A stretch of DNA of 64,000 bases from Bacteroidales bacterium (GTDB taxonomy: Bacteria; Bacteroidota; Bacteroidia; Bacteroidales; Marinilabiliaceae): assembly GCA_024401355.1 (NCBI GenBank), contig JAKSLF010000001.1, positions 1 through 64,000 of the forward strand, read 5' to 3'. How positions within the stretch are numbered: the first letter of the stretch is position 1; each line of letters starts with the position of its first letter. Both the position numbers and the translations under genes were made by a program. The notes beneath the pieces were generated by a model. It had not been told where the DNA came from, searched no databases, and worked only from the letters and a program-made list of their open reading frames with translations. This document shows positions 1 through 64,000 of this stretch, piece after piece.

Positions 1-284
1 CCATCAGAGATGACGTGGCTGATGAAAGCCTCATCGTTGTTGGCGATTTTATCCTTTACGTCGGCAGTTTTTTCAACGACGTAGTAGGCTTCAGAGACCT
101 TGTTGTTGGCAACGAAGCGGATGCGAGCGTCGTTGTCGCTATTGTATGGCTGTTCAGCCTCATATTTATAGACGGTTACGACAGGGTTGGAGTCGCTGCC
201 AGGAGCCTTTCCGGCTTCCTCTTCGCAAGCTACGAGGGAGAGTCCCAGGAGAGCAGCGAAGGATGCAAATATATATTTTTTCAT
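1..284 (-). CDS. SusCD-associated lipoprotein, 3' end beyond window
   Basis: Minus-strand reading frame open from an ATG at 284 to the left edge, so the C-terminus is missing. The visible 94 residues begin with a lipoprotein signal (MKKYIFASFAAL, then a lipobox LVAC with Cys20), followed by an acidic linker and beta-strand-like sequence. It lies 34 bases downstream of the SusD gene and reads the same way, the usual place for a third surface lipoprotein of a SusCD operon (SusE/F-like or a glycan- or protein-binding protein). The visible part gives no further domain identity. Lipoprotein assignment is firm; ligand unknown. Confidence 0.8.
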   Translation of the reverse strand, partial: MKKYIFASFAALLGLSLVACEEEAGKAPGSDSNPVVTVYKYEAEQPYNSDNDARIRFVANNKVSEAYYVVEKTADVKDKIANNDEAFISHVISD

Positions 285-318
285 ATTCAAAGTCATTAAT
301 AAAGTTTGACCTTATATA

Positions 319-1992
319 TTACCATACGTAAGGAGCGTCGGCGCCTGTAGCATGAGAAGGAGTAGGGTTGTTAGAGCAACCTGAGTTGTAGTTAACCTCA
401 CTCTGAATGATGCAGAGGTTCATCCAATCAGGAGTAGACTCCATATTCCACTGATAGTTAGTAGGGTGGTTAGAGCCTTCGTAGCTACGGATGATACCCT
501 TCTGGAGACGCTTGATATCGAAAGTAGCGAAACCTTCGCCCCAGAGTTCAACACGGCGCTGCCACCAAACCTCGTTGCGGAATGAGCCAGTAGAGCCGTT
601 GTAGTAGGCGTCAGTACGTTCGCCGTACTTGAAGTCAGGGTCGCGCTGAGTAGCCCAGTCGGTCAGCATAGCGATACCTTTAGCCTCGTTCTGCATACCA
701 GCAGCTTCGATTTCGATGAGCTGCATTTCCTCGACACGCATGAGAGGGACAGCAACAGTGAACGCCTGGTACTGGTTGCTATGGATGCCATCCTTAGGGC
801 GGAACTTTACAGGAATACCACCAACGACGCCAGTAGCAGATACGTTGAAACCAGTGTTGGCAAGACCTTCAGGGTCGTCGGAATATTCAGCGAGAGCTTC
901 GATAGCCTCTTCCATAGATTCAGACTCGTCGATAGCGAAATCGACGAAGCACTTGCGACGGAAGTCGTTCTGGCCGATAGTGCTGTAGAGGTGATAGTCG
1001 ATACGCTTAGGACCGACGTAGTTAGCAGAGTAACCACACTCGGAAGGAGATACCTCGACGATCATCTGTGAGCCCCAGCAAGAGTCGGCATCGTTGAGTT
1101 TGATATTATCGTCGGTAGACTTGTAAGTACAACCGAACATCCAAGCATCGTTAGGAGTGTTGAAGCCGTTGGTCTGAGAAGTATATTCATCAGCGTTCAT
1201 AGCGGTGTAGCCCTGCTGAGCGAGCTTAGCGTACTTCTCGGCGTTAGCCCAATCTTCCATAGTAAGGTAAGCGCGAGCCTTGAGTCCGTATACTACAGAG
1301 AGGTCAGGAGTGAACTTATCAGAACGAGTGTAGCCGTCGAGCAATTCTTCAGCCTTGTTGAGGTCGTCGATGATAAAGTCCCACATATCCTTGTTGGAAA
1401 CGCGAGGGTTGTTGGTAGACTGAGCTGTAGTGGTGTTTTCTGTTATGATAGGAACAGTCTCAGAGTTAACATCTGCAGCATAAGTCTTCTGTGCGAACAT
1501 GCGTGCGAGGTCCATGTAGAACATAGCGCGCATAGAGTGTGCGATACCTGCTCCAACCTTCTTGTCGTCGGAAGGGTCAGGACCTGCCATTTTGAGAACG
1601 GCGTTACAGCTATAGATCCATCCATAGTAGTAAGTCCAAGGCATCTGGCAGACAGCGTAGTTAGGTCCGAGTGCGGTACCGCAAGTGTACCAAGTAGTGT
1701 ACCACTCAGAGCCAGAGTCTTCGCAAACGATATCCTGTCCCATCACGTCGCGCTGGAGGAAGAAAGAAGGATATCCGAAGTCGTATGGAGTAGTATCATC
1801 TGTGCCATCGTATGTGAACTGTCCACAGAGTGAGTTGGTGATAGCCTTGACGAAGCTGTTGTATGAGCTTGCGTCAGCAGAAGCCTGGTCGGAAGTGACG
1901 TAGGCTGTCTGTGGGTCTATCTCTTCGATACAGCTCGTTGCAAAAGGAATAACAGCAGTTGCAAGAGCGAGTGACTTTATGATGTTTTTCAT
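319..1992 (-). CDS. SusD/RagB-family outer-membrane lipoprotein
   Basis: 557 residues, normal for SusD-like proteins. The N-terminus has a lipoprotein signal ending FATSC (Cys21), so the mature protein should be anchored at the outer membrane. SusD hallmarks follow: a helical TPR-like core (AGIAHSMRAMFYMDLARMFAQ, here about 150-170), a segment placing children of the operon's ligand over the pore, and a C-terminal region with an aromatic VWWQRRVELWGEGFATFD-type motif. It starts 32 bases after its SusC partner and forms the lid of that TonB-dependent importer. Ligand (glycan, peptide or other) cannot be read from sequence because no degradative enzyme is visible in this operon. Confidence 0.95.
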   Translation of the reverse strand: MKNIIKSLALATAVIPFATSCIEEIDPQTAYVTSDQASADASSYNSFVKAITNSLCGQFTYDGTDDTTPYDFGYPSFFLQRDVMGQDIVCEDSGSEWYTTWYTCGTALGPNYAVCQMPWTYYYGWIYSCNAVLKMAGPDPSDDKKVGAGIAHSMRAMFYMDLARMFAQKTYAADVNSETVPIITENTTTAQSTNNPRVSNKDMWDFIIDDLNKAEELLDGYTRSDKFTPDLSVVYGLKARAYLTMEDWANAEKYAKLAQQGYTAMNADEYTSQTNGFNTPNDAWMFGCTYKSTDDNIKLNDADSCWGSQMIVEVSPSECGYSANYVGPKRIDYHLYSTIGQNDFRRKCFVDFAIDESESMEEAIEALAEYSDDPEGLANTGFNVSATGVVGGIPVKFRPKDGIHSNQYQAFTVAVPLMRVEEMQLIEIEAAGMQNEAKGIAMLTDWATQRDPDFKYGERTDAYYNGSTGSFRNEVWWQRRVELWGEGFATFDIKRLQKGIIRSYEGSNHPTNYQWNMESTPDWMNLCIIQSEVNYNSGCSNNPTPSHATGADAPYVW

Positions 1993-2024
1993 AATAATAA
2001 TCTCCTTGTTATGTTTTCAATTCA

Positions 2025-5000
2025 TTAGAAAGTGACCTGAATACCGCCCATAATAGTACGAGCAGGAGAATACTGAGCGATGCTTTCGCTACCCTCGAAG
2101 TCGTAGCGAGGGTCGAGACCCTGTCGTGCGGCCCAGAAGTTGATGTTTTCGCCAGAGCAGAAGACACGAACCTTAGAGAGTTTAGCGTTAGAGATGATGC
2201 TCTTAGGCAGGCTGTATCCTACGACGAAAGACTGGAAGTTGAGGTAGCTAGCCTTAGTCAACCAACGGTCTGTAGAAGCAGTAGTATACTGGTCGCCATA
2301 CTGCTGACGAGGGAGGTCGGTAGTGGTATTGTTAGGAGTCCACGAGTTAAGAATATCCTTGTGGATAGCGTAACCAGCAACGTAGTCGCCTTCCATGAGG
2401 TTTCTATACTGAGAGTCGTAAACCTTGCCACCGATCTGATAGTCGAAAGTAGTAGAGAGGTCGAATCCGTAGGCGTTGATATTGAGTGCGAAACCGCCGA
2501 ACACCTTAGGGAGAGTAGACTTGAAAGCGTAGCGAGAAGCCTTACCGAGGTCGGTAGTAGTACCTGAACGCTTCTTTCCGGCCTGTGAAGTGTTGTTAGT
2601 AGCGACCTTGCCGCCGAGTGGTGAGAGGTCTTCGTCGTAGTAGAAGAGAGATTCACCCTTATCGTTGACGCCGGCGTAGCTGAAGAGGAATGGAGAGTAG
2701 AGCTCGCCACCTTCTTTGTACCACATCATGATGTTGTTGTTAGTCTCAGCGAAACCGCCATAAGCCTCAGTCTTGAAAGCAGGGAGCTTATCGATGTTAG
2801 TCTTGTTGTGTGAGAGGTTGGCTGAGAGTGAGATGTCGATATCCTTAGTGCGGAAAACGGAACCGTTGAGTACGATTTCGAAACCGCGGTTGCTGATATC
2901 GCCAAGGTTGCCGTAGTAACCACGGAAGCCGTTGGACTCAGGAACAGACATATAGAAGAGGAGGTCTGTAGTCTTCTTGTTGTAGAAGTCGATGTTACCA
3001 GAGAGTCGAGCCTTGAAAGCAGAGAACTCGAGACCAAGGTTCATATTGGTAGTAGTTTCCCAAGTGATGTCTTTATTACCCTTAGTTCTAAGAGTTGGAG
3101 CCATCTCTTTTTCGTCGACAGCAGAGAGATCATAGGAGTCGGTATAGTACCAGAAGTAGCTTTCGCTGAGGTTGTCGTTACCCTGCTGGCCGACCGAAGC
3201 CTTAAACTTAAGCATGTTGAGCCAAGAGATGTTGTCGAGGAAGCTTTCCTTAGAGAGGATCCAAGCGCCGCCTACAGACCAGAAGTTACCCCAACGGTGG
3301 TTCTTGTCGAAACGGCTAGAAGCGTCGCGACGGAATGAACCAGAGAGGTAGTATTTCTCGTCGTAGTTGTACTGGAGGCTAGTGAAGTAACCTTCGACGT
3401 TGTATTCGCGGAGGTAAGACTTAGAGTCGTACTTATTGTTAGCAGCGGCGTTGATTTCCTGAATAGCAGGAGAGAAGAGGCCCTGTGCAGTAGCGCGGAG
3501 GTGCTTAAGTTTCTGGTCGTAGTACTCGTGACCGATGAGCCAGTTGAAGTTGTGTACGTCGGCGAATGTATTATAATAAGTAAGAGTCTGCGAATTGTTG
3601 GTACGGAGGTAAGCTTCGTTAGTCTTTTCGATTTGTCCGTTTACGCCAGCCTTAGGACCATAGATGCTGCTCTGGTAGTCGGAGTGCTGAGTGAAATCGA
3701 GAGTAACGTTGCTAGTAGCGTTGAAACGGAGCCAAGGGCAGAAATCGACATCGGCAGTGAAAGTGCCGTTGAGGCTGTTGATTTCCTTAGTATCGTTGTT
3801 GTAGTTGTTGGCGCCGAGTGGGTTACCAGTCTGCAAGAAAGCTCGGTTGTCAGGGTAGTCGAGACCTGCGCGACCGAAGTCGTACTGTGGGTTACCATTA
3901 TCGTCGGTACGGATAACGACGTTGCCCTTTTCGTCAACGACACGTACATAAATAGGATAGATAGGAGCTATCATAGAAGTATAGTACATGAGGTTGATAG
4001 AGCCGAGTGAAGACTTGTCGAGGTTAGGGCTAGACTTCTGGTTGGCGTGAACGTAACCGACGTTAGCACCTACCTTGAGCCAGCTCTTAGCCTGGTAGTC
4101 GGCCTTGATACGAGCGGCGATACGTTCGTATCCGGAATGAGCGATGATACCGTCGTCCTTGAGGTAGCCGAAAGACATGTAGTAAGCGCCTTTTTCAGTA
4201 CCGCCATTGATGCTTATGGTATATTCCTGTCGGAGAGCGCGGTTGTATGCTTCGTCCTGCCAGTCGTCGGCTGTATAGTAGTAAGAGTCGCCGTTGCTAC
4301 CTTTCTTCTGGTAGCCGAGAGTAGCCTTAGGGTTGAGCTTACCATCTATGCCGATGAGCTGTTCGCCTTCAGGCACGGTGAAGATCTGGTAGCCGAGGTG
4401 GCCGAGCATCTGCTTGTTGGCGTTGATGTTGGCCTTTTCGGCAGTCTGACCCTGTCCGTAGTAGTAGAGGTTATAGTATTTAGCGTATGCAGTTTCGTAG
4501 TAAGTGCCAGGGTTGTCGATAGTCTCGTAGTCGTGAATAGCACGAGTGTTGGCACCCCATTTAGCTTCGACATTGATCTGTGCGTCGCCAGCCTTACCGC
4601 GCTTAGTGGTAACGATGATGACACCAGCGGCGCCACGAGCACCGTAGAGTGAAGCGGAAGCGGCATCCTTGAGTACGCTGACAGACTCGATGTCGTCGGC
4701 AGGGATGTTGGAGAGGTTGTCAGGGTAAGGAGCACCGTCGACGATAACGAGTGGATCGGTTTCGGCATACATAGATGCGATACCGCGGATGTTGAGTTTA
4801 CCATCGTTAGAACCTGGTGCGCCGTTAGATCCACGCATCTGGAGACCTGCAACGGAACCAACGAGTGCTTCGCTTACGTTGGTAGTAATTTTCTTAGAGA
4901 GTTCTTCGGAACGAACTACTGCGGCGGAACCGGTGAAGGCTTCCTTTTTAGTTGTACCGAAAGCGACGACCATGACTTCGTCGATTTCCTCGGAGTCAGG

Positions 5001-5285
5001 TGAGAGTGTAACGTTGATTACAGAGCGGCCGTCGTTAGGCTGTTCCTGTTCCTGAAGGCCGATGAATCGGTAGACGATAGCTTCGGCGTCGGCAGGGACG
5101 CTGATAGTGTATTTACCATCGAGGTCGGTGACGGTACCGTTGGCGGTGCCTTTCACCATGACTGCCACACCTGGGATAGGCAGTCCGTCGTCGCCGATAA
5201 CTGTACCGGAGATGGTTTTATTCTGAGCTACGAGAGTGGCGCAGGCAAAAACCAGAAACGACATTAGTAGTAATAGCTTTCGCAT
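2025..5285 (-). CDS. SusC/RagA-family TonB-dependent outer-membrane transporter
   Basis: 1086 residues. Order: signal peptide (about 1-20, ending VAQ); carboxypeptidase-D regulatory-like beta domain (about 22-105, with SGTVIGDDGLPIPGVAVMV); the SusC TonB-box region (EVMVVAFGTTKKEAFTGS, about 113-130); plug domain with LKDAASASLYGARGAAGVI; and a long beta-barrel ending in an aromatic residue (GGIQVTF), as expected for outer-membrane insertion. It is the first gene of the operon with the SusD gene and the lipoprotein. It imports a ligand captured by SusD using TonB energy. A -7 box lies about 87 bases upstream. Confidence 0.96.
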   Translation of the reverse strand: MRKLLLLMSFLVFACATLVAQNKTISGTVIGDDGLPIPGVAVMVKGTANGTVTDLDGKYTISVPADAEAIVYRFIGLQEQEQPNDGRSVINVTLSPDSEEIDEVMVVAFGTTKKEAFTGSAAVVRSEELSKKITTNVSEALVGSVAGLQMRGSNGAPGSNDGKLNIRGIASMYAETDPLVIVDGAPYPDNLSNIPADDIESVSVLKDAASASLYGARGAAGVIIVTTKRGKAGDAQINVEAKWGANTRAIHDYETIDNPGTYYETAYAKYYNLYYYGQGQTAEKANINANKQMLGHLGYQIFTVPEGEQLIGIDGKLNPKATLGYQKKGSNGDSYYYTADDWQDEAYNRALRQEYTISINGGTEKGAYYMSFGYLKDDGIIAHSGYERIAARIKADYQAKSWLKVGANVGYVHANQKSSPNLDKSSLGSINLMYYTSMIAPIYPIYVRVVDEKGNVVIRTDDNGNPQYDFGRAGLDYPDNRAFLQTGNPLGANNYNNDTKEINSLNGTFTADVDFCPWLRFNATSNVTLDFTQHSDYQSSIYGPKAGVNGQIEKTNEAYLRTNNSQTLTYYNTFADVHNFNWLIGHEYYDQKLKHLRATAQGLFSPAIQEINAAANNKYDSKSYLREYNVEGYFTSLQYNYDEKYYLSGSFRRDASSRFDKNHRWGNFWSVGGAWILSKESFLDNISWLNMLKFKASVGQQGNDNLSESYFWYYTDSYDLSAVDEKEMAPTLRTKGNKDITWETTTNMNLGLEFSAFKARLSGNIDFYNKKTTDLLFYMSVPESNGFRGYYGNLGDISNRGFEIVLNGSVFRTKDIDISLSANLSHNKTNIDKLPAFKTEAYGGFAETNNNIMMWYKEGGELYSPFLFSYAGVNDKGESLFYYDEDLSPLGGKVATNNTSQAGKKRSGTTTDLGKASRYAFKSTLPKVFGGFALNINAYGFDLSTTFDYQIGGKVYDSQYRNLMEGDYVAGYAIHKDILNSWTPNNTTTDLPRQQYGDQYTTASTDRWLTKASYLNFQSFVVGYSLPKSIISNAKLSKVRVFCSGENINFWAARQGLDPRYDFEGSESIAQYSPARTIMGGIQVTF

Positions 5286-5371
5286 AAATTTATAGAGGTT
5301 TAATTAATTTTCTAGTTAAGAGTCTTTTTCGATTTGAAAGCAAAAAGGTGTTTTTTCTTTCACTACGAATG

Positions 5372-5379
5372 CAAATTTA
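5372..5379 (-). promoter_or_regulatory. -7 box for the first SusCD operon
   Basis: On the minus strand this reads TAAATTTG, a full match to the Bacteroidota -7 consensus TAnnTTTG, and would give a 5' UTR of about 80 bases before the SusC ATG at 5285. No TTG is seen at the -33 spacing, so activation by a regulator is plausible (inference). Confidence 0.55.
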
Positions 5380-5422
5380 GTGTTGTGTATATTTATTAGT
5401 TTTAATATGGCGTTAAACTTGC

Positions 5423-5896
5423 TTAAATAGGAACAAATTTCACATGATTTAAATGTAATGTCGCAATAGGTATGTGTTGCGGGAGGAAAAAAGTGTGTGT
5501 TAGTGTGTTATGTGTGTGAGTTGGTGTGAGGTTGTGATTGTTGTGATTGTTGTGGTGTGTAATGTTGTTGTTGAGTGGCTTGCGGAGAGAGTGTCTGAGC
5601 AAGTTGCACCAGAATGCGATAGCTGCGCCACGTGCGGTGCGGTATCCGAGTCGTCGAGCAGCGATGCGCCAATGTCGGAGCAGTCGTGGCTGTTTGAGCT
5701 GTCGTGCGACGATAGCGTTGGCTCGTGAGAAAGTGGAGCGGTTGCTCTGCTGTCGGATTGTGCGAGGGTTGTGTGGCCGTGAGATTGTGTAGGTGAAGAC
5801 CTTGTTGTTTCTTACTGTGAGTGCGATGGCACTACGTCGGAGTTTGCGACGAGCAACAGCAAGAAGAGAGGAAGAGGTCAATGTGATCTGGGCCAT
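5423..5896 (-). CDS. Arg-rich small protein with His/Asn/Thr-rich tail, unknown function
   Basis: 157 residues. The first ~108 are compact and strongly basic (RRKLRRSAIALTVRNNK; RHWRIAARRLGYRTARGAA). They contain NPRTxxQQxxRxxF at about 45-58, a motif I associate with small Bacteroidota proteins of the DUF6266 type, though the rest does not clearly match that family. The last ~45 residues are low-complexity Asn/His/Thr repeats encoded by GT-rich DNA, so the original stop may have been lost and the frame extended. A near-consensus promoter sits just upstream. It could bind nucleic acid (inference from charge). I do not recognise a function; the gene is probably real because start, promoter and conserved-looking core agree. 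Confidence 0.5.
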   Translation of the reverse strand: MAQITLTSSSLLAVARRKLRRSAIALTVRNNKVFTYTISRPHNPRTIRQQSNRSTFSRANAIVARQLKQPRLLRHWRIAARRLGYRTARGAAIAFWCNLLRHSLRKPLNNNITHHNNHNNHNLTPTHTHNTLTHTFFLPQHIPIATLHLNHVKFVPI

Positions 5897-5922
5897 TGTT
5901 AAATTTATTCGAATAATGAGTG

Positions 5923-5953
5923 CAAAGATACGAAAAAAATACGTGATTTCAAA
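5923..5953 (-). promoter_or_regulatory. Promoter of the Arg-rich small gene
   Basis: Minus strand: TTTTG, 19 bases, TATCTTTG. Both elements match the Bacteroidota -33/-7 consensus at ideal spacing, with the start ATG (5896) about 20 bases after the expected transcription start. Confidence 0.75.
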
Positions 5954-5969
5954 ATTTGTTATTTGAAAT

Positions 5970-6025
5970 GTGTGGTATTGCGTGGGTTGTGGGTGTGGTA
6001 TTGTGAGGTTGGAGGTGTGGTATTG
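5970..6025 (-). repeat. Three direct repeats of CAATACCACAC upstream of a promoter
   Basis: Plus-strand GTGTGGTATTG occurs exactly three times, at 5970-5980, 5993-6003 and 6015-6025, with starts 23 and 22 bases apart (about two helical turns). The copies sit directly upstream of the -33 element of the Arg-rich gene's promoter, the position of activator or repressor sites. The surrounding DNA is GT-rich, so a simple-repeat origin is possible. Confidence 0.6.
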
Positions 6026-6062
6026 TTGGGGTAGGAATAGGGTGAAGTTCCGATAAATGGAG

Positions 6063-6884
6063 TTATTTGGGTATATATGTTTTTTCTTCGTTGATCATAA
6101 TCATGACGCTTTGTGAGATGTATGTGCAGACGAAACCGTATCCTCCTGTGATGTTGTCGTAGACGGGGAAGACGTTGTCGAAATAGGGGTCGGTTTCGCT
6201 TTTGAAGTTGTCTCTGAGACTTTTTTCGTAGATGTACATTTCGTCGGCATATTTTCTCATTTCGACGAAAGCGCTGTCGCGATGGTGGATGTCGTCATGT
6301 GTGTTAATTTCGTAGTGGGAGTATGCTTTGGGAAGTTCAGAGAAGCCGCCGATGACATTGTTGTCGTAGGCGAGTCCGTGTCCGTATTTGGTCATGTGGA
6401 ACCGACAATAGTCTTGTGGAGATTCGTTGAAGAAGTAGAAAGTGAGTATGTGATACCAGTCGTCATTTTTTTCGTAGACCACGGAGTCGAGCTGGAGTGG
6501 TGAAGGGAAAGACGATGGTTTGGAATATGCTGTACCTAGTGACTTGCTGACAGCTTTGAGGCTATATTTTCTGTTAGTATCGATGTGATAATCTTTAGCG
6601 TCGAGAGTATAGTGGATATCGTCGATAGTGTGGCATTCGGCCACTTCTTCACCATCTTCACAGAGGAAGAGAGTGACATCTGCGAGGACTGGGTCGCCAT
6701 ATCCGTCGGCAGGTGAAGTGGAGCGAGTGACAGATGCCTCGACACCATTTTGTGGTGAGATGTAACCAATGAGAGCGAGTTTGTCGCCAGGGTATTTATA
6801 AGAGTATCCGTGTACGTCGCTTTCTATTTCACAAGATGTAAAAGCGAGAATGGCGGTCAGGAGAGTTGCGATAAAAATTTTCAT
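6063..6884 (-). CDS. DUF4249-family outer-membrane lipoprotein
   Basis: 273 residues from the ATG at 6884. This start is preferred over an upstream in-frame one because it begins a lipoprotein signal (MKIFIATLLTAILAFTSC, Cys18). Beta-rich body with LALIGYISPQNGVEA near the start, typical of DUF4249 proteins, which accompany TonB-dependent receptors lacking a SusD partner. The start overlaps the receptor's stop by four bases (ATGA), indicating translational coupling. Likely role: surface accessory subunit of the receptor. The family's ligand is not established. Confidence 0.85.
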   Translation of the reverse strand: MKIFIATLLTAILAFTSCEIESDVHGYSYKYPGDKLALIGYISPQNGVEASVTRSTSPADGYGDPVLADVTLFLCEDGEEVAECHTIDDIHYTLDAKDYHIDTNRKYSLKAVSKSLGTAYSKPSSFPSPLQLDSVVYEKNDDWYHILTFYFFNESPQDYCRFHMTKYGHGLAYDNNVIGGFSELPKAYSHYEINTHDDIHHRDSAFVEMRKYADEMYIYEKSLRDNFKSETDPYFDNVFPVYDNITGGYGFVCTYISQSVMIMINEEKTYIPK

Positions 6885-9199
6885 AATGTGAAAGTATATG
6901 TTAGAGTTGGGAGTATGGAGAACATGGCTATTTGTCTCATTCTTCCGGTACCTTTGTCGAAGAACATAGCAGTGGCGTTGTTTCGGGCGTAGAGGTTGTA
7001 GATGTTGGCGGTCCATTTGGACTTATGTCCGTGTGGTGTGACTCTTTCGTATGTGGTTGAAAAGTCGAGCCTATGGAACAAAGGCAGTCTGTAGTTGTTG
7101 ACAGACAGATAGACACCGTAACCTCCATTTTTTCTATCATAGGTTATATATCCGACGGGCAGAGTAACAGGAGTGCCTGTGGAGAGTGCGAAATTGGCGG
7201 ATGCGGACCAATTGTTGTTGAAACGCCACAAGCCGAGGAGGTTGATATCGTGAGTTCTGTCGTAGATGAAAGTGTACCATCTGTTGAAGTTGATATCCTT
7301 GAATCTGCGTTGGCTTTTGGAGAGAGTATAAGAGAGATTGATGTTGAGTTTTCGGATGTCGGCAGCAGCCATAAGCTCGATGCCTCTGGCTCGTCCGATG
7401 CCGCCGGTATTGACACTTTGTTCGATGCTGAGGACACTTTCGGACTCGTCGATAGGAGTGTGATATTCGATGAGGTTGTTCATTTTTTTGATGAAAGCTT
7501 CGATCGAGAAATTGATTTTTTTGTCTTCGTTGCCGTAGAAGAGACCGACAGCGACCTGTCGGGCGTGTTGCGGTTTGAGATGTCGGGTGGAAGCCAGCCA
7601 TATTTCCTTTTCCATGGCGTCGTTGTTGTTGACGACGACGTGGTTGAACTGGTTCATGACAGTAAAGTTGGCTTTGAGAGACATTTTGGGTGAGAGGATA
7701 TATTTAGCAGCGAGTCGAGGTTCGACTCTATAGTAGTTGGTATCGCGGCAGAAATATGCGACAGTACGCAATCCGGCTTCGATGCTGGCCTTGTCGGACA
7801 GAGTCAGTTCGTCGGAGAGGTAAACGGCTGCTTCGACAGACTTGGCAGGTTTATCGCTACCGATGATGCTGTCGATGTCGTTGACGATATCATTTTCCTT
7901 CAGTACATGGCTCATTCCTGGGCAGAATCTGTAGGCGGAGAGTTCGAGTCCGGTTTTCAGTCGGTTGTGATGTCGTTCTATTTCGATTTTGCTTTGGAAA
8001 GTGAGATCCTTGATGTTGGTTTCAATTTCTACTTCGTTGACCCTTTTCTGTTTGCCGATGCTTTCCTCGTAGTCATCCATATTATTGTGATATGTGGAAG
8101 CGGAGAAAGAATTGCGCCAGAAAGTACCTCCGAAATCGGACAGGAGAGTGAGAGAGAGTCCGGTGTTGTAGACGGTGAGTTTGCTAAGCTCGTATTCCTT
8201 TTCTCCTGTATATGCGACGTATCTGTTGCAGAATTTCTGCATGTCGTTGCCATGGAAGAAAGAGAGAGAAAGTCTGTGTGTGTTGTTGGGTTTCCATGTG
8301 AGCTTAGCATTGACATCGTAGAATCTGTAGTTGTCATAGCTGCCAACTCCAGTATTTTGCATTTCGTGCTTATCTTTGAGTTGGAAAAGGTCGTAGTATG
8401 AAGTTCTGCCGGCCATAATGAAGGTGAGTTTGTTGCCGATAGGAGTTTCAATCATGAGACCAGACGAGAGCAGTCCGACATCGGCCTTGAATCCGAAATT
8501 GTCGTTGCTACCATCTTTGGTAACGATGTCGATGATGGAAGAAGTGCGTCCGCCAAATTGTGCTGGAAACCCGCCTTTATAGAGGTCAGCCTTTTTTACT
8601 ATATTGGTATTGAACATGGAGAGGAATCCGCCGACATGGTTGGTGCTGTAAATTTTAATGCCGTCGAGCAGGAAGAGATTTTGTCCTCTGTCTCCACCTC
8701 TGACGTAGATATTGGAGTATCCTTCCTTGCCGGTATTGACACCGGGGAGGAAGCTGACAGCCTTGATGAGATCGGGTTCGCCGGTAAGCGAAGGAATGGC
8801 TCTGATTTGTTCGGAAGTAACAGTCTGTCGGCCCATGAGGACATGTTCTCTCTGTGACCTGACAGTGGAGACGGTAACTTCTTTGATTTGAGTTTCTTTA
8901 TGGTGAAGTGAGACGACAATGCTAGTGTCGGCACAAAGTCTTATGGTATTGCAGTAGGGGTCAAATCCAACAGATGATATGGTGAGTTTGACCTCGCCGA
9001 CGTCGGTCAGCAAAGCAAAATGTCCGTAATTGTTGGATGTGGTACCTTTGCCGCTAGAAATGTCGACACAGGAGGCGAATGGAACGATTTCGCCGTCGGA
9101 ATCACTTATGACGATTCCGGACAAAGTTACCTTTTGTGCGTTTGACAACAAGCAAGTCATTATCAAACAGCACAAAAGGGTTGTTTTTATGTTATTCAT
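6881..9199 (-). CDS. TonB-dependent receptor with carboxypeptidase-regulatory-like domain
   Basis: 772 residues. Signal peptide (about 1-21, SNAQ), CarboxypepD_reg-like domain (about 24-107, LSGIVISDSDGEIVPFASC), plug domain (IPSLTGEPDLIKAVSFLPGV; YVRGGDRGQNLFLLDGI) and a beta-barrel ending TLTYTFTL. It is shorter than SusC proteins, lacks the SusC-type plug signature and has no SusD neighbour; a DUF4249 lipoprotein takes that place. It overlaps both neighbours (8 bases with the upstream lipoprotein, 4 with the downstream one), so the three form one coupled operon. Substrate unknown; receptors of this type often take up metal chelates or peptides, but the sequence does not decide. Confidence 0.93.
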   Translation of the reverse strand: MNNIKTTLLCCLIMTCLLSNAQKVTLSGIVISDSDGEIVPFASCVDISSGKGTTSNNYGHFALLTDVGEVKLTISSVGFDPYCNTIRLCADTSIVVSLHHKETQIKEVTVSTVRSQREHVLMGRQTVTSEQIRAIPSLTGEPDLIKAVSFLPGVNTGKEGYSNIYVRGGDRGQNLFLLDGIKIYSTNHVGGFLSMFNTNIVKKADLYKGGFPAQFGGRTSSIIDIVTKDGSNDNFGFKADVGLLSSGLMIETPIGNKLTFIMAGRTSYYDLFQLKDKHEMQNTGVGSYDNYRFYDVNAKLTWKPNNTHRLSLSFFHGNDMQKFCNRYVAYTGEKEYELSKLTVYNTGLSLTLLSDFGGTFWRNSFSASTYHNNMDDYEESIGKQKRVNEVEIETNIKDLTFQSKIEIERHHNRLKTGLELSAYRFCPGMSHVLKENDIVNDIDSIIGSDKPAKSVEAAVYLSDELTLSDKASIEAGLRTVAYFCRDTNYYRVEPRLAAKYILSPKMSLKANFTVMNQFNHVVVNNNDAMEKEIWLASTRHLKPQHARQVAVGLFYGNEDKKINFSIEAFIKKMNNLIEYHTPIDESESVLSIEQSVNTGGIGRARGIELMAAADIRKLNINLSYTLSKSQRRFKDINFNRWYTFIYDRTHDINLLGLWRFNNNWSASANFALSTGTPVTLPVGYITYDRKNGGYGVYLSVNNYRLPLFHRLDFSTTYERVTPHGHKSKWTANIYNLYARNNATAMFFDKGTGRMRQIAMFSILPTLTYTFTL

Positions 9200-9698
9200 G
9201 CTTTACGATATCGATGTCGTACCCGTCTAGATAATAGTAAATCAGTTTTTGTATGGTTTCGTCGGTAAAGGTATAAACTTCTTTAATGGTGTCTTTGACA
9301 AGAACTTCACTATAGCAGTTTCTGTCAATGGATTTAACAGTCGAAAATAATCTAATACTTCCTATTTTATAAGCTGGTGGAATGCACAGTATTGAATCGC
9401 CTATTTCAATATTAATTCCATAAAAAGAATATATAGGTATATCTTTCCCATCGATGTCAACACTATCATGACCTCCATTGATATATTCGAGAATTTGTTC
9501 AGCTCCGTAAGAGTTGCTTGCTATAAAGTAGGAAGTTTCTGCGTTTTCATGTTCAACAGATATTTTCATATCAGATGATGAAAGATTTCGAATTATGACT
9601 TTGGTATATTTTAGGCTTATGCCGTCGTCGTCATTGTTTTTATCGCATGATATAAATGCGAGGCATAATGCTGCGAGAATAAAGTAGTATGTTTTCAT
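9192..9698 (-). CDS. Small lipoprotein, first gene of the TonB receptor operon
   Basis: 168 residues from the ATG at 9698, chosen because it starts a lipoprotein signal (MKTYYFILAALCLAFISC, Cys18) while the longer frame begins 12 residues earlier without a signal. The mature protein starts with an acidic linker (DKNNDDDG), then a DUF4625/DUF4377-like small beta domain cannot be excluded, but I recognise no family with confidence. It ends 8 bases inside the receptor gene. A consensus promoter is immediately upstream, so it leads the operon. Confidence 0.8.
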   Translation of the reverse strand: MKTYYFILAALCLAFISCDKNNDDDGISLKYTKVIIRNLSSSDMKISVEHENAETSYFIASNSYGAEQILEYINGGHDSVDIDGKDIPIYSFYGINIEIGDSILCIPPAYKIGSIRLFSTVKSIDRNCYSEVLVKDTIKEVYTFTDETIQKLIYYYLDGYDIDIVKHE

Positions 9699-9731
9699 TA
9701 GTGCACATTGTATTATTTGAATTGTTGAATA

Positions 9732-9763
9732 CAAAGGTACAACAATTATAATAAGATGCCAAA
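9732..9763 (-). promoter_or_regulatory. Promoter of the lipoprotein / TonB receptor / DUF4249 operon
   Basis: Minus strand: TTTG, 20 bases, TACCTTTG. Full match to the Bacteroidota consensus at ideal spacing. Confidence 0.8.
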
Positions 9764-9813
9764 TATTATTGTTATTATATCGCTAAAAGTTTGGGAATTT
9801 CATAAATGACATC

Positions 9814-9849
9814 ACAAAAAAAGCTGTCGGACAGTTGTCTGACAGCTTT
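9814..9849 (-). terminator. Intrinsic terminator after the universal stress gene
   Basis: Arms at 9820-9833 and 9836-9849 pair over 14 positions with one G-U, followed on the minus strand by a run of T. It lies 27 bases past the stop of the stress protein gene. Confidence 0.85.
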
Positions 9850-9876
9850 ATAATGGTTAACGGGAAAGGTCTCGTA

Positions 9877-10704
9877 TTAGAAATTCTGGTAAGCGAGTTT
9901 AACTTCGCTACGTGGGTTAACCACGAAAACAGGAATTTCAGCTTCGTTGGCGATGATAGTCTGCTCGTAAGCGCCGAGGATGTAATCGTGGAATGCGATA
10001 TCGCGAGTAGTGGTGATCATGATTACATCAGAGTTGTGTTCGCGAGCGTACTTGAGCGAGAGTTCATAGAAAGAGCCGCGCTGGTCGAGCCAAACTGTAT
10101 CGAAGTCGATTTCGCGCTCAGCGAGATACTTCTTGCAGAACGACATGTTGGCCTTAGTAGGGTTGTCGTACATAGGTCCGTTGCCCTGCTGTCCGAGGAG
10201 GCTAACCTTGATTTTGCTAAGGTAGGAGAGCATGCTAACCCACTTGAGCTTTTCCTTAGTTTCGAGTTTGTAGTCGACAGGGAAGAGTATGTCGCTGACC
10301 TCGTTGTAGCAAGGTTCCTTCTGAACGATGAGGTAAGGTACGTGGCATCCGACGATGACCTTGAGGGCCCAGGAGCCAGTAATTTTCTGCATGCCCTTCA
10401 TGCCGTGTGTACCCATAACGACGCAGACGCTCTTGAGTTCGTCGACAACCTCGTTGATGGTCTTAAAAATAGTGCCTTCTCTGGTGATGTGCTTAACAGT
10501 AGCACCGAGCTGGGCAGTAAACTTGTTGGCAATCTCAGTGAGTTTGCCCTCGGCTTCAGCAGCTTCGGACGCCTTCTTGACGATATGCAGAAGGATGACC
10601 TCGGCGTTCATATTCTTAGCCATAATAGCCGCATGCTTGATAGCGAAATCGGCCTTTTCCGTAAAGTCGTACGGAACGATAATAGAGTCACTAAAATTAC
10701 TCAT
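9877..10704 (-). CDS. Universal stress protein, tandem Usp domains
   Basis: 275 residues from the ATG at 10704; a longer frame would need a TTG start. N-terminal Usp domain (about 1-135) begins DSIIVPYDFTEKADFAIKHA and carries a GTHG...GS stretch resembling the UspA nucleotide-binding motif. The C-terminal half (about 145-275, DILFPVDYKLETKEKL ... VIMITTTRD) is a second, degenerate Usp domain. Two-domain UspA proteins are common in Bacteroidota and are soluble stress-response proteins; whether this one binds ATP is uncertain because the second motif is lost. It stands alone between a terminator and a divergent cyclase gene. Confidence 0.9.
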   Translation of the reverse strand: MSNFSDSIIVPYDFTEKADFAIKHAAIMAKNMNAEVILLHIVKKASEAAEAEGKLTEIANKFTAQLGATVKHITREGTIFKTINEVVDELKSVCVVMGTHGMKGMQKITGSWALKVIVGCHVPYLIVQKEPCYNEVSDILFPVDYKLETKEKLKWVSMLSYLSKIKVSLLGQQGNGPMYDNPTKANMSFCKKYLAEREIDFDTVWLDQRGSFYELSLKYAREHNSDVIMITTTRDIAFHDYILGAYEQTIIANEAEIPVFVVNPRSEVKLAYQNF

Positions 10705-10791
10705 AGAAGTAAGGTATATAATCAATCGTTAAAAATAGTAGTTTATTTGCAAAAAAAAAAGTAAATTGCGGAATATTTGAAGGGGTGAATT

Positions 10792-12459
10792 ATGACGTTT
10801 AGAGTTAATATATTAAAACACAGCATGTTAATGGCATTGATGATATTTTTCATATCTGATGCCATGGGGCAAGAAATATACTATAGTGAGGGAGTCTCAC
10901 AATTTAGGCGAGCAGAGTCGGAAGAAATAGAGACGAGTTCGGATGGTATAATTTTGAGTTGGACGACTGAGCGGAGGTTTGCAGGTCCGTGGACGGTGAT
11001 GGTGAGGGAGAATGGAGAGCTAAAGGACTCGACGGAGGTAGAGATAGCGGCGTATGAGGTTGACATGAGGCGAGTGAGTGATGTGGAAGTGGAGATAATG
11101 AGTTGTGACCTGAAGTCGACGATAAGTGTAAGAGTGACTCATGAGACGAATTACTGGTGGGTGTTATACCTTATATTATTAATAGGTATAATAGTGCTAG
11201 GTACATACCTATTTATATTATATGCGAAACGGAAGCGTGAGAAGATGGAGCGAGAGGCGGAGACTCCTGCTCCGAGACATACGCGGAAGTATGAGAGTGC
11301 GACGGTATTGTTTTCGGACATCCAAGGATTCACGAAGATAGCGGAGCACATGAATCCGGAGCAGCTGGTGGACGAGTTGGACAAGTATTTCATATATTTT
11401 GACGAGCTAGTAGACAGGTATAATGTAGAGAAGATAAAGACGATAGGTGATGCGTACATGTGTGCTGGTGGAGTTCCGGACCTGGATAGTGCGAATCCGA
11501 TAGAGGTGGCGTTGGTAGGTCTTGGGATGATAGACTACGTGAAGGAGAGACAGACGAAAGCCGGAGCATTCTGGAACATGCGAGTGGGCATCCACACGGG
11601 TCCGCTGGTATCTGCGGCGCTAGGAAACAAGAAGAAATCGTTTGACATCTGGGGTGATTCGGTGAACACGGCATCGCGAATGGAGTCGTCGGGAGTACCT
11701 GGTGAGGTGAACGTGAGTGGCGACACATATATGAAGATATCGGAGTATTTCGAGTGTGAGCATCGAGGCAGGATGCCTGTGAAGTACAAAGGTGAGATAG
11801 ACATGTATTTCGTGAAGAGGCTGAAGCCGGAGTATGCGGAGCAGGGAAGCACGTGCAGGCCGAACAAAGTGCTGATACAGCGAATACAGGCGATGAAGGT
11901 GGATGATGTGCTGGCGGAATATAGCGAGAGACTGAAGAGTGAGGAATTGCCATATTTTGTGAGCAGACTAGAGATGCTGATGATGCAGTGTGAGATGCTG
12001 TGTTATGCAGAGGGAATGACAGTCAGGGATTCGATGATAGCGAAGTTGTTGTTGCTGTATGGATATGCGAACAATGAGTGTCCAAAGGAGATGAAGCTGG
12101 AGATGAATGATCTGGTGAAGAGGTTGCGGAAGATGAACTTTGAGGATGAGGAGATAGAGGACATGCAGAAGTTGCTGCTGAGAGGAGTGCAGGGGAAGAA
12201 GCCGGAGACGCATATAGAGGAAGTGGTGTATGATACCTATAATATGATGTATGGAAGGATGGACTTTGCGAAGCAGATAAAAGTGCTGTATGAGTGTTCT
12301 TCGACATCGGGTCGACATTTTTCGAAGAAAGACTGGCTGAAGCAGCAGGACAAGATGCTGAATGAGCTGACATATTACACGGTATCGGCGAGGGAATTGG
12401 CTGAAGTGCCTGTAGTGAAGCAAAAAGAGATATTGGAACAAATAATTCGTTTGTTTTAG
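10792..12459 (+). CDS. Membrane-anchored class III adenylate cyclase
   Basis: 555 residues: signal peptide (about 1-26), extracytoplasmic beta domain (27-120), one transmembrane helix (about 121-144), then a class III cyclase domain (about 167-345). All catalytic positions are visible: metal-binding D176 (FSDIQGFT) and D220 (GDAYM), transition-state N292 and R296 (NTASRME). The base-selecting pair is K216 and D285, the adenine-specific combination rather than the Glu/Cys pair of guanylate cyclases. A helical C-terminal domain (about 355-555) of unknown role follows; it could be a degenerate HD-like output or sensor domain. Likely makes cAMP in response to an envelope signal. A separate -7 box follows it, so it is probably not cotranscribed with the bactofilin. 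Confidence 0.88.
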   Translation: MTFRVNILKHSMLMALMIFFISDAMGQEIYYSEGVSQFRRAESEEIETSSDGIILSWTTERRFAGPWTVMVRENGELKDSTEVEIAAYEVDMRRVSDVEVEIMSCDLKSTISVRVTHETNYWWVLYLILLIGIIVLGTYLFILYAKRKREKMEREAETPAPRHTRKYESATVLFSDIQGFTKIAEHMNPEQLVDELDKYFIYFDELVDRYNVEKIKTIGDAYMCAGGVPDLDSANPIEVALVGLGMIDYVKERQTKAGAFWNMRVGIHTGPLVSAALGNKKKSFDIWGDSVNTASRMESSGVPGEVNVSGDTYMKISEYFECEHRGRMPVKYKGEIDMYFVKRLKPEYAEQGSTCRPNKVLIQRIQAMKVDDVLAEYSERLKSEELPYFVSRLEMLMMQCEMLCYAEGMTVRDSMIAKLLLLYGYANNECPKEMKLEMNDLVKRLRKMNFEDEEIEDMQKLLLRGVQGKKPETHIEEVVYDTYNMMYGRMDFAKQIKVLYECSSTSGRHFSKKDWLKQQDKMLNELTYYTVSARELAEVPVVKQKEILEQIIRLF

Positions 12460-12480
12460 CGAAGGTTGTTAAATATTTTA

Positions 12481-12488
12481 TATATTTG
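12481..12488 (+). promoter_or_regulatory. Putative -7 box for the bactofilin-atp operon
   Basis: TATATTTG matches TAnnTTTG, 72 bases before the bactofilin ATG. No good -33 element is seen, and the area is AT-rich, so confidence is moderate. Confidence 0.5.
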
Positions 12489-12559
12489 TAATCGGTAATT
12501 AATGAGGGGCATATTTCTGCAGGAGTGGGGATGTGCCTAAAACACAAATAAGGATAACG

Positions 12560-12940
12560 ATGTCAAAAGGATATGAAGTAGAGAACAAGTTGCCAAACAT
12601 CATAGGTTCGGGCACGAAGATCGTAGGTGATCTGGAGACGAACGGTGACTTGCGTGTAGATGGTGTCATCGAGGGAAACATAGTGTCGAAGGGCAAGCTA
12701 GTGCTTGGCCAGGGAGGCAATATCAAGGGGACCGTGAAGTGTGCGAATGCGGAGTTATCGGGCACATTTGACGGGAAGATAGAAGTGAATGAGTTGTTGT
12801 CGTTGAGGAGTACGGCAGTATTCAGTGGTGAGATGTCGATAGCGAAGCTCAGCATAGAGCCGGGTGCGGCATTCAACGGCACATGCAAGATGGCGGACAA
12901 GAACAAGGTAGCGGCGCCGGCAGAAGCGCCAAAGAAATAA
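12560..12940 (+). CDS. Bactofilin (polymer-forming cytoskeletal protein)
   Basis: 126 residues from the ATG at 12560, preceded by AAGGA; a longer frame needs a GTG start. The central beta-helix of short repeated turns (IVGDLETNGDLRVDGVIEG, then GKLVLGQGGNIKGTV) is the bactofilin signature, and the Lys/Ala-rich tail is typical. Bactofilins polymerise without nucleotide and scaffold envelope proteins. It is the first gene of the ATP synthase operon and its end overlaps the next frame by 58 bases. In Bacteroidota a bactofilin next to the Fo genes recurs, suggesting coexpression with the synthase; a physical link is inference. Confidence 0.93.
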   Translation: MSKGYEVENKLPNIIGSGTKIVGDLETNGDLRVDGVIEGNIVSKGKLVLGQGGNIKGTVKCANAELSGTFDGKIEVNELLSLRSTAVFSGEMSIAKLSIEPGAAFNGTCKMADKNKVAAPAEAPKK

Positions 12941-13299
12941 GTGCATTGAAATATGTGTTGCTAGGGATGTTGCTCTGCGTGGCGGAGTGGCAGACGGGTT
13001 TGGCCTTGGGTTATGAAGTGGAGCCTGTGAGGATGGTGCTGACGGCGATGTTGCCGTGTGTGCTGGAATGGGTGAAGCAGATGATGATAGAGCGGGGCTG
13101 GCCGGCGAGGTTGGCAAAAAATATGTTGTTTCCGCTGATGGTGGAGATGGTGCGTTATATACTTATAATAGTAGCACTTATGTTGCTTACCTCGATGTTG
13201 TCGAAAGAGAAATCGCTCTATGCAATATTATTTTGTGTGAACTTTTTTGTGGTTATTATCGTAAATACGATAGTGAACTTGGAGAAAAACAAACAATAG
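12883..13299 (+). CDS. Small membrane protein in the AtpI/AtpZ position of the ATP synthase operon
   Basis: Up to 138 residues, with about four hydrophobic helices (ALKYVLLGMLLCVAEW; RMVLTAMLPCVLEW; LIIVALMLLTSML; LYAILFCVNFFVVIIV). The first ~20 residues overlap the bactofilin gene in another frame and look non-hydrophobic, so the true start may be a TTG near 12946 or the ATG near 12967. Position between bactofilin and atpB matches the AtpI-like slot, but the sequence lacks a recognisable AtpI motif. Probable assembly or ion-handling accessory of Fo, by position only. Confidence 0.7.
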   Translation: MQDGGQEQGSGAGRSAKEISALKYVLLGMLLCVAEWQTGLALGYEVEPVRMVLTAMLPCVLEWVKQMMIERGWPARLAKNMLFPLMVEMVRYILIIVALMLLTSMLSKEKSLYAILFCVNFFVVIIVNTIVNLEKNKQ

Positions 13300-13304
13300 A
13301 AGAT

Positions 13305-14372
13305 ATGAAGAACACAGCATTGTCATTGTTGATGTTGGCATGGGCGCTGATAATGCCTATGCAGTCGGTGGCGCAGGAAGAGTTGCCATCAGACAGCATT
13401 GCTGCCACTCATGAGGAGTCAGAGGGCGAAGGCTTTGACATGATGAAGGTGATAGGTCATCATATATCTAATTCACATACATGGGATGTTTTTGCATACG
13501 AGAACAGTGCGGGTGAGGAGGTTCAGATAAGGATACCTCTGCCTGTGATGGCGTATTACAATGGAGACTTCCTTTTCACAATGTCGTCGAGCTTTTATGA
13601 CGGCAAGAAGGTGGAGCATGGTGTGAATGTGTATTACATGGAGCATGACAAGTTGAGAGTAGAGGGGACAGAGGATGTGCCTTTTGACTTTTCGATAACG
13701 AGGAATGTGGCATCGATGTTCATGAGCTGTATACTATTATTATTAGTATTTGTAGGTACAGCGAGATCGTACAGGAAGAGTGAGGTGCCACGAGGAGGTC
13801 ATTCGCTAGTAGAGATGGCGGTATTGTTTGTGAAAGACATCGCCGACGACCAGATAGGCAAGGAGAAGTCGGGCAAGTATACGAACTACCTGTTGACATT
13901 GTTCTTCTTCATCTGGTTTAACAACCTTATTGGTTTGTTGCCATTCTTCCCTGGTGGATCGAACTTGTCTGGTAACATATCGTTTACGGCGATTTTGGCG
14001 ATATTTACCTTTATAATAACGAACTGGAATGGTACGAAGGCATATTGGAAGCACAACTTGACAGTTCCGGGTGTGCCAGCGTTGATGAAAGTGATATTGA
14101 TACCGGTGGAGATAATCAGTATGTTCACGAAGCCATTTACGCTTCTTGTCCGTCTGTTTGCGAACATCACTGGTGGTCACATATTGGTGATAAGCCTGTT
14201 CTCGATAATCTTCTTGATGCATACGTACTGGATGGGTATACCGTCGGTGTTGCTGGCGTTCCTGATATTCACTCTTGAGTTGATATTCGGTGCATTGCAG
14301 GCATATATATTTACGTTGTTGTCGGCGTTGTATATAGGTTTGGCTGTGAACCAGGAGGAGCACCATGAGTAA
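13305..14372 (+). CDS. atpB: F1Fo ATP synthase subunit a
   Basis: 355 residues from the ATG at 13305, six bases after the previous stop. Bacteroidota type: a signal-like N-terminus (MKNTALSLLMLAWALIMPMQSVAQ) and an extra ~100-residue extracytoplasmic segment precede the five-helix subunit a core. The stator arginine essential for proton transfer is R283 in LLVRLFANITGGH. With the c ring (atpE) it forms the proton channel of Fo. Head of atpB-E-F-H-A-G. Confidence 0.97.
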   Translation: MKNTALSLLMLAWALIMPMQSVAQEELPSDSIAATHEESEGEGFDMMKVIGHHISNSHTWDVFAYENSAGEEVQIRIPLPVMAYYNGDFLFTMSSSFYDGKKVEHGVNVYYMEHDKLRVEGTEDVPFDFSITRNVASMFMSCILLLLVFVGTARSYRKSEVPRGGHSLVEMAVLFVKDIADDQIGKEKSGKYTNYLLTLFFFIWFNNLIGLLPFFPGGSNLSGNISFTAILAIFTFIITNWNGTKAYWKHNLTVPGVPALMKVILIPVEIISMFTKPFTLLVRLFANITGGHILVISLFSIIFLMHTYWMGIPSVLLAFLIFTLELIFGALQAYIFTLLSALYIGLAVNQEEHHE

Positions 14373-14432
14373 TGGATAATTGACAATGGATAATAAATAA
14401 CATAAAATATTAACAACTAAAAATTTAAAGCT

Positions 14433-14630
14433 ATGAACTTAATTAGTGTTGGTTTGGGTTTGATCGTTATCGGTCTTGGTCTTGGTATCGGTAACATCGG
14501 TAAGTCAGCTCTTGACGCGATGGCACGTCAGCCAGAGATGGCAGGAAAGATTCAGGCAGCAATGCTTATCGCTGCAGGTATGGTGGAAGGTGCTGGCCTG
14601 TTTGCGATCGTTGTAGCAATGATCTCATAG
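14433..14630 (+). CDS. atpE: F1Fo ATP synthase subunit c
   Basis: 65 residues, two helices joined by the polar loop ARQPEM. The ion-binding carboxylate is E52 in MVEGAGLF. The residues around it (no Gln in helix 1 facing it, Gly-Ala after the Glu) fit a proton rather than sodium ring. It is short for a c subunit because the N-terminal leader found in some Bacteroidota proteins is absent. Codon choice is of the highly expressed type, fitting the multi-copy ring. Confidence 0.97.
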   Translation: MNLISVGLGLIVIGLGLGIGNIGKSALDAMARQPEMAGKIQAAMLIAAGMVEGAGLFAIVVAMIS

Positions 14631-14672
14631 TGTGTGAAATAAATTATTAAGCAAACATAAAAGAAAAAGATT

Positions 14673-15167
14673 ATGGATCTTTTGTCTCCGGAACCGGGAT
14701 TAGTCATCTGGTCTGGTCTTACCTTTCTGGTGCTTGTCTTAGTTCTCGGCAAATTTGCATGGAATCCGATGTTGGGTGCCATCAAGGAGCGTGAGGACAA
14801 GATATCGCAGGCTCTGAAGGCTGCAGAAGAGGCAGCGTTGGAGTATAAGAAGATAGAGGAGAGCAGAGCCAAGATGGAGGCAGAATCTCGACTCGAGCGT
14901 GAGAACATCCTGAAGGAGGCACGCGCGATAAAAGATTCGATGATAGAGGAGGCGCGCCAACAGGCGAAGGAAGCTGCGGAGAAAGTCAGTGCAGACGCGA
15001 GAGCTCAGATAGCGAAGGAGAAGGCGGATGCGGTGACGGAATTGAGGCAGCAAGTAGCCAAGTTGTCAGTAGAGATAGCTGGGCGCATCTTGTCAGAAGA
15101 CCTGCAGGCCGATGGCAAGCAGGAGAAGTTAATCGAGAAGTACCTCAACGAGAGCAATTTCAACTAA
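14673..15167 (+). CDS. atpF: F1Fo ATP synthase subunit b
   Basis: 164 residues: one N-terminal membrane helix (about 9-27, LVIWSGLTFLVLVLVLGKF) followed by a long charged coiled coil (about 35-140), the peripheral stalk that ties subunit a to F1 through delta. Normal length for the family. 12 bases separate it from atpH. Confidence 0.96.
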   Translation: MDLLSPEPGLVIWSGLTFLVLVLVLGKFAWNPMLGAIKEREDKISQALKAAEEAALEYKKIEESRAKMEAESRLERENILKEARAIKDSMIEEARQQAKEAAEKVSADARAQIAKEKADAVTELRQQVAKLSVEIAGRILSEDLQADGKQEKLIEKYLNESNFN

Positions 15168-15179
15168 CCGAGATAAGCA

Positions 15180-15716
15180 ATGGATGGTGGACTTATAGCT
15201 AGACGTTATGCGACGGTGCTGTATGAGTATGGTGCTGAAAAGGGCAAGACGGCCGAAATATATGACGATGTCAACATAGTACGTGGTGCGCTTAGTGAGA
15301 ATCCGCGAGCGAAGGAGCTTTTGGGTTCGCCGCTGACGAAGGGTGCCGAGAAGAAGGCGTTGTTGTCGGCAGTATTTGGTGGACGCGTGTCGCAGGAGAC
15401 ATCGGACTTCATGTCGTTTGTTGTAGACAAGGAGCGTGAAGAGATGCTAGACGAGATATTGCGAGTATATCAGGTGGTCTACAAGGAGCATAACGGAATA
15501 AAGACAGCAGAGGTGACGACAGCGAAGGAGTTGACAGCGGAGAAGCAGTCGGCGTTGACAGCGCAGTTGTCGGCGAAGCTAGGCACGCAAGTGGAAGTGA
15601 GCTATAAGAGTGATGCGTCGCTGATAGGTGGCGTGATCATCCGTGTAGACGGTAAGCAGCTTGATCTCAGTGTAGCCCGACAGTTGTCGGACATAGAGAA
15701 GGAGTTGACGGTATAG
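15180..15716 (+). CDS. atpH: F1Fo ATP synthase subunit delta
   Basis: 178 residues, full length. N-terminal helical bundle (IARRYATVLYEYGAEKG) that binds the top of F1 alpha, and a C-terminal domain with DASLIGGVIIRVDGKQLDLSV, the family signature, which binds subunit b. Sits between atpF and atpA in the standard order. Confidence 0.96.
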   Translation: MDGGLIARRYATVLYEYGAEKGKTAEIYDDVNIVRGALSENPRAKELLGSPLTKGAEKKALLSAVFGGRVSQETSDFMSFVVDKEREEMLDEILRVYQVVYKEHNGIKTAEVTTAKELTAEKQSALTAQLSAKLGTQVEVSYKSDASLIGGVIIRVDGKQLDLSVARQLSDIEKELTV

Positions 15717-15749
15717 TGATTCATTAACAATCATCCTCAAACGAAAATT

Positions 15750-17327
15750 ATGGAGAACATAAAAGCGTCAGAAGTATCGAGCTTGCTCAAGCAGCAGCTG
15801 GAGAAGTTCGAATCTTCGATGAATATGGAGGAGGTCGGCACAGTGTTGAGTGTAGGTGATGGTATAGCCCAGGCCTATGGTCTAGACAATGTGCAGGCGA
15901 ACGAGCTGGTCGAGATAGGTGAAGCGACAGGAGTTGTGATGAACCTAGAGCAGGACCACGTCGGCATCGTGCTCATGGGTCATGTAGACGACGTGAAGGA
16001 AGGCGACACAGTGAAGCGCACCGGCCGAATAGCCTCAATCAGAGTAGGCGACGGCATAGTAGGCCGCGTAGTAAATCCGCTGGGTGAGCCTATCGACGGC
16101 AAGGGTCCGATAGCAGGCACGTTGTATGAGATGCCATTGGAGCGTAAGGCTCCACAGGTGCTCTACCGTCAGCCAGTTAAGGAGCCATTGCAGACAGGCT
16201 TGAAAGCCATAGACTCGATGATTCCGATTGGTCGAGGTCAGCGTGAGCTTATCATTGGTGACCGTCAGACAGGAAAGACCGCGATAGCGATAGACACCAT
16301 CTTGAACCAGAAGAGTTTCTATGATGCGGGTCAGCCAGTATATTGTATCTATGTAGCGACGGGCCAGAAAGGTTCGACAGTAGCACAGATAGTGAACACG
16401 CTAGAGAAGCATGGTGCGATGGCATATACGACAGTAGTGTCGGCTACAGCATCAGACTCGGCAGCGATGCAGTTCTACTCACCATTTGCTGGTGCGGCGA
16501 TAGGCGAGTATTTCCGTGATTCGGGTCGTGCGGCGCTGATAGTATATGACGACTTGTCGAAGCAGGCCGTAGCATATCGTGAGGTGTCGTTGCTGCTTCG
16601 TCGTCCACCAGGACGTGAGGCGTATCCGGGTGATGTGTTCTATCTGCACTCAAGACTTCTTGAGAGAGCAGCGAAGATCATCAACAACGATGAGATTGCC
16701 AAGCAGATGAACGACCTTCCGGAGTCGTTGAAGCCTATTGTGAAGGGTGGTGGATCGTTGACAGCGCTTCCAATCATCGAGACACAGGCAGGTGACGTAT
16801 CGGCATATATTCCTACGAACGTGATATCGATCACCGACGGTCAGATATTCCTTGAGGGTTCGTTGTTCAATGCGGGTGTAAGACCAGCGATCAACGTAGG
16901 TATCTCGGTATCTCGAGTTGGTGGTTCGGCTCAGATAAAGTCGATGAAGAAAGTGGCCGGAACGTTGAAGCTTGACCAGGCTCAGTTCCGTGAGTTGGAG
17001 GCATTCTCAAAGTTCAGTTCAGACCTTGATGCGTCGACAATGGCTGTGCTTGACAAGGGTAGAAAGAACGTGGAATTGCTGAAGCAGCCACAGTATTCGC
17101 CAGTAAGAGTAGAGAACCAGGTAGCAGTGATCTATTGTGGTACTAAGGGCTTGATGAGGAACATACCTATATCGGCAGTAGCAGACTTCGAGAAAGCATT
17201 TATCGAAGAGATGGAGCTGACGCACAAGGATGTGCTAGAGACCTTGGCCGCAGGCAAGATAGACGACAATGTCACTGGAGTTCTTGAAGAAGTAGCAAGG
17301 CAGGTAAGCCTACGATTCACGAAATAA
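15750..17327 (+). CDS. atpA: F1 ATP synthase subunit alpha
   Basis: 525 residues. Walker A GDRQTGKT at 170-177, the alpha/beta signature with [21 protein letters not shown], and [10 protein letters not shown] are all present. Alpha forms the non-catalytic nucleotide sites of the F1 hexamer. The catalytic beta gene (atpD) and epsilon (atpC) are not in this window, so the operon is split. Confidence 0.98.
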
Positions 17328-17339
17328 TAGAGAAGGTGT

Positions 17340-18218
17340 ATGGCTAATTTAAAGGACATAAGAATGCGCATCAACTCGGTGCGAACAACGCGTCAGGTGA
17401 CGAGTGCCATGAAGATGGTGTCGGCAGCGAAGCTGAACAAGGCGCAGAGTGACATCGAGCATGCGAGACCTTTTGTAGGCAAGCTCCTCAGGATAGTCAA
17501 TTTCCTTGGCAATTCGGTGGAAAGCGTACAGGAGCGCTATGCTGGATTCCGTGTTAGCCAGAAAGGCAAAGTGTTGTTTGTGGCTATAGCCTCGAACAAA
17601 GGTCTGGCCGGAGCATTCAACTCGAACGTGGCGAAGGAAGTGGAGCGTCTGCTGGGTGAAGAATATAGCAGCATCGGGTCGGATATCGAGTTGATGAGTA
17701 TAGGCAAGCAGGCAGGCAAGGCGATGAAGGCGAGAAAGATGCAGACAGTGAAGGACTATAACGAGCTGTTTGACAACTTCTCGGCAGAAGCTGTCTATGA
17801 GATAGCGGATGAGTTGACAGAGAAATTTGTCAAGGGAGAATATCGCGAGATACACCTTGTCTACAACGAATTTGTCAACAAGTCGGTTCAGCGCATAGTG
17901 GACACCAAATATCTGCCTTTGGAGCTTGGCAAAGCAGAGGCAGAAGACAACACGATGCTTGACTTCATAGTGGAGCCAAGCAAAGAGGAAGTGTTGTCGG
18001 ACCTCATGCCACAGGCGATACGTTCGAAACTGTTTTCGGCAATACTTGATTCGGTAGCTTCGGAACATGCGGCACGAATGATGTCGATGAGCAAAGCGAC
18101 GGATAACGCTACAGAGTTGATAGGCGAACTGCAGTTGCAGTATAACAAAGCCCGTCAGAGTGCTATCACGAACGAGCTCATAGAGATTGTGAGTGGTGCT
18201 GAGGCGCTGAAGAACTAA
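17340..18218 (+). CDS. atpG: F1 ATP synthase subunit gamma
   Basis: 292 residues. N-terminal helix (DIRMRINSVRTTRQVTSAMKMVSAAKL) and C-terminal helix (MMSMSKATDNATELIGELQL ... NARQ-like KARQSAITNELIEIVSGAEAL) form the rotor coiled coil; the central Rossmann-like part lies between. Last gene of the operon, followed by a strong terminator. Confidence 0.97.
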   Translation: MANLKDIRMRINSVRTTRQVTSAMKMVSAAKLNKAQSDIEHARPFVGKLLRIVNFLGNSVESVQERYAGFRVSQKGKVLFVAIASNKGLAGAFNSNVAKEVERLLGEEYSSIGSDIELMSIGKQAGKAMKARKMQTVKDYNELFDNFSAEAVYEIADELTEKFVKGEYREIHLVYNEFVNKSVQRIVDTKYLPLELGKAEAEDNTMLDFIVEPSKEEVLSDLMPQAIRSKLFSAILDSVASEHAARMMSMSKATDNATELIGELQLQYNKARQSAITNELIEIVSGAEALKN

Positions 18219-18272
18219 AAAGTTTACAGAAATAGTGGTGGTATGGTAAGTGCTACCATTATGTAATAGCAT

Positions 18273-18314
18273 AAATATTTGTCGGTGTTAGTTATAACAT
18301 CGACAAATATTTTT
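18273..18314 (+). terminator. Intrinsic terminator of the ATP synthase operon
   Basis: Arms 18273-18290 and 18295-18312 pair over 18 positions (one G-U) around a GTTA loop and end in a run of T. One of the strongest hairpins in the window. Confidence 0.88.
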
Positions 18315-18343
18315 AATGTATTTGTTATTATCTGTTTTTAAGT

Positions 18344-18454
18344 ATGGAAAAGACAAATTATTGGCTTATCTTCTGGAAAGGAATTAAGATAGGCATTTGG
18401 CCTGGTGCTATAATAGGGGCGGTGTTGTTAGCCAAATTTATGGGTTGGTTTTAA
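18344..18454 (+). CDS. 36-residue single-helix membrane peptide
   Basis: ATG at 18344, stop at 18452-18454. The peptide has a short polar start (MEKTNYW), then hydrophobic residues with Trp and Gly (IFWKGIKIGIWPGAIIGAVLL), ending FMGWF, consistent with one transmembrane helix. It sits alone between the atp terminator and the ilv promoter, and no Shine-Dalgarno is obvious. Unknown function; could be chance, but the composition is that of a real membrane peptide. Confidence 0.4.
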   Translation: MEKTNYWLIFWKGIKIGIWPGAIIGAVLLAKFMGWF

Positions 18455-18511
18455 ACGGACAAAAACAGCAAGAGTAAACTTTGAGTATCGGTGTATTTTG
18501 TTGTAAATTTA

Positions 18512-18542
18512 TTGTATACGTTAGAAAAAAGAACTATCTTTG
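18512..18542 (+). promoter_or_regulatory. Promoter of the ilvDBN operon
   Basis: TTG at 18512-18514, 20 bases, TATCTTTG at 18535-18542: consensus -33/-7 pair. The expected transcription start is about 10 bases before the leader peptide ATG. Confidence 0.82.
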
Positions 18543-18558
18543 CGGTGATATAACGGAT

Positions 18559-18627
18559 ATGATGACAAGATTGTTTAACATACAAGTCCTTCACGTCGTG
18601 GTGGTGCTTCTCGTGGTGATGCCATAA
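18559..18627 (+). CDS. ilvL: Leader peptide of the ilv attenuator
   Basis: 22 codons, stop TAA at 18625-18627. After MMTRLFNIQ comes VLHVVVVLLVVMP, i.e. 7 Val and 3 Leu codons in 11 consecutive positions (18586-18618). Such clustering just ahead of a branched-chain amino acid operon is the hallmark of an attenuation leader: a ribosome short of Val- or Leu-tRNA stalls there. Too short for standard gene calling. The symbol is by functional analogy with enteric ilv leaders, not sequence homology. Confidence 0.75.
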   Translation: MMTRLFNIQVLHVVVVLLVVMP

Positions 18628-18701
18628 GGAGTGAGAATTGGTATGTGAACAAACAAATAAAACACGAGCCCTTCTCACTCAGACAGTGATGAGGGCTTTT
18701 T
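18608..18701 (+). promoter_or_regulatory. Transcription attenuator of ilvDBN
   Basis: Four ordered segments. 1: 18608-18614 (TTCTCGT, inside the leader codons). 2: 18629-18637 (GAGTGAGAA). 3: 18672-18680 (TTCTCACTC). 4: 18685-18697. Segments 2 and 3 are exactly complementary over 9 bases (antiterminator). Segment 3, within 18667-18679, pairs with 4 into a terminator hairpin with two internal mismatches, followed by TTTTT (18697-18701). Segment 1 can pair with 2, releasing 3. A stall on the Val/Leu codons covers segment 1 and favours 2:3, so ilvD is read. Confidence 0.72.
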
Positions 18702-18735
18702 GATTGGGTAAAAAAACAAAAAACGAAATAGAACA

Positions 18736-20568
18736 ATGAAGAACAAGTTGCGTAGCGCAGTGACCGTGGAAGGTCGCCGTATGGCTGGAGCAAGAGCTCT
18801 GTGGAAGGCAAACGGCATGAAAGACGAAATGATGGGCAAGCCTGTCATCGCCATAGTTAACTCATTTACTCAGTTTGTGCCAGGCCACACACACCTGCAC
18901 GAGATAGGTCAGGTGGTGAAGTCGGAGATTGAGAAGAGAGGATGCTTCGCAGCAGAATTCAACACAATAGCAATCGACGATGGTATAGCGATGGGTCATG
19001 ATGGAATGCTATATTCGTTGCCATCGCGTGACATCATAGCAGACAGCGTTGAGTATATGGTGAATGCTCACAAGGCGGATGCCATGGTGTGCATCTCGAA
19101 CTGTGACAAGATCACTCCTGGTATGCTTATCGCTGCTATGCGTCTGAACATCCCTACGGTGTTTGTATCGGGTGGTCCGATGGAGGCAGGTGTATTGGGT
19201 CAGGCAAGACTTGACCTTATTGATGCGATGATCAAATCGGCAGACAAGACATTGTCGGATGAGGAGGTAGCAGAAGTGGAGAAGCATGCATGTCCGACAT
19301 GTGGCAGCTGCTCTGGTATGTTTACAGCCAACTCGATGAACTGCCTGACAGAAGCAATGGGTCTTTCGTTGCCAGGCAACGGAACAATCGTAGCGACACA
19401 CGAGAATCGTCACAGACTCTTCTGCGACGCAGCAAAACTGATTGTAGACAACACATACAAGTATTACCGTGATGGTGACGACAGCGTATTGCCAAAGTCG
19501 ATAGCAACACGTCAGGCATTCCTCAATGCCATGACACTCGACATAGCGATGGGTGGTTCGACAAACACAGTGCTTCACCTCTTGGCAGTAGCAAATGAGG
19601 CAGGTGTGGACTTCAAGATGGCCGACATCGACATGTTGTCGCGCAAAGTGCCATGCTTGTGCAAAGTGGCTCCAAATACTCAGAAGTATCACATTCAGGA
19701 CGTGAACCGTGCGGGTGGTATCATGGCAATCATGCACCAGTTGGCCAAGGGTCAGCTTGTTGACACAAAGCTGAAGCGAGTAGACGGCTTCACATTGAAG
19801 GAGGCTATTGACCGCTATAGCATAGAGAGTCCAAAGGTATCGCCTGAGGCAATCAAGAAATATAAGAGTGCACCAGCAGAGAAGTATTGCATCAAGCTTG
19901 GTGCTCAGAACACATATTACGAAGAGCTCGACAAAGACCGTGCAGAGGGTTGCATCCGTGACCTTGAGCATGCATACACTAAGGATGGTGGCTTGGCGGT
20001 ATTGTTTGGCAACCTTGCAATTGACGGTTGCGTAGTGAAGACAGCAGGTGTAGACGAAAGCATTTGGCACTTCACTGGTCCAGCAAAGGTATTCGATTCG
20101 CAGGAAGCAGCATGTGACGGCATCCTTGGCGGCAAGATTAAGAGTGGTGATGTAGTTGTCATTACACATGAGGGTCCTAAGGGTGGTCCTGGTATGCAGG
20201 AGATGCTTTATCCTACATCATACATCAAGAGTATGCACCTTGGCAAGGAGTGTGCGTTGATTACGGACGGTCGATTCTCGGGTGGTACATCGGGCTTGTC
20301 AATAGGTCACGTGTCGCCAGAGGCAGCAGCAGGTGGTAACATTGGTTTGATAAAGGATGGTGATATCATCGACATCAACATTCCAGAGAGAACCATCAGC
20401 ATGCAGGTGAGCGATGATGAGTTGGCAAAGCGTCGTGAAGAGGAGTTGAAGAGAGGCAAGAAAGCCTTTACACCTCCTGTTCGAGTACGTGAAGTATCGA
20501 AGGCACTCCGTTCGTATGCAGCTATGGTAAGCTCGGCAGACAAGGGTGCAGTAAGAATCATAGACTAA
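18736..20568 (+). CDS. ilvD: Dihydroxy-acid dehydratase
   Basis: 610 residues, usual length. Dehydrates dihydroxyisovalerate and dihydroxymethylvalerate in valine, leucine and isoleucine synthesis. Fe-S cluster cysteines lie in [12 protein letters not shown] and [17 protein letters not shown]; the C-terminal swivel region includes [20 protein letters not shown]. Strong codon bias (CGT, GGT). First structural gene behind the attenuator. Confidence 0.98.
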
Positions 20569-20645
20569 TTAAGAATTAAGAGTTAAGAATTAAGAGGTTT
20601 GAGGTTATTCCCTAGCCTCTTAGTCTTACTGACTTAGCAAATAAT
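20569..20645 (+). other. ilvD-ilvB spacer with short TTAAGA repeats
   Basis: Contains ATTAAGAATTAAGA and a similar copy next to it, then AAGAGG and CCTCTT that could form a weak 6-bp hairpin. No promoter or gene seen. Confidence 0.4.
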
Positions 20646-22337
20646 ATGGCAGAGAAGATAACAGGTGCAGAGGCGTTGATGCGAGCATTGGAGCATGAAG
20701 GAGTAGAGACACTCTTTGGCTATCCGGGTGGTGCAATCATGCCTACATACGATGCGCTTTACGATCATAAGAAGACTCTCAACCATGTGCTTGTACGCCA
20801 TGAGCAGGGTGCTGTGCATGCAGCTCAGGGTTATGCGCGTGTAAGCGGCAAAGTAGGCTGTGCTATAGTAACCAGTGGTCCTGGTGCGACGAACACAATA
20901 ACAGGAGTTGCCGATGCCATGATGGATTCGACACCAATGGTTGTGATATGTGGCCAGGTTGGTGTGGCGATGCTTGGTACGGATGCCTTTCAGGAGGTGG
21001 ACGTAGTTGGTGTGACGCAGCCTATTTCGAAGTGGAGCTATCAGATACGTCGTCCGGAGGATGTTGCGTGGGCAGTAAGCCGTGCGTTCTACATTGCGAA
21101 GAGCGGACGTCCGGGGCCTGTGGTATTGGACTTCGCAAAGAATGCCCAGACAGGAATGGTAGAGTATGAGCCGGCCAATGTGAATTATATACGCAGTTAT
21201 GATCCGTATCCAAAGTTGAAGAGTGACGACATCAAAGCGGCAGCGAAACTCATAAATGACAGTGTCAAGCCATTTGCCTTGATAGGTCAGGGAGTAGAGC
21301 TCGGCAATGCGTGTGAGGAAGTGCGTGAATTCCTGGAGAAGGCTCAGATACCGTTCGGTTCGACATTCCTTGGATTGAGTGCCATACCTTCAGACCATCC
21401 ATTGAACATGGGTATATTGGGTATGCATGGTAACCTTGGTCCAAATGTGATGACCAATCAGTGTGACCTGCTGATAGCTATAGGTATGCGATTTGACGAC
21501 CGTGTGACCGGAAATCTGGCTACTTATGCTAAGCAGGCAAAGATAATACACTTTGACATAGATGCAGCCGAATTCAACAAGAACGTTAAGGTTGATGTGG
21601 CTGTACATGGCGACTGCAAGGAATCGATACCTGAAGTGACCTATTTAGTAGATGAGGTAAAGCGTGACTCTTGGATAGCAGGCTTCAAGCCGTATGCAGA
21701 GAAGGAATATAGCAAAGTGATAGACAAGGCCATACATCCTAAATCGGGTCCACTGTTGATGGGTGAGGTCGTGAATAAGGTAACAGAAGCGACAAATAAC
21801 GAAGCCATACTTGTTACAGACGTTGGTCAGAACCAGTTGTTTGCATGCCGTTACTTCAAATTCAGCAAGCCACGTTCGGTAGTGACATCGGGTGGTATAG
21901 GTACGATGGGATTTGGTCTTCCTGCTGCCATAGGAGCCACATTTGGTGCACCAGACAGGACAGTATGTGTTTTCTGTGGTGATGGTGGCTTGCAGATGAC
22001 GATACAGGAGCTTGGAACAATAATGGAGCAGGGAGCTCCAGTTAAGATTATATTGCTTAACAACAACTTCCTTGGTAATGTACGTCAGTGGCAGGAGATG
22101 TTCTTCTCGCATAGATATTCATTCACTCCTATGGATAATCCAGACTATGAACTCATAGCAAAGGGTTATCGCATACCATCGAAAACAGTCATTCACAGAA
22201 AAGATCTTGATGCAGGCATTCAGGAGATGTTTTCTACACCTGGACCATTCCTTTTGCAGTGTGCAATAAAGGAAGAAGACAACGTGTTCCCTATGACTCC
22301 TCCGGGTGCCAATGTAGATGAAATGTTGTTAGGATGA
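20646..22337 (+). CDS. ilvB: Acetolactate synthase, large (catalytic) subunit
   Basis: 563 residues. ThDP-dependent enzyme joining two pyruvates, or pyruvate and 2-oxobutyrate. N-terminal domain carries the catalytic Glu region (RHEQGAVHAAQGYARVSG); the C-terminal ThDP motif starts GDGGLQMTIQELGT and ends with NNN (ILLNNNFLGNVRQWQ). The stop overlaps the ilvN start by four bases (ATGA). Confidence 0.97.
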   Translation: MAEKITGAEALMRALEHEGVETLFGYPGGAIMPTYDALYDHKKTLNHVLVRHEQGAVHAAQGYARVSGKVGCAIVTSGPGATNTITGVADAMMDSTPMVVICGQVGVAMLGTDAFQEVDVVGVTQPISKWSYQIRRPEDVAWAVSRAFYIAKSGRPGPVVLDFAKNAQTGMVEYEPANVNYIRSYDPYPKLKSDDIKAAAKLINDSVKPFALIGQGVELGNACEEVREFLEKAQIPFGSTFLGLSAIPSDHPLNMGILGMHGNLGPNVMTNQCDLLIAIGMRFDDRVTGNLATYAKQAKIIHFDIDAAEFNKNVKVDVAVHGDCKESIPEVTYLVDEVKRDSWIAGFKPYAEKEYSKVIDKAIHPKSGPLLMGEVVNKVTEATNNEAILVTDVGQNQLFACRYFKFSKPRSVVTSGGIGTMGFGLPAAIGATFGAPDRTVCVFCGDGGLQMTIQELGTIMEQGAPVKIILLNNNFLGNVRQWQEMFFSHRYSFTPMDNPDYELIAKGYRIPSKTVIHRKDLDAGIQEMFSTPGPFLLQCAIKEEDNVFPMTPPGANVDEMLLG

Positions 22338-23011
22338 CAAATAAGACCTTTGGAGGCCAATGTGGCGAATGTACATCATGTGGCAAATGCGAACGGGTAT
22401 TGCGACGCAATGAGCCTCCAGTAGTTGAAGAAAAAATAGAAACACCGATTATGGAACAGTATAACGGCACGAAGTTATATACATTTCTCATATATTCTGA
22501 GAATATTGCTGGTCTGCTATCGCAGATATCTGCAGTATTCACACGACGCCAGGTTAACATCGAATCGCTTAACGTATGCGCAAGCAGTACTCCTGGAGTG
22601 CACAAGTATACTATCACGAGCTTCTGCGACGAGGAAATGGCGAAGATGATAGTGAAGCAGATCGAGAAAAAGATTGATGTACTGAAGGCAAATTTCTTCA
22701 CTGATGATGAGATATTCATCAATGAAACATGTCTGCTGAAGATCAGTACACCAGTAATGCTATCCAATACACAGATATGTAGCATTGTACGTCTTTATTC
22801 GGCACGTATTGTTGAGGTAAATCCGACATACGCTACGATAGAGAAGACTGGTATGACAAGTGACATTTTGGGATTGTTCAATGCGCTAAATGCATTGGGA
22901 TGTGTATTGCAGTTTGTCCGTTCTGGACGTATTGCTATCACTAAATCGTGTGTAGAGCATCTTGATGAATATCTTGCTGAACGTGAAAAACGTCATCAGG
23001 AAGAAGCATAA
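22334..23011 (+). CDS. ilvN: Acetolactate synthase, small (regulatory) subunit with Cys-rich N-terminus
   Basis: 225 residues when started at the ATG that overlaps ilvB. The ACT domain begins near residue 46 (LYTFLIYSENIAGLLSQISAVFTRRQVNIESLNV), and the family body continues to FVRSGRIAITKS. Residues 1-39 are extra compared with usual small subunits and carry C10, C13, C16 and C19 in CX2CX2CX2C. An alternative ATG at 22451 would give a 186-residue protein of normal size. The coupled start favours the long form, but neither is proven. The subunit confers feedback inhibition by valine and activates IlvB. Confidence 0.93.
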   Translation: MTNKTFGGQCGECTSCGKCERVLRRNEPPVVEEKIETPIMEQYNGTKLYTFLIYSENIAGLLSQISAVFTRRQVNIESLNVCASSTPGVHKYTITSFCDEEMAKMIVKQIEKKIDVLKANFFTDDEIFINETCLLKISTPVMLSNTQICSIVRLYSARIVEVNPTYATIEKTGMTSDILGLFNALNALGCVLQFVRSGRIAITKSCVEHLDEYLAEREKRHQEEA

Positions 23012-23019
23012 TATCTAAT

Positions 23020-23058
23020 GGCAGATGGTTGTAAGAAGTATAACTATCTGCCTTTTTT
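23020..23058 (+). terminator. Intrinsic terminator of ilvDBN
   Basis: GGCAGATGGTT (23020-23030) pairs with AACTATCTGCC (23042-23052, one G-U), followed by TTTTTT. Confidence 0.85.
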
Positions 23059-23067
23059 ATGTCTATG

Positions 23068-23943
23068 CTATTTTGATATGGCAGATGGTTTGAAGGCGTA
23101 GTAGGCACCTGGAATGGCGCTTACGAGTGAAGTGGCATAGAAAATAATACTGAGTGACACAGCCATATCTCCGTTGGTTGAAAGGTATTGTGATCCTATT
23201 ACAAATGCAGTCTCTCGCAAGCCTATGCCAGCAATGCTAACAGGTATAGCTGATGCTATGCTGCTAACAAAAAATAGAAACATATAGGAGTCGAAATTAT
23301 CCTCTCCTCCCAATGCTTTAAGTATGAGGCAAGCTGTTGCCATTTGTAGTCCCTGGACTAGAAATGAATAGCTTATAACTTTCCAAAAAGCCTTAGTCGA
23401 GCTGCGCTTAAAGATGTATAGGAACAGGTAATAAGCGGCCAACCCAGGAATTATTAAGAGCACAAGCCACTCACGTCCTGGTATAGGAAGCCGTGTTACA
23501 AAGAAAGTGGCAAAAATACACAGATAACAGCAGATAACAACCAGTCCACTAAGCCTGTCGCTCAGCAGAATTGTAACTAGCGACTTTACTGGCTGGTTGT
23601 AATGTCTATGAAGATAATATACTTTATATCCGTCACCACCGACGCCTCCAGGAAGGAAGAAATTATAAAACATACCTAACCAATAGAGACGTATATTAGT
23701 CAGCGCAGGCAGGTCGAGGGGCATTGTCGCGAACAAAGAATTTGTGCGGAATGCGCTTAAAACTTGTGACATGGCATATATTATCAAAGCAACAAGAAGT
23801 AAAGGCCATTTAGCTGAACAAATAAGGCTCCATGTGGTATTCAGGTCTATCATTGTAGAGACAAAGGCAATAGCTGCACCTGAGACTACCAGTTTTAGCA
23901 ATAGCTTGAGAGCATTGATAATATTATTTTTGGTTAGCGCCAT
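23068..23943 (-). CDS. YbhN/UPF0104-type lysylphosphatidylglycerol synthase transmembrane family protein
   Basis: 291 residues, six to eight membrane helices. Family signatures are YWLGMFYNFFLPGGVGGDGYKVYYL (around 87-112) and the later SIAGIGLRETAFV. Homologues form the membrane domain of MprF-type flippases or stand alone as putative lipid or polyprenol transporters. This protein lacks the MprF synthase domain. Its ATG follows directly on the stop of the upstream gene (TAA-ATG). Confidence 0.88.
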   Translation of the reverse strand: MALTKNNIINALKLLLKLVVSGAAIAFVSTMIDLNTTWSLICSAKWPLLLVALIIYAMSQVLSAFRTNSLFATMPLDLPALTNIRLYWLGMFYNFFLPGGVGGDGYKVYYLHRHYNQPVKSLVTILLSDRLSGLVVICCYLCIFATFFVTRLPIPGREWLVLLIIPGLAAYYLFLYIFKRSSTKAFWKVISYSFLVQGLQMATACLILKALGGEDNFDSYMFLFFVSSIASAIPVSIAGIGLRETAFVIGSQYLSTNGDMAVSLSIIFYATSLVSAIPGAYYAFKPSAISK

Positions 23944-24276
23944 TTATTTCTTGGAATATTCGTCAATAAGGTCGTCTGCCATGTCAACACACTTTGGACA
24001 AGGAGTCTTGGCCTGCATTTTTATTTCCATGCATTTTGTTGCGCCCACACGTTTTGCAAACTCCTGTGTTAATTCCTCTTCATGGTCTGGCAAAGCCTTT
24101 ATTGCAGCAACCAATGCACCACAAAGTCCACCTTCTGCGCGGCCACTGCCGGAAAACGCTAGGTCGTCCATGATGGTCTCGGGTGATTTGTATATGTTCT
24201 TCCACTTATATGCTACAGCTTGTGCACAGTTGTGACACCATGGTTGTTTACGAAAAGTATCAGTTGCTTTATTCAT
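23944..24276 (-). CDS. C_GCAxxG_C_C family redox protein
   Basis: 110 residues. Cysteines at 14, 17, 52, 82, 93 and 96; the GGLCGALVAAI segment and the closing CPKC fit the C_GCAxxG_C_C family. Family members are small putative redox or metal proteins, often near oxidoreductases; exact role unknown. Lies between the HD gene (26-base gap) and the YbhN-like gene in one minus-strand run. Confidence 0.85.
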   Translation of the reverse strand: MNKATDTFRKQPWCHNCAQAVAYKWKNIYKSPETIMDDLAFSGSGRAEGGLCGALVAAIKALPDHEEELTQEFAKRVGATKCMEIKMQAKTPCPKCVDMADDLIDEYSKK

Positions 24277-24302
24277 GTCAATGTGATATTTGGAATGGAA
24301 TA

Positions 24303-24854
24303 TTACTTTCTTGTCGAATCGATTGAAAACTTCTCGTGCATTGCCATAAAACGTTCGTATGGTGCGTTGCCATATTTAGACACACTTTTTATGGCTCGTT
24401 CCAATGACTTTTGCTCGTCAAGTTTCTTGCTCTTGCTGAAAAATTTGTCAGCATAACAGATTATCTGTTCTTCAACAGACTGCGGTGTGTAGTCTTTCAC
24501 TTCGATAGGAAGACCTAGAGCGACGACTTCATCGGCAGTTATTCCTGCGCCAGTATGTCTTTCACACACAAGTGCATGTCTGTCAAGTCCTATTTCACGC
24601 AGCATAATTGCTCCTTGAGTTCCATGGCATATATAATCGTATGGACCATGGCAGTGGATTGATGGTGCGTCGGTACGAATGATGCCAATGTCATGAAGCA
24701 TGGCACCCTCATATACGAAACGCTCATCAGCACCCAGTTCCGGATGCTGATGAACTATATCTAGAGCCAGTTTTGCTACAGATTCGCTGTGTATGGTCAG
24801 AATATTCCACAGCTCTGTGCCAGGCTCGTAAAATTTCTTTATTATCTCCTGCAT
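24303..24854 (-). CDS. HD-domain phosphohydrolase
   Basis: 183 residues from the ATG at 24854; a longer version would need TTG. Metal ligands of an HD domain are visible: H in ILTIHSESVA, HD in GAMLHDIGI, H in CERHTGAGI, and D in CYADKFF. HDIG proteins of this size hydrolyse phosphate esters of nucleotides or tRNA ends, but the substrate cannot be predicted. It starts 5 bases after hisIE, so it is coexpressed with the last histidine steps. Confidence 0.88.
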   Translation of the reverse strand: MQEIIKKFYEPGTELWNILTIHSESVAKLALDIVHQHPELGADERFVYEGAMLHDIGIIRTDAPSIHCHGPYDYICHGTQGAIMLREIGLDRHALVCERHTGAGITADEVVALGLPIEVKDYTPQSVEEQIICYADKFFSKSKKLDEQKSLERAIKSVSKYGNAPYERFMAMHEKFSIDSTRK

Positions 24855-24859
24855 GGAAA

Positions 24860-25456
24860 TCAATGATGCCTTGACTTGAGTTCGCGTGCAATGTCCTCAA
24901 TGCGGTAGCCTTTCTCTGTGAGAAGAACGATGAGGTGATAGATAACGTCTGCACCTTCATATATGAAATTCTCATCATCGTTAGCCATGGCACCGATTAC
25001 GCACTCTACTGATTCTTCGCCAAACTTCTTAGCTATTTTGCGCACACCTTTCTGGAAAAGGCTTGTTGTATATGAACCTTCTGGCATCTCCTTATGACGC
25101 TTGTCAATGAAATCCTGAAGTTCCTTAAGGAACATTACATCTTCTGCCTCATTGACTTCATTCCAGCATGTGTCAGCACCTGTATGACATACCGGACCAT
25201 CAGGATGAACTTTAATGAGCAGGGTGTCCTTGTCACAGTCATTTGCGATGCTTACAACATGAAGCATGTTGCCACTTGTCTCGCCCTTTGTCCAAAGCTG
25301 CTGACGTGAGCGGCTAAAGAATGTGACCAAACCTGTTTCCTCAGTCTTTTTGTACGACTCTTCATTCATATAGCCAAGCATCAACACCTTGTTGGTGTCT
25401 GCATCCTGTATGATGGCTGGTACAAGACCGTTGCCTTTAGCGAAATCTATTTCCAT
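24860..25456 (-). CDS. hisIE: Bifunctional phosphoribosyl-AMP cyclohydrolase / phosphoribosyl-ATP pyrophosphatase
   Basis: 198 residues. HisI domain (about 1-105): WTKGETSGN and the metal-site segment [13 protein letters not shown]. HisE domain (about 112-198): [22 protein letters not shown]. Carries out steps 2 and 3 of histidine synthesis. It follows hisF with a 45-base gap. Confidence 0.97.
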
Positions 25457-25501
25457 TTGTATATCGTAAATTGCTTATTTTCTCAATAATATTCTTTTTT
25501 G

Positions 25502-26257
25502 TTATCTTACTGTAATTCCATTGTCACGCAGATATGCCTTGAGTTCAGGAATACCTATCTCCTTATAATGGAATATGGAAGCAGCCAGTCCTGCATCGGC
25601 TTTGCCTAATGTGAAGACATCTTTGAAATGCTCCATCTTCCCGGCACCGCCTGATGCAATAACTGGTATTGATAATTCTTCACTCAGTCTTGCCAAAGCC
25701 TCATTGGCAAAACCCTGTTTTACACCATCGTGATTCATCGAGGTGAATAAAATTTCACCCGCCCCACGTTCCTGTGCTTCCTTAGCCCATGTGAACAGGC
25801 GTTTCTCTGTAGGAATGCGGCCTCCATTGACTGTTACAACCCATTCGCCACTATCATCAAGGCGAGCATCTATTGCTGCAACAACAAACTGGCTTCCAAA
25901 ATTGTGGGCCATGTCATCGATAAGCTGTGGATTGCGTACAGCAGATGAATTTATGCTTATTTTATCCGCACCAGCATTGAGAAGAACATCGGCATCACGA
26001 AGTTCGCTGATGCCACCACCTACTGTGAAAGGTATGTTTATGTTTCTCGCTATTCGCTCAACCAAGTCAGCAAAGGTTTTTCGACCCTCATGACTTGCTG
26101 TGATATCTAGGAATACCAGCTCGTCAGCTCCCTGCTGTGCATACCATGCACCAAGCTCTACCGGATCACCCACTTCCTTGATATTCACGAAGTTGATGCC
26201 CTTGACGGTCATTCCGTTTTTAATGTCAAGGCAAGGTATAATGCGTTTTGCTAACAT
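25502..26257 (-). CDS. hisF: Imidazole glycerol phosphate synthase, cyclase subunit
   Basis: 251 residues, a (beta/alpha)8 barrel. Catalytic D11 in [11 protein letters not shown], and the second catalytic Asp in [11 protein letters not shown]. With HisH it makes imidazole glycerol phosphate and AICAR. hisH and hisA, its usual neighbours, are not next to it; instead it has its own promoter. Confidence 0.97.
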
Positions 26258-26298
26258 CTATGTCTATTGTATGGTCTTATCTCAATTATATATGTGTG

Positions 26299-26329
26299 CA
26301 AAGATATGCCATTTTTTTCTATTAGACAA
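26299..26329 (-). promoter_or_regulatory. Promoter of hisF-hisIE operon
   Basis: Minus strand TTG, 20 bases, TATCTTTG: consensus elements and spacing, about 42 bases before the hisF ATG. Confidence 0.8.
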
Positions 26330-26360
26330 TGAAAAGGTCTGATAAGTTGCCTTTTAGATA

Positions 26361-28865
26361 TTACTTGCCAGAAAGAAGACGTATGAAATACAGACCAGGA
26401 CATACTGTAGTTCCTGATGCATCCATGCGGAATACTATCTCCTTTTTTATGCTTCCGTCTTCATTTGTTATCAAATCGTCCGGAATGGAATATTCCACAT
26501 TATAGAATCCATTCGCATCAAGTCCAGTTCCAGGTCTTTCGATTTTTATGTCTGCCACTTTCTTGCCTTCTATCGTTATCGAACCCATTCGTCCCGAATC
26601 TGCAGCTGTAAATCTGCACATGATTGACAATCCCTTGATACCATTGTTGTTAGACAATGTATATTGTATGAAACCATTAGCTTGGGCGTCACGATAAAAC
26701 TCTCCATTATACGAACCAGTTGTCGATCCTTTCGACGAAGCCACATTGTGTCCAGCCTCACTCTGCTGTTCACCTGTACCGACATAGTCTATCGTGCGAA
26801 GGTTAAGCTCAGCAGCCACAGCCTCCGCCTTCGCCATATCGCTTGCCTCATATCCAGCCTTCGTCTGCTGATACCAGTAGCACATATATCTCGAATGATG
26901 AATACCATAAAATGGTTCCAGAGTTAACGTTGTCCATTTACCCTTGCTCTGAGTCGACGATGCATCTATCACAAACTGCAACTTCGACAAGTCCGTTGCT
27001 TTTATCCTTCTCAGCAATTCGCTTCTCTCACCAATAAGCAGAGGCGATGTTGTCACATCAAGAGCATTCGCCATCGATCCAGGAGCATGATCCATTCGTC
27101 CTTCATGTCCATACTCATTCTGAAGAGCTTCGCCAACTTCACTAGTCCTTGCACCCAAAAGTACAGGACCATACTTGAATGCAACATAATCACTCAATCC
27201 TGGACACTCCTCATATCTCAGTTCCATAGGCAAATTAATCTCGATGACATCACCCTTCTTCCACTTGCTTCCTACAACAATATATGACGCCTTGCCAACA
27301 ACCTGCTCCTTATTCTTTACATCTTGCATACCACAACGGTAAGCAGCATAATCCTTCGTAGTCCACGCAGGATGCCTTACCGCAATTTTATACTTGCCAT
27401 CCTTGCCGATAGTAATACGCACCTTATTACCATAAGGAAAATTCGTTTCCTGCTTCACCACAAATTTACCGCTATTCAGTTCCGACGGAACAAACAGATT
27501 GACAAAAAGCGTATCGCTCTTCTTGTCATTACTATGAGTATAAATGAAATGACCATATTTACTATGGTTCTCCATTCCAGTTCCCACACAGCACCACATA
27601 GACTCGTTAACCGTCGAGTAAATCCTGTAGCTCTGCGGACGCAAAGAAGTGAAATACACATAACCACCCGTCTTCGGATCCTGTGTCGACAAAATATGGT
27701 TAATCATCGTCGCCTCATAGAAATCTACATATTTCGCATCATGCGTCTGGTCAAACATCATCTCCGACAATTTCAGCATGTTGTTCGAATTACAACTTTC
27801 CGGGCCATTCGAATTTGAAATATAAGCCGACGAACGATCCTCCGCCAGAAAATGCTCATCTATGCTATTACCACCAATACATACAGTCCTGTTCGTTGCA
27901 ACGTCATCCCAGAAGTTTCTTGCCGCAACATAATATGTCTTGTCAGCCTCCAGCTGGTTTATTCTCTCAAAGCCAATGAATTTTGGCACCTGTGTGTTGG
28001 CATGCTGTCCGCTCAGGAAAGCTCTGTTATACTTCCCTTCGTCACCTTGCATTCCGTCTATCTCATACTCATGGCTGTAAGCTTTTGCAGCATCCAGATA
28101 CTTTCTCTCGCCAAATATCTTGTATGCATCCGCCAAAGTCTCATTCATGCCGCCATGTTCCCACCTTAATATATGTTGCCTCTGCTCCTTTGTCAGTTTG
28201 CCAAACAAGTCCACGCTCCAGTCACACATTCCTCTATACATCTCCTTGGCTTTCTCGCTTCCAGCATATACATAAGCATCTCTCAAACCAGCCAAAACCT
28301 TATGCTGGCAGTAGAGTGGCACCCACCAGCCTCTTCCGTCAAATGCCTCTGTCCTGCCTGCATACAACTCTGTCCAAATGTTATTCAGCGGTTGTCCTCC
28401 GACAAAACCTCTCAGTCCCTCCTTGTTTTCTGCATATGCATCCTGACAATCTTTCACTATGTCAAGGCAATAGTCAAGTCTCTCCTTTATCCTATTTTTC
28501 ATCTCTGCATCACGTGTCGAGGCATAAGCCAGCGCCAACGCTGTCAGATAATGTCCACCTACATGTCCCTCAAGCGACCAGTCGCTCAATCCCCAGTTCT
28601 CAAACGAAGGATGCTTCTCCAACCACTTATAATATCTGCTACCCTCATCCGATGTCTCCGACAAGCCAGCTTGGCGTACAAATGGAGTCATCAGTCTGTC
28701 TGCATCATACTCCAGCAGAAGTTTGTCATTTGTCTCCATTGCTGTCTTGAAAGGCGATTCAAGAAGTGTCACCTCGTCAAGGTCGAAATGCTGTGGATAT
28801 AGCACCGACTGCGCTAAGCCCATCACAGGAACTGCTGCCAAAGAAAGAATCGATAAAAGTCTCAT
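26361..28865 (-). CDS. GH127-family beta-L-arabinofuranosidase-like glycoside hydrolase
   Basis: 834 residues with signal peptide (about 1-18, GLAQ). The alpha/alpha-barrel belongs to DUF1680/GH127. Residues matching the characterised Bifidobacterium enzyme's zinc and nucleophile set are visible: E356 and C358 (GPESCNS) and C425-C426 (MWCCVGTG); E337 in GNSIDEHF is the probable acid/base. C-terminal part (about 720-834) is a beta-sandwich. Probably removes L-arabinofuranose from plant glycans in the periplasm. It stands alone, with no SusCD or other glycosidase beside it. Confidence 0.92.
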   Translation of the reverse strand: MRLLSILSLAAVPVMGLAQSVLYPQHFDLDEVTLLESPFKTAMETNDKLLLEYDADRLMTPFVRQAGLSETSDEGSRYYKWLEKHPSFENWGLSDWSLEGHVGGHYLTALALAYASTRDAEMKNRIKERLDYCLDIVKDCQDAYAENKEGLRGFVGGQPLNNIWTELYAGRTEAFDGRGWWVPLYCQHKVLAGLRDAYVYAGSEKAKEMYRGMCDWSVDLFGKLTKEQRQHILRWEHGGMNETLADAYKIFGERKYLDAAKAYSHEYEIDGMQGDEGKYNRAFLSGQHANTQVPKFIGFERINQLEADKTYYVAARNFWDDVATNRTVCIGGNSIDEHFLAEDRSSAYISNSNGPESCNSNNMLKLSEMMFDQTHDAKYVDFYEATMINHILSTQDPKTGGYVYFTSLRPQSYRIYSTVNESMWCCVGTGMENHSKYGHFIYTHSNDKKSDTLFVNLFVPSELNSGKFVVKQETNFPYGNKVRITIGKDGKYKIAVRHPAWTTKDYAAYRCGMQDVKNKEQVVGKASYIVVGSKWKKGDVIEINLPMELRYEECPGLSDYVAFKYGPVLLGARTSEVGEALQNEYGHEGRMDHAPGSMANALDVTTSPLLIGERSELLRRIKATDLSKLQFVIDASSTQSKGKWTTLTLEPFYGIHHSRYMCYWYQQTKAGYEASDMAKAEAVAAELNLRTIDYVGTGEQQSEAGHNVASSKGSTTGSYNGEFYRDAQANGFIQYTLSNNNGIKGLSIMCRFTAADSGRMGSITIEGKKVADIKIERPGTGLDANGFYNVEYSIPDDLITNEDGSIKKEIVFRMDASGTTVCPGLYFIRLLSGK

Positions 28866-28960
28866 AAGTCGCTTTTTAGTTTAACAACGCAAACATCACA
28901 CTTTTTTCCGCCATCAATGCGGATTTTTGTCTCAAAAGAGTAGACATAAACAACACAATA

Positions 28961-28984
28961 GGGTGCAAGACGAATCTTGCACCC
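28961..28984. terminator. Perfect 10-bp hairpin between purE and the GH127 gene
   Basis: GGGTGCAAGA (28961-28970), loop CGAA, TCTTGCACCC (28975-28984). No long T run on either side, so it may be a weak terminator of purE or an mRNA-stabilising stem. Confidence 0.5.
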
Positions 28985-29029
28985 AATTTATGTATTTTCC
29001 TCAGCATCCTCTTAGCATAGGTTGCCATA

Positions 29030-29053
29030 GGGATACCGTAACGATACCGTAGG
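29030..29053. repeat. TACCGTA repeat, two units 11 bases apart
   Basis: ATACCGTAACG followed at once by ATACCGTAGG. A related tandem with the same 11-base period is at 61376-61410. The rest of the 28866-29066 spacer has no gene. Confidence 0.45.
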
Positions 29054-29066
29054 TTTGTCCTCTCGG

Positions 29067-29582
29067 CTAGTTTGTCTTGAACTTCCAGTTTTTGACTTCA
29101 GCAAGCTCTTTGTTTGCCTTCTCAATCTTCTTCTCAAGGTTGGCCTTGTAGGCAATCACTTTCTGCATAATCGCTTCATCACCAACACCGATAATCTGTG
29201 AAGCCAATATCGCCGCATTTGTCGCATTGTCCATTCCAACTGTTGCCACAGGAATGCCCGGAGGCATCTGAATCATCGAAAGCATCGAATCCCATCCATC
29301 CATCGAAATCGACGCCTTGATAGGTACACCAATTACTGGAAGTGGAGTCATCGCTGCAATGACACCTGGAAGATGAGCTGCGCCACCGGCACCAGCTATT
29401 ATCACTTTGATGCCACGCTGACGGGCATTCTCAGCAAACGACAACACCTGCTTAGGAGTTCGATGTGCCGAAAGAGCATTCATCTCAAAAGGAATGCCCT
29501 GCTCCTCAAGATATTTGGCCGCACCTTCCATGACTTTCAAGTCCGATGTGCTGCCCATGATTATGCTTACAATTGGTTCCAT
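29067..29582 (-). CDS. purE: N5-carboxyaminoimidazole ribonucleotide mutase
   Basis: 171 residues from the ATG at 29582; the longer frame lacks similarity. Class I PurE motifs: IIMGSTSDLKVMEGA, SAHRTPKQV, AGAGGAAHLPGV and the STMPPGxPVATV-like MPPGIPVATV. Converts N5-CAIR to CAIR in purine synthesis. Divergent from hpt, the purine salvage gene. Confidence 0.96.
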   Translation of the reverse strand: MEPIVSIIMGSTSDLKVMEGAAKYLEEQGIPFEMNALSAHRTPKQVLSFAENARQRGIKVIIAGAGGAAHLPGVIAAMTPLPVIGVPIKASISMDGWDSMLSMIQMPPGIPVATVGMDNATNAAILASQIIGVGDEAIMQKVIAYKANLEKKIEKANKELAEVKNWKFKTN

Positions 29583-29655
29583 ATATATAATGTTATTTCT
29601 CTCTATCTTTACCCCAAAACACACTTGATAAATAATTAAGCTTTTTTGGACAACG

Positions 29656-29703
29656 CAAATCTAATGAATAAATTGCACCTTTCACTCATTTTTTTTAATT
29701 TTG
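29656..29703. promoter_or_regulatory. Divergent purE / hpt promoter region
   Basis: Minus strand -7 TAGATTTG at 29663-29656 for purE (no clear -33). Plus strand TTG at 29673-29675, 20 bases, TAATTTTG at 29696-29703 for hpt, a full consensus pair. De novo and salvage purine genes thus share one short intergenic region. Confidence 0.7.
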
Positions 29704-29756
29704 CACAATCTTTTTTGCGGCATCTACGTAGAAGAGTTGTGTAAAAGTAGAAAAAC

Positions 29757-30293
29757 ATGGCAAGAGTAAAGATATTGGACAAGGAATTCGAAACTTCCAT
29801 AACCGAAGAAACTATTCTCAAGTCCATCGATGGAGTAGCAGACAAGATCAACGCTGAGCTCGCAGACAAAAACCCTTTGTTCGTTTGCGTTCTCAATGGT
29901 GCATTCATGTTTGCTGCCGACCTCATGAAGAGGATAAGCATCCCATGTCAGATCTCTTTCGTCAAAGTAGCCTCATACAGCGGCACACAGACTACCGGCT
30001 CCGTCAAGCAGCTCATCGGCTTTAATGAAGACGTGAAGGGTCGTACCGTTGTCCTTATCGAAGACATAGTCGATACAGGCATTACCATCGACGGTCTCGC
30101 CAAGCAGGTAGAGTCAATGGGCGCCGCCGATGTCAAAATCGCCACAATGCTCTTCAAGCCAGAGTCTTGTCGCCCTGACATCAAGCCATCCTACATCGGC
30201 ATGAACATTCCTAATGCATTCATCGTCGGATATGGACTCGACTACGACGGCTACGGACGTAACTTGAAAGATATTTACACTTTAGTGAAATAA
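29757..30293 (+). CDS. hpt: Hypoxanthine phosphoribosyltransferase
   Basis: 178 residues, normal. PRPP-binding motif VVLIEDIVDTGIT (around 98-110), N-terminal LNGAFMFAADLM and the flexible-loop SYSGTQTTG. Salvages hypoxanthine and guanine. Adenylate kinase follows 33 bases later, a purine-metabolism pair. Confidence 0.95.
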   Translation: MARVKILDKEFETSITEETILKSIDGVADKINAELADKNPLFVCVLNGAFMFAADLMKRISIPCQISFVKVASYSGTQTTGSVKQLIGFNEDVKGRTVVLIEDIVDTGITIDGLAKQVESMGAADVKIATMLFKPESCRPDIKPSYIGMNIPNAFIVGYGLDYDGYGRNLKDIYTLVK

Positions 30294-30326
30294 CAGGAAT
30301 AAAAACATTATAACACATTACAGAAA

Positions 30327-30902
30327 ATGCTTAATATAGTTATTTTCGGCCCTCCGGGCTCAGGCAAGGGTACTCAGAGCGAGAACCTTATCAAGAAATA
30401 CGAACTCGAACACATCTCTACAGGCGACCTTCTCCGTCACGAGATCGAGACTAACACACAGCTCGGTGCGCTTGCTAAGAAGCACATGGACAAGGGCGAA
30501 CTCGTGCCAGACGAAGTAATCATCGGCATGATCGACAGCTTCCTCGATAAGAACATCGGTAAAGTTAAGGGCGTTATCTTCGACGGCTTCCCACGCACTG
30601 TTGCACAGGCTGAAGCTCTCAAGTCACTCCTTTCTTCATACAAGACTGACGTTTCAGTTATGCTCAACCTCGAAGTGCCTGACGCAGAACTCCTCACTCG
30701 TCTCATCGAGCGTGGTAAGACTTCTGGCCGTTCAGACGACAACGAAGAGACTATCAAGAAGCGTATCAGCGTTTACAATGCACAGACTAAGCCTGTAATC
30801 GACTTCTACAAGAAGGATGGCAAGCTTGCTAACATCAAGGGTGTTGGTGCAATCGACGCTATCTTTGCAGAAATCTGCAAGGCAGTTGACGCTGTAAAGT
30901 AA
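30327..30902 (+). CDS. adk: Adenylate kinase
   Basis: 191 residues, short-LID type. P-loop GPPGSGKGTQ at 7-16, NMP-binding ISTGDLLRHEI, FDGFPRT and the ERGKTSGRSDDNEE lid region lacking zinc cysteines. Strong codon bias suggests high expression. Confidence 0.97.
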   Translation: MLNIVIFGPPGSGKGTQSENLIKKYELEHISTGDLLRHEIETNTQLGALAKKHMDKGELVPDEVIIGMIDSFLDKNIGKVKGVIFDGFPRTVAQAEALKSLLSSYKTDVSVMLNLEVPDAELLTRLIERGKTSGRSDDNEETIKKRISVYNAQTKPVIDFYKKDGKLANIKGVGAIDAIFAEICKAVDAVK

Positions 30903-30920
30903 CTAACTTGACACAATAGA

Positions 30921-30958
30921 GCCACGGGGTACATTTTATGTGCCTCGTGGCCTTTGTT
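30921..30958 (+). terminator. Intrinsic terminator after adk
   Basis: Arms 30921-30934 and 30938-30951 pair over 14 positions with two wobbles and a TTT loop, followed by a T-rich stretch interrupted by G. Confidence 0.7.
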
Positions 30959-31046
30959 TGTTAATCCATTATTTTTCACCGATTGTCAATTGCCAATGAC
31001 CTTCTCCTAATTTGTCAGTTGTCAACAACAAAATTGTATTTTTACA

Positions 31047-32051
31047 ATGGCTACATCAAATTTTGTAGATTACGTAAAGATTTTCTGCCGTTCAGGCCAT
31101 GGTGGACCTGGCTCGGCACATCTTAGACATGCCAAGTCGGCAAACAAGGGAGGCCCTGATGGAGGCGATGGCGGACGCGGAGGTCACGTCATTGTCAGAG
31201 GCAATGCGCAATACTGGACTCTTATCCACCTCAAATTCGCTCGTCACGTATTCGCCGAAAATGGCGAACCAGGAGGCAAGGAACGCTCATTCGGCAAAGA
31301 TGGTAAAGACCAGTACATCGATGTTCCTCTCGGCACAGTAGTCAAGGACGCCGATACTGGCGAGGTCATTTTCGAGATTACTCAAGACGGCGAAGAAAAG
31401 ATTCTTTGTAAGGGCGGTCGTGGTGGACAAGGCAACTGGCACTTCAAGACTGCCACTTTCCAGACTCCTAAGTTCGCACAACCTGGCGAGGATTTTGTCG
31501 AACTTACTGCCATCATGGAACTTAAGGTTCTCGCCGATATCGGTCTTGTCGGATTCCCTAATGCAGGTAAGTCTACTCTTCTTAGTGTTGTCTCTGCAGC
31601 AAAACCCGAAATCGGTGCATACCCTTTCACTACACTCGTGCCAAACCTCGGCATCGTCTCCTATCGCGACAATAAGTCGTTCTGCATCGCCGATATTCCA
31701 GGCATCATCGAGGGAGCCGCCGAAGGCAAAGGACTTGGACTCCGATTCCTGCGTCACATCGAGCGCAATTCAATCCTCCTTTTCGTCGTCTCAGCCGAAA
31801 GCGAGGATGTTCTAGCCGAATATAAGGTACTGCTCAACGAACTCAAGAAATACAACCCTGAACTTCTCGACAAACGTCGTGTCCTTGCTATCTCTAAGGC
31901 CGACATTATCGACGAAAAGGGTGTAGCCAAAATAGAAAAGAAACTGCCGGCCGATCTGCCTTGTGTTGTTTTCTCTTCTCATTCTGGTTTCGGACTGCAG
32001 GCTCTCAAAGACATCCTTTGGAGGGAACTTCAGGAAGGTAATAAGGAATAA
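31047..32051 (+). CDS. obgE: Obg GTPase
   Basis: 334 residues. Gly-rich Obg fold (1-155, [37 protein letters not shown]), then the GTPase domain with G1 [10 protein letters not shown]3 [12 protein letters not shown] and G4-like SKAD. Acts in late 50S assembly and stress. The C-terminal OCT domain of some Obg proteins is absent. No clear promoter element seen; the 31000-31046 region has TTGTCA-type repeats only. Confidence 0.96.
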
Positions 32052-32063
32052 TCATAAAATATT

Positions 32064-32100
32064 AAGTGGCATCGAGGTCGACCCCGATGCCACTTTTATT
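32064..32100. terminator. Bidirectional terminator between obgE and tsaB
   Basis: AAGTGGCATCG (32064-32074) pairs with CGATGCCACTT (32085-32095); the GGTCGACC palindrome fills the top. T run follows on the plus strand and an AT-rich run on the minus strand. Serves two convergent genes. Confidence 0.82.
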
Positions 32101-32114
32101 TTTGTTCGTCTTTT

Positions 32115-32801
32115 TTATATGTCCAGAACCTTGTTCTTTGGTGTCGTAGCAACAAATTCCTTCAGATAGAATGGCTCGAAATATGCTACGCTCTCAAACT
32201 GCTTCGTATCATATTTATATTGTGCCAGTCTGGCCATGTTCTTTGCCAAAGGAACTATTCCCTCAACAAATTTTGCATTCGCTGATGTTATCTCCTGACG
32301 GCATTTGTCAGAACCATTACCGCCAAAATATATCTCATCACGCAACAGCTCTACTCTAAATGAGGTCGAGTCTATTACTTTTGCCTCAACTGGCATTACT
32401 ATCTCACCTTCGCGGTTAATAATTTCAGTATACACTTCCATTCGGCGGGCATCTATCATCGGTGCTGCCAAGTGTGCATCCGGATATTCTGCAAAGATAG
32501 CTTCAGCTATGACATGAAGACTGTTAACAGCAATCAATGGCTTGCCCAAGGCATAGCAAATACCTTTCGCTGTGCTGACTCCTATTCTCAATCCAGTGTA
32601 TGACCCCGGACCACTGCTTACTGCAACTGCTTCAACCTGAGTCATATTCGAATTGTTTTCCTCAAGAAGCGCCTGAATGAGAGGTGTGAGTGTCGCTGCA
32701 TGGGCATTCGTACCTACTACTTCCTTGTGTGCAATGGTATTGCCATTCTTCACAAGGGCAACCGAACATACATCTGTAGATGTTTCTATACAAAGTATCA
32801 T
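32115..32801 (-). CDS. tsaB: tRNA threonylcarbamoyladenosine synthesis protein TsaB
   Basis: 228 residues, ASKHA fold: ILCIETSTDVCSVAL at the N-terminus, VSSGPGSYTGLRIGVSTAKG and LIAVNSLHVIAE. Partner of TsaD/TsaE in making t6A on ANN-decoding tRNAs. Separated from aroK by 142 bases holding its own -7 box. Confidence 0.95.
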   Translation of the reverse strand: MILCIETSTDVCSVALVKNGNTIAHKEVVGTNAHAATLTPLIQALLEENNSNMTQVEAVAVSSGPGSYTGLRIGVSTAKGICYALGKPLIAVNSLHVIAEAIFAEYPDAHLAAPMIDARRMEVYTEIINREGEIVMPVEAKVIDSTSFRVELLRDEIYFGGNGSDKCRQEITSANAKFVEGIVPLAKNMARLAQYKYDTKQFESVAYFEPFYLKEFVATTPKNKVLDI

Positions 32802-32836
32802 AATTGGAATGCTATCATCAAATGTTTATTTCATCA

Positions 32837-32844
32837 CAAAGATA
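32837..32844 (-). promoter_or_regulatory. -7 box for tsaB
   Basis: Minus strand TATCTTTG, a consensus -7 element 36 bases before the tsaB ATG. No TTG at -33 spacing. Confidence 0.6.
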
Positions 32845-32943
32845 TAATAAAACAATTTTTAGAATAGCCCTTTTTGTGTTAAACTTTTGAGGTACTCCGA
32901 CAACTTGCTGTAAGTCAAAATCAAAAGTTTTCAACAGCCTGTT

Positions 32944-33462
32944 TTATTCCTCAGGTAGCATTTCTATCAATGTTTTGTATGCCGAGAATGGCATGTGCTC
33001 TCCGTCAACTACCATCTTTGCCTTGCGATAGTGTTCCTCTCGTTCACCAAGTTTCGACTTGATATAGTCCAGTAGCTCCTCGTCACTCTTGTCTGCAAGC
33101 AACGGACGTTTGCTTTTCGCTTTGCTCAATCTATTCGCTAGGTCTTCTGGCTCTACATTTATATATATTGTCGCACCAGCGCTATTCATGATGTCCATGT
33201 TGTCATAATAGCATGGAGCTCCTCCACCAGTAGCAATTACTGCATTTTCTGCTGTCGAGAGTTCTTTTACTACTTCGTTTTCGGCCACACGGAACTGGTC
33301 TTCACCATATTTGGCAAAATACTCTTTTATTGTGCAGTTATGCTTCTTCTCGAAATAGTTGTCCATGTCGATGAACTCCCATTTCATGTCGTTAGCTATA
33401 TATTTTCCTATCGTCGACTTACCCGAACCCATAAAGCCGACAAGAAATACACGTTTTACCAT
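32944..33462 (-). CDS. aroK: Shikimate kinase
   Basis: 172 residues. Walker A GFMGSGKST (9-17), shikimate-binding DMD (about 32-34) and GGGA (ATGGGAPC), arginine lid KSKRPLLAD. Phosphorylates shikimate in the aromatic pathway. Confidence 0.96.
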   Translation of the reverse strand: MVKRVFLVGFMGSGKSTIGKYIANDMKWEFIDMDNYFEKKHNCTIKEYFAKYGEDQFRVAENEVVKELSTAENAVIATGGGAPCYYDNMDIMNSAGATIYINVEPEDLANRLSKAKSKRPLLADKSDEELLDYIKSKLGEREEHYRKAKMVVDGEHMPFSAYKTLIEMLPEE

Positions 33463-33495
33463 GGCGTTTTGTGATTCTTATACTTATTACGGCTT

Positions 33496-33534
33496 CAAAG
33501 TTAGGAAATAATTCAAAAACTATTTCTACTTTTG
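33496..33534. promoter_or_regulatory. Divergent aroK / aminotransferase promoters
   Basis: Minus -7 TAACTTTG at 33503-33496 for aroK, and plus -7 TACTTTTG at 33527-33534 for the aminotransferase. The two boxes are 23 bases apart, so RNA polymerase can probably serve only one at a time (inference). Confidence 0.65.
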
Positions 33535-33552
33535 CACAAAACTCGATAGACA

Positions 33553-34692
33553 ATGAACCCAAGAGTAGAAGAGATGACTTCGTTCATGGTAATGGACGTG
33601 TTGGAAAGAGCCAACGAAATGCAACGACAGGGAATCGACGTTATTCACCTCGAGGTTGGTGAACCAGATTTTGATGTGCCAGACGTCGTCAATAAAGCTG
33701 TGAAGTCTGCTCTCGACAACCACCTGACGCATTACACTCACTCGCTTGGCGACCCAGAACTTAGAAGCGAAATAGCTTCTTTGTACAAACGAGAATATAA
33801 TGTCGATGTCGATAAGGACCAAATTGTGGTCACCACAGGCTCGTCTCCAGCTATTCTTTTTGTCATGATGCTTCTGTGCAAAGTCGGCTCCGAGGTTATT
33901 CTGAGCAATCCTGGATATGCCTGCTATAAGAATTTTGTCATTGGTGCCCAGGGTACGCCAGTCTTTGTTCCACTCGATTCTGCCAATGGATTCCAATATA
34001 ATATTGTGGACATCCGTTGCCGGATAACTCCCAAGACGGCTGCCATATTCATCAATTCTCCTATGAATCCAACAGGCACTATCTTGAGCGATTCTTTCAT
34101 GAAGGAAGTTGCTCAGCTAGGTGTCCCTGTCATCTCCGATGAAATTTATCATGGACTCGTTTATGAAGGTAAGGCTCATTCCATCTTGGAATATACCGAC
34201 AATGCTTTTGTGCTCAATGGCTTCAGCAAGCGCTTTGCTATGACTGGTCTTCGTCTTGGCTACCTTATTGCACCTAAACGTTATATGCCTGCTCTCCAGA
34301 AGATGCAGCAGAATTTCCTTATCTGTGCCTCAAGTACTGCACAGCAAGCCGGAATGGCCGCTCTGCGCGACAATAGCGACTATACAGCCAATATGCTCAA
34401 CACTTATAACGAACGTCGCAAGTATATGCTCACTCGTCTCCGCTCTATGGGATTCGGCATTCCTACAGATCCTCAGGGAGCTTTCTATATTTTTGCCGAC
34501 GCACGACAATACACTTCCGATTCTCTTAAGTTTGCTTTCGATGTCCTTGAAAATGCACATGTAGGCATAACGCCTGGTGTCGACTTTGGCACCAATGGAC
34601 AAGGCTTTGTCCGGTTTTCTTATGCAAATTCCATCGAACGCATCAAGGAAGGACTCGATCGCATTGAGAATTATCTAAAGAGTAGGGCATAG
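33553..34692 (+). CDS. Class I/II pyridoxal-phosphate aminotransferase
   Basis: 379 residues. EVGEPDFDVP near the N-terminus, NSPMNPTG and SDEIYHGL for cofactor contacts, and the PLP lysine in NGFSKRFAMTGLRLGY. Aspartate or aromatic aminotransferase subgroup; the exact substrate cannot be fixed from motifs. Divergent from aroK, which hints at aromatic amino acid metabolism, and followed directly by prmC (stop TAG, then ATG). Confidence 0.92.
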   Translation: MNPRVEEMTSFMVMDVLERANEMQRQGIDVIHLEVGEPDFDVPDVVNKAVKSALDNHLTHYTHSLGDPELRSEIASLYKREYNVDVDKDQIVVTTGSSPAILFVMMLLCKVGSEVILSNPGYACYKNFVIGAQGTPVFVPLDSANGFQYNIVDIRCRITPKTAAIFINSPMNPTGTILSDSFMKEVAQLGVPVISDEIYHGLVYEGKAHSILEYTDNAFVLNGFSKRFAMTGLRLGYLIAPKRYMPALQKMQQNFLICASSTAQQAGMAALRDNSDYTANMLNTYNERRKYMLTRLRSMGFGIPTDPQGAFYIFADARQYTSDSLKFAFDVLENAHVGITPGVDFGTNGQGFVRFSYANSIERIKEGLDRIENYLKSRA

Positions 34693-35538
34693 ATGACACT
34701 TTTCGAGTTGAGAAAAACGGTGCTTCAGCGTCTGACTGATGCCCACGTCGACGATGCTACGACTTTGTCTCGCTATCTGATATGTGATGTGATGGATTTA
34801 ACACTTACTCAGATGATGATGGCTGATCGGGATGAGGTCGACTCTAAAACGGCCGACTATATTCTTGAATGCTCTGCCCGTCTGTCAAATGGCGAACCTC
34901 TCCAGTATGTCACTCATAAGGCTTTTTTCTGTGGACATACTTTTTGGGTCGAACCCGGAGTTCTTATTCCTCGCCCTGAAACCGAGTTGCTGGTTGATAT
35001 GGCTTCTTCTTTTATAGCCGAAAACGGTTCATCTCGCATTCTCGACATCGGCACTGGTAGCGGTTGCATCGCTCTCAGCATTAAGGCCAATGCACCTAAA
35101 TCCGAAGTGACCGCTATTGATGTTTCTCCCGATGCTATAACTATAGCTCGCAAAAATGCGTCATCTCTTGGCCTTGATGTCAATATGCTTATATCTGATG
35201 TTTTTGCTGACACATCTTCATTGGGTTCTTTCGATGTTGTTGTGAGCAATCCTCCTTATGTCTGCCATAGTGAAAAACACTCCATGAAACCCAATGTTCT
35301 TCTCCATGAACCTCATTTGGCTCTGTTTGTTCCCGACGATGATCCGTTGCTATATTATAGGCGTATCGCCAGACTATGCAAAAATGGATTGCTTAATGCT
35401 GGCGGAGCACTTTTTTTTGAGATTAACGAGTCTTTTTCCGAGCAGACTATGCAAATGATGATGTATGAGGGATTTAGCGATGTGAAACGCTTTAAGGACT
35501 ATTGTGGCAAATGGCGTGTATGCACCGGAAGGCTCTAA
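34693..35538 (+). CDS. prmC: Release factor glutamine methyltransferase
   Basis: 281 residues. N-terminal helical domain, SAM site LDIGTGSGCIALSI, and the substrate-Gln motif NPPYV (VVVSNPPYVCH). Methylates the GGQ glutamine of RF1/RF2. Starts one base after the aminotransferase stop. Confidence 0.95.
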   Translation: MTLFELRKTVLQRLTDAHVDDATTLSRYLICDVMDLTLTQMMMADRDEVDSKTADYILECSARLSNGEPLQYVTHKAFFCGHTFWVEPGVLIPRPETELLVDMASSFIAENGSSRILDIGTGSGCIALSIKANAPKSEVTAIDVSPDAITIARKNASSLGLDVNMLISDVFADTSSLGSFDVVVSNPPYVCHSEKHSMKPNVLLHEPHLALFVPDDDPLLYYRRIARLCKNGLLNAGGALFFEINESFSEQTMQMMMYEGFSDVKRFKDYCGKWRVCTGRL

Positions 35539-35576
35539 TCCATTGCCTTTGTCGATGCAAATAATTCTTAATACAC

Positions 35577-35607
35577 TTGCGTAATTCAAAAAAAATTGCC
35601 ACCTTTG
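35577..35607 (+). promoter_or_regulatory. Promoter of the tRNA gene
   Basis: TTG at 35577-35579, 20 bases, CACCTTTG at 35600-35607 (one mismatch to TAnnTTTG). About 75 bases of 5' leader would precede the tRNA. Confidence 0.55.
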
Positions 35608-35683
35608 CAACGCTTTAGACAGAATGAGGTGTGCCAATGCCGCCCTTCTGCATTGCACAGAATATACTTATATTAGATAAGTA

Positions 35684-35758
35684 GGGCCTATAGCTCAGTT
35701 GGTTAGTAGCACCTGACTCATAATCAGGGGGTCGCTGGTTCAAGCCCAGCTGGGCCCA
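35684..35758 (+). tRNA. tRNA with CAU anticodon (tRNA-Ile2 or elongator tRNA-Met)
   Basis: 75 bases, CCA not encoded. Acceptor GGGCCTA pairs with TGGGCCC; anticodon stem CCTGA/TCAGG with loop CTCATAA; T arm GCTGG/CCAGC with loop TTCAAGC. The GGGCCT acceptor and the T arm resemble isoleucine tRNAs, so the lysidine-modified AUA-reading tRNA-Ile is slightly favoured, but Met is possible. The D arm carries one extra base: TTGGTTAGTAGC where TTGGTTAGAGC is usual, leaving only three D-stem pairs. Confidence 0.88.
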
Positions 35759-35767
35759 CGAGCAAAG

Positions 35768-35799
35768 GAGAATCACTCAATAGGGTGGTTCTCTTTTTT
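35768..35799 (+). terminator. Terminator after the tRNA
   Basis: GAGAATCACTC (35768-35778) pairs with GGGTGGTTCTC (35783-35793, two wobbles), then TTTTTT. Confidence 0.85.
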
Positions 35800-35808
35800 A
35801 TTATCCCT

Positions 35809-36945
35809 CTACCATTTTTTCTTGTCCCTAAATATAGTCAGTATTGCTATTGAAAGTAGCACAAATGGATATGCTAAGGCTAGCATGATTATATATACTA
35901 CGTTCCATTTGTGTTGCCATACGTCTCTTCCTTGCCATAGCAGTATCATTTCCGACACTGTTTTTAGAATGAAGCATCCTAGACCTATCCATCCCGTCCC
36001 AATTGCCGTGAGTATGATCATCGTTGGCCATGCTGCATTTCCAAAGGCTACTGTCATGGCCAATTTTTTTACGTCTTTGTCCGTATATCCAGTTGCTTTT
36101 CTTAGCCATCGTGTACGCTGATAGTAATACGCTTTTATGCCGTTCGGACATGTCGTTTCAACGGCTGCGTTATCAGATTTTAAGTATTCTATTCTGCCTC
36201 CATTTTGTTTTATGGCCGACAAGAGGAACATGTCATCTCCCGAGGCATATTTCAGTCTGCTGTCATGCCTCATGTATACTTCTTTCTTGAATGCCATGTT
36301 TGCTCCATTACACATTGTCGGATGTCCATCCATGGCTGTAGCCGCTGTACTGAGCTGAAGTGAGACAAATTCCAGCTCCATAAGTTCTTGAGCTATGCTT
36401 CCGTTGTTGGCTTTCATTCTTACTGGCATTATTAGCATGTCAGGCTCTTTCTCCGCCAGTGTTGTCGACATAGTTTCATACCAATGTCTTTCTGCTTCAC
36501 AGTCTCCGTCTATGACAGCTACATATTCGTTGCGCGTTTCCGATACACCTAGCCTTTGCGCATTTTTCTTGCCCGCATCTCCTTCGTTTCTCACTATTTT
36601 CGCATTGAAGTGCCGATTCTCTTCGATTATCCCTTTAATTATCGACTCCGTTCCGTCTGTGCAATGGTCCGCTACAAGCACTACTTCGTCAATAGTTTCT
36701 GTTTGCTCCATAAGCGATTTGAGCATCTTACCGACATTCTTTTCTTCGTTGTGTAATGCGATAACTACGCTTACCGGTGTCCTCTTTTTTTTGTCATTTC
36801 CGCATTGCTCATTCTTGCGCCATGTCAACACCCATCTCGCGACGCTTGTAACGTATACACAGGTGCATAGCAATGCCAATGCCCCTAAACTATATGGCAA
36901 AAAAAAGGAGGCCTCTAAAGCCTCCTCTATGTTCGTTATAGTCAT
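35809..36945 (-). CDS. Membrane glycosyltransferase, family 2
   Basis: 378 residues from the ATG at 36945, one base after the upstream stop. N-terminal helix (about 13-40), GT-A domain opening PVSVVIALHNEEKNVGKMLKSL, metal motif IDGDCEAE, acceptor-site SGDDMF, and QRTRWLRKATGY (the QxxRW motif of processive synthases), then three C-terminal helices. Likely extends a polysaccharide or glycolipid at the inner membrane. A terminator-like hairpin lies within its first 16 codons. Confidence 0.88.
   Translation of the reverse strand: MTITNIEEALEASFFLPYSLGALALLCTCVYVTSVARWVLTWRKNEQCGNDKKKRTPVSVVIALHNEEKNVGKMLKSLMEQTETIDEVVLVADHCTDGTESIIKGIIEENRHFNAKIVRNEGDAGKKNAQRLGVSETRNEYVAVIDGDCEAERHWYETMSTTLAEKEPDMLIMPVRMKANNGSIAQELMELEFVSLQLSTAATAMDGHPTMCNGANMAFKKEVYMRHDSRLKYASGDDMFLLSAIKQNGGRIEYLKSDNAAVETTCPNGIKAYYYQRTRWLRKATGYTDKDVKKLAMTVAFGNAAWPTMIILTAIGTGWIGLGCFILKTVSEMILLWQGRDVWQHKWNVVYIIMLALAYPFVLLSIAILTIFRDKKKW
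36899..36926 (-). terminator. Terminator-like hairpin inside the glycosyltransferase start
   Basis: Minus strand AGGAGGC, 7-base loop, GCCTCCT, then eight T. It occupies codons 7-16 of the glycosyltransferase, just past the SPOR gene stop. Confidence 0.72.
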
Positions 36946-36946
36946 C

Positions 36947-37852
36947 TTATTCGCCCGAGTTTGTGATGTAGCTCTCGATACGGTATGTGTCAACTATATA
37001 TTCCTGACGAGCCTCAGCATCTGGCAGACGGTCATAACTATCGATTATCGCTACGTAGTCACCACGGAATGTACCGACCTCTGCTTTGTCAAAGCCTTTC
37101 GCTTTCAACTGTTCTACTTTCGCCTGTGCTGCACCTTCGTTCTTGTATGTTCCTACGATGATGTTATATCGTTTGTCTGTAGCGATGTCTACCTTGGCAG
37201 GCTTCACCTCTTCTACAACTTCTGGCTCAGGTTCTGCTACTGGCTCTTTGACTACAGGCTTTACAACCTGTTCTGTCTTCTCGCCGCCAAAGAAGAAGTT
37301 ATATACACAATTATCCTTGTTTATTACAAACAGGCATAATATTACGCTGATGAGGAATAGCAACACTATGATTGCTATGATAATTAGTCTCTTACGAGAG
37401 TTGTCCTCTTCTTCATATACGTATGTATTTGTGACTGCCTGTGGCTTTTCTTCAATTTTTGTTTCTTCCTTCACGGTTTCTTCTGCTTTTATTTCATTAT
37501 CCGCCAGGTCTATTGGCGCATTTGCTGCCGATGTGCCTGCAACGGCTTCTCCGTTTGCTGCAAATTCATAGCGTCCATCAACGTTCGACACTACGCCTAC
37601 TCCTTCAATTGACACTTGGTTGCCCGATGACAACTGCTGCTTTGCCGATGATACATAGTCCTTGATGCGCTGGTTCGCCTCGTCAACAGATATGTTCTCC
37701 TGCTGCGCTATTGCATTTGCAAGCACACCATCATCGAAATTCAAATACTGGTTGAACATCACACCACCTTCTGGTGTTGCGATAAAAGCGCCAAGTTCTG
37801 GAACTATGACTCTAGGTTGCTGACTAATCAGCTGTTTTATGTACTGATCCAT
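36947..37852 (-). CDS. SPOR-domain membrane protein with N-terminal HU-like (CCDC81-type) domain
   Basis: 301 residues. N-terminal ~100 residues (VIVPELGAFIATPEGGVMFN ... VSIEGVGVV) fit the bacterial HU-CCDC81 domain pair. Acidic linker, one membrane helix (about 156-176), Pro/Glu/Val-rich periplasmic linker, and a C-terminal SPOR domain (about 225-300, YNIIVGTYKNEGAAQAKVEQLKAKGF) that binds denuded septal peptidoglycan. Likely division-site protein linking envelope and cytoplasm. Confidence 0.9.
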   Translation of the reverse strand: MDQYIKQLISQQPRVIVPELGAFIATPEGGVMFNQYLNFDDGVLANAIAQQENISVDEANQRIKDYVSSAKQQLSSGNQVSIEGVGVVSNVDGRYEFAANGEAVAGTSAANAPIDLADNEIKAEETVKEETKIEEKPQAVTNTYVYEEEDNSRKRLIIIAIIVLLFLISVILCLFVINKDNCVYNFFFGGEKTEQVVKPVVKEPVAEPEPEVVEEVKPAKVDIATDKRYNIIVGTYKNEGAAQAKVEQLKAKGFDKAEVGTFRGDYVAIIDSYDRLPDAEARQEYIVDTYRIESYITNSGE

Positions 37853-37882
37853 TATGGGTTAACTCTTTATCAATTGATGTCG

Positions 37883-37890
37883 CAAATATA
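37883..37890 (-). promoter_or_regulatory. -7 box for the SPOR gene
   Basis: Minus strand TATATTTG, 31 bases before the ATG at 37852. No -33 TTG. Confidence 0.5.
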
Positions 37891-37918
37891 GTGATTTTTG
37901 TATAATTAAGTAATGTTT

Positions 37919-37951
37919 TTGCAGATATAATAAAAAAAAGAATTAACTTTG
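37919..37951 (+). promoter_or_regulatory. Promoter of rpsP
   Basis: TTG at 37919-37921, 22 bases, TAACTTTG at 37944-37951; ribosomal-type strong -7 box. The spacing is at the long end. Confidence 0.65.
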
Positions 37952-38009
37952 CCTCGCAATCACGAGTTGGTTGCATGTAGGTTTAATAAATTAATCAATA
38001 AAAAGTTCT

Positions 38010-38561
38010 ATGTCAGTTAAGATTAGACTCGCAAGACACGGACACAAGGCACATGCTTTCTACCACATCGTAGTAGCTAATGCTAAGTCGCCACGAGATG
38101 GCAAATTCATTGAGAAGATTGGCTCGTACAATCCTAACACCAACCCTGCAACAGTCGTTCTCGATATCGACAAGGCTGTAGCATGGCTTAACAATGGTGC
38201 TCAACCTACCGACACAGTTCGCTCTATCCTCTCTAAGGAAGGCGCATTGTTGAAGAAACACCTCCTCGAGGGTGTTAAGAAGGGCGCATTCGACGAAGCT
38301 AAGGCTGAGGAGAAGTTCAACGCTTGGAAGCAGCAGAAGGAAGAGGCTAAGCAGCAGGCAGCTCAGAAGGATTCAGTTAAGAAGGCTGAAGACAAGAAGT
38401 CTCGCCAGGCAGCTGAAGCTAAGGTTAACGCTGATCGTGCTGAGGCAATCGCTAAGAAGAAGGCTGAGGCTGAAGTTGCTAAGCAGGAGGCAGAAGCAGC
38501 AGCTAATGCAGCTGAAGCAGAGGCTCCAGCAGCTGAGGCAGAAGCACCAGCAGCAGAGTAA
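38010..38561 (+). CDS. rpsP: 30S ribosomal protein S16 with long Ala/Glu/Lys tail
   Basis: 183 residues: S16 core in the first ~85 ([33 protein letters not shown]), then ~100 residues of charged, Ala-rich helix ending in AEAPAAE repeats. S16 is usually about 80 residues; the tail is a known Bacteroidota feature. Highly biased codons. Monocistronic, with its own promoter and terminator. Confidence 0.97.
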
Positions 38562-38583
38562 TCCTTTACGCTCAGAAAGAAAA

Positions 38584-38620
38584 AAAGGAAGTGAGATTTT
38601 CTCGCTTCCTTTATTTTTTT
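38584..38620. terminator. Bidirectional terminator between rpsP and the SpoIIE gene
   Basis: 13-bp stem (38584-38596 with 38600-38612, one G-U), flanked by A runs upstream and T runs downstream. Confidence 0.87.
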
Positions 38621-38634
38621 GTCTCATATCCTTG

Positions 38635-39888
38635 TTAATGCAGACGGAATATTCCCTTCTTCAAGAACTCTATACCTAATACTGAAACGTCATCAAACAC
38701 TCTGTTGTTCTTCATGTTGTCATCCGACATCTGCTCTATCTTCTTCATTGCCTTCGTTATGTCGTTCGTTTCCGTCAGTATTTGCTTTATGCTGTCTATC
38801 GACCTGCTGACATATTCTCCCTCATCCAGCTCTATCAGTCCATCCGTATAAGTTACCAATCTCGCACCCTTGTGCATCGTTATGCTTCCCACTTCTATCG
38901 CAGGTATGAAATCCAGCATACCCAATGCTATGCAGCCTTCCTGTAGTTCTACTATTTTGTCGTCGTGGAAATGAACTATCGGCGCCAGATGACCGGCATT
39001 TATATATTCCATCTGACCCGACAATATATTATATCGACCTATGAATGCCGTAATAAACTTGTCCGATGAGGTCACATTATGGCATATTCGCATGTTCAAC
39101 TCCCTCGCCAGCTTCTCCAGAGGTATGTGCGACGTGAATAACGACCTTAGCATCGCCTGGAAGTTCGACATCAGCAGAGCTGCACTTATTCCCTTGCCCG
39201 ACACATCAGCCATGCAGAAACCTACTGAATATGGCGATAACTTCAATACGTCATAGTAGTCACCACCAACATCCTGGTGTGGATGATACATTGATACGCA
39301 TTTCATATACTTCGATCCATAAAGCTGGCTCTCGTGCGGAATAAGTCCTGCCTGAATCTGTGACGCAAGCTTCAGCTCATTCTTTAGCGCCTGCTGCTTC
39401 AGCAGTTTCTCCTGCACCTTCTTGCCCTCTATGAATACTACTATCAGATTGCATAGTATCTGTATGAACTTCAAGTTCTTCAGCGTTGGACTCAATCCCT
39501 CGCCCTCTTCATCGTCGCCTACAAGTACGTAACCTATCGACTTATATTTATGAAACAATGGTATTACTGCATCAAAGCCCACCAGCGCTTCATTGTCCGT
39601 CATCGTGATATTCTCTATCCTGTCGATGCTCGACAAGTCTCTCGACACATCTATTTTGGCTATCTGGTTCGTTGTTACTCCCGATGCCAGCAACGTACTC
39701 CAATGGTTGCCTGTACGTGTGTATACCAGCATCTTGCCTACACCTATGGCATCCTTCAGCAGAGTCTCAAACTGACTCATCAACTCCTCAACGGTATTAT
39801 CCTCGTTGATCAATTGCACCACCTCGAGAAGCATATTCATCTTCTCCTTGTAAAGGCGCACTATATTTGTATTTGAGGAGCGTTCCAT
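38635..39888 (-). CDS. SpoIIE-family serine phosphatase with GAF-like sensor domain
   Basis: 417 residues. N-terminal ~170 residues resemble a GAF domain after a short coiled coil, then a helical linker (KLASQIQAGLIPHE), then the PP2C/SpoIIE domain (about 205-412): DVGGDYYDV, FCMADVSGKGISAALLM, INAGHLAPI, TDGLIE and DDVSVLGIEF carry the metal-binding aspartates. Typically dephosphorylates an anti-sigma-factor antagonist (RsbU-like). No partner STAS or RsbW gene is adjacent. Confidence 0.93.
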   Translation of the reverse strand: MERSSNTNIVRLYKEKMNMLLEVVQLINEDNTVEELMSQFETLLKDAIGVGKMLVYTRTGNHWSTLLASGVTTNQIAKIDVSRDLSSIDRIENITMTDNEALVGFDAVIPLFHKYKSIGYVLVGDDEEGEGLSPTLKNLKFIQILCNLIVVFIEGKKVQEKLLKQQALKNELKLASQIQAGLIPHESQLYGSKYMKCVSMYHPHQDVGGDYYDVLKLSPYSVGFCMADVSGKGISAALLMSNFQAMLRSLFTSHIPLEKLARELNMRICHNVTSSDKFITAFIGRYNILSGQMEYINAGHLAPIVHFHDDKIVELQEGCIALGMLDFIPAIEVGSITMHKGARLVTYTDGLIELDEGEYVSRSIDSIKQILTETNDITKAMKKIEQMSDDNMKNNRVFDDVSVLGIEFLKKGIFRLH

Positions 39889-40018
39889 TGCTTTTTCTCT
39901 TTTTTATCAGTGTGAAGATAGTTATTATTTTCTCTATCACGCAAAAATCGAGCCGTTTATTGTATTTCTTTATCTTGATTTAGATGCATTTTAAATAAAT
40001 TAACATTGTAAGGGCAAC

Positions 40019-40050
40019 AAAAAAAGTGACTTTGCGTATGCAAAGCCACT
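40019..40050 (-). terminator. Terminator of efp
   Basis: Arms 40025-40035 and 40040-40050 pair with one G-U/A-C irregularity, GTAT loop, followed on the minus strand by seven T. Confidence 0.85.
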
Positions 40051-40076
40051 CCCTATTATCTTTCGTGAAGCCTGAA

Positions 40077-40643
40077 TTACTTCAAACGCTCTACGTATGA
40101 TCTGTCACGTGTGTCAACCTTGATCTTGTCACCCTGGTTAACAAACAATGGTACCATGATTGTTGCACCTGTTTCGATTGTTGCAGGCTTCAATGAGTTA
40201 GTCGATGATGTATCGCCACGTACACCTGGCTCTGTGTATGTAATCTCATATATCATGAATGCAGGAAGATCCACTGCAAGAATTGTATCGCTCTCAGCAT
40301 GTACAACTACTTCTACCGACTCGCCTTCCTTCAAGAGGTCTGAGTTAGGAATGAGTGACTCTTCGATAGGAATCTGCTCGTATGTCTCGTTGTTCATGAA
40401 GTTAAGACCCATGTCATCTTTATAGAGGTACTGGTATGGACGACGCTCTACTCGAGCCTCTTCTACCTTAACACCTGCGTTGAATGTGTTCTCAATTACC
40501 TTACCTGTCTTTACGTTCTTCAACTTTGTACGAACGAATGCAGGACCCTTGCCTGGTTTTACATGGAGGAATTCTACAATGAAGTAGATCTGACCATTGT
40601 GAACGATGGCCATGCCATTGCGGAAATCTGCTGTAGATGCCAT
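40077..40643 (-). CDS. efp: Elongation factor P
   Basis: 188 residues, three beta-barrel domains. The tip lysine lies in [21 protein letters not shown] and the C-terminal [18 protein letters not shown] are family signatures. Rescues ribosomes at polyproline stretches. No EpmA/B or EarP neighbour. Confidence 0.97.
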
Positions 40644-40707
40644 ATATTATTCTCTTTTTTTAGTTAATGCTTAACCAAGTTATATCTAACGATAACCTTT
40701 TTCCTCG

Positions 40708-40737
40708 CAAAGTTAATGTTTTTATCGTCACTAGCAA
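40708..40737 (-). promoter_or_regulatory. Promoter of efp
   Basis: Minus strand TTTTG, 19 bases, TAACTTTG: full consensus. Confidence 0.82.
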
Positions 40738-40859
40738 AATACTAATCTTACTTTTTTGCTACCTATTTCTACAAAAAAACTCACGACAAATTTTTTTCTC
40801 CTTCATGTGTCACAAAATCCATAGCCGTGCGTTATCTTTATGAATTGAATGAAATAATT

Positions 40860-41642
40860 ATGACAGAACAAGAATACATCCAATACGTCGAACGATGTCG
40901 ACCACGACTTGTCGAACTCGCCCGCATTTATGTTGTCGAACCCGACGATGCCGAAGACATTGTGCAAGATGTATTGGTCAAACTCTGGACCATACATAAT
41001 ACCATTCCTTCGTTTGAAGCCATAGCCTTTGCTGCCACAAAGAATAAGGCTATCGACTTCTTGCGTCGACGACAACGTCACCAAGGTTCATACATCGACA
41101 TCGAAACACTCAATGCCGAACTCGAACAGGTTGACGATACCGATGATGCTACTAACAGGGAAGCACAGATAAATCAGATGCTCAACGCCATCGAACATCT
41201 CCCAAGCCAGCAGAGTCTCATTCTCCGCATGCGACATCTCAAGGGCATGGAGATGGCCGATATAGCCAAGGTTACTGGCTCCACTGAAGTCTCCATTCGC
41301 AAGACCCTCAGCCGTGCCCGACTCAGTCTTGCCAAGTGGCTATCTGCATCAGTTGCCGCCGTATTGATACTTTTTGCAGGCTTCTCAGCCTTCAATCACT
41401 ATAGTACCTCACGCATGCTATCCATCTACGAAGGCAGTTACGTGATTGTCGATGGACAACGCATCGACGACCTGAGTCTGATTCACGACGACATTGTTGC
41501 CACTCTTGCTTTCGCACAGCAGACCGAAGACAACATCTATTCGCAATCCGACATCATTGATGCCCAAGACGATGCCCTCAACAGCATAACCGATGAGGTA
41601 GAACGAGAAAGAATTAAACAATTGTTGGCCGACATATATTAA
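40860..41642 (+). CDS. ECF-type sigma factor fused to a transmembrane/extracytoplasmic tail
   Basis: 260 residues from the ATG at 40860. Region 2 (about 5-75, DAEDIVQDVLVKLW; FLRRRQRH), region 4 (about 112-160, LPSQQSLILRMRHLKGMEMADIA ... SIRKTLSRARLSLAKWL). Instead of stopping there it continues into a hydrophobic helix (about 162-180) and an acidic ~80-residue tail. In related Bacteroidota loci a separate small membrane protein follows the sigma gene; here it appears fused. Predicts a membrane-tethered sigma factor that must be released or works at the membrane. Heads an operon with two exported proteins. Confidence 0.88.
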   Translation: MTEQEYIQYVERCRPRLVELARIYVVEPDDAEDIVQDVLVKLWTIHNTIPSFEAIAFAATKNKAIDFLRRRQRHQGSYIDIETLNAELEQVDDTDDATNREAQINQMLNAIEHLPSQQSLILRMRHLKGMEMADIAKVTGSTEVSIRKTLSRARLSLAKWLSASVAAVLILFAGFSAFNHYSTSRMLSIYEGSYVIVDGQRIDDLSLIHDDIVATLAFAQQTEDNIYSQSDIIDAQDDALNSITDEVERERIKQLLADIY

Positions 41643-41654
41643 TAAAGTAAGACA

Positions 41655-42050
41655 ATGAAAAGATTAATAACACTACTCATAGTAGCATTCGCAGGGATCA
41701 TCTCCGCCAATGCGCAAAACAACATCGATAAGCTCATCGATTCTTGTCAAAGTGTCGGCAGTAGCAGGTTTACCTCTGCTGTTGAACGCAATCCCGACAC
41801 CCATCAGGTCGTCAAGGTAGTTAAGGTCTTCGAATCTGATAGTATGCCTGCTTCCAAATTCATTTCTACCTTTAATGAAGAGTCTACTAGCGCTTCAACC
41901 AGCAGCAAGAGCATCAACAATGGTAGAGTCAATCACACACTCACTTTCGAAAGCGACAATCAGATACGCATCTACTCACTTAGCTACGAAAACGAATATG
42001 CACACATTGGCCTTCGTGTCACTATAATTGTCAAATATTTAAAGAAATAA
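41655..42050 (+). CDS. Exported protein, DUF5024-like
   Basis: 131 residues with signal peptide (about 1-20, ANAQ). Ser-rich middle (STSASTSSKSINNGR). Position between a sigma factor and a head-GIN protein matches DUF5024 loci I know from Bacteroides; assignment is mainly by context. 12 bases after the sigma gene stop. Confidence 0.7.
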   Translation: MKRLITLLIVAFAGIISANAQNNIDKLIDSCQSVGSSRFTSAVERNPDTHQVVKVVKVFESDSMPASKFISTFNEESTSASTSSKSINNGRVNHTLTFESDNQIRIYSLSYENEYAHIGLRVTIIVKYLKK

Positions 42051-42061
42051 ACCAAACCTAA

Positions 42062-42874
42062 ATGTTATCGAATATGAAACTTTCATTCCTTGCATCAGCA
42101 GCTCTCGCTTTGTTTCTGAGCATTCCATCTTTTGCTTCTTCCCATGGCTCGTGCCGTACTGACGACTCTGATACCACGAAGTTCGTCTCTCGCACTCTCG
42201 AATATAAAGATTTCCATGGCATCTATTGCAGCGGCAACATATCCATCATATACAGTCAAGGCAACACCTTTTCTGTAGTAGCCAAAACCCTTCCTGATAA
42301 CTTTGAACACATTATCTTCGATGTCTCCAATAACCTTCTCAACGTAAGTTGCGATAAGTTCTTCAAGTCTAAATTGTTGCTCTATGTTACTACACCCGAC
42401 TTCCATTACGTCAAAGCCAGTGGTGCTGTCAAGTTCAACTCTGGTTACATCAACACCTCAGACGACTTCTATATTGAAATGTCTGGATCATGCAAATTTT
42501 ATGCTGACTCCATATCATGTAAGGATATCAACGCCAATGTGTCTGGAGCATGCAAATTCGACGCATCTGTATCTGCTTCCAACAATGCTTCCGTACAATG
42601 TAATGGTGCTGTCAAAAGCAACGTCATCATACGTGCCAACGAGTTTTTCCTCGAAGGCAATGGTGCTGTTAAGATGGAAGCATCGTTTGTTGGAGGTTCT
42701 GCTGATGTCCAGTTCTCGGGTGCCTCTAAGCTCAATCTAACCGTCGACTGCCAGAGTTTGAAAGCTCGAAACAATGGTGCTGGCAAGCTCATCATCAAGG
42801 GTGTTGCTGATAAAACCGACATCAAATCCAATGGTGTTGTCAAGATTGACAGCCACGAACTCAATAATTTCTAA
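42062..42874 (+). CDS. Head GIN domain (DUF2807) exported protein
   Basis: 270 residues (a second ATG at 42074 would remove four). Signal peptide about 5-27, then a right-handed beta-helix of repeated turns in which GAVKFN, SGSCKF, SGACKF, NGAVKM, SGASKL and NGAGKL recur, the Gly-Ala/Ser-Lys pattern of DUF2807. Likely the cell-envelope output or sensor of the sigma operon. Confidence 0.85.
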   Translation: MLSNMKLSFLASAALALFLSIPSFASSHGSCRTDDSDTTKFVSRTLEYKDFHGIYCSGNISIIYSQGNTFSVVAKTLPDNFEHIIFDVSNNLLNVSCDKFFKSKLLLYVTTPDFHYVKASGAVKFNSGYINTSDDFYIEMSGSCKFYADSISCKDINANVSGACKFDASVSASNNASVQCNGAVKSNVIIRANEFFLEGNGAVKMEASFVGGSADVQFSGASKLNLTVDCQSLKARNNGAGKLIIKGVADKTDIKSNGVVKIDSHELNNF

Positions 42875-42907
42875 CCATTCTCTGTCCACATTAATCTAAT
42901 TTTGTGC

Positions 42908-42915
42908 TATCTTTG
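42908..42915 (+). promoter_or_regulatory. -7 box for argH
   Basis: TATCTTTG, consensus, 40 bases before the argH ATG; no TTG at -33. Confidence 0.6.
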
Positions 42916-42954
42916 CACCCAATATTAATAATCTCTAGCACGAAGTTTACTCAC

Positions 42955-44286
42955 ATGAAACTCTGGGACAAAGGATATAACGTCGACGACCGTATCGACA
43001 AGTTTACTGTTGGACTCGACCGCGAACTAGACCTTCACCTCGCTCCTTTCGACATTATGGGCACTATGGCCCATATCACTATGCTCGAAAGTGTCGGACT
43101 TCTCAAGAAGGACGAACTTGATGTTCTTCTTAAGGAACTCAAGGCCCTCTATGCCGAGGCTGTCAAAGGAAATTTTATCATCGAAGATGATATCGAAGAT
43201 GTTCACTCACAGGTTGAGCTTATGCTTACTCGCCGACTCGGCGACATTGGTAAGAAGGTTCATAGTGGACGTTCTCGCAACGACCAGGTTCTCCTCGACC
43301 TCAAGCTCTATACTCGTGCTCAAATCGAGGATGTCGTTTCTAGAATGCGTAACCTTTTTGATGTTCTCCAGAAGAAGAGCGAACAATATAAGGATGTTCT
43401 TATTCCTGGTTACACTCACCTTCAGGTTGCTATGCCATCTTCTTTCGGACTTTGGTTTGGTGCCTATGCCGAGAGCCTTTGTGACGATATGATTATGATG
43501 GAGGCTGCATACGAGGTTGCCAACCAGAATCCACTCGGTGCAGCTGCCGGCTACGGTTCGTCTTTCCCACTCAACCGCACTATGACTACTCGTCTTCTTG
43601 GTTTCGACGACCTTAATTATAATGTAGTTTATGCTCAGATGGGACGTGGCAAGACCGAACGTATTGTTGCATTTGCCCTTGCTTCTCTTGCCGAAACTAT
43701 CGGCCGTCTTGCTGTTGATGGATGTCTCTATACTTCTCAGAATTTTGGCTTTATCCATCTTCCTAAGCAGATGACTACTGGCTCTAGCATTATGCCTCAT
43801 AAGAAGAACCCTGATGTCTTCGAGCTGATTCGTGCTCATTGTAATAAGATTCAGGGTGTTGCCAATACTATCCGTCTTATCTCGACTAACCTACCTTCAG
43901 GATACTTCCGTGATATGCAGATTATCAAGGAAGTTTACATTCCTACTTTTGCTGAAATTAAGGATTGCCTTGATATTACTGCATACGCTATCGAAAATAT
44001 GGAAGTTGTCGACCATATAATGGACGACCCTAAGTATAAGCTTGCTTTCAGTGTTGAGGAAGTAAATCGTCTGGCTAATGAAGGTGTTCCTTTCCGTGAT
44101 GCCTATAAGCAGGTTGGCATGGCTATCGAGAGAGGCGAATTCGAATTTAATGGCGAACTGCATCATACTCACGAAGGTTCTATTGGCAATCTTTGTACCG
44201 ACAAGATTCGTGAAAAGATGGACCGCGTGATGTCTCGTTTTGGTTTTGATTCTGTGGAAAAGGCTGTTGACAGTCTTGTGAAATAA
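42955..44286 (+). CDS. argH: Argininosuccinate lyase
   Basis: 443 residues from the ATG at 42955 (MKLWDKGY); the longer frame runs into the promoter. Fumarase/aspartase superfamily: VHSGRSRNDQV, and the signature GSSIMPHKKNPD. Final step of arginine synthesis. Monocistronic. Confidence 0.96.
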   Translation: MKLWDKGYNVDDRIDKFTVGLDRELDLHLAPFDIMGTMAHITMLESVGLLKKDELDVLLKELKALYAEAVKGNFIIEDDIEDVHSQVELMLTRRLGDIGKKVHSGRSRNDQVLLDLKLYTRAQIEDVVSRMRNLFDVLQKKSEQYKDVLIPGYTHLQVAMPSSFGLWFGAYAESLCDDMIMMEAAYEVANQNPLGAAAGYGSSFPLNRTMTTRLLGFDDLNYNVVYAQMGRGKTERIVAFALASLAETIGRLAVDGCLYTSQNFGFIHLPKQMTTGSSIMPHKKNPDVFELIRAHCNKIQGVANTIRLISTNLPSGYFRDMQIIKEVYIPTFAEIKDCLDITAYAIENMEVVDHIMDDPKYKLAFSVEEVNRLANEGVPFRDAYKQVGMAIERGEFEFNGELHHTHEGSIGNLCTDKIREKMDRVMSRFGFDSVEKAVDSLVK

Positions 44287-44313
44287 GATTTTCTATTTAA
44301 CTTTTATATACTT

Positions 44314-44349
44314 GACGGCACTGTTCTCTACGGTTGCCGTCATTTTTTT
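44314..44349 (+). terminator. Terminator of argH
   Basis: GACGGCA (44314-44320) pairs with TGCCGTC (44335-44341), then ATTTTTTT; overlaps the 3' end of the convergent permease gene. Confidence 0.72.
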
Positions 44350-45134
44350 ATTGTCTTTACTGCAAGCAGCGCTATCGTTAGCTCTACAGTTATTGCTGCT
44401 CCTGCTGGCAAATCACATAAGAATGCTAATGCTAGTCCTCCAATTCCTCCTGCCAACGCTATTATTGCCGATAATATCATCATTTTGCCCATGTTTTTGA
44501 CAAACATGTTTGCTATTGTCTGTGGTATTGTGAAGAGTGATAATACAAGGATTATACCGACCGCTTTTATTGCTAGTACTAATGATATCGCTATAAAAAC
44601 AGATGATGTCCAGCTTATAAATCTTACTTTCCATCTTGTTAGTTCAGCAAACGACGGCGCAAACGCTACGTACATTATCGGTCTGTAGAATATTATCGAC
44701 AATATTGTTGTTATCCCTGCCATTATTCCCATCGATATCACGTCTGTAGTACTTACAGAAAGTATGTCACCAAACATGAATCCCATAAGGTTCGGAGCAT
44801 ATCCTGGCGTCATGAACATGAACAAAATTCCTATTGCCATTCCAAGCGACCACAACATCGCTATTGCGCTATCTTCTCTCACTTTCCCCTTTTTACCCAG
44901 TATTTCTATTCCTAGTGCTGTCAATATTGCAAATACCATAGCTCCACCTATTGGTGACATGCCAAGATAATATGCGATGCCTATTCCTCCAAAGCTTGCG
45001 TGTGTTATTCCTCCCGATACAAATACCATTCGTCTTACAACTATGTACGTACCGATTATTCCCGATATTATCGAAAGGAAAACCATTGACAGTAATGCAT
45101 CTGTCACAAATTCATATTCAAAAATATTGTTCAC
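44340..45134 (-). CDS. Metal ABC transporter permease (ZnuB/MntB family)
   Basis: 264 residues, about eight membrane helices. ABC-3 family motifs: FVSGGITHASFGGIGIAYYLG near the N-terminus and VKAVGIILVLSLFTIP-type LAIKAVGIILVLSLFTIPQTIA. Overlaps the ATPase gene by four bases. Moves zinc, manganese or iron inward; zinc is favoured by the His-rich binding protein. Confidence 0.93.
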   Translation of the reverse strand: MNNIFEYEFVTDALLSMVFLSIISGIIGTYIVVRRMVFVSGGITHASFGGIGIAYYLGMSPIGGAMVFAILTALGIEILGKKGKVREDSAIAMLWSLGMAIGILFMFMTPGYAPNLMGFMFGDILSVSTTDVISMGIMAGITTILSIIFYRPIMYVAFAPSFAELTRWKVRFISWTSSVFIAISLVLAIKAVGIILVLSLFTIPQTIANMFVKNMGKMMILSAIIALAGGIGGLALAFLCDLPAGAAITVELTIALLAVKTIKK

Positions 45135-45883
45135 TGTCGATAATGGTTTATCAGCACTCGGTGTGGAATAGTGCCGTGTGATATTATTTCTATCGGATTC
45201 TTATATATCTTCAGCATGTCGTCTGTTATCTTGTTCGTTGCGTGGTAATGCAAGCTTTTGTTGACGCATGCTATTGTTTTTACGTATGTCGAGATGGTTC
45301 CTATGTCATGTGATACTAGCAGAATGCCCATCTCCTGGGCAAGTTTTGGTAGTAGCTTATACAGATTCGTCTCTGCCACTTTGTCCATGTATGTCACAGG
45401 CTCGTCGAGTATCAGCAGATCTGGTTTGCCCATTATTGCCCTACATAGAAAAACTCTCTGTCGTTGTCCTCCTGAAAGCTCTCCTATCTGACGGTCTTTC
45501 ATATCTGTCAGCTGGGCAAATTCTAGCAGTTCCATCACTCTTTGCTTCGCTTCTTTAGATGGGAAGAGTCTGTTCCCATCTATCTGACCAGATATTATAA
45601 CGTCTTTTACGCTTATTGGGAAGTTTAGGTCTATATCGTTAATCTGTGGCAAATATCCTATTTTCAGGTTCTCCTTTCTCTCTATTTGTCCTCTTGTTGG
45701 TTTTATTGACTCTAGTATTACTTTTATTATTGTCGTTTTACCACCTCCGTTGGGACCTATGAATGCGATTATGTCATCGCGATATATATCTATGCTTACA
45801 CCACTCACTACGATGTTTCCATCATAGCCAGCATCTATGTTTTCAAGGCTTATTAGCTTTTCTCTCTCTCCTCCAGCTGTCAT
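45131..45883 (-). CDS. Metal ABC transporter ATP-binding protein (ZnuC-like)
   Basis: 250 residues. Walker A GPNGGGKTT, signature LSGGQRQRVFLCRA, Walker B LLILDEPVTYMD, switch His in SHDIG. 20 bases after the binding-protein gene. Confidence 0.95.
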   Translation of the reverse strand: MTAGGEREKLISLENIDAGYDGNIVVSGVSIDIYRDDIIAFIGPNGGGKTTIIKVILESIKPTRGQIERKENLKIGYLPQINDIDLNFPISVKDVIISGQIDGNRLFPSKEAKQRVMELLEFAQLTDMKDRQIGELSGGQRQRVFLCRAIMGKPDLLILDEPVTYMDKVAETNLYKLLPKLAQEMGILLVSHDIGTISTYVKTIACVNKSLHYHATNKITDDMLKIYKNPIEIISHGTIPHRVLINHYRQ

Positions 45884-45903
45884 TTTGTTCTCTCTTTATT
45901 CTC

Positions 45904-46803
45904 TTATTCCGTTCTTAGTGCGTTTATTATTGTCTCCATTGTCCCTTTCCAGTCATATCCTTCTGGTGTGAACATTACTACTTTTGCGTTAAGCATCTTA
46001 GATGCCTTTTCTGCTTTCTCTATGTCATATCCATCCTGCACAAACACTACGCCAGCTTTCTTTGCTTTCGCTTTTTCTATTTGTTCCATATATGTCTGTG
46101 GTGTCGGTGCATTGCCGTCTTTCTCTATTTCCATCTGAGTCATATTATAGTCTCTTGCTATATATGTCAACGCCGGATGGTATATCATGAATGCCTTGTC
46201 TCCTTTCTTCTTCTCTTCTGTCAGTTTTCTGTCCAAGTTCTCTATTTCTGTTTCAAGTACATTGAGTGCCGAATCTATTGACTCTTCTCTCTCATTTATT
46301 AGATTCTTAATCTCTTTGTAAATGTTTTCTGCCATTACTTTGGCCTCTTTCGGCGAAAGCCAATAGTGTGGGTCTATTGCGTGAACGTGTCCTTCCTCGT
46401 TAGCTTCGTGGTCGTGGTCTTCGTTCTTGATGAGTTCGATTCCATCGCTGAGGTCTACCCATTTCAAATCCTTGTTGACGCTCATGATTCTCTCCTGCCA
46501 TGTTCTTTCAAAGTCAAGTCCGCCTATGGCAAAGTATGCTTTGGACTTGCTCAGGTCCATCATTTGGCTTGGCCTTGGAGTATAGTCCGAGTGTCCGGCC
46601 GATTGTGGTATCATGATATTGATGTCAACTTTGTTTCCTGCTATTTTCTCAATGAAATATGCCTCTACTGGCAAGCTTACTGTTATTGTTGGCTTAACAT
46701 TGTCCCTCATTGCAGTTTGGCACGACGATATTATTCCGACGGCCATTATTGCTAATGCGATTTCCTTGGCTTTGTTTATTATGTTTCTATTTCTCCCTCT
46801 CAT
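45904..46803 (-). CDS. Zinc-type solute-binding lipoprotein (ZnuA/TroA family)
   Basis: 299 residues from the ATG at 46803, 13 bases past the LytTR stop; an upstream ATG at 46836 would overlap it. Signal ends GIISSC (lipobox). TroA fold with metal His in GHSDYTPRPSQ, a His/Asp-rich loop (NEDHDHEANEEGHVH) followed by DPHYWLSP, and YHPALTYIARDYN. The His-rich loop is typical of zinc-binding members. Confidence 0.93.
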   Translation of the reverse strand: MRGRNRNIINKAKEIALAIMAVGIISSCQTAMRDNVKPTITVSLPVEAYFIEKIAGNKVDINIMIPQSAGHSDYTPRPSQMMDLSKSKAYFAIGGLDFERTWQERIMSVNKDLKWVDLSDGIELIKNEDHDHEANEEGHVHAIDPHYWLSPKEAKVMAENIYKEIKNLINEREESIDSALNVLETEIENLDRKLTEEKKKGDKAFMIYHPALTYIARDYNMTQMEIEKDGNAPTPQTYMEQIEKAKAKKAGVVFVQDGYDIEKAEKASKMLNAKVVMFTPEGYDWKGTMETIINALRTE

Positions 46804-46816
46804 CTTCTCAGTTTGC

Positions 46817-47674
46817 TTAGAGCATTTCATATACATCTTTCACATAGCTCTTTGTCACTGGTATGCTGAGCGGCATTGGCGCATCCAGTTTCACAAGTAG
46901 ACCGTCATTCTTTTTCTCCAGAAGCTTAATGTGTTGTGAGTTTACCATGTATGATTTGTGACAACGTATTATTCCTTGAGGCTTCAGGTTTGCCTCTGCG
47001 TGTTTCATCGTGTTACGTATCAGAATTGACGAGAGCTTTTGTCCCTCGGCGTAATATACTACTATATAATTGTCTGCTCCTTTTATATACATAAGGTCCG
47101 AAAGCTTGACACTGAATTTTATCTCCCCCTTGTTGTCGTAGAAGTTAGCCATCATCAGCGATCCTTTCGTCGTGTCTTTCGACACTTCCATTCCGCCGCT
47201 CTCTATTCTTTGCAGTTTCTTGTTCTTGTCATCCCATGAGAAATAAAGCCAGAGAGCACTATATGGAAGCAGCAATATCCAAGCTGTGTTTTTTAGCGAT
47301 ATGCTTATCATGTCGAGAAGGTCTCTTGAGTCGTTGAATCCAGCCCTCTCAAATATTGTGAACGAAATTGCCATTGCCAATATTTCTACTGCAATCCATA
47401 TAAGATATTGCCAGAGCATCAGTCTGCGACCCTTCGCTCCATAGTTTTTATACATTATCACTCGGCTAATTGCCACGACTGCCATACCTAATAATACCAG
47501 TATGCTCGATAATATGAAGTATCGTAGATCCGTCATATCCGGTACCCATAGTTCCGATCTATATGGCTTAAAGACATTGATGAACACAAGGGAGAATATA
47601 GCCGTGAAGACTATAAGCTTTACTGTGTTGGCTTTCGTCAATAAGTAGTTAGGTATTCTCTTGTTTAGGTCCAT
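46817..47674 (-). CDS. Membrane-bound LytTR transcription regulator
   Basis: 285 residues. Four hydrophobic helices (about 17-35, 50-72, 85-106, 125-148), no receiver domain, then a LytTR DNA-binding domain (about 185-285: VKLSDLMYIKGADNYIVVYY; IIRCHKSYMVNSQHIKLLEKK). First gene of the run LytTR-binding protein-ATPase-permease, and divergent from the SusC operon, whose upstream region carries GTTACAT repeats 22 bases apart, a LytTR-like spacing. It may control either or both. Confidence 0.9.
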   Translation of the reverse strand: MDLNKRIPNYLLTKANTVKLIVFTAIFSLVFINVFKPYRSELWVPDMTDLRYFILSSILVLLGMAVVAISRVIMYKNYGAKGRRLMLWQYLIWIAVEILAMAISFTIFERAGFNDSRDLLDMISISLKNTAWILLLPYSALWLYFSWDDKNKKLQRIESGGMEVSKDTTKGSLMMANFYDNKGEIKFSVKLSDLMYIKGADNYIVVYYAEGQKLSSILIRNTMKHAEANLKPQGIIRCHKSYMVNSQHIKLLEKKNDGLLVKLDAPMPLSIPVTKSYVKDVYEML

Positions 47675-47752
47675 CTCTGGCTTTCTATTTTGTTAATAAG
47701 TGTTCTGTTCTTTTTTCGACCATTCATATAAGAGAATGGTTTTTCAATTCGT

Positions 47753-47760
47753 CAAAGTTA
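47753..47760 (-). promoter_or_regulatory. -7 box for the LytTR-metal importer operon
   Basis: Minus strand TAACTTTG, giving a 5' UTR of about 70 bases. No TTG at -33. The 47761-47997 stretch beyond it is T-rich and shows nothing else. Confidence 0.55.
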
Positions 47761-47997
47761 ATACTTTTTTGTTTTATATCCTACCTCTTGGCCATTATTT
47801 ACTGATGCCATTATTCCCTATTTTCTCTCTTGTCTTTTTTGCTCAATCCAACCTTGTTCTCCGTTATTGTATTTATACATCATAACTGATGATTTCTTTC
47901 ATTATTTGCTCATTTTGTATATGTCATCTGCCACCTTTTTGCTTCTTGTTATATGTTCTTTTCTTTTAGTTTTTGTCAACATAATTTATCTAATCAT

Positions 47998-48111
47998 GTT
48001 CATGGTGTTACATTAGACCTGCAATTGCGTTACATAATCGCTTAATGACACAACAATGTAAGTATATGTTACATTCTCTTTCGGTAAGGTTAACAAATAT
48101 TAATAAGTTTG
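47998..48111 (+). promoter_or_regulatory. GTTACAT regulatory array and promoter of the second SusCD operon (copy A)
   Basis: GTTCATG at 47998, GTTACAT at 48007-48013, 48029-48035 and 48068-48074, inverted ATGTAA at 48056-48061, then CAAATATTAATAAGTTTG at 48094-48111 containing -7 box TAAGTTTG (48104-48111). No TTG at -33, so activator dependence is likely. The spacings match those at 61010-61123 exactly. Confidence 0.8.
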
Positions 48112-48330
48112 GACCGTGAAATGGTTTATTGAATCGCCATTCCACAAGGAAACAATCAATGTATAACATAAATTTAATGCCTATTTAAAAGAAAAGAGAC
48201 TCAAACTTCTATCGTTTTTAAGCACTTTACCTTATATATATAGGGGTGCAAAAATTTAAAAAAGCAATCTGAACTCGTAGGTTTAGAATCTACTAAAAAA
48301 CAACAATAATTTTAACTTAAACCTTTAACT
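48112..48330 (+). other. Long 5' leader of the second SusC gene
   Basis: About 215 bases between the predicted start and ATG. It holds a possible nine-codon ORF at 48159 and a weak GCAC/GTGC stem near 48223-48250; no known riboswitch recognised. Confidence 0.5.
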
Positions 48331-51300
48331 ATGAAAACAAAGCTTTTGTTTTGTTTGTCGTTTGTCCTCTTCGCTTGCATGACAGCGTTTGGACAGACGA
48401 AGACTGTCAAGGGAACTGTAATCTCAGGCGAGGACAATCTTCCTCTTCCTGGCGTTGCAATCCTTGAGAAAGGAACCACTAATGGTACCGTTACTGATAT
48501 TGATGGCAACTACAGCATCAATGTTAATGAGAACGGAACTATCGTGGCTTCATTTATCGGCTTCACTACTCAGGAAGTAGCAGTAGCAGGCCAGAACACA
48601 ATCAACATCACACTCGAGTCTGACTCTAAGGAGCTCGACGACGTTGTAGTTGTTGGTTATGGTGTTCAGAAGAAGAAACTCGTCACTGGTGCTACCGTAC
48701 AGGTAAAGGGTGACGAAATCGCCAAGTTGAACACAACAAATGCTCTTGGAGCAATGGCATCTTCAACTCCTGGTGTTCAGATCACTCAGTCTTCTTCACA
48801 GCCTGGTAAGGGCTTTAAGGTTAACATCCGTGGTATCGGTACTATCGGTAACTCAGCACCTCTTTATGTAATCGACGGTGTTTCGGGTGGAGACCTCGCA
48901 AGCATCAACCCTAACGATATCGAGTCTATCGACGTTTTGAAGGATGCTGCATCATCAGCTATCTATGGTGCACGTGCTGCCAACGGCGTTATCCTCGTTA
49001 CTACTAAGCAGGGTAAGGCTGGTAAGATTGAACTTACTTACAACGGTTCTTTGGGCTGGTCAAACGCTTACAAGCGTCCACAGCTCCTTGATGCTCAGCA
49101 GTTCATGACAATCATGGATGAGTACAGCTTCAACACAGGTGGTACTAAGCTTGATTTCTCTGCTTACATTCCACAGGAGATTATCGACAAGGTTAATAAT
49201 GATGGTTGGAAGGGTACTGACTGGTGGGGTGCATTCGAGAACAAGAACGCTCTTCAGCAGAACCATTCTGTAACTGTTACTGGTGGTTCAGACAAGTCTA
49301 AGTTCGCTATGTCATACACATATACTGATAATGAAGGTATCATGGGTGCCGACAAGGCTTCTTTCTACAAGCGTCATACTATCCGTATCAACAGCGACCA
49401 CGTATTGTTGAAGGCGAAAGATTTCGATGCTATCACAATCGGTGAGAACATGTCTATCATGTATAACACTAGCCATGACTTGGCTGAGGACGGTATGTAC
49501 TGGAGCTACATCCACAGCTTGCTTCAGACTAACCCACTTGTGCCACAGTTTGATGAGAATGGTGAGAACTATACCTATACTAAGGACGGCGCGGGCTGGA
49601 ACGACTACTGGTTCAACAACCCATGGGAAGGCCTCACAAAGGGTGGCTGGAACTCTATGGCAGAGAGCCGCAACGTCAATGCTAACGCAACTGCTTTCTT
49701 GACAATTCAGCCTATCAAGGGCTTGAAGTTCCGTTCACAGTTCAACTACGCTTGGGGTTCGGGCGCATATCGCGCATACGGTGAGCCACGTTCTCCATCT
49801 TCAGGTTCTGGTACTGTAAGCATTTATAACGTAAGCCAGAGCGCTTGGATGAACACTAACTACTCTCTCGAGAACACTCTTACTTATGATCTTCCTGTTA
49901 TCGCTGGTAACAAGATTAACGTTCTCGTTGGTCAGAGCTTCAACAGCACTTCATGGAGCTTCAACCTCGGTGGTTCTAACAAGGTTGCTGAAGGCGAACA
50001 GCTTGCAACTCTCAAGAACTGGGATTCAGCATGGTTGTCAAACTTCAAGGTAGCCAACGCTACTGATATGTCTCTTACAGGTAAGCCAAACGACGAGGAG
50101 TACCTCGCATCTTGGTTCGGTCGTGTAAACTGGGACTTGAACGAGACTTACATGGCTACAGTTACTGTACGTCGTGATGGTTCTAGTATCTTTGCTGATG
50201 GCAAACGTTGGGGTACATTCCCATCTGTATCTGCAGGTTGGGTGTTGACAAACGAGAGCTTCCTCGAGGGTGCTCAGGGTATCGTTGACTTCTTCAAGAT
50301 CCGTGCATCTTGGGGCCAGAATGGTAACTGCTCTATTTCTAAGTATCAGTACCTCGCTACAATCGCTCAGTCAACTGACGCAGGTGATAACGGCTATAAG
50401 TTCGCTGATGACGTAGTAACATCTACAAGCGGTACTCCAAACACAGGTGCTTATGCAAATATTGTTCCTAACCCAGATGTAACTTGGGAGACTTCTGAGC
50501 AGCTCGACCTCGGTTTCGACGCTCGTTTCATCGACAGCCGTTTGTCTGTGAACTTCGACTGGTATAAGAAGACTACTAAGGACTGGTTGATCACAGGTCC
50601 ACACATCGCTATCCAGGGTACAAGCCCTGCATACATCAACGGTGGTGACGTTGAGAACAAGGGTATTGAAATTGCTATTGGTTGGAACGACCAGATTGGC
50701 AAGGACTTCAAGTACAATGCAAGCGTAAACTTCGCAACTAACAAGAACGAGGTAACACGTATCGCAAACCAGAACGGCTACATCAACGGTTCTAGCTCAA
50801 TCCTCTCACAGGGTACTGACTACATCTACCGTGCTGAGAAGGGCAAGCCTATCGGTTACTTCTATGGCATGTCATACAGCGGTATCTGGCAGAACCAGGC
50901 TGAAATTGATGCAGCTAAGGCAGCTGGTAAGGCAGTTCTCGACGGTGCTCAGCCAGGTGACTGCAAGTGGGATGACTGGAACAACGACGGCCAGATTGTA
51001 TACGCAGACGGTGCAACTAGCGATAAGCATGAGATTGGTAATCCAAACCCAGACGTAACTCTTGGTGTTAACCTCGGTTTCTCTTGGAAGGGTCTTGACT
51101 TCGCTGTAAACGGTGCTGGTGCATTCGGTATGCAGATCATGCGTTCTTACCGTTCATATGGTGACTCATTCTGGCATCAGTATGATACAAGTATCTTGAA
51201 CCGTTGGCATGGTGAGGGCACTTCAAACGACGTGCCAAGAATCTCTGGTACAGGTCACCCTAACACAATCTATGTATCTACTCGTTACATGGAGGATGCA

Positions 51301-51543
51301 GACTACTTCAAGATTAAGGCAGTTACTCTCGGCTATGATTTGAAGCAGCTTTTGACTAAGATGCCACTCCAGCAGCTCCGTTTCTATGTTCAGGCTTCAA
51401 ACCTCAAGACATTCACTGGTTACACAGGTCTTGACCCTGAGGTTGGTTCATCCGGTGGTGCTGATAGCTGGGCATCTGGTATTGACCTTGGTTTGTACCC
51501 ACCTTCACGTACTTGGACTGTTGGTGCAACCATTAAGTTCTAA
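48331..51543 (+). CDS. SusC/RagA-family TonB-dependent transporter
   Basis: 1070 residues. Signal peptide (about 1-21, FGQ), CarboxypepD_reg-like domain (about 23-105, GTVISGEDNLPLPGVAI), SusC TonB box (ELDDVVVVGYGVQKKKLVTGA), plug with VNIRGIGTIGNSAPLYVIDG and VLKDAASSAIYGARAANGVI, and a barrel ending TVGATIKF. Codon bias is strong (GGT, CGT, AAC), so it is probably abundant. First gene of a five-gene plus-strand block. Confidence 0.97.
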   Translation: MKTKLLFCLSFVLFACMTAFGQTKTVKGTVISGEDNLPLPGVAILEKGTTNGTVTDIDGNYSINVNENGTIVASFIGFTTQEVAVAGQNTINITLESDSKELDDVVVVGYGVQKKKLVTGATVQVKGDEIAKLNTTNALGAMASSTPGVQITQSSSQPGKGFKVNIRGIGTIGNSAPLYVIDGVSGGDLASINPNDIESIDVLKDAASSAIYGARAANGVILVTTKQGKAGKIELTYNGSLGWSNAYKRPQLLDAQQFMTIMDEYSFNTGGTKLDFSAYIPQEIIDKVNNDGWKGTDWWGAFENKNALQQNHSVTVTGGSDKSKFAMSYTYTDNEGIMGADKASFYKRHTIRINSDHVLLKAKDFDAITIGENMSIMYNTSHDLAEDGMYWSYIHSLLQTNPLVPQFDENGENYTYTKDGAGWNDYWFNNPWEGLTKGGWNSMAESRNVNANATAFLTIQPIKGLKFRSQFNYAWGSGAYRAYGEPRSPSSGSGTVSIYNVSQSAWMNTNYSLENTLTYDLPVIAGNKINVLVGQSFNSTSWSFNLGGSNKVAEGEQLATLKNWDSAWLSNFKVANATDMSLTGKPNDEEYLASWFGRVNWDLNETYMATVTVRRDGSSIFADGKRWGTFPSVSAGWVLTNESFLEGAQGIVDFFKIRASWGQNGNCSISKYQYLATIAQSTDAGDNGYKFADDVVTSTSGTPNTGAYANIVPNPDVTWETSEQLDLGFDARFIDSRLSVNFDWYKKTTKDWLITGPHIAIQGTSPAYINGGDVENKGIEIAIGWNDQIGKDFKYNASVNFATNKNEVTRIANQNGYINGSSSILSQGTDYIYRAEKGKPIGYFYGMSYSGIWQNQAEIDAAKAAGKAVLDGAQPGDCKWDDWNNDGQIVYADGATSDKHEIGNPNPDVTLGVNLGFSWKGLDFAVNGAGAFGMQIMRSYRSYGDSFWHQYDTSILNRWHGEGTSNDVPRISGTGHPNTIYVSTRYMEDADYFKIKAVTLGYDLKQLLTKMPLQQLRFYVQASNLKTFTGYTGLDPEVGSSGGADSWASGIDLGLYPPSRTWTVGATIKF

Positions 51544-51564
51544 CTCAAAATTGATTATTAGGAT

Positions 51565-53451
51565 ATGAAAAACAAAATATTAACAGCAGCGACTTTGCTT
51601 TCAGCAGTTTCGTTCACTGCTTGTAATGACATGCTGGACACAGATCCACGTGTTACTGAGATGACTCAGGCTACTTTCCCTGGTAAGCCTGCAGACGTTG
51701 AGGCATTGAATGCGGCTACCTACAGTATCATGAATACAATGGGTGGTGGCGACGCAGACACCCAGAACCCATTCTACTGGTGGGAAATCATGTCTGATAA
51801 CTGCTATGGTTCTGGTGGTCTTCAGGACAACAAGGTAAAGGCAATGCATCACCTTGTACAGATGAACGTTGACCAGTATGAGCAGACATTCATCCTTCTC
51901 TATGGTGGTATCTCACGTGCAAACAACCAGATCGAGACAATCGACAACGTTGCTTGGACAGCCGACCAGAAGAAACAGCGTAACCAGCTCCTCGGTGAGG
52001 GTTACTTCATGCGTGGTCTCTACACACTCTGGCTTACTCAGTTGTATGGTGATGTACCTCTGATTACATCAACAACAATCACTGCTGACATGGAGAAGCA
52101 GGTTAGTGCTGAAGATGTTATCTATCCTCAGATTCTTTCTGACTTCATTTCAGGTGTTAACCTCATGAGCGCAGAAAAGAGCAGTGGCCATGCTAACAAG
52201 TTCGTTGCTGAATCATTCATCGGACGTGCTTACATGTTCTGGGCAGGCTTCTACAAGAATGTATCAGAATTGTCTTCTGGTAGCGTACCTGCTATGAGCC
52301 TCGTTGCTCAGGAAGGTTGCGACAAGACTTCTCTTTCTAAGGACGATGTTGTATCTTACATTCAGGACGTTATCGCTAACGGTGGTTACACTCTCTGTAA
52401 GGACTATCGTTCTTTGTGGCAGTATTCAAACAGTTTTGTATGGGATGAGGCTCATGATGGTGAAAATCATGCTTATGATTTCATTGCTGACATGGATCGT
52501 GCTGACTGTTTTGACCAGCCTGGTATGGGCAACGGTAACACTGAGGAAATCTTCCAGATTCAGTTCATGAACGCTTCTAAGTGGGCTATCGGTGGTACTT
52601 ACTCTACTGCACGTATGTACTGTAACTACCTCTCATGCTTCTGGGCTCTCCGTGTTAACGGTACTAACGGTGACCGTGATCACACTTATCCATTTACTCA
52701 GGGCTGGGGCCAGGGTACTCCTTCATGTAACATCTGGGATGACTGGACAATCGCTGAGAATGAAGGTGGCTACAAGGATATCCGTAAGCTAGGTTCTTTG
52801 ATTGATGGTGCTACTGAAAACAAGGAGATTGACTACAACTTCGTAAAGGACTGCTGCGAGGCATCTGGTTTCGGTGTAAAGAAGTACAATGGTGTTACAC
52901 TTGACGCTTTGACAGGTGATAATCCATGGTGGCGTTGTGCTGAAGGCTTCTCTGCAAGTTCACTTGACAACGGTATGCAGGGTGACCACTTCGAGGACTT
53001 CTATCTGATGCGTTATGCTGATGTACTCCTCATGGCTACTGAGCTCACTGGTAATGCTTCATACATGAACCAGGTTCAGAAGCGTGCAGGCGTTCCAGAG
53101 ACAGCTTACTCTTTGAAGGCTGTTCAGGACGAGCGTCGTTGGGAGTTTGCATTCGAAGGTCTTCGTTTCAACGATATGCGTCGTTGGTCAGGCAAGAACG
53201 GTGGCGAGTCATGCTACGCGGCTAAGGCTCTTCAGGCTCAGGCTGGTAAGCAGATCGTTAACAAGGGTGACGTAGCTAACAAGGGTACAATGAAGCATAT
53301 GACATGTTCATGGGCTGAGCGTTATGCTGCAACTGACGGCTTCTTGTCTAAGCCACAAGCTCAGATTACTCTTATGAATGGCAAGCTTGAGCAGAACCCT
53401 GGTTGGGATGCTACTGACCCTAAAACACAGTATGTTGACCTTTACAATTAA
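51565..53451 (+). CDS. SusD/RagB-family lipoprotein
   Basis: 628 residues, slightly long. Lipobox SFTAC (Cys19), then DMLDTDPRVTEMTQATF, the canonical SusD start; TPR helices with LLGEGYFMRGLYTLWLTQLYGDVPLI; C-terminal RRWEFAFEGLRFNDMRRWSG. Partner of the SusC protein 21 bases upstream. Strongly biased codons. Confidence 0.96.
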   Translation: MKNKILTAATLLSAVSFTACNDMLDTDPRVTEMTQATFPGKPADVEALNAATYSIMNTMGGGDADTQNPFYWWEIMSDNCYGSGGLQDNKVKAMHHLVQMNVDQYEQTFILLYGGISRANNQIETIDNVAWTADQKKQRNQLLGEGYFMRGLYTLWLTQLYGDVPLITSTTITADMEKQVSAEDVIYPQILSDFISGVNLMSAEKSSGHANKFVAESFIGRAYMFWAGFYKNVSELSSGSVPAMSLVAQEGCDKTSLSKDDVVSYIQDVIANGGYTLCKDYRSLWQYSNSFVWDEAHDGENHAYDFIADMDRADCFDQPGMGNGNTEEIFQIQFMNASKWAIGGTYSTARMYCNYLSCFWALRVNGTNGDRDHTYPFTQGWGQGTPSCNIWDDWTIAENEGGYKDIRKLGSLIDGATENKEIDYNFVKDCCEASGFGVKKYNGVTLDALTGDNPWWRCAEGFSASSLDNGMQGDHFEDFYLMRYADVLLMATELTGNASYMNQVQKRAGVPETAYSLKAVQDERRWEFAFEGLRFNDMRRWSGKNGGESCYAAKALQAQAGKQIVNKGDVANKGTMKHMTCSWAERYAATDGFLSKPQAQITLMNGKLEQNPGWDATDPKTQYVDLYN

Positions 53452-53472
53452 TCTTATAATTAGCAAAACAAT

Positions 53473-54189
53473 ATGAAAAAGATATTTTTGTTACTTGCTG
53501 CAGCTTTTGCTTTTACTGCTTGCGAACCCGAGCAGGAAGACTTCAGCAATGGCGGTCACATCACAGTGGACCAGCTGGTAGCTAAGACTACTGTTAGCCA
53601 GACTGGCAACGTAGTTAAGTGTGAAACTCTTGCTCCAGTTAATGCTAAATGGAGTATTGCTGGCAAGGAATATTTTAGCAACTATGCTACAAAGAAGTTG
53701 AAGCTTGGTAGCCACACTGCTACTATCACAGCTCTTTGTGCTGACGGTACAGAACTTACACATGAGTTCCCTATTACCGTTACAGAAATCACTGATCCAC
53801 TCGAGAAGTTCTGGATCTATGGTGAGGATCCTGAGGCTCAGCCTGCATTCTCTCCTGCTGCATGGGACGCTGCAGAAATGCGTTTCAGCGACAACGAGGG
53901 TAAGCACTTCCCATACCTTTCAGATGATGTATATTGGGGTTTTAAGACTCTTATCTTCGACATCACTGATGCTACTGACGACTGTAAGGGTCGTATCATG
54001 AATGGCTGGTGGTCTGCTCGCTACGATGATGAGAAGGACGTTCAGTTCACTAACGGTCTCTGGGAGCTCCAGCTCACTGAGGCTATCGCAAAGGACTGCG
54101 CAAGAGGTAACGGTGGTGATGGTAAGGACCTCGACCTTATGGTTACATCTGGTAGCTGTACTATCAACTCTGTTTACTATGAGGAATAA
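53473..54189 (+). CDS. Surface lipoprotein of the second SusCD operon
   Basis: 238 residues. Lipobox FTAC (Cys17), then an Ig-like beta domain (about 28-110, TVSQTGNVVKCETLAPVNAKWSI) and a C-terminal part with FWIYGEDPEAQPAFSPAAWDAAEMRF that resembles a jelly-roll carbohydrate-binding or SusE-like domain. Last gene before a strong terminator. Ligand unknown. Confidence 0.82.
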   Translation: MKKIFLLLAAAFAFTACEPEQEDFSNGGHITVDQLVAKTTVSQTGNVVKCETLAPVNAKWSIAGKEYFSNYATKKLKLGSHTATITALCADGTELTHEFPITVTEITDPLEKFWIYGEDPEAQPAFSPAAWDAAEMRFSDNEGKHFPYLSDDVYWGFKTLIFDITDATDDCKGRIMNGWWSARYDDEKDVQFTNGLWELQLTEAIAKDCARGNGGDGKDLDLMVTSGSCTINSVYYEE

Positions 54190-54215
54190 TATTTCCTTGT
54201 AAGTATAATTACTTG

Positions 54216-54246
54216 GGCTGGCTCTTTTTGAGCCAGCCTTTTTTTA
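54216..54246 (+). terminator. Terminator of the second SusCD operon
   Basis: Perfect 9-bp stem GGCTGGCTC / GAGCCAGCC around TTTTT, followed by eight T. Confidence 0.92.
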
Positions 54247-54342
54247 TTAAAATCCTTTATTGTTGTTCCTCTTGTCAGCTTATTCACCTGTTACGTTTTG
54301 ATATCTCAATTTTATTGCATAACTTGCTTACTCTAAGAGCTC

Positions 54343-54350
54343 TATTTTTG
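54343..54350 (+). promoter_or_regulatory. -7 box for the DUF6057 / propeller gene pair
   Basis: TATTTTTG matches TAnnTTTG, 52 bases before the ATG at 54403. No TTG at the right -33 spacing. Confidence 0.5.
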
Positions 54351-54402
54351 CATGTGATGCTACTGGGCTATAAATAATTGTTTACACTAATTTGACATTA
54401 AA

Positions 54403-56145
54403 ATGAGTATAAAAAATAAAGCCAATGATGTGCTGCTCTATGCGTGTTTATTGACTTTCATATCTTTTGTCGCTGCCATTTTATTTTTCAACCGTGAGGT
54501 TCTCTATACTGCTCACGAACGTTCTGAATATCTATATGGATCACCTTTCTTCCATACTCTTCTTTCAAAACCTTTTGGCTTGATGCAGTATGTCGGTGGT
54601 TGGCTTACACAGTTTTTCTATGTGCCTGCTGTCGGTGGTTCTATTCTTGCCGCTATTTGGGCTTTGATATTCTTTGTAGGCATGAAGGCTTTCAGATTGC
54701 AGGGAAGTGCAGTTGCGCTTATGATACTTCCAGTAGCCTGTCTACTCACTTCGATTGTCGATCTTGGCTATTGGATATATATATTCACTGTCCGTGGATA
54801 CTGGTTCTCTCAGTCTGTGGCATACCTCTTAATGCTTCTGCTTTTGTGGGTCGCTCGTTCTACAACTTCACGCGATTGGCATTTTGTATGGTATCTTATA
54901 GGAATATGCCTTTATCCTGTCCTTGGATGGTTCTCTCTGCTATTTGTGCTTTGTCTTGCTCTGTCAGACAAAATTTCTTGGCGTGAACTTTTAGCTATTG
55001 TCTTCGTCTTCTTTACGGCTCATATCTGTCGTACATTGCTCTATTCCAACTTGAAGATTGACGATGTCGTTATGGCAGGTCTTCCTAAGTTCGAAAACCC
55101 TTCTGACAAGAGTGATTATCTCTCTGCTCCATTCTGGATTTTGGGTGTTGTCTCTATACTAATCTCTTTGTTTGGCCGTCATTTGGCTAAGCGTTTTGTT
55201 CCTATTGTATCTGCTATTTTGGGCATACTCTTCACAGTCTTGTTCATGTATTCCGATCGCAATTATATTGACGAGATGCGTATGGTCCGTTCAGCAGAAA
55301 AAGACAATTGGAAAGAAGTTATTGATATCGTCAGCGAAAATCCTAATCCTACGGTTTCAATGATTATGCTTAAGAATATTGCTTTGATGAATGAAGGCGG
55401 ATTACTCGACCGCTCTTTTAAGATGAACAATATTGACTTCAATATATGCAATCCCGATTCTCTGCATGTTAGTTTTCTCGAAATAGCAGCTCCAGTTGCC
55501 TATTACCACTATGGTATGCTAAATGAGGCTATACGACTCAATTTCGAAAACGCTATACAGGCTGGTTTTTCGCCTATCTATCTCAAGATGCTTTCTCGAT
55601 GTGCTTTGGCTACTGGCGATGCTAAACTCCTGCAGCGGTACACTAATTTGCTTCATCATCACCCATTTTATAGGCATTGGAACCCACTGATGCCTACTCA
55701 TGCTGTATCTGAATTGCGAAATGCTTTCCCCGATGAACTTACTGGTGTTGAGAATAGCGACAGTTATATTGTCAATAGCATAAGTATGTGGAACAAGTCG
55801 GAAAGCAAGGTAGCTTCAGAACAGGCTTTGTTCTATTCTATGATACGTCGTGATTCACGTCGTTTTTGGGCATCTTTGCGCAATTTCGTCAACCTTCACC
55901 AGGGCGAACAATTCCCAGTTCATGCCCAGGAGGCTTATATCATGTATACAGACAAGGCTCCTGAAGCTAAGCGTATGATGCTTCCTGTTGAACAGTCAGT
56001 TCTTGACCGTTATAAATCGTTCTGGACATCTCTCGAGTCGTGTGCCCGCAATGGTTTGAAACCCGATCAGATTGAGGAAGAAATGCGTCCTTCTTTTGGC
56101 GACACTTATTGGTATTATAATATTTTTGGGAAAAGACGTTATTAG
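54403..56145 (+). CDS. DUF6057-like polytopic membrane protein (copy 1)
   Basis: 580 residues. Ten or so hydrophobic helices in residues 1-290, then a soluble helical, TPR-like half (about 300-580). Conserved features shared with the inverted paralogue at 59169-60896: the GG(W/R)(L)TQFF segment near residue 65, and the C-terminus FGDTYWYYNIF. Family function is not established. 34 bases separate it from the propeller gene, and the pair is repeated in inverted order downstream. Confidence 0.82.
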   Translation: MSIKNKANDVLLYACLLTFISFVAAILFFNREVLYTAHERSEYLYGSPFFHTLLSKPFGLMQYVGGWLTQFFYVPAVGGSILAAIWALIFFVGMKAFRLQGSAVALMILPVACLLTSIVDLGYWIYIFTVRGYWFSQSVAYLLMLLLLWVARSTTSRDWHFVWYLIGICLYPVLGWFSLLFVLCLALSDKISWRELLAIVFVFFTAHICRTLLYSNLKIDDVVMAGLPKFENPSDKSDYLSAPFWILGVVSILISLFGRHLAKRFVPIVSAILGILFTVLFMYSDRNYIDEMRMVRSAEKDNWKEVIDIVSENPNPTVSMIMLKNIALMNEGGLLDRSFKMNNIDFNICNPDSLHVSFLEIAAPVAYYHYGMLNEAIRLNFENAIQAGFSPIYLKMLSRCALATGDAKLLQRYTNLLHHHPFYRHWNPLMPTHAVSELRNAFPDELTGVENSDSYIVNSISMWNKSESKVASEQALFYSMIRRDSRRFWASLRNFVNLHQGEQFPVHAQEAYIMYTDKAPEAKRMMLPVEQSVLDRYKSFWTSLESCARNGLKPDQIEEEMRPSFGDTYWYYNIFGKRRY

Positions 56146-56179
56146 CCTGTTGTCCGCTTTTATATTTTAATTGAATTCT

Positions 56180-57679
56180 ATGATTACAATGAAAAGATAT
56201 ATCATCTCTCGCTTACATTTTTGGGCTTTCTCTTTGCTCATACTTTCGTCATGTGTTCATCATCCCGATGTACCATCTTCATCTACTGAGGTAAAGAGTC
56301 TGCCTGCAATCTTCCCAGACTATTGTGATGTTACAGTTCCTTCTAATATTGCACCACTCAATTTCATGCTTCCTGCGAATGAATATAGTGAGTGTGTGGC
56401 CCGGATAACAACTCCTGATGGCAAACAGCAGACATACGGATCTGGTGTTAAAGTTCAGTTCCCTGAATCTGACTGGCACGATATGCTTGATGTATCCAAA
56501 GGTAGCAGTATCAAGGTCGAACTTTGGGGAAAGAAAAAGGACCAATGGCTTTCATTCACCCCTTTTGAGTTTCGTATAGCTGAGCAACCTATTGATGAAT
56601 ACGTCTCCTATCGTCTTATCGAACCATCATACGTGGCATGGACATTCATGGAGATAGCTCAGCGTAATGTTACATCGTTTGAAGAGACTCAGATATTCAA
56701 CAACGAAATCACAAGTAACGACAGACAGAAAGGGCAGTGTGTCAACTGTCATAGCTATCAGAACTACAAGACCGACAACATGCTCTTCCATGTTCGTCTC
56801 TCCAATAGTGGTACTATAATTGTCAATGATGGCAAGATTTCCAAAGTCAATCTAAAACGTGACTATACCATCTCTTCTGGTGTCTATCCTTCATGGCATC
56901 CTACCGAAAAGTTAGTAGCATTCTCTACTGATATTACTCGTCAGGCATTCCACACAGCTCATCCTAACAAGATTGAGGTCTACGATGAGGCTAGTGATGT
57001 TATTCTTTACGATGTAGAGAAGGATTCTGTTAGCGTTGTGTCCAATGACCCTGATCTGCTTGAAGTCTATCCTTCATGGTCGCCCGATGGCAAATATCTC
57101 TACTATTGCAAGACAGTTCCTCTTCCTGAAGAGTTGCGTCATCTTGATATCAGGTCGTTCTATAGTAAGTTGCAGTATAATCTCTATCGCCGTTCATTCG
57201 ATTTGACATCTCATCAGTTCGGCGACGAGGAGTTGGTCTACGATGCTGCTTCTGAAGACAAGAGTGCCACATTGCCTCGTGTTAGTCCAGATGGACGTTA
57301 TCTCCTGTTCGCTCGTGGACAATATGGATGTTTCCATATCAGACATAGTGATGGTGATGTAGCCTGTATGCCGCTTGAGGGCGATGATCGTTCTGAACGT
57401 GATATGACTAATCTTAATAGCGAAGGTTTTGCTGACAGCTATCCGACATGGTCGAGCAATGGTCATTGGATTATGTGCTCAAGCCGTCGTGGTGATAGCA
57501 ACTTCAGTCGTATATACATCTCTTATTTCAACAACGGCAAAGTCGAGAAGGCGTTTATGTTGCCTCAGGAAGACCCAGACCATAATGCATATCGTCTGAA
57601 ATGCTACAATCGTCCGGAGTTCATGGTCGAACCTGTCAAGCATACAGTTGAAGAGTTCAGCAGAGTCTTTGACAAATAA
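56180..57679 (+). CDS. TolB/PD40 beta-propeller lipoprotein with CXXCH motif (copy 1)
   Basis: 499 residues from the ATG at 56180; an ATG at 56189 is also possible. Lipobox LSSC (Cys25). After a ~140-residue beta domain comes GQCVNCHSYQ (C187, C190, H191), the c-type heme motif, followed by propeller blades with repeated YPSWHPTEKLVAFS, YPSWSPDGKYLYY, PRVSPDGRYLLF and YPTWSSNGHWIMC. In this phylum such proteins are sometimes named cytochrome c related; heme binding is unproven. Stops 3 bases short of the convergent paralogue. Confidence 0.85.
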   Translation: MITMKRYIISRLHFWAFSLLILSSCVHHPDVPSSSTEVKSLPAIFPDYCDVTVPSNIAPLNFMLPANEYSECVARITTPDGKQQTYGSGVKVQFPESDWHDMLDVSKGSSIKVELWGKKKDQWLSFTPFEFRIAEQPIDEYVSYRLIEPSYVAWTFMEIAQRNVTSFEETQIFNNEITSNDRQKGQCVNCHSYQNYKTDNMLFHVRLSNSGTIIVNDGKISKVNLKRDYTISSGVYPSWHPTEKLVAFSTDITRQAFHTAHPNKIEVYDEASDVILYDVEKDSVSVVSNDPDLLEVYPSWSPDGKYLYYCKTVPLPEELRHLDIRSFYSKLQYNLYRRSFDLTSHQFGDEELVYDAASEDKSATLPRVSPDGRYLLFARGQYGCFHIRHSDGDVACMPLEGDDRSERDMTNLNSEGFADSYPTWSSNGHWIMCSSRRGDSNFSRIYISYFNNGKVEKAFMLPQEDPDHNAYRLKCYNRPEFMVEPVKHTVEEFSRVFDK

Positions 57680-57682
57680 GAC

Positions 57683-59152
57683 TTACTTTCTTACATCCAT
57701 CTGCACTCGTTGTGGTGATTCTATAGCTTTAACGGCTTCGTGATTGTTATATTCAACAGGACCCGTGATGAATTCTGGTACGTTGTATGAGAAGAATCGT
57801 TTACGGTAGAAATCACGTGGGTTTGACTGTGGAAGCATGAATGGCTTTGTCTGTTCACCATTTTCGTCAATATGCGTGAAATATGGGCGAGTAAATAGTC
57901 CGTCATCTCTTCGAGACGAGAATACCATCCATTTGCTGTTGCTCGACCAGCTATGATATGATTCCGTATCGTTGGTGTTTATTACGTCCATGGCACGTGT
58001 AGAACCATCTTTCAAGTCCATAATATAAAGATCTGCTTCTGGATGCCAGATGCTGAACTGACCATAGTTTGACAACGTGTAGACCAGGTAACGACCATCA
58101 TACGACGGACGTGGGAATGACACGCTTTTGCCTACTGCTGCGGCATTTACCAAAGTATCTATTTTGTCCCCAAATTTGCCGTTTTCAGGGTCGAAAGTTA
58201 TAGAACAGAGATTGTACCGGATGCTGTCAAAATCGTTCGTTTCAATCGGCTTTCCGTCGGCTGCGCAGAAGTATAGTACTTTGCCATCTGCTGAGAATGC
58301 AGGAAAAGTCTCCATAACCTCCTTCTTTTTCAATAGTGGAGTAACAAGCAACTGGTTTGTTTCTGTATCATATACCTGCAGGTCCGATTCGTGGTCATAC
58401 ACTTCGATTCGCTTTCGATCCTGTACGTGAAATACCTGTTGAGTATTGTTCGTACTATATGCAATGTATCGACCCGATGGGTGCCAATATGGATAAACAC
58501 ACGAACCTAATGTCTGTGGCGTAGCGGTGTTGTATGCTTCTATTTTCCCTTTGAGTCTTAATAGTGTGGCACCTTTTTCTCCTCGTATGTGGAGGCTCAT
58601 GTCATTAGGATTGCCCCTGTTGAAACTGTGGCAGTTGACACATCCCTGAAACTCGGTGTTTTCTATCAAAGCATTTTCCTGGCTGTCATACAGATTGCAT
58701 TCATATATGCCTATTTTGCTGTATACTATATATCCAGGCTCAATCAGTCTATATACAATGCCATAGTCTATGCTGTCGCGGCTGACATAGATGTTGAATT
58801 TCTGATATGTCTCCCAGCCTTTTTCATACTTTGCTGAAACTATTACGCCAAGTGAGTCACCTATGCTGTTCGATACTATATCATGCCACTCCTTAGCTCC
58901 TATTCCAGCCGTTTCTTTTCCCTGTGCATGCAATTCAAGTCCGTCTTTGCCTGTTATCACAACATCTATGAGTTCTGCCTTTTCGTCGTCCATGCAGAAA
59001 TCCAGAGGTGCGATGTTGGCTGGTATAGTCACGTCTACGTAGTCAGGATATATTTGTGGTTTTGATGCAATCTGTTTAGCATCTTTCACGCTCTCCTGGC
59101 ATGATATGAAAATCACCGATGCTAGAACGCTTATAATTGTATATCTGTTCAT
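57683..59152 (-). CDS. TolB/PD40 beta-propeller lipoprotein with CXXCH motif (copy 2)
   Basis: 489 residues from the ATG at 59152, which starts a lipoprotein signal (MNRYTIISVLASVIFISC, Cys18); the longer frame overlaps the upstream gene. Same plan as copy 1: IYPDYVDVTIPANIAPLDF, GCVNCHSFN (C171, C174, H175), VYPYWHPSGRYIAYS and later propeller repeats, and QSNPRDFYRKRFFSYNVPEF at the end. Clearly paralogous but diverged. 16 bases after the DUF6057 copy 2 stop. Confidence 0.86.
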   Translation of the reverse strand: MNRYTIISVLASVIFISCQESVKDAKQIASKPQIYPDYVDVTIPANIAPLDFCMDDEKAELIDVVITGKDGLELHAQGKETAGIGAKEWHDIVSNSIGDSLGVIVSAKYEKGWETYQKFNIYVSRDSIDYGIVYRLIEPGYIVYSKIGIYECNLYDSQENALIENTEFQGCVNCHSFNRGNPNDMSLHIRGEKGATLLRLKGKIEAYNTATPQTLGSCVYPYWHPSGRYIAYSTNNTQQVFHVQDRKRIEVYDHESDLQVYDTETNQLLVTPLLKKKEVMETFPAFSADGKVLYFCAADGKPIETNDFDSIRYNLCSITFDPENGKFGDKIDTLVNAAAVGKSVSFPRPSYDGRYLVYTLSNYGQFSIWHPEADLYIMDLKDGSTRAMDVINTNDTESYHSWSSNSKWMVFSSRRDDGLFTRPYFTHIDENGEQTKPFMLPQSNPRDFYRKRFFSYNVPEFITGPVEYNNHEAVKAIESPQRVQMDVRK

Positions 59153-59168
59153 TTTTCTTTTCTCCCGA

Positions 59169-60896
59169 TTAGTGTGTGATGAAATAGTACCAATATGTCT
59201 TGCCGAATTGAGCATACAGAGTCTCCTTGTTCATTGGCATTTTGTTCATGGCTCCAATAAACTGATTCAGCCCCATGATAGTATTCGAGTCTATTCCTTC
59301 TGGAATTTTATCTCCTGCCTTGTGATTCTGGCTCCACCAGAGTCCGTATGCTTGCTGGAACATATATGGCAAATGCTGGTAATCAAAATCAGTCTCCATC
59401 TCAAGATACTTGACAAATGAGTCGAGGTCTTTATTCAAGAGGTAAGCACATCCAAGGTATTCGTAAGCCAGTTGGTTCTTAGTGTTTGCGTTATACTGAC
59501 GGCTCAATAGTTCTGGTATCTCGCTCGATTGGAACATGTAGTCTTCATTAGGCATGAATGAACGTATCCGGCCATATTCCTGATGTTCAGATATAGCCTT
59601 TTCATTATTTAGCAATGGCATTACCTCCTCTGCCCAGTCGCTGTAGAAAATAGTCTTTGACAAAGCTTCGAGATATTTGCGTGCCACCTCATAGTTGCCG
59701 CTTATAAGATTAGTCTCTGCCAGTCGCTTGAAGCATCGTCCGCTCTTTTGGTAGTCAGGAATTGCCTCCTGTGCCTCAAAGACGTAGCGTTGTGCTGTAT
59801 TTATCATGCCTAATTGATAATATACCTCACCTGTTGTCAGCGGACTTACAAAGTCGCGTTCAAAGTCGGGTAGTATGCCAGCAAAGCCGTTCTGGTTGTA
59901 TTCAAACATGTGATTGGCCAGCAGACCTCTCATGCCCAATGCCAAGTTCACAGCTGTGCATGACAAGCTGTTTTTAGGCTTTCTCTCGTTAGCTGTATTT
60001 ATCAGTCGGTTCCATTGTTGATACCTACACATGAAATCGTATGACATGACATCTTCTGAACGCTCATTATATTTGCTCTTGACCGTGTATCCACATAAAA
60101 CGATAGCAACTATCCATAACGCTCCTGTAGTCCATCTGTTGTTGCTGGTGGTTGGCAAGAGTGGTGTGACAATAGCAGCTACGACAACTATCATCAAGAT
60201 AGTTGGATAAGTTGTGATTATTCGATAGTAATGTGGCGAAAGAAAGAGTCGTTCGAGTGGTATGTTGACACAATATTGTGCAAATATAGGCATTACGATT
60301 AAAATGAAAATTGCGGCAGCTCCAAATTTTATATCCTCTTTATCTCGCAAACGTATTGATGATGCCAGATATAGCCCCAATGTGATTATCGCAATTGGAC
60401 CTAATGCCCAGTATAAAATTGGTGCAGAGATAAGGAATACAATTCTTCGCACTACTTTCTGACTAATTGCCGACAATCCCCAATATGCCAACAGCGACAA
60501 GAGCACAGCGACGATTGGTCCGAGCAGTGCGTTTTCATCGCAATAGTATATCCATAGTGTTGCTGCAGGAATCAGACTGGCCGCCTCAAATAATCCTTTT
60601 GGTGTTGTTCTGTATGTCAGTAGGAAAACGCATAATATTAATGTTGCTATAATAGCAGCTCCTGCCCATGCTATCAAGAAAAACTGAGTAAGGAATCGTC
60701 CAGCCAAGTCAGCCAATCCTCCTGGAACCGATAAGATGGAATTGACGTAGTCAGCATCAAATAGGAACAGCTGGTTTTGTTCTTGAAAATGTAGGTGATG
60801 TGGATAGCAAATGCCAAAGAATAAAAGGACGGCTATAAATAAAGTACATGCCATTATTAATGGATAAATCCAAGGCTGTAGTGATGGTTTACTCAT
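59169..60896 (-). CDS. DUF6057-like polytopic membrane protein (copy 2)
   Basis: 575 residues. Membrane half (1-270) with GRFLTQFFLIAWAG, soluble TPR-like half with YQLGMINTAQRYVFEAQEAIPDY and LAYEYLGCAYLLNKDLDSF, and ending FGKTYWYYFITH, matching copy 1. Leads a two-gene operon with the propeller copy 2. Confidence 0.82.
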   Translation of the reverse strand: MSKPSLQPWIYPLIMACTLFIAVLLFFGICYPHHLHFQEQNQLFLFDADYVNSILSVPGGLADLAGRFLTQFFLIAWAGAAIIATLILCVFLLTYRTTPKGLFEAASLIPAATLWIYYCDENALLGPIVAVLLSLLAYWGLSAISQKVVRRIVFLISAPILYWALGPIAIITLGLYLASSIRLRDKEDIKFGAAAIFILIVMPIFAQYCVNIPLERLFLSPHYYRIITTYPTILMIVVVAAIVTPLLPTTSNNRWTTGALWIVAIVLCGYTVKSKYNERSEDVMSYDFMCRYQQWNRLINTANERKPKNSLSCTAVNLALGMRGLLANHMFEYNQNGFAGILPDFERDFVSPLTTGEVYYQLGMINTAQRYVFEAQEAIPDYQKSGRCFKRLAETNLISGNYEVARKYLEALSKTIFYSDWAEEVMPLLNNEKAISEHQEYGRIRSFMPNEDYMFQSSEIPELLSRQYNANTKNQLAYEYLGCAYLLNKDLDSFVKYLEMETDFDYQHLPYMFQQAYGLWWSQNHKAGDKIPEGIDSNTIMGLNQFIGAMNKMPMNKETLYAQFGKTYWYYFITH

Positions 60897-60915
60897 GCTA
60901 TTGTTTTTTTGATTT

Positions 60916-60923
60916 CAAATTTA
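60916..60923 (-). promoter_or_regulatory. -7 box for the copy 2 gene pair
   Basis: Minus strand TAAATTTG, about 20 bases before the ATG at 60896, giving a very short leader. No TTG at -33. Confidence 0.55.
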
Positions 60924-61009
60924 GAAAAAAACTCTCTAATAACACCCTTTTCAAGCGAGAATATATCTATATCAGTCACTTGCATCTGTGAATAACACAG
61001 CTCCATAAT

Positions 61010-61123
61010 GTTACTAGTGTTACATCTCTTCATTAATTATGTTACATAGTCTTCAAATGCTACAATCATGTAAATTTGTGTTACATTAACTAATAATAGA
61101 ATAGTCAAATATTAATAAATTTG
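61010..61123 (+). promoter_or_regulatory. GTTACAT regulatory array and promoter (copy B)
   Basis: GTTACTA at 61010, GTTACAT at 61019-61025, 61041-61047 and 61080-61086, inverted ATGTAA at 61068-61073, then CAAATATTAATAAATTTG at 61106-61123 with -7 box TAAATTTG (61116-61123). Distances between consecutive elements are 9, 15, 20, 6 and 19 bases, identical to copy A at 47998-48111, while the intervening bases differ. Confidence 0.8.
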
Positions 61124-61127
61124 AGCA

Positions 61128-61260
61128 ACAATGAAATTAGAGCAATATTTTCAGTTCAGGCTGAAAATTAAAGATATACTTAGTTTTACATTTAGATTGA
61201 TTATTAGTTAAGATTCTATGGATGCAACGAAGTGATTTCGAGTGCATCCAAATTTTTTTT
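61128..61260 (+). ncRNA. Candidate small RNA (or micropeptide mRNA) from promoter copy B
   Basis: Predicted start about 61128. Hairpin 1: TTTTCAG (61148-61154) with CTGAAAA (61161-61167). Terminator: TGGATGCA (61219-61226) with TGCATCCA (61243-61250), inner CGAA/TTCG, then eight T (61253-61260). A 26-codon ORF at 61131-61211 (MKLEQYFQFRLKIKDIL...) begins almost at the predicted start and could be a leaderless micropeptide or chance. No other plus-strand gene lies downstream, so this promoter has no other target. Confidence 0.55.
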
Positions 61261-61315
61261 GGTAGGGCCCGTGTTAAAAAATGATTAAAAATAGCCGGAA
61301 AACGAGTTTGACAAC

Positions 61316-61582
61316 TTTGACCATGACCATCGTTAAAGAAGGTTAAAGAAATGCCATTTGAGATGGAGTCAGAAAGGTATGGTAAGGGTACGGTAAGGTA
61401 CCGTTATCCCTCCGAGAAAAGAGTCTAAAGTCGAGGCCGCCTTTTTTGTGAAAGATTATTAAATGACGTTAAGAAGAAGGTGCTTATATTAACAAAGTGA
61501 GTTGGCGTTTTAACTAATAGAAACACGAACTATTTGGAGTATAACGCAGAAAACGTGGAATGGTCACGGTCATTGGTCAAAA
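61316..61582. repeat. Intergenic stretch with inverted GGTCA-type repeats
   Basis: TTTGACCATGACCAT (61316-61330) is roughly inverted by ATGGTCACGGTCATTGGTC (61560-61578). A local stem GGTCAAAA/TTTTGACC lies at 61575-61595. The region between has no gene but contains GTTAAAGAA tandem copies and the TACGGTA repeat. It might be a decayed small element. Confidence 0.35.
61376..61410. repeat. GGTAYGGTAAG tandem, related to 29030-29053
   Basis: GGTATGGTAAG and GGTACGGTAAG in direct succession (11-base period), then GTACCGTTATCCC, which folds back on the second unit (ACGGTA / TACCGT). Confidence 0.45.
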
Positions 61583-61606
61583 TTGATTTTTGACCCTATT
61601 ACAAAC

Positions 61607-64000
61607 TTATCTCATGTGAATATCACGCTGAGGGAATGGTATCTCAATGTTGTTTTCATTGAGAGTTGTATAGATTATCTCGTTAATCTCGCTACAAGTT
61701 TTCAACTTTGTGAGCACTCTTACCCAAAATACAACATACAAATCTACGCTGCTGTCTCCGAATCCGCTGAAAATCACGTTTGCGCCCTTTTCTGGGTCGA
61801 TATTTGGCTTATTCTTGCTTTGTTCAGCAATATACTTGTTGACGTTATTCAAGAGCAATTCCTTGACCTTCTTGAAGTCTGTTCCGTAAGCAACTCCTAT
61901 TGGAACTTTTACAAATTCATAGTCGTGGTTTCGAGTGAGATTCTTGAAGCTACTAGCAAATAGATTGCTGTTAAGGAAAGCAATGATACTTCCGTCGAGA
62001 GTCTGAATCTGCGTACTCTGATATGTAATGCTGTGAACAGTTCCTCGTATACCGTCGCACTCTATTATCTCACCAACTCTCACACGTCCGGCCATGAGCG
62101 AAATGCCATAGAAGAAGTTGTTGAGGATATCCTTCATCGCGAAACCGACACCTGTTGCCAAGCCGGCAGTAACTATTGATATGCCTGAGCTTGGTACATT
62201 CATCAATACAAGAGCAATTATGAAGAAAATGCCCCAGATAACTATCGATATGATATTGTTGCCCAGAGCTATATTAGCCTGTGCATTGGCATTGCTGCTG
62301 TGTTCAACATGATAGTTGTATGCCGATCTAAGAATGTAGTTGATGAACTTGAATATAAAGTACATTCCGCTTACAGCCACAATCTTTATCAGCGACAGCT
62401 CAAAAGCATCCTCAAACTTGATGAAGTCATACAGGAAAACGTCTTTGCAAGTCTCCGACATATCAAAAATGTCTGCCGCCCAATAGATACACAATGGTAT
62501 CGAGAATACAGTCAGCAACGGTATAATCGTCATGTTGAGCAGATCGCCAAACCATGTGAGCTTAAAGTATTTGCCATTCTTCGCATGGTAAGCAGTCATC
62601 ACCTCTTTCTGTGACTCCTCTGATTCATACACATCCTTGATGCTCTCCAGAAGGAACTTGTCCTCATAAATCTTCATAGCATCATAGCAGCAAGTGATGC
62701 CGTGTATGCAAGTGAGCTGCATCATCCACCACATGAAAATCTGTACTGCAAGCAGAGTGAATCCACACCAGCTGGCAATGCAAGAAATCAGGATAGTCGC
62801 AAATGAAATCCATGTGTAGAACTTGTCGACCGACTCCACTGAGTGGCTGTATTTCTTCACGCCAGTATACTGGAAAATCGTTGCTATGAGCAATACAGGA
62901 GGGAACACGAGGCTCACAACGCTGTTAGGCACGAATATTATGCGGAAAAGTATCACAAAGAATCCCATTGCCATGATTGGCAAGTAGAGACGTACGCCGT
63001 ATTTAATTTTTTGAGGTTTCAGTCTGAATAGCAACGAAGCTACTATGGCCGACATGAGCAAAGTGAACTCCACCAGCAGACTGCTCGCCATCTTGAAGAA
63101 ATTGTCATTCACAAAGTAGCTTATCATGAACAGAACCACCGAGAACAGAACCATCGAACAAGCGGTGATGTAGTAGTTCTTTCTATGTTCAAAATTCTCT
63201 CCCTTCAGCCTTGCTGGGACAACAAACCTTATGACTATGTTACATAGCAGAATCGCCAACATAAGGTAGAACACAACAATAAAGGTAAAGAATATTACCT
63301 TCGGACCCTTCCATTGCGATTTGACATGCTCTTCACCCGTCTCGATATACTTTTCTTTGATGTCGTGAATAGCTGCGTCAAGGTAGTACGGAAAGCCAAT
63401 AATCATGGTGACAAAATTAGTCTCGCCATTCTTGAATATGTTCTGCTTTATGAATTCATATTTCTCTTCCGCATAGTCATTTAGTTTCTTTAGTCTTTCT
63501 CCTGTTGCTATGTAATCCTCTGAGTCCTGAACAATGTTGTTATGTACGTCGATGAGTGCGTCTCGTATTGACTTCGCTATGTTTATACACGAATCTCTTA
63601 CAGCCTGCTGCTGTGGTGTAAGCATGAAATTTTTTCTGCCGCTTCCGTTGACTGTCGTCAGAAGACTATCCACTATCATGGTGCTTATGCTGTCATGGTC
63701 ATGTTTCAATGCAACGCTGTCGCTTAGTTCATGTGAATGTCCTTCGTGATGAATCTGGTGAATAGCTGTCCCGTCTTCGTTGGCCAGTGTGTCTGCGATA
63801 ATTCTTGGTGGCAAAGCCATAAGTGACTCTATAAGGCGGTCATATCTTTCTATGTCACTCTCAACCTTGCTCAATATACCATAATATGGCTGTTGCTGAC
63901 GCTTGAATTCGTTATACTGGTCTGTTGCCTCGTTACATGCGTATGTGAGGTTAAAGATGTAGTCTTGCTTCTGTGAAAACAGAATAAGTGCAGTCTGGTT
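61607..64000 (-). CDS. Large MscS-family mechanosensitive channel, 5' end beyond window
   Basis: The frame stays open to the right edge (the ATG is outside; an internal TTG at 63874 is not a convincing start). At least 797 residues are visible: an extracytoplasmic coiled-coil-rich part, about eight further membrane helices, then the MscS pore and beta domain (VTAGLATGVGFAMKDILNNFFYG; VRVGEIIECDGIRGTVHSI; IIAFLNSNLF) and a C-terminal alpha/beta domain ending FPQRDIHMR. Protects against osmotic downshock. Resembles MscK/MscM-type large channels in layout. Confidence 0.93.
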   Translation of the reverse strand, partial: NQTALILFSQKQDYIFNLTYACNEATDQYNEFKRQQQPYYGILSKVESDIERYDRLIESLMALPPRIIADTLANEDGTAIHQIHHEGHSHELSDSVALKHDHDSISTMIVDSLLTTVNGSGRKNFMLTPQQQAVRDSCINIAKSIRDALIDVHNNIVQDSEDYIATGERLKKLNDYAEEKYEFIKQNIFKNGETNFVTMIIGFPYYLDAAIHDIKEKYIETGEEHVKSQWKGPKVIFFTFIVVFYLMLAILLCNIVIRFVVPARLKGENFEHRKNYYITACSMVLFSVVLFMISYFVNDNFFKMASSLLVEFTLLMSAIVASLLFRLKPQKIKYGVRLYLPIMAMGFFVILFRIIFVPNSVVSLVFPPVLLIATIFQYTGVKKYSHSVESVDKFYTWISFATILISCIASWCGFTLLAVQIFMWWMMQLTCIHGITCCYDAMKIYEDKFLLESIKDVYESEESQKEVMTAYHAKNGKYFKLTWFGDLLNMTIIPLLTVFSIPLCIYWAADIFDMSETCKDVFLYDFIKFEDAFELSLIKIVAVSGMYFIFKFINYILRSAYNYHVEHSSNANAQANIALGNNIISIVIWGIFFIIALVLMNVPSSGISIVTAGLATGVGFAMKDILNNFFYGISLMAGRVRVGEIIECDGIRGTVHSITYQSTQIQTLDGSIIAFLNSNLFASSFKNLTRNHDYEFVKVPIGVAYGTDFKKVKELLLNNVNKYIAEQSKNKPNIDPEKGANVIFSGFGDSSVDLYVVFWVRVLTKLKTCSEINEIIYTTLNENNIEIPFPQRDIHMR

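Follow-up and report, generated by a model that had tools for sequence, protein, structure and literature searches.

Two arrays of short repeats, 13 kb apart in a 64,000-nucleotide stretch of a Marinilabiliaceae genome (contig JAKSLF010000001.1, positions 1 to 64,000; the window hereafter), raise the question of which protein binds them and which genes they serve. The explanation that we consider probable is that both arrays are operators of a XynR-like xylan hybrid two-component system (HTCS), which would drive a susC operon from array 1 and a putative small RNA (sRNA) from array 2. XynR itself is reportedly a Prevotella bryantii protein, said to have been described by Miyazaki in 2003. From the observed sequence, geometry, recurrence, and gene context of the arrays, we infer binding, activation, transcription starts, and the sRNA with its role.

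Each array is about 100 bp long, and the order and spacing of the elements are identical in the two (Table 1). The original prediction had described six elements recurring in the same order with the same gaps, at promoters that have no TTG at -33. All of this was confirmed in the sequence, including the -33 position, which was inspected in both arrays and holds no TTG. The genome scan suggested alongside it, for GTTACAT-N15-GTTACAT-N20-ATGTAA-N6-GTTACAT-N19-CAAATATTAATAA, returned two matches in the source genome, an 85% complete assembly of 2,916,331 bases in 69 contigs; the backwards control had none. Depending on base composition, 4e-17 to 4e-15 matches per genome would be expected by chance. 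The two are arrays 1 and 2, the only exact full-pattern copies in this genome. With up to two mismatches, the ATGTAA-bearing pattern was found in one of 61 relatives, namely, the source genome itself, and a plasmid collection searched with 47900-48200 gave no match.

The spacers had been described as diverged, which holds in part. A recent duplication is excluded by the sequence around the arrays, because flank identity (28%) is at the background level. The spacers are nevertheless not fully diverged: 31 of 69 bases are identical, compared to an expected 19.5 +/- 3.6, and this agreement was reached in 0.18% of 20,000 shuffles. The excess likeness may stem from a duplication long ago or from constraint on additional bases. 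GTTACAT occurs 15 times in the window versus 8.7 expected. The 22-bp pair alone is not rare, with 15 matches in the source genome versus 31 in the backwards control at up to two mismatches, and 18 matches in 15 genus genomes versus 19 in the control at up to one mismatch. Only the three-box geometry together with the promoter is distinctive.

Table 1. Features of the two arrays, the genes and transcript behind them, and the candidate regulator
Feature	Position	Strand	Remark
GTT half-site, array 1	47998..48000	+	named in the original prediction; not conserved outside the window copies
Repeat A GTTACAT, array 1	48007..48013	+	
Repeat B GTTACAT, array 1	48029..48035	+	A to B, 22 bp
Inverted ATGTAA, array 1	48056..48061	-	window copies only
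Proximal repeat D GTTACAT, array 1	48068..48074	+	B to D, 39 bp
CAAATATTAATAAGTTTG, array 1	48094..48111	+	includes -7 box TAAGTTTG, 48104-48111
GTT half-site, array 2	61010..61012	+	named in the original prediction
Repeat A GTTACAT, array 2	61019..61025	+	
Repeat B GTTACAT, array 2	61041..61047	+	
Inverted ATGTAA, array 2	61068..61073	-	
Proximal repeat D GTTACAT, array 2	61080..61086	+	
CAAATATTAATAAATTTG, array 2	61106..61123	+	includes -7 box TAAATTTG, 61116-61123
susC-like gene led by array 1	48331..51543	+	
Rest of presumed operon	51565..57679	+	co-transcription presumed
susD	51565-53451	+	
238-aa protein gene	53473-54189	+	
DUF6057 gene	54403-56145	+	
PD40 protein gene	56171-57679	+	
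Putative sRNA	61128..61262	+	predicted ends
26-codon ORF	61131-61211		inside putative sRNA, from about the presumed transcription start
Block TTAGTTTTACATTTAGATTGATT, common to putative sRNAs of window and G005	61180..61202	+	shared block, 26 nt
Stem GGATGCA/TGCATCC, then eight-T run	61220-61226/61243-61249, 61253-61260	+	strand-specific, ~130 nt past array 2
Candidate HTCS of the source genome	C69:61553-65587		full domain set; divergent from GH43-SusC-SusD...GH10-GH97 locus

Compared across species, the sites have fewer than six elements in common, the shared core being GTTACAT-N15-GTTACAT-N31/32-GTWACAT-N29/30-TAnnTTTG. A search of 71 family genomes for the three boxes with up to three mismatches gave 14 sites in 12 genomes, versus 10 control sites. 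Four of the 14 are judged real because of their intergenic place and the -7 box that follows: array 1, array 2, a site on contig C34 of the source genome, and G005:C1:288839, in the congener MAG Horse_feces94 (G005, from horse feces). The other ten were set aside as chance matches on the control count and their appearance. The four sites share A-22-B-39-D-36/37-TAnnTTTG. Both window copies and the G005 site have A/B/D/-7 box offsets of 0/22/61/97; the C34 site has 0/22/61/98, with ATTACAT at D. C34 carries the third exact 22-bp pair of the source genome, ahead of another susC-susD pair. Of the six-element architecture, A, B, D, and the -7 box recur, but the other two full-length sites, those of C34 and G005, lack both the GTT half-site and the ATGTAA-N6 element. 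A weaker inverted ATGnnAC, starting 9 bases past repeat B, is present in both window copies and C34; the G005 site retains its T, G, and final C alone. Searching the source genome for B, D, and the -7 box with up to three mismatches recovered exactly array 1, array 2, and the C34 site (control, 0). Among 84,980 GTDB species, a set that may leave out the source genome, the core with its -7 box matched a single stretch, G005:C1:288839.

Array 1 has a neighboring gene for a LytTR protein (46817-47674, minus strand), divergent from susC and about 330 bp away, and LytTR sites are direct repeats about 21 to 22 bp apart. Binding of the arrays by this protein is nonetheless highly improbable. The LytTR site consensus, repeats of [TA][AC][CA]GTTN[AG][TG], has no match at the array repeats, and the gene is conserved with znu genes in 13 of 13 congener loci examined, none of which contains the exact GTTACAT pair. 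The region 44340-47674 encodes the membrane LytTR protein, followed by the znu genes. In 14 of 15 genus genomes, a LytTR relative of nearly full length is present; znuA stands beside it in all 13 fetched congener loci, whereas znuB and znuC do so in 12, a contig end cutting off the remaining locus.

A profile was built from the four sites, which have no regulator gene beside them, and searched in the 15 genus genomes, 14 of them scored on only 150 first-look candidates. The profile uses the arrays alone because the MAFFT alignment split the -7 boxes. Beyond the training sites, the top matches were G002:C101:17489 (E value, 4.5e-6), G005:C1:261175 (0.0011), G003:C14:60663 (0.0014), and G009:C35:2576 (0.0019); the match at 0.0020 is the C34 site on the opposite strand. 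The G002, G005, and G003 sites each occupy the divergent region between an HTCS (AraC-type) gene and a GH43-SusC-SusD locus, the G002 genes being assigned from order, size, and the shared motif, without a Pfam call. The G009 site has LytB, DUF2807, and peptidase genes as neighbors, with no HTCS or glycan gene near. Weaker matches precede a GH5 gene in G002 (contig C34, 0.0034; without a -7 box by the rule given below), MFS, GH10, GH43, aminotransferase, and GH67 genes in G008 (C3, 0.0039), and, in the source genome, a small ORF with GH31 and arabinofuranosidase genes (C23, 0.026) and a GH97 gene (C69, 0.033).

Closely similar array geometry recurs in the source genome, G002, G003, and G005, with a two-repeat version in G008. 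Offsets are 0/22/60/96 in G002 (C101) and G003 (C14), where the -7 box has one mismatch, whereas G005:C1:261175 has boxes at 0/21, TACATTTG at 94, and, by eye, GTTTTTT at the D position. Two-repeat versions, with the second repeat 36 to 38 bp ahead of the -7 box, are located before GH97 on C69 (one mismatch), before the small ORF-GH31-arabinofuranosidase group on C23, and before MFS-GH10-GH43-GH67 in G008. This similar geometry at independent promoters supports the proposal that the spacing is kept for a protein-DNA complex, with an activator replacing the -33 box, and that the sites form a regulon. A rule comprising GTWAC(A/C)T, 28 to 31 bases, TAnnTTTG with up to one mismatch, and a GTWAC upstream at the observed distances was scanned over 712,852 bases (the window and 37 fetched loci). 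It found eight sites (arrays 1 and 2, the G005:C1:288839 site, G002, G003, G008, C69-GH97, and C23) and missed C34 and the main promoters of G005 and C69. Controls gave two sites in the backwards sequence and 0, 0, 0, 0, 0, and 1 in six Markov shuffles. As the six sites beyond the window lie in motif-fetched loci, only their hemicellulose context is independent; moreover, orientation is left unfixed by the rule, the GTWAC pattern reading identically on both strands.

The direct repeats are 22 bp apart in both arrays and 21 to 22 bp apart at the other sites. This fits the HTCS motifs predicted as direct repeats averaging 21 bp apart in the available part of PMC3878776. The sites resemble AraC-type HTCS operators of xylan loci, so a regulator of a new class is not required to explain them. 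SusR-type repeats, spaced 67 or 77 bp center to center, were not encountered among the array distances of 22, 39, and 61 bp.

In G002, G003, and G005, an HTCS gene and susC/susD adjoin the site; in the source genome, the main promoter of C69 bears weak copies, and no HTCS gene lies by the window arrays. An AraC-type or HTCS gene beside the arrays was considered and rejected: of 11 PF12833 matches in this genome, the sole one on contig C1 lies at 222 kb, and C34 has none. The best candidate regulator would be the HTCS on C69 (Table 1). Together with the HTCS of G002, G003, and G005, it forms a set with 47 to 79% mutual identity and 27 to 34% identity to six other HTCS, orthologues having been examined in 4 of the 15 genus genomes. 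Its locus contains GH43, SusC-like (recognized through its carboxypeptidase-like domain), SusD, further SusD, GH10, GH97, and BD-FAE-type esterase genes. The chief weakness of this assignment is twofold. The C69 main promoter has only weak copies (GATACAA-N14-GTTACGT-N8-AGGTAAC, with TAATTTTG at 95 and no clear D), and the C69 DNA-binding domain, 49 to 54% identical to those of G005, G003, and G002, matches the C12 HTCS equally well (51%); the three congener domains share 69 to 87% identity. Both points, together with the 85% completeness of the genome, because of which a further HTCS may be missing, fit binding by another activator, either an absent HTCS paralogue or a member of another family. 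We regard this as unlikely, given GTAACAT-N14-GTAACAT before the C69 GH97 gene and the sites carried by the orthologous HTCS loci of three congeners.

A further candidate is Cur, the BT4338-type CRP regulator, which activates the sRNA MasB and carbohydrate genes and whose fusA2 site contains GTTACAT (PMC10994844, PMC6989115, as far as their available text extends). In the portions of the Bacteroides literature covered, GTTACAT appears once as a Cur site and once as a shuffled control probe. Cur sites are, however, palindromes of the form TATGTTnTAnAACATA, from which the arrays differ at best by 5 to 6 of 14 positions and random window pieces mostly by 5 to 7, so that Cur is a scarcely plausible binder.

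With the C69-type HTCS as the preferred regulator, the two arrays can be considered in turn. Array 1 leads the susC-like gene and the presumed operon. The orthologous SusCD-DUF6057 block is present in five congeners (G005, G008, G009, G010, and G013). No GTTACAT and no GTWAC pair at 21 to 22 bp was found upstream of susC in G005, G009, G010, and G013, the four read; the G008 region is cut by a contig end. Since the array is missing in four of five congeners and array 2 faces a putative sRNA, reading the pair as a signature of the SusCD block finds no support. Ahead of susC, G010 and G013 (L112 and L108) have another stretch in common, TTTGCATCCGATAA, so the promoter of the SusCD operon may have changed more than once.

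Over 48331-48720, the window susC is mosaic-like, its start being closest to the C34 paralogue and the remainder to the congener orthologues. At the protein level, the signal peptide and carboxypeptidase-like domain resemble the C34 SusC and the remainder resembles the congener orthologues; 35 of 37 positions surrounding the start codon are identical to C34. The simplest account is that recombination within susC probably carried array 1 along, capturing the promoter and 5' end. Further along, two DUF6057-PD40 pairs (54403-60896) face each other, an arrangement that is convergent in G005 and tandem in G013, G008, and G009. DUF6057 is multicopy in the genus, and no paper on it was found in the literature collection searched.

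According to the gene map, array 2 leads no gene of the SusCD block. Downstream of it on the plus strand, a hairpin is reached before any gene; the genes on either side are encoded on the minus strand, and the next of them (61607-63874) encodes an MscS-like protein. The 138-nt stretch of the putative sRNA folds at -27.9 kcal/mol (z, -2.27), and 2 of 200 shuffles fold as well. An automatic terminator scan downstream of array 2 flagged none, since this hairpin falls outside the loop and T-run limits of the scan. The G005 array begins 7 bp past a GH43 gene, where the gene run beside the HTCS ends farthest from it, and is located before glutamine synthetase. It has a flagged terminator within ~75 nt, and the stretch folds with a z of -4.64 (0 of 200 shuffles). 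The block common to the two putative sRNAs, TTrGTTTTACATT..TAG.ATTGATT, scores 29 versus 16.6 +/- 2.7, a score reached by 2 of 500 shuffles.

Searches with Rfam families found only tRNA in the window, the putative sRNA scoring below every gathering score. In 12 of 15 genus genomes, BLAST of 61000-61275 gave matches with E values of 1 or less; five loci inspected as possible homologues (L148, L137, L150, L139, and L144) were not judged related. In 393 order genomes, a sample without G005, the shared-block pattern occurred in the source genome only. Such a transcript, found nowhere else by either search and followed by no flagged terminator, would also suit a relic promoter left after rearrangement or a promoter driving the 26-codon ORF inside it. 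This alternative is possible but doubtful, as the three boxes and -7 box of array 2 are intact and, in G005, a flagged terminator and the shared block come after the same array. By eye, the G005 transcript has no matching ATG. An RNA function of 61128-61262 is preferred over a small protein on these sequence features. Also in G005, a divergent GntR-like frame (by eye; L107, 3415-4115) precedes the DUF6057 orthologue of 59169-60896, in the place that array 2 holds in the source genome.

Possible targets of the putative sRNA were examined with RNAduplex against 38 regions (34 window genes, three C34 starts, and one UTR piece). The lowest energy, -35.8 at znuA, was reached by the minima of 3 of 25 shuffles. 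The lowest z value (-5.7) belonged to susC 2025-5285; 1 of 150 sRNA shuffles attained it, and none of 100 target shuffles did. Having been picked as the best of 38, this gene is not claimed as a target. The pairing of its start region (5246-5355, minus strand) with the putative sRNA is unusually good and includes UUAGUUAAGA with UCUUAACUAG. For the start region of the array 1 susC gene, 7 of 150 sRNA shuffles and 5 of 100 target shuffles reached the observed value, and none of the 38 regions is put forward as a target.

In the proposed mechanism, the activated HTCS would bind repeats A and B, two helix turns apart, and would also occupy proximal repeat D, close to the position of a would-be -33 box. 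The bound protein would then recruit RNA polymerase to a promoter having a -7 box only. Array 1 would place the SusCD-DUF6057-PD40 operon under a xylan sensor, probably after promoter capture by recombination in susC, and array 2 would yield a small RNA of ~130 nt, possibly tuning transporter mRNAs. The anonymous motif thereby becomes a testable regulon in one uncultured gut species, for which an operator and a regulator gene are predicted and six promoters are candidates (array 1, array 2, C34 susC, C69 main promoter, C69 GH97, and C23). If this is right, the reach of the HTCS extends past the locus it belongs to and takes in a small RNA and the DUF6057 operon, and recombination inside susC is a route of regulon rewiring. 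More tentatively, the HTCS might directly switch on a dedicated sRNA and transporter operons whose promoters were captured by susC recombination. If true, one polysaccharide signal would turn on the locus dedicated to it and also adjust other SusC transporters post-transcriptionally, and the three-box operator would move as a cassette among susC genes.

Similar to the operators of Bacteroides PUL HTCS in the available part of PMC3878776, the sites are direct repeats 21 to 22 bp apart, lie upstream of susCD and glycoside hydrolase genes, and adjoin HTCS genes in three congeners. Unlike those operators, the arrays add, at a set distance, a third copy near the promoter, and their targets, among them a putative sRNA, lie elsewhere than the HTCS locus. 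Remote control has a parallel in Bacteroides xylanisolvens, where a mutant indicates that a xylan HTCS affects a remote locus (PMC4855328). PUL 43 of that species is comparable by locus type, a xylan-type locus with an HTCS, and controls remote GH67, GH10, and transporter genes, in contrast to the SusCD-DUF6057 operon and putative sRNA that would be the remote targets here. The accessible portion of that paper gave no operator sequence for the PUL 43 HTCS. Neither an HTCS-driven sRNA nor a GTTACAT HTCS operator was met in the available parts of the literature consulted (PMC10766802, PMC12125979, PMC11253607, PMC4666351, and others). Carbohydrate-linked small RNAs are represented by GibS/FopS and MasB of Bacteroides thetaiotaomicron, of which the FopS RNAs repress susC translation (PMC11697453, PMC10994844, in their available text). 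By its role, the putative sRNA of array 2 is likened to these, as it would be tied to carbohydrate control; however, the promoters of GibS/FopS and MasB are canonical, PM2, or Cur activated (PMC11697453, PMC10994844), whereas the putative sRNA described here stands behind an HTCS-type operator.
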